Origin: a virus
DNA: 26,162 bases
Strand: one strand, 5' to 3'
Virus record (IMG/VR): IMGVR_UViG_3300043409_001737
Span: 1-26,162 of that record
Shown: one piece after another, positions 1-26,162 of the stretch
Layout of the letters: each line of letters begins with the position of its first letter
How positions within the stretch are numbered: the stretch's first letter is position 1
The notes under the pieces: generated by a model
The model's input: only the letters and a program-made list of their open reading frames with translations
Told to the model about the DNA's origin: nothing
Database searches by the model: none
Made by a program: the position numbers and the translations under genes

Positions 1-470
1 CCACAAACACTAACATCTGACATATTTATTGCTTCAAAATACTCCGTATATTTAAAAATATGATTGTTCAAATCAACATATATACTAATGGACTTATCAT
101 CTTCTTTAATTTTAAAAATTAATATATTATTTTTAACACTTACCTTTGCGAAATTGAATGCGTATACCATATTCCTGTTTTGTACTACGGTGATTTTTTT
201 ATTTTTAATATCAAAGAAGTAATAATACTGATCGTTAGTCTCACCTGAATTCATATACATGTCCAAACCACACAGAGATTTTTTGATATTAACCTTTTCC
301 TTATATACATAATAACTTGGTTGACTAAATGACATCGCAAAACCTTCTTTTTTTGCTTCATTAATATCAATTGTTTCATCTGCAATCGGCCATTCAAAAA
401 GAGACTTTTTTTGTGAATAACTTACAAATGTTAAAGTTAAGGAAGATAATAAAATTAAAATAGTTTTCAT
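1..470 (-). CDS. Secreted protein of unknown function, 3' end outside window
   Basis: The ATG is the complement of 468-470 and the frame stays open to the left edge, giving at least 156 residues. The first 20 residues (MKTILILLSSLTLTFVSYSQ) form a classic signal peptide: Lys, a hydrophobic core, then a cleavage region ending in SQ, a very common end in Bacteroidota signal peptides. The mature part is rich in Tyr, Asn and Lys with one visible pair of Cys residues. I recognise no domain. A well-formed TTG-N19-TATATTTG host-type promoter lies upstream, nearly identical to the one before the other secreted protein at 6315-6947, so the two are probably expressed together early in infection. An envelope or exclusion function is possible but not shown. 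Confidence 0.8.
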   Translation of the reverse strand, partial: MKTILILLSSLTLTFVSYSQKKSLFEWPIADETIDINEAKKEGFAMSFSQPSYYVYKEKVNIKKSLCGLDMYMNSGETNDQYYYFFDIKNKKITVVQNRNMVYAFNFAKVSVKNNILIFKIKEDDKSISIYVDLNNHIFKYTEYFEAINMSDVSVC

Positions 471-488
471 TTTGTTTGATTTATAATA

Positions 489-518
489 CAAATATAATAA
501 AAAATATTTAATTGCCAA
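489..518 (-). promoter_or_regulatory. Host-type Bacteroidota promoter
   Basis: Read on the minus strand, TTG (516-518) is followed by 19 bases and then TATATTTG (489-496), fitting the Bacteroidota primary sigma form TTG-N19/20-TAnnTTTG. It sits 18 bases before the start codon of the leftward secreted protein. A 23-base stretch covering the -7 element (488-510) matches 6968-6990 at 22 positions. Confidence 0.7.
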
Positions 519-538
519 ATATTTTATATAAAAAAACG

Positions 539-546
539 ATATTTAT
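539..546 (+). promoter_or_regulatory. ATATTTAT late-promoter-like motif
   Basis: ATATTTAT lies 21 bases before the ATG at 560, in the pattern repeated before other genes of this window. A T4-late-like TATAAATA also occurs at 548-555. Its position supports 560 rather than 512 as the start of the next gene. Confidence 0.5.
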
Positions 547-559
547 TTATAAATATAAT

Positions 560-1069
560 ATGAAAATTATAATTAAAGAGAGTCAGTTAAAGAGGTTGAT
601 GAATGAGATAGGTGGGTATGACGATGCAGAACTTATGGGTCAACATGCTGGAGAGATACAATCTAAGTTATTAATTATATTTACTGAAACTACTAATATA
701 TTAGCTGATTTTTTAAATGAAGCAAGTGAAGGTAATCTTACTAAAGAAAATTATTTATCATTTACTCAAAATATGACATATAAAGTAGAAAACGACTTAC
801 AGATAATAGATTCATTAATTGACGAGATATATATTGATGTCGATTACAAAGAATCAATTCTAAACTATAGAAAAGCTTTACAAATGTTTCAAAATAAGTT
901 AAGATTAATATATAATGATGGTTTAGGATTAGGACTAGATATGACTAAAAATGAATTATCTCAAATAATAATGGAAGAAATAGATATGTTGAGTACTTTA
1001 ATGGAACCATTAGCTATTTTATTCCAACAAATTCATAGTAGGTTTAGAAACAGACTAGGATTTAATTAA
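560..1069 (+). CDS. Unknown protein with N-terminal ESQ tag module
   Basis: A 169-residue protein. The open frame extends to an ATG at 512, but I chose 560 because it follows the ATATTTAT motif and because the protein then begins MKIIIKESQLKRLMNE, the same N-terminal module seen on several other proteins here. The rest is predicted to be mainly helical, with Leu/Ile heptad-like spacing and acidic patches; I recognise no family. The module ends in M-N-E before Ile-Gly-Gly, resembling the L/I-x-E sites cut by T4-type prohead proteases. It is the first gene of a rightward block. A virion internal protein is plausible by inference only. Confidence 0.8.
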   Translation: MKIIIKESQLKRLMNEIGGYDDAELMGQHAGEIQSKLLIIFTETTNILADFLNEASEGNLTKENYLSFTQNMTYKVENDLQIIDSLIDEIYIDVDYKESILNYRKALQMFQNKLRLIYNDGLGLGLDMTKNELSQIIMEEIDMLSTLMEPLAILFQQIHSRFRNRLGFN

Positions 1070-1095
1070 ATAATAAAGTTTTAAAAATTAAAATT

Positions 1096-1290
1096 ATGCA
1101 TAACGATCAAAAAGCACAAATGTATCACACCCTATTACTAACTCACGATAAATTAGATGGGCAAATTGCGGACATCAAATCAGAAGCTGCGGGAATGGAA
1201 TTAAATAAAGATCAAAAAAATAAATTATCCTTATTGGAGGCTCAGAAAGCGGATGTAGTTGAGAAGGCTAAGAAACTTTTTAATGTTTAA
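1096..1290 (+). CDS. Small helical coiled-coil protein
   Basis: A 64-residue protein, highly charged (many Lys, Asp, Glu) and with no Pro, so it likely forms one or two long helices. It contains repeated Leu-x-x-Leu-x-x-x-Gln type spacing (LSLLEAQKADVV). It lies 26 bases after the preceding gene and its end overlaps the start of the next by 8 bases, so all three are probably translated from one message. No family recognised. It does not carry the N-terminal tag module. Confidence 0.7.
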   Translation: MHNDQKAQMYHTLLLTHDKLDGQIADIKSEAAGMELNKDQKNKLSLLEAQKADVVEKAKKLFNV

Positions 1291-1765
1291 TTTAAAAAAA
1301 AATATTAAATTAATTTTAAAAGAAGAAGAAAATTTTCTTCACAATAGAGGTGCTAACGCCATATTACGGTTAAGACATCAAAATATATATAATTACGTAT
1401 TAGAAAGATATGGTGAAGAGTGGATGGAGGAAAATGAGTGGCCAGGATCTTTTGATACGTTTATATATAGGATAAAAAACGGATTTCCTGACACAAACTC
1501 ATCAATAGAGTTTGCTAGAATTTGTAACCCAGATGAAAATCCTTTAGTAGAGGGTACAGGTGTAGAATATTGTCTTAAAATTGTTACTAATTACATATTA
1601 AATTATGGGTCGGATAAGAAACACCATTACGATGTAATTAAAACAGATGAAATAGGTAAAAGTAAATTATATGATACCCTAAAAGGAATTTCTCTATCCG
1701 ATATTCCAAAGATTTTCGGTATAGGGGGAAATTATTATATTATCAAAAACGACTTACTTAACTAA
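1283..1765 (+). CDS. Unknown protein with divergent N-terminal tag
   Basis: A 160-residue protein. The frame is open from 1259, but ATG 1283 is preferred: it overlaps the previous stop by 8 bases, and the product begins with MFNLKKNIKLILKEEEN, a degenerate version of the N-terminal module with an L-K-E site. The body is of mixed composition with several Trp and Tyr in the first half (EEWMEENEWPGSFDTFIYR). No domain recognised. Its 3' end overlaps the stop of the leftward HNH gene by 12 bases (convergent genes). Confidence 0.7.
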   Translation: MFNLKKNIKLILKEEENFLHNRGANAILRLRHQNIYNYVLERYGEEWMEENEWPGSFDTFIYRIKNGFPDTNSSIEFARICNPDENPLVEGTGVEYCLKIVTNYILNYGSDKKHHYDVIKTDEIGKSKLYDTLKGISLSDIPKIFGIGGNYYIIKNDLLN

Positions 1766-2161
1766 CCTTTTTATTTTACGTAAAGACTTCAATGAATCAC
1801 TTGTGATAGTAGATCCTTTCTTAATGTTCTCCTCAAAAGGGATAAAACGTAAGTTTTTGATGTTTCCTATCTTTTCAGGTGATATATTTTCTTTAAACCC
1901 CATAGAAATTGGATAAATGTGATCCAAATGATAACTTTTCCACCCTCTTTTATCAGAATTCTCTAAAATATATAGTGGCTGACTCTCAGTTACCTCCCAA
2001 ACCATCGCATAATACAATTTTTTGTCTAAATCTTTAAGATTTTTTATCTTTTGTTTGATTTTTGGATATTTTTTACAAATAATCTTAATTTCTTTTTTTA
2101 TTTTTTCAGAAATATTGTCTTTATTTACAATTTTTTTCTTATTTTTGAGGGGTCTATTCAT
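1754..2161 (-). CDS. HNH endonuclease
   Basis: A 135-residue protein; the frame runs further upstream, but ATG 2159-2161 is the start that avoids overlapping the divergent lysozyme gene. Residues 78-115 carry the HNH beta-beta-alpha signature: HLDHIYPIS (Asp80-His81), then GF, PEKIGN, the conserved Asn in NLRFIP and a final EENIKKGS. The first 45 residues are very Lys-rich and probably bind DNA. Free-standing HNH nucleases in phages usually cut DNA as homing endonucleases. It is the only leftward gene within a rightward block, which fits a mobile insertion, though I see no terminal repeats. The cognate cut site is unknown. Confidence 0.8.
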   Translation of the reverse strand: MNRPLKNKKKIVNKDNISEKIKKEIKIICKKYPKIKQKIKNLKDLDKKLYYAMVWEVTESQPLYILENSDKRGWKSYHLDHIYPISMGFKENISPEKIGNIKNLRFIPFEENIKKGSTITSDSLKSLRKIKRLVK

Positions 2162-2179
2162 AAAAGATAGTATATTGTT

Positions 2180-2187
2180 ATATTTAT
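2180..2187 (+). promoter_or_regulatory. ATATTTAT late-promoter-like motif
   Basis: ATATTTAT lies 25 bases before the lysozyme ATG at 2205. The stretch around it (about 2181-2198) is close to a palindrome, so it might also serve the divergent HNH gene. Confidence 0.5.
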
Positions 2188-2204
2188 ATAATAAATAGTT
2201 AGAA

Positions 2205-3059
2205 ATGCGTATAATTATAACGGAAACACAACTTAATAGAGTGTTATTAAATGAAACGAAACAAGAGGTTATAACTGATGAATACCTAAATAAGGCAGTT
2301 AGTGTGGTTAAAAAATTAATTTCTAGAGGGTTTAGTATAGATAAATCTTGTGCAATAGCAGGTAATATGTGGGCAGAATCACAATTTGATGCAGCAATAG
2401 AAAGCTCTAATGGGGCAATAGGATTAATGCAGTGGTTAGGTGACAGAAAAAGGGCATTAATTAACTTTGCAACACATAAAGAATCTAAATGGTCTAATGA
2501 AAATACACAATTAGATTTTATAAAACTAGAATTAGTAGATGGGTACAAATTAAGTAATGGTAAACATATACCTAATTTACCTAAAGATATAAAATCTTCC
2601 GATGAATATGAAGTTAATAACTTTAATTCAGCTATGAAAGCGGATACAATACAAAAAAAGGCAGTTAAATTTGCGGAATTAGTAGAAAGATGTGGTGGTT
2701 GTGGTGGTACTATTGATATAAGGAAGTTATCTGCAAAAAGAATTCATGATTATATAGCAGGTACTTATGTACCCACAAATAAAAAAGAAACTAAACCAGT
2801 AGAAAAAAAACAAAGTAGTGGTTCTAATAAAATAGGTACTATAGTATCCCCTAAAAAAAATGGTGATGGTTATGTAAATGTTAGAGTAAAAGCTAATAGA
2901 GATAGTGAGAGAATTGTTAAGATATCATCTCCCAGTAAAATTGGTAAGGTTACAGAAGAAAAAACTGATGGTGACGGAAATAAATGGTATAAGATTACTT
3001 TGGATAAAAAAGTAGGTGATTATACAAGCGGATGGGTTAGATCCGATATGGTAGAATAA
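2205..3059 (+). CDS. Phage tail-type lysozyme with N-terminal tag and SH3-like C-terminus
   Basis: A 284-residue predicted peptidoglycan hydrolase. Residues 1-17 are the shared N-terminal module (MRIIITETQLNRVLLNE). Residues about 27-175 fit the phage tail-lysozyme family (Phage_lysozyme2): AIAGNMWAESQFDAA with likely catalytic Glu58, then GAIGLMQWLGDRK and a TQLDFIKLEL helix. A Lys/Ser-rich linker (190-209) leads to an SH3b-like domain (211-284; YVNVRVKAN, then WYKI and SGWVRSDMV) likely to bind the cell wall. There is no signal peptide or holin nearby, so it is more likely carried in the virion than used as the main lysis enzyme. The tag may be cut after LLNE during head maturation; that is inference. 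Confidence 0.85.
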   Translation: MRIIITETQLNRVLLNETKQEVITDEYLNKAVSVVKKLISRGFSIDKSCAIAGNMWAESQFDAAIESSNGAIGLMQWLGDRKRALINFATHKESKWSNENTQLDFIKLELVDGYKLSNGKHIPNLPKDIKSSDEYEVNNFNSAMKADTIQKKAVKFAELVERCGGCGGTIDIRKLSAKRIHDYIAGTYVPTNKKETKPVEKKQSSGSNKIGTIVSPKKNGDGYVNVRVKANRDSERIVKISSPSKIGKVTEEKTDGDGNKWYKITLDKKVGDYTSGWVRSDMVE

Positions 3060-3076
3060 TTTTTTAAAAAAATCTA

Positions 3077-3084
3077 ATATTTAT
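3077..3084 (+). promoter_or_regulatory. ATATTTAT late-promoter-like motif
   Basis: ATATTTAT lies 25 bases before the ATG at 3102 and overlaps a T4-late-like TATAAATA at 3082-3089. Confidence 0.5.
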
Positions 3085-3101
3085 AAATAAATAAAATTTT
3101 T

Positions 3102-4730
3102 ATGAAAATAATAATTAAAGAAAGTCAATATAAAGTTCTATTAAGAGAAGATAGAGTTCAATTTTTGAAAACACAGAATGTTATTGATCCTAAGATGTTG
3201 GATGCATCGGTAGAGGGGTCTGACGAAAAGGATGATGTTAGAAAACCAGGAGGTATGGATCCTAACAAACCTACAATTGAACCGATTGAGGATCATAACG
3301 GTATTGATATTGCATACTTAGTAAAAAGTAAAAAAGGGAAACAATCAGTTAAGTTAAGTGAAGAAATTTTTAACGATATTGTGGAAGCGGACCCATCACC
3401 AAATAAACAATATGTCCAATGGATGATTCAAGTATTTATGAGACATATTAATGAGGGAGATAATGAACAAGCAATTAGATTTTTAAGTGAAGATTTACCT
3501 GAGGCTAATGAATTTTTAACCGTATTTGATTCAGTTAAAAATAAAAAAGTATTTAAAAGATCTGCGCCTAATAGACCTAACGCACCACAAGACGTTACAA
3601 ATATCAATCAATATAATGATTTAGCTCATTTATATTCGGTAGTGAGTCCATTTATAGGGACAGAAGACGATGAGGAAGGTGAAGAAGGTGAAAGTAAGTT
3701 ATGGAAAAAATTAAAAAAATATGTTGACTTAGGTGAAGCTAAATTAGTATATAGAGATAATGATGTATTAATTTATACACCGTTAACAATAGAATCTAGT
3801 TGTGATCCTTTAGGACCACTGGCATCATGGTGTACTAGGAGGGAAGGTAATACTTATTTCGATTCTTATAGGAGAAATAACCCAAAACCTGATGGTAGTT
3901 TATCCGATTACTATGTGATAATGCCAAAAAAATTATTCGATGGGGATGACGAGGGTGGTTTATACCCACTACAATTTCATTTTGAGTCTAACCAAATACA
4001 TGATAAAGGTAATTCTTCTATCGAAAGATCAGGAAAATTAACACAAGTACTTGATAGATTTTCAGGAATGAAAACATTCTTCCAAAAAGAACTAGGTAAA
4101 CTAGTTGAGATGGACATTAGAAAGGGTACTGGTTTAATGGATAGTCATTATATTAAGTATTTAAATATGTTTGGTGGAAAAGTTCAGGATCATGTTAGTG
4201 GTGAAGCGTATAGTGAAGGTGTTGTAAACATTAAAAAATTAGCGTCTCAAACAACTGGACCATTACAATCTAACAAATACTTACAATGGTTAATGCAAAA
4301 TACTGAGGGGGTAATTATTACAGATTATTTAGATACTGAAAATACTAAAGCTTTAGATTTTTCTAATCTATCGTTGAAGAGGTTACCAGATTTATCTAAA
4401 TTTTCTTCTTTAGAAAGAATTACCGCTAATAGTTGTGGTTTAGAATCCTTACCACCAATCAATCATTTACCTATTGATAGTAAATTAAATGTTATCATTG
4501 CTAAAGATAATAACATTAAAGAAGCTCCTCTAACTGGATACGAAAAATTGACAGACTTATTCTTATTGAATTTGTCTAACAACCCAATTAAAAAATTCAA
4601 TAAAGATATTGCAATAGAAATGTTTGGTAATGGGTTGGTGATGTTAACTATCGATCAAGATAAATTAGATGGACAGAGTGCAAAAGATTTTTTAGAATTT
4701 ACGGAAATGACTAAAGATGGTTTACTATAA
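3102..4730 (+). CDS. Tagged protein with WCT-motif domain and leucine-rich repeats
   Basis: A 542-residue protein in four parts. Residues 1-16 (MKIIIKESQYKVLLRE) are the shared N-terminal tag. Residues 80-200 are helical with an acidic loop (EDDEEGEEGE). Residues about 210-335 hold a domain with ASWCTRREGNTYFDSY, DYYVIMPKKLF and PLQFHFESNQIHD; I know this WCT...LYxI...Q.H.E..Q..D pattern from other phage proteins but know no proven activity for it. Residues about 417-500 are leucine-rich repeats (LDFSNLSLKRLPDL, LFLLNLSNNPIKKF), a protein-binding fold. Cys and His residues in the WCT domain could be catalytic or structural. The layout (tag, putative enzymatic domain, binding repeats) would suit an injected effector, but that is speculation. 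Confidence 0.8.
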   Translation: MKIIIKESQYKVLLREDRVQFLKTQNVIDPKMLDASVEGSDEKDDVRKPGGMDPNKPTIEPIEDHNGIDIAYLVKSKKGKQSVKLSEEIFNDIVEADPSPNKQYVQWMIQVFMRHINEGDNEQAIRFLSEDLPEANEFLTVFDSVKNKKVFKRSAPNRPNAPQDVTNINQYNDLAHLYSVVSPFIGTEDDEEGEEGESKLWKKLKKYVDLGEAKLVYRDNDVLIYTPLTIESSCDPLGPLASWCTRREGNTYFDSYRRNNPKPDGSLSDYYVIMPKKLFDGDDEGGLYPLQFHFESNQIHDKGNSSIERSGKLTQVLDRFSGMKTFFQKELGKLVEMDIRKGTGLMDSHYIKYLNMFGGKVQDHVSGEAYSEGVVNIKKLASQTTGPLQSNKYLQWLMQNTEGVIITDYLDTENTKALDFSNLSLKRLPDLSKFSSLERITANSCGLESLPPINHLPIDSKLNVIIAKDNNIKEAPLTGYEKLTDLFLLNLSNNPIKKFNKDIAIEMFGNGLVMLTIDQDKLDGQSAKDFLEFTEMTKDGLL

Positions 4731-4767
4731 TAATAAATTAAATAATATAAAATAAAAAATATATAAA

Positions 4768-4920
4768 ATGGAAAGAAGTAAAAAAACAATTAGATTAACT
4801 GAATCAGAAATGGTTAATCTTATAGAGACTATTGTTAATGAAGTTAAAAGAGAAAAAATAAATCAAATCTCAGAATCTAGAAAATTTTCAGGGAGAAGAA
4901 CTAATAGAAGAAGTTACTAA
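4768..4920 (+). CDS. 50-residue protein made almost entirely of the tag module
   Basis: ATG at 4768, TAA at 4918-4920. The first 25 residues contain TIRLTESEMVNLIETIVNE, the long RLTES form of the N-terminal module that I recall from other environmental phage proteins. Residues 30-50 are Arg/Ser/Lys-rich (SGRRTNRRSY). The gene sits 37 bases after the LRR protein and 5 bases before the next start, so it is part of the same message. A tag fused only to a basic tail resembles T4 internal proteins, small basic proteins packed in the head; that comparison is inference. A second I-S-E site occurs near residue 36. Confidence 0.7.
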   Translation: MERSKKTIRLTESEMVNLIETIVNEVKREKINQISESRKFSGRRTNRRSY

Positions 4921-4925
4921 GATTT

Positions 4926-6296
4926 ATGAAAAAAAATTTACCAATAACTTTAAATGAAGAAATTAATAGGATAAAAAGACTTATGGAATTTACCATAAGT
5001 GAAAATTCACATGATGTTTTATCTGAACAAGGTACCAAAGGATGGAAATTGGGTTTGAAATTTTGGCCTAATTCAAAAGGTTTTGGGTCAGGTGGATTCA
5101 CTTTTAATACAAGTAAAGGTAGAAGTAGACACTGGGGTGTTCAAATTGGTAAAGAAGGTAGTCAAGTTGTTGATGAGAAGGGTTATAAAGGTAAGATTGA
5201 GACTGACCCATTAGATGATGAGTTGACAGGATGGAAAGAATTTTTGACTACAGATGGTAATATGGTTAAAAGAATGTCATCAACAAGTAAGGGTAATTGG
5301 CAAACTTTAAAAGATGATCCTGAACATATTGGGTACGCGGTTTATTCATTAGAAGAATTTAATAGGACGTTTGACGAATATAAATGGCAATATGTATTCT
5401 GTAATACTGAAGACGGTATTATACAGGAATTAAAAGATTTACCTAAACCACCTGATGAAGATAAAGTACCAAGTAATTTTAACTCAGTTAGTTTACCTAT
5501 AGAGTTTCCTGTTAATGGTCCGTCAAATACATTTTTTGAGGACAATAAATGGGTACCTACACAAGCATTCTCAGATAGTTTAGAACAAGAGGTTTTATCA
5601 CCACTAAGAGAAATTAAAGCAGGTTTAAATGTACCAGAAGGAGAACCTACATTTTTCTTAGAGGAATTAGAAATAATAACATCTTGTTCTAGATTCAGAA
5701 ATACTGGAGATGCCAAAGATTTAACATTTAAAAAATTATCGGAAAATAGGAATAATGCTGCAAAAGATTTTATTTATAGTAAACTTAAAGAAATAGGTGT
5801 ACTAATAGATAGTGAAACAAGTATATCACAAAATTCTGATGGTGAAAATGGTGATGGTTCATCAGGACCAAATACACCTAGTGGGTTATTTGTTGCAACG
5901 GATGGAAAAGAATCAACTGCATTACCACCTAATTCCTCAAAATCAAATGATGAAAGAGACAAATACGGTTCCCCTTTAAAAGATAAGACATCATATGATG
6001 ATTATAAATATTGTATTGCAGGAATGTCAATTTTGGCAAATACTAAATATCAAAAACCTGATCCAAAAGAAGGTAGTGAAGAAGATGATGGATCAAAAAT
6101 GGAAGTAGTAACCATTGACATACCGACAAAAGAATATAATGTTAGTTTTTACAGTAAACCAAAATATATTGGGATTTCTTTCAGATTACCTGAAATAATT
6201 GTAAGATGGAATAAAAGAAATAAAAGACACAGGAAATTTAAATTATTTAAAAGTAAAAAGAAGAAATTACGTACAACGAAGTGTATGAAATGGTAA
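4926..6296 (+). CDS. Tagged protein with OmpA-like peptidoglycan-binding region
   Basis: A 456-residue protein that starts 5 bases after the previous stop. The N-terminus (ITLNEEINRIKRLMEF) is another version of the tag seen in phages, followed by a V-L-S-E site at residues 31-34. Residues about 185-293 resemble an OmpA C-terminal domain: PIEFPVNG strand, IITSCSRFRNTGD in place of the usual GHTD-x-x-G loop, then KLSENRNNAAKDFI matching the LSERRAxAVxxYL helix. Asp/Arg ligand positions are only partly kept, so wall binding is uncertain. Residues 305-345 are a Gly/Ser/Asn-rich linker, and the last 30 residues are strongly basic (RNKRHRKFKLFKSKKKK), possibly binding nucleic acid. It ends the block just before a terminator. 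Confidence 0.6.
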   Translation: MKKNLPITLNEEINRIKRLMEFTISENSHDVLSEQGTKGWKLGLKFWPNSKGFGSGGFTFNTSKGRSRHWGVQIGKEGSQVVDEKGYKGKIETDPLDDELTGWKEFLTTDGNMVKRMSSTSKGNWQTLKDDPEHIGYAVYSLEEFNRTFDEYKWQYVFCNTEDGIIQELKDLPKPPDEDKVPSNFNSVSLPIEFPVNGPSNTFFEDNKWVPTQAFSDSLEQEVLSPLREIKAGLNVPEGEPTFFLEELEIITSCSRFRNTGDAKDLTFKKLSENRNNAAKDFIYSKLKEIGVLIDSETSISQNSDGENGDGSSGPNTPSGLFVATDGKESTALPPNSSKSNDERDKYGSPLKDKTSYDDYKYCIAGMSILANTKYQKPDPKEGSEEDDGSKMEVVTIDIPTKEYNVSFYSKPKYIGISFRLPEIIVRWNKRNKRHRKFKLFKSKKKKLRTTKCMKW

Positions 6297-6303
6297 AAAT
6301 AAT

Positions 6304-6329
6304 AAGGGGGGTGATTAACCCCCTTTTTT
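6304..6329 (+). terminator. Rho-independent terminator
   Basis: A 7-bp stem (AAGGGGG with CCCCCTT), an 8-base loop, then a run of T. It follows the stop of the OmpA-like gene by 7 bases. The 3' arm lies inside the last codons of the convergent CAP-like gene, so it separates two converging transcripts. Confidence 0.85.
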
Positions 6330-6947
6330 GTTTCTATATTGTAATACCACAATTATCTCAGTGTTTCTATAATCTAAACCAAACCCTATTTCAAAATTAC
6401 TACATATATGAATTAAATCCGATGAGTGTGCAGGGCAAATAGAAAGTGCGTCATATATACAATCTGCCAATACTTTATTAATGTCCATTGTATCAGACAC
6501 CATAGTTAATTGGGTATATGGGATACTACAAATTCCTTCACTTATCCACTCAGATTCTTTTTTAAGTGGATGTTCTAAGATATTAGAGTGTTCTGCAATC
6601 ATAATATGAGGTATTTGTTTAACCCATTCAGTTGCCTTTTCAGTTAAAATCTTATTTTCTGTTGCAGTACTTAACTTGTGTTCTTTTCTAAATTGATTGA
6701 ATGAGGGTAGTAAATAAGACACAACTTTATCTTTATCTATTTTATCTCTAACAGGTATAAAATTCATTTTAAAGTATTTACTATCCTTTGGGTAAATTAC
6801 TCCAACTAAAGAATCACCATATCCCTTATATTCGACTCTCCACACATCAGAACTAAAAGGAATAGACTTATAACCATGATAAACTATGTTCTGAGACATT
6901 ACTATAAATGACTTTAATAACAAAGTAATTAATATTATTTTCTTCAT
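6315..6947 (-). CDS. Secreted CAP/SCP-like protein
   Basis: A 210-residue protein with a signal peptide (MKKIILITLLLKSFIVMSQ, Bacteroidota-style SQ end). From about residue 85 the pattern fits the CAP (SCP/PR-1) fold: FNQFRKEHKLSTA, helix with EKATEWVK, a His in IAEHSN, SEGICSIP in the GEN-like position, ICPAHSSDL matching the S-x-x-H helix, and a closing FEIGFGLDYRNTEIIVVLQY strand pair (IGxG...Q). Bacterial CAP proteins act outside the cytoplasm, some as peptidases, many without a known role. A phage-encoded secreted copy could alter the host envelope. The promoter is host-type and almost the same as that of the leftward gene at 1-470. The family call is moderate because overall similarity is low. 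Confidence 0.6.
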   Translation of the reverse strand: MKKIILITLLLKSFIVMSQNIVYHGYKSIPFSSDVWRVEYKGYGDSLVGVIYPKDSKYFKMNFIPVRDKIDKDKVVSYLLPSFNQFRKEHKLSTATENKILTEKATEWVKQIPHIMIAEHSNILEHPLKKESEWISEGICSIPYTQLTMVSDTMDINKVLADCIYDALSICPAHSSDLIHICSNFEIGFGLDYRNTEIIVVLQYRNKKGG

Positions 6948-6968
6948 ATCGATATAGTTTTATAAAAA

Positions 6969-6999
6969 CAAATATAATAAGAAATATTTATCCTACCAA
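6969..6999 (-). promoter_or_regulatory. Host-type Bacteroidota promoter
   Basis: On the minus strand TTG (6997-6999), 20 bases, then TATATTTG (6969-6976), 21 bases before the CAP-like start codon. The surrounding 23 bases (6968-6990) match 488-510 at 22 of 23 positions, pointing to co-regulation or a duplicated control region. Confidence 0.7.
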
Positions 7000-7003
7000 A
7001 TTT

Positions 7004-9484
7004 TTATTCACTTTTAACTACAATATCTTCTTTAGCTTTAATATAACTAACTTTTATAGTTTGACCCTTTTTAACTCTACCACTTAAAATTTCTTCCGAA
7101 ACTGGATCTTCAATGTATTTTTGTATTGCCCTATTCAGAGGTCTGGCACCATATTCTTTATCGTAACCTTGTTCTACTAAATAATCTTTAGCGGTTTTAT
7201 TAATTTGTAAAGTAAACCCTATTTCAGTAACCCTATCTACTAATTTATCAATTTCTAATTCAACAATTTTAGAGATTTGTTCTTTGGTTAATGTTTTGAA
7301 AATAACTACGTCATCTAACCTATTTAAAAATTCTGGTGGAAATTGTTTTTTAAGTTCATCCAATAACATACCATCCTTAATAGATTCTTCTCTCTCTATT
7401 TTTGATTTGGTACCGAATCCGACACCAGTACCAAAATCAGACAATTTTTTAACACCTACATTAGATGTCATAATAACCATACAATTTTTAAAATTTACTT
7501 TTCTACCTGAACTATCAGTTAATTGTCCATCATCTAATAATTGTAGCATCGTATTGTAAATCTCTTTATTCGCCTTTTCTATCTCATCGAATAATACAAT
7601 CGAATAAGGTCGTCTCCTAACTTTTTCAGTTAATTGTCCACCTTCTTCGTGTCCTACATATCCTGGAGGTGATCCGATAAGTCTAGATATTGAGTGTTTT
7701 TCTTGAAATTCTGACATATCAAGTCGTATCAAAGAATCCTCATCCCCAAACATATACTCCGCCAATTTCTTTGCGATATGTGTTTTACCAACGCCTGTCG
7801 GACCTAAGAACATAAATGAACCTATCGGTTTCTTAGGGTTTCTAATACCTACTCTATTTCTTCTTAACGATTTAGCTATTTTTTCTAATGCGTCATCTTG
7901 TCCGATAATTTGTTTCATCATTTCGGATTCCATCTCTAACATTTTTCTACCTTGATCACCACTAAGTCTTTTTAACGGGATACCTGTCATAATAGAAACA
8001 ACTTCATTAACATCTTCAGGTGTAATTTTTTTACGATCCTTATTGATAGTTTCTAACCACTTTTCTTTTTCAAACTCTAATTTATCATTAACTTCTCTTT
8101 CTTCATCTCGTAATTTAGCAGCCTCTTCATATTTTTGTTTTTTAACTACATTACTTTTTCTTTCTTTAATTTCGTTAATTTTGTCTTCTAAATTATTTAT
8201 AGTTTTAGGTGGTTTAGCGTTAACTTGTGTTCTAGACCCTACCTCATCTAAGATATCTATAGCCTTATCAGGAAACTCTCTATCTGTAAGATATCTATCC
8301 GCCATTTTAACACACTGTTCGATAGTTTCTTGTGGGTAGTATACTTTGTGATAGTTTTCATACGAAAATTTTATTTTATTTAAAATCTTAATAGTATCTT
8401 CTACTGAAGGGGGATTAATTAATACTTGTTGAAATCTTCTTGCCAACGCACCATCCTTCTCAATGTTTTCTCTAAATTCATCTAATGTAGTTGCACCAAT
8501 AACTTGAATATCACCTCTAGCGAGTGCAGGTTTTAATACATTCGCCGCATCCATTGATCCTGACGCATTACCTGCACCTACAATCGTATGTAATTCATCA
8601 ATAAATAAAATGACATTATCTACATTCATAAGTTCATCTACCACACCTTTAATCCTCTCTTCAAATTGTCCCCTATATTTAGTACCTGCGACTAATGAAG
8701 TAATATCTAAAGAAATAATCCTTTTATCTAATAATGTTCTAGGTGCATCACCTTGAATTATTTTTAACGCCAAACCCTCAACGATGGTAGTTTTACCAAC
8801 TCCAGGATCACCAATTAAAACAGGATTATTTTTTTTCTTTCTCGCCAATATTTGGGCAACTCTTTGAATGGATTCATCTCTACCGATTACTGGATCAATT
8901 TTACCTTCTGACGCTCTTTTGGTTACGTCAATAGAAAAATTATCTAATATCGGTGTTTCATTAGTCTTATTTGATTTTTTATTTAATTTTTTACTATCTC
9001 TAAATATATTTTCATCATCACTATCTATAGGATCGATACTATTTTGTATTAAATTTTTTTCCATATGTTTTTTAACCATTGTATAATTAATCTTAAATCC
9101 TTTTAGAAAACTACCGACACTATTTCTCACTTTTAATGTTGATAATAACAGATGTTGGGTATCTAGGAAATCATCTCCCATATTATCACATTCGTTTTCC
9201 GACCCTTTTAATATTTTTTCTGCGGTAACTTCTAACGGTAATTCTTTATTTTTTGTTGAAATTTGTTCTTTTTTTTCTTTTAATAACGACATTTCTATTT
9301 TTTTATGGAGTATATCTACATCTACCCCTAAATCAGTCAGTATTTTAATCGCATTATTATTATAATCATTTATTAAAGATATAACTATATGTTCAATCCT
9401 TATTTCTATATCACCATACATTTTGGCTTGTATAAGTGACATATTAATCACTTTTTTTACTTTAGGCAAGACTTTTTTCATCAT
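7004..9484 (-). CDS. clpC: ClpC-type AAA+ unfoldase
   Basis: 826 residues, close to the usual ClpC length. Order: Clp N-terminal repeat domain (about 1-150), AAA-1 with Walker A GDPGVGKT (225-232), Walker B VILFIDE (291-297) and ALARRFQ; a UVR-type middle segment ([15 protein letters not shown], about 448-462), which marks ClpC rather than ClpA or ClpB; AAA-2 with Walker A GPTGVGKT (561-568), Walker B IVLFDE (629-634) and sensor-2 GARP (779-782). FGTGVGFG (684-691) lies where a ClpP-docking loop is expected. All ATPase residues look intact. It would unfold proteins for ClpP; no ClpP is in this window, so it may use host ClpP or a phage partner elsewhere. ATG-ATG starts at 9484 and 9481 are both possible. 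Preceded by an ATATTTAT motif on its own strand. Confidence 0.95.
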
Positions 9485-9487
9485 TAT

Positions 9488-9518
9488 TTGTTTTTTCTTA
9501 TAAATATCATTATCTTTG
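9488..9518 (+). promoter_or_regulatory. Host-type promoter of the methyltransferase operon
   Basis: TTG (9488-9490), exactly 20 bases, then TATCTTTG (9511-9518), a full match to TTG-N19/20-TAnnTTTG. It lies 22 bases before the methyltransferase ATG, in a 56-base gap shared with the divergent clpC promoter. This suggests early expression by host RNA polymerase. Confidence 0.7.
9500..9507 (-). promoter_or_regulatory. ATATTTAT motif before clpC
   Basis: ATATTTAT read on the minus strand, 23 bases before the clpC start at 9484, the same spacing as the rightward copies. It lies inside the spacer of the divergent host-type promoter, so the two promoters overlap face to face. Confidence 0.45.
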
Positions 9519-9540
9519 TATCAAATTTAATTATTATATA

Positions 9541-10464
9541 ATGGAAAGTCAATACAAATTATTTTTAGGTGACACAAAAGATGTGTTAAAACAAATGATA
9601 ACCAAAGGAGAGAAGGTAGATATGATTTTTACATCTCCACCTTATTTCTCTATGAGAAAAAATTATAGTGGTAATGATGATGGTGAGGTGGGTTCAGTAC
9701 GTGTAGATGAATATGCCGACTGGTTTTTAGAATTTACTGATTTGTTTTTAAAAGTTTTAAAACCCAACGGTAGTTTTTTCTTAAATATAAACGATAAAAT
9801 TAGTGATGGTGTAGTTCATCCAGTTTTAGATGAGTTAAAATATAAGATGAGGAAACAAGGTTGGAATTTAGTGGCAAAACCTTATATATGGTTTAAGAAA
9901 AACGCAATGCCGACTAATTGTAAATATAGATCAATTGATAGGTATGAATACGTATTCCATTTCTCCAATTCAAATAAACCTAAATTTAGGGCAGATAATT
10001 GTAGGACTGAACATTCTGAGGTAACTAAAAAAAGATTTAAAAAACCTGTCACCACTATTAACTCTAGAGATGGTGTTTACGACTCTCAGATGAAAGAACT
10101 CAATGTAAATGGGTCATTACCTCACAATGTTGTGATAGCGGCAGCAGAATCCAATTCAAGTATCCTACATCCCGCACCCTTTACTGTTGAGTTGGCAGAA
10201 TGGTTTGTTAAAATAGGTAGTGATGAAAATGATATTATATTAGATCCCTTCGCAGGATCTTCTACAACAGGAATTGCATCATTAAAAAATAATCGGAAAT
10301 ATATCGGTATAGATTTAGTAGATTTTAATATCATATTCGGTAAAAAAAGAATGGATCATTTTTTAGAGACAGGTGAAACATATATAGCTAAAAATTTATT
10401 AGAGGAAAAAGAAATAGATGTTAACTACTATAAAATAAAAGGTAGACATATTAACAACCCTTGA
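9541..10464 (+). CDS. DNA methyltransferase (N4-cytosine/N6-adenine, beta class)
   Basis: 307 residues. Catalytic motif IV is TSPPYF at 31-36; the S-P-P-Y form is more typical of N4-cytosine enzymes, while N6-adenine enzymes usually have D-P-P-Y. The S-adenosylmethionine-binding motif I comes late (DPFAGSSTTGIAS, 235-247, then YIGIDL), so the order is IV then I, as in the beta class (N6_N4_Mtase family). The middle region (150-200) with Lys/Arg clusters is the likely target-recognition part. No restriction enzyme gene is adjacent, so it is probably an orphan methylase protecting phage DNA from host nucleases or marking it. First gene after a host-type promoter. Confidence 0.92.
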   Translation: MESQYKLFLGDTKDVLKQMITKGEKVDMIFTSPPYFSMRKNYSGNDDGEVGSVRVDEYADWFLEFTDLFLKVLKPNGSFFLNINDKISDGVVHPVLDELKYKMRKQGWNLVAKPYIWFKKNAMPTNCKYRSIDRYEYVFHFSNSNKPKFRADNCRTEHSEVTKKRFKKPVTTINSRDGVYDSQMKELNVNGSLPHNVVIAAAESNSSILHPAPFTVELAEWFVKIGSDENDIILDPFAGSSTTGIASLKNNRKYIGIDLVDFNIIFGKKRMDHFLETGETYIAKNLLEEKEIDVNYYKIKGRHINNP

Positions 10465-10531
10465 AAACTTTACATGTTGTATTTTTTTTCTATATTTAAT
10501 TGTTAAATAACGATTTTTTAAATTTTATAAA

Positions 10532-10756
10532 ATGATAGCATCAGCTCCCAAATTTAGTAAGATAATTTTACTACTTAAAGACAGTGAAGGAAAACCTTCA
10601 AATAAAATAGAATATTTAGATTCTGCAATGATAATAACAGGTAATTATGTTATCATTACTGAAGAAGAAAGTTCTAATGTGAATGATCCAGCAATTATAG
10701 ACGGAAAAATATATGAAATGAAAGACATATATTCATATAGATTATTTAAAAATTAA
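10532..10756 (+). CDS. Small unknown protein
   Basis: 74 residues with alternating hydrophobic strands (FSKIILLLKDSEG, AMIITGNYVIITEEES, IYEMKDIYSYRLF), so probably a small beta-rich fold. No family recognised. It starts 67 bases after the methyltransferase gene and 3 bases before the KTSC gene. The leader holds a TATATTTA sequence near 10491, which falls short of the host promoter form. Confidence 0.65.
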   Translation: MIASAPKFSKIILLLKDSEGKPSNKIEYLDSAMIITGNYVIITEEESSNVNDPAIIDGKIYEMKDIYSYRLFKN

Positions 10757-10759
10757 ATT

Positions 10760-11056
10760 ATGGTATTATTAAAACACGAAGAAGACGATTTTATTGAGTG
10801 TCTGTACGATTCCTCTAATGTTTTGGGGTCAAAATTCTTAAAAAAAGAAAAAAAATTAGCGGTTATTTTTAAATCAGGAACTCAGTATGTTTATAACAAT
10901 GTGACAAATGAGGATTATAGACAATTTGAGTCTAGTGATAGTCAGGGTAAATTACTTAATACAGTAATTAAAAAATATACTTTTGAGAAATCTAAAAATA
11001 TTATAGACGTTACACCAATGTTAGAACAAATAAATGTTATTAAAAATACTATATGA
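10760..11056 (+). CDS. KTSC-domain protein
   Basis: 98 residues. About residues 17-75 fit the KTSC domain: [32 protein letters not shown], then [20 protein letters not shown] (the S-x-G-K-x-x-N end). KTSC proteins are common in phages and bacteria, sometimes linked to lysyl-tRNA synthetase in other proteins; the molecular role is not established. Its end overlaps the start of the thymidylate synthase gene by 4 bases (ATGA), showing tight translational coupling. Confidence 0.8.
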
Positions 11057-11712
11057 ACACATTAGATAAACAATACACAGACTTACTTCAAGATATCCTA
11101 GATAACGGAGTAACTAAGCAAGATCGTACTGGAACTGGTACACTATCAGTATTTGGTAGACAAATCAGACATAAGATGTCAGATGGATTTCCTTTACTTA
11201 CAACAAAGAAGATAACATTTAAAACAATTGTAACAGAATTGTTATGGTTTCTACGTGGTGATACAAACATTAAGTACCTTGTCGATAATAATTGTCATAT
11301 TTGGGATGGTGATTGCTTTTCTAATTATGTTAGAAACTTTACTAAATATGTAGACTCTTTACCTGAACATAGTGAAACAGAATTTATTATCGATAAGGAT
11401 AAATTCATTGAAAAGATTAAAACCGATGATGAGTTTGCTGATAAGTGGGGTGATTTAGGTCCAATTTATGGTAAACAATGGAGAGCGTTTGGTGGTTATA
11501 ATAAAGTTCCATCTGGATGGGATCATGGTTCAATAACCCATTTCAAAGAAGTACCTAAACATGACCAAATCGCAAACCTAATCAACGACTTAAAAACAAA
11601 TCCAGACTCAAGACGTATAATGGTTAATGCTTGGAACGTTGCTGATTTACCTGTTACTGATTATAGGACCGATGATGAACTTTATCAAGATTATTTAAAG
11701 AATTTTGAGTAG
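11053..11712 (+). CDS. thyA: Thymidylate synthase, N-terminal half
   Basis: 219 residues; residues 1-200 match ThyA up to just before the active-site loop. Visible: [16 protein letters not shown] (phosphate-binding Arg), [38 protein letters not shown] and [17 protein letters not shown] with the Arg pair that reaches across the dimer. The family then continues with (K)M-x-LPPCH; here it departs at Val201 into an unrelated tail (about [19 protein letters not shown]) and stops. The catalytic Cys half is encoded separately at 12525-13187. ThyA makes dTMP from dUMP with methylene-tetrahydrofolate. Alone this half cannot be active; it would need to assemble with the C-terminal product. Confidence 0.92.
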
Positions 11713-11713
11713 A

Positions 11714-12118
11714 ATGAAAATAAAAATACCTTTATATGATATTAAAATTAAAATTTATTTTGATTATGATTTGAACAAACCTATTAATAAAATAAAGAAA
11801 AATCATAATAAGAAAAAACTTTATAGAATAAATGAAATTGATTTTGATGGTGTTGTTATTGGGGAGTTTATCCCAAAAAATAAAATAATTTATGTATTAA
11901 TCAAGAAAACTAAAAAAGGTATTAATGTGGATACATTAACTCACGAAATATATCATTTAACAACCAAAATAATGAAATACAATAACTTTAAATTTAATAA
12001 AACAGATGAACCTTTTGCGATGTTAAACGGTAAATTAAATTCAATGATTATAGGTAAATTAATTAAAAATGGTGATAAATTATATTACCCAACAAGTAAA
12101 AAAATAAAAATAAAATAA
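11714..12118 (+). CDS. Predicted zinc metallopeptidase (HExxH)
   Basis: 134 residues starting at the ATG one base after the thyA N-half stop; a TTG at 11705 is in frame but would overlap that gene. Residues 73-81 read DTLTHEIYH, giving a HExxH zinc site, and TDEPFAML (97-104) supplies the usual downstream Glu ligand. This His-Glu plus D/E-x-x-A pattern is seen in small phage proteins annotated as putative metallopeptidases. The N-terminal 60 residues are Lys/Ile-rich. Substrate unknown. It is the first of three small genes lying between the two thymidylate synthase halves. Confidence 0.65.
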   Translation: MKIKIPLYDIKIKIYFDYDLNKPINKIKKNHNKKKLYRINEIDFDGVVIGEFIPKNKIIYVLIKKTKKGINVDTLTHEIYHLTTKIMKYNNFKFNKTDEPFAMLNGKLNSMIIGKLIKNGDKLYYPTSKKIKIK

Positions 12119-12122
12119 ATTT

Positions 12123-12323
12123 ATGAAAAAATCAGAACAAATTGAAGAAATTGGAACTGCAATTAGTGAGTGTTTGAATAAGTTGTATGAAACTAAAGAA
12201 CCGTTATCATTTAACCCATTTCCTAAGATGTATCATCCAACAGATGATTCTATAAATATACCATTGATTGTTGACGGTAAAAAAATAATTATTGAAATAA
12301 AATCATCAAATTATGATTATTGA
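12123..12323 (+). CDS. Small unknown protein
   Basis: 66 residues: a helical acidic N-terminus (EQIEEIGTAISECLNKLYE), a Pro-rich middle (SFNPFPKMYHP) and a C-terminal beta hairpin (PLIVDGKKIIIEIKSS). No family recognised. It starts 4 bases after the peptidase stop and overlaps the next gene by 11 bases. Confidence 0.65.
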   Translation: MKKSEQIEEIGTAISECLNKLYETKEPLSFNPFPKMYHPTDDSINIPLIVDGKKIIIEIKSSNYDY

Positions 12324-12528
12324 TGTTAACACTTTTATCCCATCATTTGGTGATTTTATAGTTTATTCTAAGGAAAGTGATATTGAAGAAAATTTATTCA
12401 AAGAGATATTTTTTGAATTTTTAAACAATCCAAAAAAATACAATAATCCAGAAATAATAAAAACGTATTTGAATGAGAAATTACCAATAAATTCTTATAT
12501 TCAAATAATAAATAGACTTAAATTATGA
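12313..12528 (+). CDS. Small unknown protein
   Basis: 71 residues, acidic in the first half, with a helical segment ENLFKEIFFEFLNNPKKY. No family recognised. It overlaps the gene before by 11 bases and the thymidylate synthase C-half by 4 bases (ATGA). This tight chaining argues that the C-half is translated as its own ORF rather than joined by splicing. Confidence 0.65.
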   Translation: MIIDVNTFIPSFGDFIVYSKESDIEENLFKEIFFEFLNNPKKYNNPEIIKTYLNEKLPINSYIQIINRLKL

Positions 12529-13187
12529 GTAAAAAATTAACAAAAGAAGAGTTTTTAGAAAAACTAAAAACAGATAGAGATTTTAATAATAGATATGGAA
12601 GAAAACATATCACGGAAGGAAAAATGGTTCTTCCACCTTGTCATTATGGATTTCAAGTTTATACAAGAGAGTTGAGTTTGGAAGAAAGATTACAAGTATG
12701 GAATATCAAGTTTGGATTTACAAATGAAGAACAAAAAAATCAATTTGACCCAAATGTTCATTTAGATACTCATGGGGTACCAACCCGAGCAATTTCTCTA
12801 ATGTGGAATCAACGTTCAGTGGATACATTCTTAGGTTTACCATTCAACATTGCTTCTTACGGATTGTTATTAGAAATCATTGCTAAATTAGTTAACATGA
12901 TTCCAGATGAATTAATTGGTAACTTAGGTGATACACATTTATATTTGAATCATATTGAACAAGCAAAGGAACAGATTGGTAGAGAATTGAGTTTGGAAGA
13001 AAGAAAAAAATTGTGGCAATCTACAAGTGGATTTATACCAACCCGAACAAGAGAACCATTCCCACTACCAATATTAGACATTCATCCGGGAATACTCGAT
13101 TATGATATGGAAAAGTATCCAATTGGACTCTTTGAAATTAAAGACTATCAATCTCATCCGACAATTAAAGCACCATTAAGTAATTAA
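12525..13187 (+). CDS. thyA: Thymidylate synthase, C-terminal half with catalytic cysteine
   Basis: 220 residues. From Lys33 it follows ThyA: MVLPPCHYGFQ (catalytic Cys39), NQRSVDTFLGLPFNIASYG (dUMP-binding Asn), IGNLGDTHLYLNHIEQAKEQ and a C-terminal tail. It picks up just where the N-half (11053-11712) leaves off, so together they make a full enzyme. Residues 1-32 are extra; FLEKLKTDRDFNNRYG (10-25) matches [16 protein letters not shown] of the N-half (118-133) at 8 of 16 positions, as if this ORF came from a second thyA copy with an internal deletion. The phrase RELSLEER appears twice (48-55 and 153-160), from a 24-base repeat. Activity as a two-chain enzyme is likely but unproven. Confidence 0.9.
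   Translation: MSKKLTKEEFLEKLKTDRDFNNRYGRKHITEGKMVLPPCHYGFQVYTRELSLEERLQVWNIKFGFTNEEQKNQFDPNVHLDTHGVPTRAISLMWNQRSVDTFLGLPFNIASYGLLLEIIAKLVNMIPDELIGNLGDTHLYLNHIEQAKEQIGRELSLEERKKLWQSTSGFIPTRTREPFPLPILDIHPGILDYDMEKYPIGLFEIKDYQSHPTIKAPLSN
12666..12689 (+). repeat. Direct repeat copy 1 within thyA C-half
   Basis: 24 bases encoding the RELSLEER phrase, identical at 23 positions to 12981-13004. The near-perfect DNA match suggests a fairly recent duplication or conversion within the gene. Confidence 0.75.
12981..13004 (+). repeat. Direct repeat copy 2 within thyA C-half
   Basis: Second copy of the 24-base repeat, 315 bases downstream of the first. A further matching piece (CCAACCCGA, at about 12780 and 13041, encoding P-T-R) lies downstream of each copy at different distances. 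Confidence 0.75.
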
Positions 13188-13189
13188 TT

Positions 13190-13441
13190 ATGATATACCA
13201 ATTAAAAACATTTGATGATAAAATTCTTGTAGAATTAAGAATTGTCGATCACGGAACAGAGTTCTTTACATCAAACGAACTATCGGTTCTTAAAGAAAAA
13301 ATTAGTGTTGCGAATAGTGATCATGGTTTACAGTTTGAGAAAGATTTAATGTCATTAGAAGGAGGTAATATATCTTTAATTGAGGATAGAATTAAAAAAA
13401 TAAGTGAGGAATGGTCTTTAAAATATGAAACATTTTATTAA
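13190..13441 (+). CDS. Small unknown protein
   Basis: 83 residues, mixed alpha/beta (IYQLKTFDDKILVELRIVD strands, then a charged helix SLIEDRIKKISEEW). No family recognised. It starts 2 bases after the thymidylate synthase C-half stop and overlaps the next gene by 17 bases. Confidence 0.65.
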   Translation: MIYQLKTFDDKILVELRIVDHGTEFFTSNELSVLKEKISVANSDHGLQFEKDLMSLEGGNISLIEDRIKKISEEWSLKYETFY

Positions 13442-13631
13442 ATATATGTTATTATGGGTTAGTCAGAACTTATCGATACCTTTTTGGATGGTGGGTCATG
13501 TTCATTTAAGTGTTAACATTTATGAAGACATATATGAAATATTGGCTTCAATAAGTATGAACATAATAGTAGGTATTGGGTTTTGGTTAAGTTGGGTAGA
13601 TTATAAAAAAGAAATAAAAAATAAAAAATAA
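13425..13631 (+). CDS. Small membrane protein
   Basis: 68 residues with two likely membrane segments, about 6-24 (YMLLWVSQNLSIPFWMVG) and 40-57 (LASISMNIIVGIGFWLSW), and a Lys-rich C-terminal end (KKEIKNKK) probably on the cytoplasmic side. The two-helix layout and size would fit a holin, but no lysin gene is adjacent, so this remains open. It overlaps the preceding gene by 17 bases. Confidence 0.6.
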   Translation: MKHFIKYMLLWVSQNLSIPFWMVGHVHLSVNIYEDIYEILASISMNIIVGIGFWLSWVDYKKEIKNKK

Positions 13632-13636
13632 AAAAT

Positions 13637-13846
13637 ATGAATAATAGTTATCAAATAAAAAAAATTATGACATTAAACAGTAGGAAATTACATGTTTTAT
13701 TATTAAATTCAATAAATGAGGTTTTTGAGACTGACTGTATAGATGAGGTAACAAAACTTTGTGAAATATTAAATACCAACACAGACAGTGGGTGGAGGTA
13801 CGAAATAATTACAATAAATAATATAGAGAAACGGGCGTTTCATTAA
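13637..13846 (+). CDS. Small unknown protein
   Basis: 69 residues with no clear domain: a KIMTLNSRKLHVLLLNS strand/helix region and an acidic middle with two Cys. It lies 5 bases after the membrane-protein gene. The last codons contain the GC-rich palindrome GAAACGGGCGTTTC, which could form a small hairpin before the next gene. Confidence 0.55.
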   Translation: MNNSYQIKKIMTLNSRKLHVLLLNSINEVFETDCIDEVTKLCEILNTNTDSGWRYEIITINNIEKRAFH

Positions 13847-13878
13847 TAACAAATAACAAAAAATAAAAAATAAAAATT

Positions 13879-14247
13879 ATGGAAACAATTTCATTCGCTT
13901 TAGGTGTTGCATCTGTATTAATTGTGCTATTAAGTACAGTTACTATATGGAATATGCTTAAGGTTAAAAAATTAACTAAAGAAAAAGAAAATCTACATAT
14001 TTTAATCAATAATGTAGAACAAAACTTAAATAATAAAATAGATGACGTTGAACGTCATATTCATGAAACTGTTAGAGAAGTTCATAATGTAACAGATAGG
14101 ATGTCAACAGATATATATCGTTCAATAGAAATATCTTCCGATGATAGTAAAAAATATACTGACTCACGCATAGATAAACTGATAGACGCTTACTTTTCCC
14201 ATTATAAGGAAATAGGGAGTAAATCAAAACAAATAATTAAAGGATAA
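13879..14247 (+). CDS. Membrane-anchored coiled-coil protein
   Basis: 122 residues. Residues about 5-27 form one hydrophobic membrane segment (FALGVASVLIVLLSTVTIW). The rest is a charged helix with heptad-like spacing (KKLTKEKENLHILINNVEQ, then VERHIHETVREVHNV), predicted to be a coiled coil, ending in a basic tail. The layout resembles small phage inner-membrane proteins such as spanin-like or superinfection factors, but no specific family can be named. Last gene of the methyltransferase operon, followed by a hairpin terminator. Confidence 0.6.
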   Translation: METISFALGVASVLIVLLSTVTIWNMLKVKKLTKEKENLHILINNVEQNLNNKIDDVERHIHETVREVHNVTDRMSTDIYRSIEISSDDSKKYTDSRIDKLIDAYFSHYKEIGSKSKQIIKG

Positions 14248-14276
14248 AATAAGATTACGCCCGTTTCTTATTTTTT
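14246..14276 (+). terminator. AT-rich hairpin terminator
   Basis: A 9-bp stem (AAAATAAGA with TCTTATTTT) around an 11-base loop containing CGCCCG, ending in T residues. It begins within the stop codon of the coiled-coil gene and precedes the promoter-like motifs of the next block. Confidence 0.6.
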
Positions 14277-14278
14277 AG

Positions 14279-14286
14279 ATATTTAT
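14279..14286 (+). promoter_or_regulatory. ATATTTAT motif, upstream copy
   Basis: First of two copies before the gene at 14320; 41 bases from the ATG and directly after the terminator, farther than the usual 14-35 bases. Confidence 0.35.
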
Positions 14287-14298
14287 CCATATAGAAAT

Positions 14299-14306
14299 AT
14301 ATTTAT
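14299..14306 (+). promoter_or_regulatory. ATATTTAT late-promoter-like motif
   Basis: Second copy, 21 bases before the ATG at 14320, matching the spacing seen at other late genes. Confidence 0.5.
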
Positions 14307-14319
14307 TATAAAAAAGTTT

Positions 14320-15117
14320 ATGGATATTAAAAAAATTACAGAACAAGAAGTTAGTGACTTAATAAAAAAAGAGAACATTGATTTATCTTCTTTTGAAGTT
14401 AGAAGTACTTTAAACCCTAGAATTTTTGATACTGATCAACATATGCATCAAGAAATAAGAAGAAGATTACTTATGATTGCGGATGATTTTTTTGAGACAC
14501 TTAAAATAGGTTGGGTTGATATTCAAGATATTATATTAACAGGTAGTTTGGCAAATTATAATTGGTCAAAATTTTCTGATGTAGACTTACATATTTTAGT
14601 AGATTTTGTCGATGTTGACGAAAATGAAGAATTAGTTAAGGAATACTTCAACTCAAAAAAAAATCTATGGAATGAAACACATGATATCACTATCAAAACG
14701 TATGATGTAGAATTATATATGCAGGATACAGAAGAACCACATGTATCTAGTGGTGTTTATTCTGTTTTATGGGATGGATGGATAGTTAAACCTGATTCCT
14801 CTAAAAAAGAAATAGATTCTAAAAAAGTAGAACAAAAAGTTAATAGTATTATTGATACAATAGAAGAAATTTATCTAATGTATAAATCAGGTGAATACGA
14901 TAAAACTATTAGAATGGTTAAAAATCTTAAAGATAAAATCAAAAAAATGAGACAGACTGGTTTAGATAGGGAAGGTGAGTACTCATTTGAGAATATAGCG
15001 TTTAAAGTTTTAAGGAGAACTATGTACTTAGATAAATTAAGTGAGATAGAAACCAAGTCATATGATAAGTCTTTAACTTTAGATGAGTCTTTCATAAATA
15101 ATAAATTTAAATTATAA
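14320..15117 (+). CDS. Nucleotidyltransferase-like protein
   Basis: 265 residues. Residues 72-92 carry the polymerase-beta-type nucleotidyltransferase signature LTGSLANYNWSKFSDVDLHI: Gly-Ser (75-76) and the metal-binding Asp-x-Asp (Asp87, Asp89), with a possible third acidic residue in YDVELYM (Asp129 or Glu131). The C-terminal half is helical and Lys-rich (KNLKDKIKKMRQTG). Such proteins recur in phages of aquatic bacteria; their substrate is unknown, and nothing here shows whether they modify RNA, protein or antibiotics-like molecules. Its end has LTLDESF, an L-x-E-S sequence. It opens the right-hand late block. Confidence 0.7.
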   Translation: MDIKKITEQEVSDLIKKENIDLSSFEVRSTLNPRIFDTDQHMHQEIRRRLLMIADDFFETLKIGWVDIQDIILTGSLANYNWSKFSDVDLHILVDFVDVDENEELVKEYFNSKKNLWNETHDITIKTYDVELYMQDTEEPHVSSGVYSVLWDGWIVKPDSSKKEIDSKKVEQKVNSIIDTIEEIYLMYKSGEYDKTIRMVKNLKDKIKKMRQTGLDREGEYSFENIAFKVLRRTMYLDKLSEIETKSYDKSLTLDESFINNKFKL

Positions 15118-15136
15118 TTTTTTTACTAAAAACGTA

Positions 15137-15144
15137 ATATTTAT
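15137..15144 (+). promoter_or_regulatory. ATATTTAT late-promoter-like motif
   Basis: 22 bases before the ATG at 15159; a TATAAATA occurs at 15146-15153. Confidence 0.5.
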
Positions 15145-15158
15145 TTATAAATAATAAT

Positions 15159-15482
15159 ATGGGAACAACTTATTTAACTGGAACATATTCCGTAATTCAT
15201 ACGAATACTACTGCAGACTTCGACAATTATGTTTATAGTGCCGTATACTTTAATAGTAATGGTTCTTATACAATCAATAACGCATCAGTAACGGGTGTTG
15301 CAGGTAAAACATTAGATAATATAATACAACCACCTCCATTAACAACATTAAATTCTGGTTTTTTACTTTTAGGTAATTTAAAGGCTCAAGGGGTATTTCC
15401 AACTGGATTAATAACTGCAACAGGTGGTACAGAACAATATCAATTTGTGAACATAATAACAGGTTTACCAACTAACGGATAA
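15159..15482 (+). CDS. Probable small beta-rich virion protein
   Basis: 107 residues, unusually rich in Thr, Asn, Gly and Tyr and almost free of Lys, unlike its neighbours. Strand-like segments (TYLTGTYSVIHTNTTADFDN, SYTINNASVTGVAGKTLD) suggest a beta structure, as in decoration, fibre-tip or spike proteins. It has its own late-type motif and stands alone before an acidic protein gene, consistent with high expression. No family recognised; the virion role is inferred from composition and place. Confidence 0.65.
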   Translation: MGTTYLTGTYSVIHTNTTADFDNYVYSAVYFNSNGSYTINNASVTGVAGKTLDNIIQPPPLTTLNSGFLLLGNLKAQGVFPTGLITATGGTEQYQFVNIITGLPTNG

Positions 15483-15501
15483 AATAAATAAAAAAAATAA
15501 A

Positions 15502-17211
15502 ATGGGAAAATACGTAAATCCAAAAACATTAAAAGGTCAAGACAAACTAAATAGAATGTTAGACCTTATGGGTAAAATGAATACTTTAAATGAAAGTAAA
15601 TCATTTTCTGAATTAGAATTAATAAAAAGAGGCCCAAATGGGATAGTATATGGTATAATTAGAGAAAATCATGATTACTTCATTAAAACATCTAATAAAC
15701 AATCAGGTAAATTTTTAGCTGAGAATTTTAGTTATATTGGTGGACTTCAAAATAAATACGATGAGAGATATCACTCATACTCTGAGGCATTAAAACAACT
15801 TAACCTTAAATTTGATATGTTAAATGAATCTTATGGTATTAAGAGAAATACTAACATATTTGAGTCAGATGGTAACGCAATTGCAGGTGGTGCTGGATTT
15901 GGTTTCGTATTAGAGGATGAAAAAGAAGAAATCATTTCTGATGAGGAAAAAAAAGTTATTAAGGTAGATGCACCTAAAAGTGAATCACCTGAGACTCCTG
16001 TTGAGGATGAGGTTGAGAACGAAGATCCTGAAGTTGATATGGGTGGAGATATTGCCGATGTGGATTTTGGTGATGAGGATGAGGAATCTGAAGATGAAGA
16101 AGGTGGTGATGATATCACAAAAAAAATACAGAAATTAACTGGTAAGATAGGTCAAATGTTAAGAGATAAAGAGGAAGTTGATCCTGAATTGGAGAAATAC
16201 GTTATTAACTCAATTATTTCTGCATTACATTTAGATGAAATGGATGAAAATGATAAAGAAGACATCATTTCAAAAATAGAAGGAGAAGAAGAATCTGAAG
16301 AGGGGGAAGAAGGAGAAGAACCTGCTGAAACAGAAGTAAGTCCAGAAACAGAAGAACCTGCTGAAACGGAGGCAAGTCCAGAAGGAGAAGAATTATCAGA
16401 AGAAGTGTCTAAATCTAAAAAACCTTTAGAGATTACACCTGATATGATTGCAATGTTATTGAAAAATGGTGAATGTAATTGTTCAGGACATAAATTAGTT
16501 TACAAACCAAAAGAAACTAAGAATGAAAGTAGAGTTTTCTCTAAAAAAAGAATTATGGAATCTTTTCTAACGGACGCAACTAAAAAGTCACTTAAAAAAG
16601 TTTTAAAAGAAAATAGACAAATTTGTGAAAATTGTATGGGTGCGGGTTGTGATAATTGTTCAGATGATAATTATGATAGAACTAACTATATGGTAGATGA
16701 AGAAAGATTTACTGATGGTAGAAAAAAGATAGATAGAGCAAAACCTTACGGTAAGATAACTTCTGCGGATTTTGAAGCATTAAGAAGTGGTAAAAAAACT
16801 GAGGGAAGAAGAGATAGAAGAAGAGGTATAATGGGTGAAGACGATATGACTATGATGGACGCAGTTCAGACAGGACAAGGATATTTACCAACAGGTGATT
16901 TAGATAGAGATTTTGATAGAATCCCTAATCGTTTAGATATGGATAATAATTCAGATGGTAATTTAGATTTTACTTCAAATTCCGACAGATTTAATAGGGG
17001 AAGAACTAATGACGATTTTATCGAATTAGATATCGATTTCTTAAGAAGTAATAATCCAGTTAAAAACCCAGAAATTGAAAAACCTATAACTAAACCAGGA
17101 ACAGGTACGGATTGGGATAGAATCAAAAGACCTAAAGTTATTCCTAAACCTAAGGCGATGGGAGACGAAATGGCAAAACCTTCATTTAGAAGAAGAGGAA
17201 TGTTTAGATAA
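15502..17211 (+). CDS. Large acidic protein with Cys cluster and Ca-binding-like repeat
   Basis: 569 residues in distinct zones. 1-110: Lys/Leu-rich, with T-L-N-E-S (28-32) and M-L-N-E-S (106-110) sites. 137-305: very acidic low complexity (DEDEESEDEEGGDD, EEGEEGEEPAETE). 375-386: CENCMGAGCDNC, a CxxC-x-G-x-GCxxC cluster like half of a DnaJ zinc finger; ECNCSGH at 324-330 adds more ligands. 465-492: DLDRDFDRIPNRLDMD then NNSDGNLDF, like a thrombospondin type-3 Ca-binding repeat. The C-terminus is basic (SFRRRGMFR). A strongly acidic protein near the head genes could be a prohead core/scaffold protein, as T4 gp22 is, but no sequence relation was seen. Its stop overlaps the next start (TAATG). 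Confidence 0.75.
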   Translation: MGKYVNPKTLKGQDKLNRMLDLMGKMNTLNESKSFSELELIKRGPNGIVYGIIRENHDYFIKTSNKQSGKFLAENFSYIGGLQNKYDERYHSYSEALKQLNLKFDMLNESYGIKRNTNIFESDGNAIAGGAGFGFVLEDEKEEIISDEEKKVIKVDAPKSESPETPVEDEVENEDPEVDMGGDIADVDFGDEDEESEDEEGGDDITKKIQKLTGKIGQMLRDKEEVDPELEKYVINSIISALHLDEMDENDKEDIISKIEGEEESEEGEEGEEPAETEVSPETEEPAETEASPEGEELSEEVSKSKKPLEITPDMIAMLLKNGECNCSGHKLVYKPKETKNESRVFSKKRIMESFLTDATKKSLKKVLKENRQICENCMGAGCDNCSDDNYDRTNYMVDEERFTDGRKKIDRAKPYGKITSADFEALRSGKKTEGRRDRRRGIMGEDDMTMMDAVQTGQGYLPTGDLDRDFDRIPNRLDMDNNSDGNLDFTSNSDRFNRGRTNDDFIELDIDFLRSNNPVKNPEIEKPITKPGTGTDWDRIKRPKVIPKPKAMGDEMAKPSFRRRGMFR

Positions 17212-17609
17212 TGTATTTAGTATATATTAATAAAATTGGTCAAAACTGGAAGGGGAACTACATTTATGAGTTCCTCTTTTCTGATATTTTAACCGATATT
17301 GATGGTGATGGTTGGGATTCATATCCTTCATCAGGAAATCCTGAACCACCAGAAAATAAATTTATTAAAAAATCTGGATCATTAACTACTACTTTAAAAT
17401 TAGATTTAGTACAGGAATCAGATTCTTTCGCTATGTGGGACGCAGTTGACGGCATTATCGCATTGGGTTGGGAGAATATGGAAAATTATGATGAGTATCC
17501 TGAAAAAAGATTATTCTTTACTTTTGGTGAAGAATTTAATTCTGTTGAGGATAAACTTTACGAAAAAGATTTAGTTATTAGATATGATAAAGAAATAATT
17601 AATACATAA
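17211..17609 (+). CDS. Unknown protein of the virion block
   Basis: 132 residues starting at TAATG, sharing one base with the previous stop, so translation is probably coupled. Acidic with aromatic patches (NYIYEFLFSDI, WDAVDGIIALGWENM) and a Gly/Pro turn (SSGNPEPPENK). No domain recognised. The coupling suggests it works with, or at a fixed ratio to, the acidic protein. Confidence 0.7.
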   Translation: MYLVYINKIGQNWKGNYIYEFLFSDILTDIDGDGWDSYPSSGNPEPPENKFIKKSGSLTTTLKLDLVQESDSFAMWDAVDGIIALGWENMENYDEYPEKRLFFTFGEEFNSVEDKLYEKDLVIRYDKEIINT

Positions 17610-17620
17610 AAGAAATAGAT

Positions 17621-18259
17621 ATGGGAAATAAAATTAAAATTTATGAATCAGAAATTAAAAGAGCGGTAAGACGTAAACTAATGGAAAGATTTGTTGATGA
17701 GGCAGAACAAATGACTGTTTATGATCAAGACGAATTTAATAAGTCTTTTGATAAATTAAAGGGTCCTTATGGTGTTAGAGGTGAGGATGGTAAAATACGT
17801 TCTGTAACTGTTAATGAAGAAGATGAGAGTGAAATAAATAATAAAAATATGTATATTTTAGATGGTTCTTTTACTATCATAAAAGTTGATAAAGAAAGTA
17901 GACCTTTTGGGAACTGGCAGACGGATAATTCTACATATTTTAAAGTAAATGCGGGAACACAACTTAACTCAATAACAAAAGGAACTGTTATAAAGATAGG
18001 TGGTAGTGACTCAACTGAAGGTAAATTTTATGGAAATTCTATTACGGTTGGGGGGGAAGAGGGATACCCAAATACTTTTTATGCACATATTAGTGACATT
18101 GAGGTTTCTGTAGGACAAAAAGTGGGATTAGGTACTCCGTTAGCTAAAGTGTCTGATTGGGACGATAACCCAAATTTAACCCATACTACGGTTAGTTTAA
18201 ATAACGGAGAAAAAATAAATTCACTTATTAATACCAATACAGGTAAAATTATTAGTTAA
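17621..18259 (+). CDS. Degenerate M23 (LytM-like) protein with N-terminal tag
   Basis: 212 residues. Residues 1-23 (KIKIYESEIKRAVRRKLME) are a variant tag ending in L-M-E. Residues about 105-205 follow the M23 peptidase fold: AGTQLNSITKGTVIKI, the small strand YGNSITVGG, FYAHISDIEVSVGQKVGLGT and LTHTTVSLNNG in the place of H-x-H-F-E. The zinc ligands look incomplete: the first motif (normally H-x3-D) reads STYFKVN, and the second His of H-x-H is Thr. So it is probably not an active endopeptidase; it may bind peptidoglycan or be structural, as inactive LytM domains are elsewhere. Start chosen 11 bases after the previous stop. Confidence 0.75.
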   Translation: MGNKIKIYESEIKRAVRRKLMERFVDEAEQMTVYDQDEFNKSFDKLKGPYGVRGEDGKIRSVTVNEEDESEINNKNMYILDGSFTIIKVDKESRPFGNWQTDNSTYFKVNAGTQLNSITKGTVIKIGGSDSTEGKFYGNSITVGGEEGYPNTFYAHISDIEVSVGQKVGLGTPLAKVSDWDDNPNLTHTTVSLNNGEKINSLINTNTGKIIS

Positions 18260-18261
18260 AT

Positions 18262-18936
18262 ATGAAAAAAATAGATATTATTAACGAAGTTTATAGTGAA
18301 AAACAAAGAAGATGGGCATGTGATCAAATGGATGCACCTAAATCTGAAAGAGAAATATCTAAAAAGGATGCTACTGAAATGTGTAAAGACGTTAAACAAT
18401 CTAAAAAGAAGAACGAAATTGTAAAACCTAAAATGAAAAAAAAGGACTTAGTAGAATACATTAACACTAAAATTTCTTTAAAAGAAAATGGTGAAGTTTT
18501 TATTGTAACTGAAATACCATCAGTAGATAAAAGAGAAATATTTAGATTCTTCGAACAGTTAAGACAAAGTGGTGTTATTAATATGTTTGGTTCGTCTCCA
18601 ATACTGAATTGGACAAAGGATGACTTACATAGATGGTTATATGGTATGGGTAAAGATCCTGAATCTATGGAATCTGAAATAGAAGAGTTAGAGGATGATA
18701 ACGAAGAGGGTGAAAATGATTCTGAAATAGAATTGTTACAAAGTCAATTAGAACCTATTAAGTATTTATTAGATAACAAAAATAATGTAAGAGATATTTT
18801 AGTTAGGGGTGCAATGACAAGATTAGAAAACAGAGGTGAAGAAGATCCTGATTTATCAAAAGTTCAGAGAGTTTTCGAATCTTTGGCTAAAGAATGTTTT
18901 AAAATGTGGACAACGGCATTATACGGAAATAGATAA
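18262..18936 (+). CDS. Unknown protein with SEKQRRWAC motif
   Basis: 224 residues. It begins MKKIDIINEVYSEKQRRWAC; the SEKQRRWACDQMDAP...SKKDATEMCKDV stretch (about 12-45) is a motif I recall from other phage proteins, with paired Cys (20, 41), function unknown. The centre (60-130) looks alpha/beta with DKREIFRFFEQLRQSG; 140-155 is acidic; the rest is helical. Starts 2 bases after the M23-like gene. I-I-N-E near the N-terminus resembles the tag of its neighbours. Confidence 0.7.
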   Translation: MKKIDIINEVYSEKQRRWACDQMDAPKSEREISKKDATEMCKDVKQSKKKNEIVKPKMKKKDLVEYINTKISLKENGEVFIVTEIPSVDKREIFRFFEQLRQSGVINMFGSSPILNWTKDDLHRWLYGMGKDPESMESEIEELEDDNEEGENDSEIELLQSQLEPIKYLLDNKNNVRDILVRGAMTRLENRGEEDPDLSKVQRVFESLAKECFKMWTTALYGNR

Positions 18937-18947
18937 AAATAAATATT

Positions 18948-20363
18948 ATGAAAAGAAAAAATATAATTAACGAAGTAACTAAAAGAGTTCTTTCTGAAAA
19001 AGTTAGAATTAAAAGAATAAGTGAGGCAGTAGAATACGATCCTGAACATCCAGAAAGAATGCACCCAGGATTAGAAAGAAGTCTTAGTAGTGGGGAACAT
19101 ATGTTCTCAAAAAGTAAATCTATACCTACAGGTTCTGGGTCACAAAACTATTCAGAAGCATTAGCAAGTAAAAGATTTAAGGAAATAGTTAATAAAGTTA
19201 AAAGGTATCATGGGGTAAGAAATATTACACCTAATATGTTACAAATGATGTTCCAAATAATGGGAGAAATCAGTCAAATTGAAACGAGACATAAAGAGGC
19301 TTTAGAAAGATTGGCAGTAGATATTGTATCAGAAGAGTTTGATATTCCTGAACAAATGTTGGAGGCTACTTTAACACCTCCAGGTTCTCCTTTGAGTCAC
19401 GAATCCGATGAAGAGGATGAAGATGATGAAACACCTCAAATGGAGATGCCTAAAAAACCAAAAAGTGCTCAAAGAATGGAGGAGCTGGAATTAGAGGTTG
19501 ACAAAAGAAAAGTTATAAATGCGTTAATGCAGGGAGCGGCTAAAAAAGGACACTATATATTCCATATGGTTGCCGATGAATTAGATGCATTGGATCCTAG
19601 ATTAATGGGGTTATATGGTAAATTAATGTCTTTAGCAGATTTCCAATATTGGGTGATACCTGATACAATGATGACTGGTCAAGTCGGTGGTGTTGAAAAA
19701 ATAGAATGGAGAAAGGCGGAAAAACCAGAAAATAAGGATGAAGAAGAAGATATGGAAGACATCAATATAGAAGAAGGAGATGATATGCCTGTTGTGGTTG
19801 CTAAGGCTTGGATTTTCCCACTATTAGTACATGAATTAATTAAAGGAGCTTTAGAATTATCCGCAATTAATTGGGCGGATGGTCATTTAGACTTTGATGA
19901 ACAAAAAGAAGTAATGTCTAAGGCGGATACAGATGAAGGTGAAATATGGGGTATGAGATTAGGACCTGGTATGTGGGAAAAATTCTTAGATTGCGTTGGT
20001 GATGAGAATTACGATATTAAACAATGGTTGTTTAGAGAATTAACTAAATTACCTGCACAACAATTTCATGATTTTATGAAAGAAATTTTATCAGGAAGTC
20101 AAAAATGTAAAGAAGTTATAGATACTTTAAAAGAATTACATAAAGAAGATAGTGGTGATAGTTTATCTGATATGTTTGATGAAACGGGTTATGATGATAT
20201 GGGAGACATTTTAGATAATTTAGGTGAAGAACCTGAAACTGAAGAAGAACCTTCTGAGGTTGACTATTCCAAAATGAGTAAAAGAGATATCGAAGAATTA
20301 ATTAATGACGCATTAGATTCAGGTGATTTTGACCTTGTAGAAAAATTACATAAATATATGTAA
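18948..20363 (+). CDS. Tagged, acidic virion-block protein
   Basis: 471 residues. The N-terminus (KNIINEVTKRVLSEKVRIKR then ISEAVE) holds two candidate protease sites, L-S-E and I-S-E before Ala, the latter very close to the T4 prohead-protease consensus. There are two acidic linkers (about 152-162 SDEEDEDDE and 258-280) and a conserved-looking core with FPLLVHELIKGALELSAINW (about 290-312), WGMRLGPGMWEKF and YDIKQWLFRELTKL. The C-terminus is acidic and helical. I know no function. Size, acidity and place before terminase suggest a head or neck component. Followed by a strong terminator. Confidence 0.75.
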   Translation: MKRKNIINEVTKRVLSEKVRIKRISEAVEYDPEHPERMHPGLERSLSSGEHMFSKSKSIPTGSGSQNYSEALASKRFKEIVNKVKRYHGVRNITPNMLQMMFQIMGEISQIETRHKEALERLAVDIVSEEFDIPEQMLEATLTPPGSPLSHESDEEDEDDETPQMEMPKKPKSAQRMEELELEVDKRKVINALMQGAAKKGHYIFHMVADELDALDPRLMGLYGKLMSLADFQYWVIPDTMMTGQVGGVEKIEWRKAEKPENKDEEEDMEDINIEEGDDMPVVVAKAWIFPLLVHELIKGALELSAINWADGHLDFDEQKEVMSKADTDEGEIWGMRLGPGMWEKFLDCVGDENYDIKQWLFRELTKLPAQQFHDFMKEILSGSQKCKEVIDTLKELHKEDSGDSLSDMFDETGYDDMGDILDNLGEEPETEEEPSEVDYSKMSKRDIEELINDALDSGDFDLVEKLHKYM

Positions 20364-20385
20364 GAAATATATAAAAACAAAATTG

Positions 20386-20411
20386 ATCCCACCTATGTGG
20401 GATTTTTTTTT
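20386..20411 (+). terminator. Rho-independent terminator
   Basis: Perfect 7-bp stem ATCCCAC / GTGGGAT with a 4-base CTAT loop, followed by a run of eight T, 22 bases after the preceding stop. Confidence 0.92.
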
Positions 20412-20419
20412 ATCCGTTA

Positions 20420-20427
20420 ATATTTAT
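20420..20427 (+). promoter_or_regulatory. ATATTTAT late-promoter-like motif
   Basis: Lies between the terminator and the ATG at 20434, only 14 bases upstream of it (the shortest spacing here). A terminator followed at once by this motif supports a promoter role. Confidence 0.55.
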
Positions 20428-20433
20428 TAATAT

Positions 20434-21471
20434 ATGAAAAATATCATAAGAAAAATACTAAAAGAAAGTGCGGAACAACCCAAAAGACTTTTTAGGTACA
20501 TAGAACATTCTCTATCGACTTTTGATGATAACGTTGAAGAAGTTATTGAAGATTTAGAAGAAAATTTAAATTTAACTAAATTAGAATCTTATACTATATT
20601 ATTTGAATATTTTATACATATCGGAGTGGATCCATTAAAGATGACGGACTTTGATGATGTTAGTTATTATTTTGATGGTGAAGAATCAGTGAGTATTTTA
20701 ACAAATAGTGGTTGGTTAGATAAATATCTGAAGGATGGGAAAGCTTTTAGTAGAGATTTTAGGGACATAACTGAAGTTGGTGATGGTGAAAGGTTTTTAT
20801 TGAAATTAGACGATTGGGAGGAGTTTAGTTGTTTATTTGATGAACGCGACTTGCCTTCAAGAATACTACAACAAGATTCGGCAGATTTATATAGTTGGTT
20901 TGATGTGGATTATGAAAACGACATCGTAGATAATTTAGATGATAAATCAAAAAACCGTATACAAGAATACGTAAAAGAAAAGGGGTTTATCGGAAAACCT
21001 ATATCTGATAATCAATATAATATATCATTTGAGGGTGATGATACGATATTAACTGAGGAAATGGTTAATGATATAGATATATTATTAGAATTAATCGGAG
21101 AGGATGATTTGTTTTTTGATTTAAGAATTGAGTTAGAAAACGTATATAGATGGGCATATGAAAGTGCTGGTGAATCAGAAATTTTTAATAAATTAAGGTC
21201 AGAAATAGAAGGATTTTTTGGGAATAAACCTTACTGGGAAGATAATAAACTTTATTTAGATGTAACTACAGTATTTTATGATAGTTTAGTTAGATTTTTA
21301 CAATGTGAAAGTAAAATGCCTGGTAATGAGCATAATTATTTCTTAACTGTTGTTTGTGAAACTTTAGCTTGTGAAGGTGATGAATTAAAGAGTCCAGACA
21401 TGAATTATTTTTATCCCGATAGTAGAATAGTTGCTTCAGATTTTAATGAAAATGTTAGAGATAATATTTGA
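20434..21471 (+). CDS. Unknown acidic protein with short tag
   Basis: 345 residues. It begins MKNIIRKILKESAEQ, a short tag with an L-K-E site before Ser-Ala. The body is strongly acidic with many Asp, Tyr and Phe (SYYFDGEESVSILTNSGWLD, DWEEFSCLFDERDLPSR) and looks helical with repeated DD motifs. No family recognised. It ends 3 bases before the next tagged gene, so the two are co-translated. The high negative charge recalls DNA mimics, but no such family is identified. Confidence 0.7.
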   Translation: MKNIIRKILKESAEQPKRLFRYIEHSLSTFDDNVEEVIEDLEENLNLTKLESYTILFEYFIHIGVDPLKMTDFDDVSYYFDGEESVSILTNSGWLDKYLKDGKAFSRDFRDITEVGDGERFLLKLDDWEEFSCLFDERDLPSRILQQDSADLYSWFDVDYENDIVDNLDDKSKNRIQEYVKEKGFIGKPISDNQYNISFEGDDTILTEEMVNDIDILLELIGEDDLFFDLRIELENVYRWAYESAGESEIFNKLRSEIEGFFGNKPYWEDNKLYLDVTTVFYDSLVRFLQCESKMPGNEHNYFLTVVCETLACEGDELKSPDMNYFYPDSRIVASDFNENVRDNI

Positions 21472-21474
21472 TAT

Positions 21475-22326
21475 ATGAAAATAATTATAACCGAAAATCA
21501 ATATAGAAAACTATTATCTGAGAATAATGAAGATGTTATCGATGGATTCAAACAATTAGTAAAAAGGGGAAGGTTTGTACATCCAGATCATTTCTTTGAA
21601 TATTACTTTAGTGTATTTGGACATAATGATAATGATTCACTATCTGCGATAGAAAATGATGATGAATTATATGATATTTTTTTAGGAAAAATATTATCTG
21701 GGTATTTTATTAATTCATATTATAAGGGTATAAATAATATAATAAGTATTTTTGACTATGTTGTTGACAGACACTCTATTTTATTATTTAAAAATAGGAA
21801 GGATGTTATAAATAATTTTTATAAATTATTAAATTTAAAATTGAAACTACCCTACTGGTATAAAAATAATTTACTATATGAATTTATTGACGTTTCAGTT
21901 AATGATGTGGCAAAATTAATGTTTAATGAGTACCCACCAAAAGAGGCGATAAGACAATTATCAATCATAACTGATAAATTAGGTAAAAGATATAAAGAAA
22001 GGTTATTTCATGTCATTAAAAAACATGCGGAAGAAAATAATTTATTGTTGATACCAAAAGAGAAAGGATTCACTTTTAATAGGAGAGAAAATTCTATGGT
22101 TAGAGATGTAATTAATTACTTAAAAGATCCATCAGAAAAAATAAAAACAAAAACAGGTTTTTTAAGATATATTGGTTCACCTTTAGGTGGTGGACAACAT
22201 GCTACGTTTTGGAGTGCATTAATTAAGTCAGGTATTATAGAAAAAATAGGTTCAGGTAAAATCACCACCTATACTATTGGATCAAATTATGAAGAATGGG
22301 AAAAAGGTAATTTAGTTACTTTTTAA
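21475..22326 (+). CDS. Tagged protein with winged-helix-like C-terminus
   Basis: 283 residues. It opens with MKIIITENQYRKLLSEN, one of the clearest copies of the shared tag (L-S-E site at 14-16). The middle is Tyr/Phe/Ile-rich and helical. Residues about 205-275 (VRDVINYLKDPSEK, then GQHATFWSALIKSGIIEKIG and a KITTYTIG hairpin) look like a winged helix: three helices and a wing, as in DNA-binding proteins. If the tag directs packaging into the head, this could be a DNA-binding protein delivered with the genome; that is inference. Confidence 0.7.
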   Translation: MKIIITENQYRKLLSENNEDVIDGFKQLVKRGRFVHPDHFFEYYFSVFGHNDNDSLSAIENDDELYDIFLGKILSGYFINSYYKGINNIISIFDYVVDRHSILLFKNRKDVINNFYKLLNLKLKLPYWYKNNLLYEFIDVSVNDVAKLMFNEYPPKEAIRQLSIITDKLGKRYKERLFHVIKKHAEENNLLLIPKEKGFTFNRRENSMVRDVINYLKDPSEKIKTKTGFLRYIGSPLGGGQHATFWSALIKSGIIEKIGSGKITTYTIGSNYEEWEKGNLVTF

Positions 22327-22335
22327 GGGATAACC

Positions 22336-22343
22336 ATATTTAT
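22336..22343 (+). promoter_or_regulatory. ATATTTAT motif before terminase
   Basis: 21 bases before the terminase ATG at 22357, within a 30-base gap between genes. Confidence 0.5.
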
Positions 22344-22356
22344 ATAATAAAATGTT

Positions 22357-24147
22357 ATGGAAAGAGCGGAACAATTAAAAGTATATGCTCGTAGTTTAGG
22401 TGATCCAATTTACGCAATAGAAACTTTTTTAAAGACGTTTGATTTAACCCAAAGTGGTAATGTACCATTTAAATTATTTTATAAACAAAAAGAAATAATT
22501 AGATCATATGAAAAGTATAACCGTAATTTAGTAACCAAACCTCGACAGGCAGGAGTGTCAACTACTACTGCGGCATATATTGCAGTTAAATCTGGATTTG
22601 GTGATCCTGATAACCCACACAAAGTTTTAATATTAGCCAATAAACAAGCATTGGCACAAGAATTTCTTAAAAAAATTAAAGAATTTTTAGATCAGATACC
22701 TTATTGGGTTTGGGGGTTAGAAGAAGGACAAGATTATTTAGAGATTAATTCAAAAGGACATTTAAAACTAAAGTCTAATGGTTGTGAAATCAGGGCAGTT
22801 GCGACATCTAAGGATGCGTTAAGGGGTTTTACACCAACCTTTTTAGTTATGGATGAGGCAGCATTTATTGATAATGGTTCAGAGGTTTTTGGTGCCGCTT
22901 TGGCTTCATTAGGTACAGGTGGTAAAATATCATTAATTTCCACACCAAACGGTATGGATCCATTATATTATAAAACTTATGATGGGGCAAAGAAAAAAGA
23001 CAATAATTTTAATATTGTTGAGATGAAATGGTATCAAGACGTAAGATATAATAGAGGTTTATATTGGAGAAGGGGTGAAGACGAAAGAATAGAATGTAAT
23101 ACATTAGATAGGACTAGGTTAAGATGGGAATATTTAGAAAATATTTATGAAACAGATGAGTCAACCATAGAATACTATGAAGTTATGGTAAAAGATGGGT
23201 GGAAACCTTTATCCCCTTGGTATGATGAGATGTCGGCAGATATGGGGGATGCCAAAAAAATTGCACAAGAACTTGACGTTTCATTTATTGGATCAGGGGG
23301 TAATGTCGTAGAAGATGAATTTATTACTTTTCATGAGGAAAATAATGTTAGAGATCCAGAGTTTGTCGCAGAACTAGAAAAGGTTATGTGGATATGGAAA
23401 AAACCTGAAGTCGGACATAAATATATTATGGGTGTGGACGTTAGTAGGGGAGATGGTAAAGATAGTTCTACAATAGTAATACTAGACTTCAACAATTTAG
23501 AACAAGTTGCTGAGTTTCAATATAAACTACCACCTGATTTATTGGCAGAAATAGTTTATAAATATGGTAATATGTATAACGCTTATACTATTATAGATAT
23601 TACTGGTGGTATGGGGGTTGCAACAGTTTTAAAACTAATAGAAATGGATTATAAATTTTTACATTATGATGATCCAAAAAGTAGAAAATTAACTGAAAAA
23701 TATTCTAAGATAAAGTTTAAAGAAGGTGAAAAAATACCTGGATTTAATGTTGGTAATAGTAGATTACAGATGGTATCGGAATTGGAAGAACATGTAAGAG
23801 AAAATAAAACCATTATAAGATCACAAAGAATGATTTCCGAACTAAGGACATTTGTTTATAGAAATGGTAGACCAGATCATATGGATAGTTATCACGATGA
23901 TATTATTATGGCATTCGCTATGTGTATTTTTGTAGTTCAGACTTCATTTAAAAAATTAGAACAAGTTGAAAAACAAACTAAGGCGATGTTAGAGAGTTGG
24001 GTTGCAGTATCTAATAAACCCACTAATACTTTGATGAATGACGGTTATGTTAACCCATTTTATACCAATACACCTACATATCACCCAAAACAAAATAATG
24101 AATCTAATGACAGTGGTGAATTTAATTGGTTATTTGGGTTGCGATAA
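22357..24147 (+). CDS. Terminase large subunit (T4 gp17-like)
   Basis: 596 residues, the DNA-packaging motor and headful nuclease. N-terminal ATPase: Walker A KPRQAGVST (61-69), Walker B LVMDEA (163-168, catalytic Glu) and coupling motif STPNG (195-199). C-terminal RNase H-like nuclease: YIMGVDVSRGDGKDSS (Asp361), IIDITGGMG (Asp414) and HDDIIMAF (Asp514/515). Motor and nuclease residues are all present and the length is near the T4 family norm (about 600). No small terminase gene is next to it. It is followed by the portal gene, the usual order, under its own late-type motif. Confidence 0.96.
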   Translation: MERAEQLKVYARSLGDPIYAIETFLKTFDLTQSGNVPFKLFYKQKEIIRSYEKYNRNLVTKPRQAGVSTTTAAYIAVKSGFGDPDNPHKVLILANKQALAQEFLKKIKEFLDQIPYWVWGLEEGQDYLEINSKGHLKLKSNGCEIRAVATSKDALRGFTPTFLVMDEAAFIDNGSEVFGAALASLGTGGKISLISTPNGMDPLYYKTYDGAKKKDNNFNIVEMKWYQDVRYNRGLYWRRGEDERIECNTLDRTRLRWEYLENIYETDESTIEYYEVMVKDGWKPLSPWYDEMSADMGDAKKIAQELDVSFIGSGGNVVEDEFITFHEENNVRDPEFVAELEKVMWIWKKPEVGHKYIMGVDVSRGDGKDSSTIVILDFNNLEQVAEFQYKLPPDLLAEIVYKYGNMYNAYTIIDITGGMGVATVLKLIEMDYKFLHYDDPKSRKLTEKYSKIKFKEGEKIPGFNVGNSRLQMVSELEEHVRENKTIIRSQRMISELRTFVYRNGRPDHMDSYHDDIIMAFAMCIFVVQTSFKKLEQVEKQTKAMLESWVAVSNKPTNTLMNDGYVNPFYTNTPTYHPKQNNESNDSGEFNWLFGLR

Positions 24148-24163
24148 CATTTAATTTTTTAAG

Positions 24164-24171
24164 ATATTTAT
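24164..24171 (+). promoter_or_regulatory. ATATTTAT motif before portal gene
   Basis: 35 bases before the portal ATG at 24199, the longest single-copy spacing; the gap of 51 bases holds no other gene. Confidence 0.45.
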
Positions 24172-24198
24172 TATAATAGTAATAAAGATAACAGTATA

Positions 24199-26094
24199 AT
24201 GGCAAAAAAAACAATATTCCAACAATTAAGTAATTTATTTGGTCCAGAAGTAAAAAGAGAACAAAATAAATCAAGATATTCTATAAACGATAAAGAATTA
24301 TTGAGAACAAAATCAAAGGAGGAATACGACTTTGAGAAGTTAAAAAAACAACAAGATTCCTACCTTTCTAATATGTGGCAGAAGGTTGATAATGAGATTT
24401 ATCAACACTCAGTCTATTATGAAACTACAAGATTGGCATCCTATGCGGATTTTGAGGGTATGGAATTTTTTCCAGAGATTTCTGCAGCTTTAGATATTAT
24501 GATGGAAGAATCAACTACATTAAATTCAGAAAATAAAATGGTAACTATTTTTTCTGAAAGTAAAAGAGTAAGAAGAATATTAGAAGATTTATTTTTCAAT
24601 AGATTAGATATTCATACTTCTTTACCTATGTGGACTAGAAATACTTGCAAATATGGGGATAATTTTCTATTTCTTAATATAGATAGTGAAGAAGGTATTA
24701 TGGGTGTTAAACAATTACCAAATATTGAAATCGCAAGAAAAGAAAATGAAGGTTTTGGTGAAAACTCTATGAATATGGATACAGATAAATTTAATCCCGT
24801 TAAATTTGTTTGGGGTCAGAGAGATATAGAGTTCAATGCGTGGCAAGTTGCACATTTTAGGTTATTAGGTGATGATAGAAGATTACCTTATGGTACTTCT
24901 ATGTTAGAAAAGGCAAGACGTATTTGGAAACAATTATTATTATCTGAAGACGCTATGTTAATTTATAGAGTAACTAGAGCACCAGAGAGAAGAATATTTA
25001 AAATATATGTGGGTAACATCGATGAGCAGGATGTACCAGCTTACGTTAATAAAATTGCAAATAATTTTAAGAGGAGTGCAGTAATTGATCAAAAGACAGG
25101 ACAAATAGATACAAGATACAATCAGATGGCACAGGATCAGGATTATTTTATACCTGTTAGGGATGTAAATGCACCTAGTCCTATTGACACATTACCAGGA
25201 GCAACTAATTTATCTGAAATAGCGGATATCCAATACTTACAGAAAAAATTATTTACTGCATTGAGGGTACCTAAACCATTTTTAGGTTTTGAGGAGGTTA
25301 ATGGAGATGGAAAAAACTTAGCCCTACAAGATATTAGATTTGCTAGGACAATAAATAGGATACAACAATCAATGTTACAGGAGTTAAATAAAATTGCTAT
25401 CATACATTTATATATTTTAGGGTTAGAGGATGAGTTAGAAAACTTTACTTTAACGTTGAATAACCCCTCAACACAAGCAGAAATGCTTAAAGTGGAACAG
25501 ACTCAATTAAGAGTGACACTTTATAAAGATGCCGTATCAGATGCGGGTAATGGGTTTGGTGCAATGTCTATGACTAGAGCTAAAAAAGATATATTAGGTA
25601 TGTCTGAGGAAGAAATTAGAAATGATTTAGAACAACAGAGATTAGAAAAAGCTGCAGCTGCCGAAATGGAACAAACTGCAGAAGTTATAAAGAAAACAGG
25701 TATATTCGATAGAGTAGATAGATTATATGGTGATTTTGATGCATTAGTTGCGGGTGCAGGTGGTGGTGAAGCAGGTGGAGATGCGGCTGCTGGTGGTGAT
25801 GCTGGTGGGGCGGCACCTGAAATGGATGCTGGGGCGGCACCTGAAGCGGATGCTGGAGCGGCAGCACCTACAGAAGAGTCTATAAAGAAAAAAGAAAATT
25901 TAATATTAGAAATAAACGAGAAAAAATATAATGAAAAAATAAAAAAATATCAAGGGATGTACCTTAGAAAATTGACTGAAAGCTTAGATAAAAATGAAAA
26001 TATCTACAATTTAGATAAGTTTGAAGATGGTGCAGACATACTTAATTCTAAGATAAGTGAAATAACAAAACAAATAGATAGTATGATTGACTAA
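24199..26094 (+). CDS. Portal vertex protein (T4 gp20-like)
   Basis: 631 residues. It forms the dodecameric ring through which DNA enters the head. Recognisable T4-type portal segments: YYETTRLASYADFEGM and FFPEISAALDIMMEEST near 72-105, FNAWQVAHFRLLGDDRRLPY then GTSMLEKARRIWKQL (about 213-250), RAPERRIFKIYVGN (about 257-272), and RVPKPFLGFEE with LALQDIRFARTINRIQQSML (about 355-395), where the stem and crown helices lie. It is longer than T4 gp20 (524) because of a Gly/Ala/Asp low-complexity stretch (about 516-560) and a Lys-rich helical tail. That stretch is GC-rich and repetitive, unlike the rest of the gene. Placement just after terminase confirms the call. Confidence 0.95.
   Translation: MAKKTIFQQLSNLFGPEVKREQNKSRYSINDKELLRTKSKEEYDFEKLKKQQDSYLSNMWQKVDNEIYQHSVYYETTRLASYADFEGMEFFPEISAALDIMMEESTTLNSENKMVTIFSESKRVRRILEDLFFNRLDIHTSLPMWTRNTCKYGDNFLFLNIDSEEGIMGVKQLPNIEIARKENEGFGENSMNMDTDKFNPVKFVWGQRDIEFNAWQVAHFRLLGDDRRLPYGTSMLEKARRIWKQLLLSEDAMLIYRVTRAPERRIFKIYVGNIDEQDVPAYVNKIANNFKRSAVIDQKTGQIDTRYNQMAQDQDYFIPVRDVNAPSPIDTLPGATNLSEIADIQYLQKKLFTALRVPKPFLGFEEVNGDGKNLALQDIRFARTINRIQQSMLQELNKIAIIHLYILGLEDELENFTLTLNNPSTQAEMLKVEQTQLRVTLYKDAVSDAGNGFGAMSMTRAKKDILGMSEEEIRNDLEQQRLEKAAAAEMEQTAEVIKKTGIFDRVDRLYGDFDALVAGAGGGEAGGDAAAGGDAGGAAPEMDAGAAPEADAGAAAPTEESIKKKENLILEINEKKYNEKIKKYQGMYLRKLTESLDKNENIYNLDKFEDGADILNSKISEITKQIDSMID
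25747..25873 (+). repeat. GC-rich imperfect tandem repeat in portal gene
   Basis: Repeating units of about 24-27 bases around GATGCTGGGGCGGCACCTGA (starting 25798, 25825 and 25849), preceded by GGTGGT-type repeats. It codes for Gly-Gly-Asp-Ala and Ala-Ala-Pro-Glu runs. GC content is far above the surrounding sequence. Confidence 0.8.
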
Positions 26095-26111
26095 TTTTTT
26101 ATATTTAATCA

Positions 26112-26119
26112 ATATTTAT
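26112..26119 (+). promoter_or_regulatory. ATATTTAT late-promoter-like motif
   Basis: 22 bases before the ATG at 26134 and 18 bases after the portal stop. Confidence 0.5.
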
Positions 26120-26133
26120 TAATAAAAATACTT

Positions 26134-26162
26134 ATGGAAAATTTTGGTAATATAAAAGATAC
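26134..26162 (+). CDS. Start of the next late gene, cut by window edge
   Basis: ATG at 26134 with nine complete codons (MENFGNIKD) before the window ends. The start is supported by the ATATTTAT motif 22 bases upstream and by an A-rich leader like those of other late genes. In T4-like genomes the gene after the portal is often a small head-core protein or the prohead protease, but nothing in nine residues can decide. Confidence 0.5.

Follow-up and report, generated by a model that had tools for sequence, protein, structure and literature searches.

Why does a small phage lysozyme begin with a short peptide that recurs on unrelated proteins, and where in the infection cycle would such an enzyme act? 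The question arises at a locus in a 26,162-base phage fragment from IMG/VR (the window), which ends just past a T4-type portal gene. A sequence-only reading had proposed that the enzyme and its neighbours carry a head-targeting tag, so that the lysozyme may be packaged in the head and sent in with the DNA, or that the tag directs it to another virion part. The tagged ORF itself stands as described: the frame at 2205-3059 is exact, Phage_lysozyme2 (PF18013) matches residues 31-183 far over its cut-off (76 bits against 28.2), which places the protein in this family, and residues 1-17, MRIIITETQLNRVLLNE, end in L-N-E and are followed by T. An AlphaFold model was built on a 13-sequence alignment, across which E58 of the lysozyme domain is invariant, and has a mean pLDDT of 82.3, with values below 50 at residues 1-18 and 193-207. 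The closest solved fold to the lysozyme part of the model is phi29 gp13 (Z 15.3 over 138 residues, rmsd 2.8), and a phmmer search of the lysozyme against solved structures gave no match at E 0.1. The C-terminal part matches bacterial SH3 domains, among them that of the phiSM101 endolysin (Z 9.1 over 66 residues, rmsd 2.1); the Pfam family SH3_3 (PF08239) matches residues 223-283 at 21 bits (E 3.7e-4), below its 27-bit cut-off. The suggestion that an SH3-like end would hold the enzyme at the wall is therefore backed by fold, and some enzymes of a second lineage, described below, have LysM-like repeats. Based on the Pfam domains, the AlphaFold model and the fold matches, the modelled chain runs from tag through enzyme and linker to SH3 (Table 1).

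No signal peptide is apparent, as had been claimed; the highest 15-residue Kyte-Doolittle mean is 0.99 among stretches starting at residues 1-60. Because canonical endolysins likewise have no signal peptide, this absence is no argument against a role in lysis, and its use is a weaker point of the earlier reading. Scanning the genome collection with the lysozyme gave two distant matches, L096 and L097, and the ORF that contains the former has no tag.

Table 1. Features of the window, followed by tagged wall-related genes of two relatives, G001 and G005; a slash marks the end of a tag or the predicted cut.
Feature	Position	Strand	Basis or remark
Tagged ORF, MKIIIKESQLKRLMNE/I	560..1069	+	no Pfam or PHROG match
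Untagged ORF	1096-1290		
Possibly tagged ORF, MFNLKKNIKLILKE/E	1283..1765	+	by eye
Tagged lysozyme	2205..3059	+	ORF, ATG start, 284 aa; PF18013 4.4e-21; structure model
N-terminal tag, residues 1-17	2205..2255	+	predicted cut after Glu17 (LNE/T); six-lysozyme conservation; low pLDDT
Lysozyme domain, residues 31-183	2295..2753	+	PF18013; Z 15.3 to phi29 gp13
SH3 fold, residues 211-284	2835..3056	+	Pfam 21 bits (cut-off 27); Z 9.1 over 66 residues
Tagged ORF, MKIIIKESQYKVLLRE/D	3102..4730	+	weak leucine-rich-repeat match, below cut-off
Tagged 50-aa ORF, TIRLTESEMVNLIETIVNE	4768..4920	+	tag match
Tagged ORF (form D), EEINRIKRLMEFTISE	4926..6296	+	tag match
ORF with possible site TLNE/S at residue 31	15502..17211	+	by eye
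Possibly tagged ORF (KLME/R), Peptidase_M23	17621..18259	+	PF01551 9.6e-10
Possibly tagged ORF, MKKIDIINE/V	18262..18936	+	by eye
Possibly tagged ORF, MKRKNIINE/V	18948..20363	+	by eye
Tagged ORF (form B), MKNIIRKILKE/S	20434..21471	+	tag match
Tagged ORF, MKIIITENQYRKLLSE/N	21475..22326	+	tag match
T4-type portal protein (gp20), head-module marker	24199..26094	+	Portal_T4 2.8e-79
Tagged PG_binding_1	G001 44777, G001 45793, G005 121564		Pfam
Tagged glucosaminidase-VanY-M23 fusion, 1006 residues	G005 39087-42107 (L082/L083)		domain matches
Tagged probable LysM	G005 118634		HMMER
Tagged amidase (Amidase_2), tag less typical	G005 26855		HMMER

Six lysozymes, the window's among them, share the tag, with the consensus MRIIITE[TA]QL[NK][RK]VLL[NFY]E/TKQ. 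Changes are limited to T/A, N/K, R/K and N/F/Y; the L and E of the ending are fixed and the residue between them varies. Between G002 and G005, codons 2-17 differ by 8 silent and 2 replacing changes, and codons 18-185 by 46 and 43. Some genome pairs are uninformative in this comparison of tag and body. For the window and G001, the tag shows 0 silent and 2 replacing changes and the body 23 and 10; for the window and G004, the figures are 2 and 2 for the tag, 37 and 44 for the body. According to one paper (PMC9026906), the T4 protease gp21 cleaves after L/I-x-E, and the internal proteins of T4 bear capsid targeting propeptides of 10-19 residues. The 17 residues here, like the ten of the second lineage, fall within that range and have the L/I-x-E end. 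The tag thus looks like a T4-type capsid targeting sequence, with a predicted cleavage site at E17/T18.

The neighbours are tagged as well, which bears out the earlier description: the ORFs at 560-1069, 3102-4730, 4768-4920 and 4926-6296 have tags, and the one at 1096-1290 is an exception. Regular expressions find the tag in 7 of the 34 window genes, and another five look tagged by eye. Among the latter, the M23 ORF has HTT as its second metal motif, for which reason its domain is perhaps inactive; genes matching it in G001 (97 aa), G002 (88 aa) and G005 are without the domain.

How far can such a short motif be trusted? In G001, counts at 174 N-termini were set against those in 1051 internal 30-mers: tag form B was found 13 times against 0, form D 7 against 0 and form A 13 against 9, with expressions for the three forms that were composed after the tags had been seen. 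A rule of simpler form, which asks for [LIVM][LI]xE with its last residue at position 6-24, was compared with 500 shuffles and with protein bodies. It selects 42 of 160 N-termini in G001 (shuffle maximum 24, body maximum 18), 27 of 116 in G002 (21 and 15) and 64 of 222 in G005 (30 and 27). The second-lineage genome G011 has no excess genome-wide (7 of 105; shuffle maximum 11, body maximum 13), its lysozyme block shows none under a strict rule (3 of 21, body maximum 5), and the cultured Flavobacterium phage immuto has 25 of 216 by the simpler rule (body maximum 23). With region borders that were set after the tags were seen, the excess is found in the stretch that precedes the head genes (28 of 76 in G001, body maximum 10; 30 of 72 in G005, body maximum 6) and between terminase and capsid genes (8 of 15 in G001, maximum 6; 6 of 16 in G005, maximum 4). 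G005 has a further excess at 17.6-38 kb (8 of 30, maximum 6) and at 38-80 kb (14 of 63, maximum 8); past the capsid gene, the remainder of G001 has the motif in 4 of 42 (maximum 5). Among 62 genes of T4 that served as a control, the strict rule picks six (vs.5, 2, 68, 21, 22 and 24), of which 21, 22, 24 and 68 are head genes, and misses IPI-III. A loose rule picks 21 of the 62, endolysin e among them, and a lone L-x-E was rejected as proof of a head tag on that account. The motif on its own is weak; the evidence is the repeated module.

This module is attached to otherwise unrelated proteins. We assembled 87 tagged proteins, picked by motif and by eye (10 from the window, 56 from G005, 21 from G001), and their bodies, after removal of the first 30 residues, group into 76 families at a threshold of E 1e-3. 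Pfam recognises PG_binding_1 in three of them and Glucosaminidase, Phage_lysozyme2, LysM, M23 and Amidase_2 in one each, so that 8 of the 87 are wall-acting or wall-binding; a thioredoxin-type, a DUF192 and a DnaJ-type domain occur once each, plus a few weak matches, and YusW and DUF5417 are represented as well. Untagged G005 proteins (72 and 67, after six of the 73 in the second half had been excluded beforehand as possibly tagged) served as controls, at a threshold of 1e-4 as against 1e-3 for the tagged set; all wall domains counted pass 1e-4. Among the control families listed (25 of 39 and 25 of 47, so that weaker wall families may be hidden), most concern replication, metabolism and head assembly, and the only wall families among these matches are PG_binding_1 and M23, once each. 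The former probably belongs to an untagged, amidase-like endolysin. An apparent untagged M23/VanY protein at L083:59-2104 was rejected, being the later part of the tagged fusion G005 39087-42107, which division into 20-kb pieces had split. In G001, a protein with GH19 and PG_binding domains has no tag. The likely endolysins of the relatives are thus separate, untagged proteins. Of the four annotated wall enzymes of immuto, three are untagged (a chitinase, which adjoins the holin, a lysozyme and a carboxypeptidase), and the fourth, a glucosaminidase, is ambiguous, with LLFE at residue 13 and then a hydrophobic stretch. These immuto enzymes count against packaging in the head.

A search with the enzyme domain only, without the tag, served as the main test of the N-terminus. 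Five of the 42 loci obtained carry the window-type tag (L036-L040, all of them known already); at fifteen (L041-L055, several of them near-identical) the lysozyme stands alone and has a different ten-residue tag that starts MI[RKQ]L..[LI]LxE and ends LLxE or ILxE, as in MIRLKSLLNE/. The remaining 22 have no such tag, and 14 of these loci encode proteins of 538-2057 aa. Alignment of seven of the fifteen second-lineage lysozymes gives 35-41% identity with the window protein. A joint alignment of both lineages shows no variation at L15, E17 or E58 and almost none at L14; the rest of the tag differs. Since the tags differ and the L15/E17 ending is kept, the alignment indicates that the same enzyme wears the own label of each lineage. 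The short tag, by a pattern defined after the tags were seen, is also present on neighbours, with 39 matches among 178 distinct proteins of 10 loci, many of them orthologs, against 28 of 2223 internal 12-mers. Some C-termini of this lineage have LysM-like repeats with or without an SH3 part, and some have neither. One contig has gp23 at its start, plus a contractile sheath. No S77 protease was found in the 15 second-lineage fragments, which weighs against packaging in the head. In a separate observation, the lysozyme-domain match in S-PM2 (AJ630128.1 151356-154859, L027) falls within a protein of some 1167 aa that is encoded close to baseplate genes, and an entry of that length in a viral structure library is named ADP-ribosyltransferase.

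Does the lineage of the window possess the machinery that such a tag requires? Three near relatives were found, at 91%, 80% and 90% (the last over part), and three further relatives at 61-68%. An S77 prohead protease is present in five of these six (3/3 near relatives, above cut-off, and 2/3 further ones), and the window ends before that locus; gp23 is present in 2/3 near relatives. Alignment places capsid-protein sites near residue 60 at LLNE/S in G001, LLSE/S in G002, LISE/A in Microcystis phage Mel-JY01 and IVSE/A in immuto, and by eye we assign LLNE/S in G005 and LVKE/A in G011; the T4 gp23 site, FLTE/A, ends at residue 65. The LLNE ending of the window lysozyme is identical to the predicted capsid-protein site of G001 and G005. 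The sites of immuto and G011 are V-x-E and not L/I-x-E, a point against the head. Mel-JY01 and immuto are the best portal matches among named phages (41% and 34%). Searches for sheath and tube genes in G001, G002 and G005, by Pfam and by BLAST with tail proteins annotated in immuto and Mel-JY01, recognised none, and among these three and G011 only G011 has homologs of those tail proteins. An earlier assignment of some G001 and G005 genes to the tail was dropped, there being no sheath or tube match and no tail-protein homolog. None of 10 minus-strand G001 proteins received a structural name from PHROGs, and the eight G001 and G005 proteins once taken as tail-side include no wall enzyme, seven of them being without any Pfam match.

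Taken together, the proposal of head packaging gains strong comparative support from the motif and its position, the S77 protease of relatives and their capsid-protein site, the two tag lineages and the untagged likely endolysins; the head location itself and cleavage before Thr18 are predictions. With moderate confidence, we favour a lysozyme that is packaged in the head, trimmed by the prohead protease, ejected with the DNA and active in the periplasm. As a capsid targeting sequence, the first 17 residues would bring the lysozyme into the prohead core. There, an S77/gp21-type prohead protease would cut after L-N-E (E17/T18) and free the enzyme inside the head, a step to which the motif, the relatives' protease and the site in the capsid protein all point. 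At infection, the enzyme would exit the head with the DNA and be released in the periplasm, where it may cut glycan strands while its SH3 end anchors it on the wall. The wall would then be opened locally for passage of the DNA. A broader possibility, which we put forward tentatively and rather doubt, is that an exchangeable N-terminal label loads dozens of unrelated proteins per genome, including a wall-acting kit of lysozyme, glucosaminidase-VanY-M23 fusion, amidase, LysM and PG-binding proteins, and that the head delivers to the periplasm too.

Known systems offer parallels for each part of this mechanism. Like the T4 capsid targeting sequence, the tag is a short N-terminal propeptide with an L/I-x-E end on otherwise different proteins, and the S77 protease adjoins the portal and capsid genes in the window's relatives. 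However, IPII and IPIII start MKTYQEFIAE, a different sequence from the window tag, and T4 has few internal proteins, bound for the cytoplasm, whereas many more are apparently tagged here, wall enzymes included. According to passages of PMC9026906, many internal proteins of T4 are ejected into the cytoplasm; a lysozyme would have no substrate there, which argues against delivery from the head. The working mode would instead be like that of the T7 transglycosylase gp16, combined with an address label of T4 type. As excerpts of PMC8954989 describe it, gp16 is an internal protein that the phage ejects and that cuts the wall, and here, too, a wall-cutting enzyme is proposed inside the head, leaving with the DNA. 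Unlike gp16, which has about 1300 aa and a DNA-ejection part, the window protein has 284 aa and consists of a separate tag, the lysozyme and the SH3 end only, so it is not a member of the gp16 family. A review (PMC6116005) notes that a virion lysin may be an inner protein of the capsid, ejected when the virus opens. The window lysozyme has the same fold as the tail-tip lysozyme gp13 of phi29, but gp13 and most PF18013 proteins that we encountered are tail proteins without such a tag. The cleavage motif of the giant phages SPN3US and phiKZ differs from the L/I-x-E type. These phages have many head-internal proteins, some of them trimmed after a short Glu-ending motif, and the portions consulted of two papers do not mention a packaged phage lysozyme (PMC9026906, PMC10052503). 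An overview of jumbo phages, in the part considered, puts wall enzymes at the tail (PMC7824862). Among the matches listed, titles and abstract openings, a corpus outside which most subscription papers and preprints lie, do not describe wall hydrolases as T4-type head cargo; a search with the tag peptides gave only unrelated titles, and one on immuto gave no title about this phage among the matches listed.

Could the enzyme ride in the head and yet serve something other than entry? Together with wall-binding cargo, it might remodel the wall later, against superinfecting phages or in priming lysis. Several tagged proteins are indeed wall-binding without a recognised catalytic domain, such as the PG_binding_1 proteins of G001 and G005 (Table 1), but the lysozyme is catalytic by its fold and keeps E58, and T7 gp16 sets a precedent for a role in entry; we regard later remodelling as unlikely. 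Delivery to another virion part, for example the tail, where this domain usually resides, is a thought that the domain itself invites, since many phages have it in their tail or tape-measure proteins. In the window's lineage the enzyme may still be a tail hydrolase, since the tail genes there are unrecognised, and the form D tag on two large minus-strand G001 genes of unassigned role weighs against the head as well. The motif, however, fits the specificity of a prohead protease and the capsid-protein site, and in the recognised tail module of G011 it is not enriched (3 of 23, body maximum 4). The earlier suggestion of another virion part is therefore disfavoured in the second lineage only, and overall we hold it to be distinctly unlikely.

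The enzyme could also be a second endolysin, acting from within, with an incidental N-terminus. It is a small standalone enzyme with a wall-binding end, and endolysins do not need a signal peptide. An incidental N-terminus is nevertheless hard to reconcile with two lineages that hold two different tags with the same ending, with a tag common to unrelated proteins and with separate untagged wall enzymes in relatives, which together make a second endolysin very improbable. If the favoured reading of a lysozyme delivered from the head is right, a phage whose head is of T4 type would use its head cargo to open the wall, in the manner of T7, and lists of such cargo could be read from sequence. The reading also raises the question of at what point of its path the cargo leaves. 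The two lineages, with one enzyme under different tags, offer a natural way of testing the requirements of a capsid targeting sequence. Both halves of this idea are known already; their combination and the scale seem to be new.

Further features were noted in the window. An Rfam search of it gave no match. A minus-strand ORF directly before the lysozyme (1754-2161) has, by eye, the look of an HNH-type endonuclease, and it recurs in G001 and G005. At 11053-13187, a thymidylate synthase gene is apparently split: homology to the intact G001 gene covers 11053-11649 and 12531-13184, and about 880 bases with small ORFs lie between the two halves.
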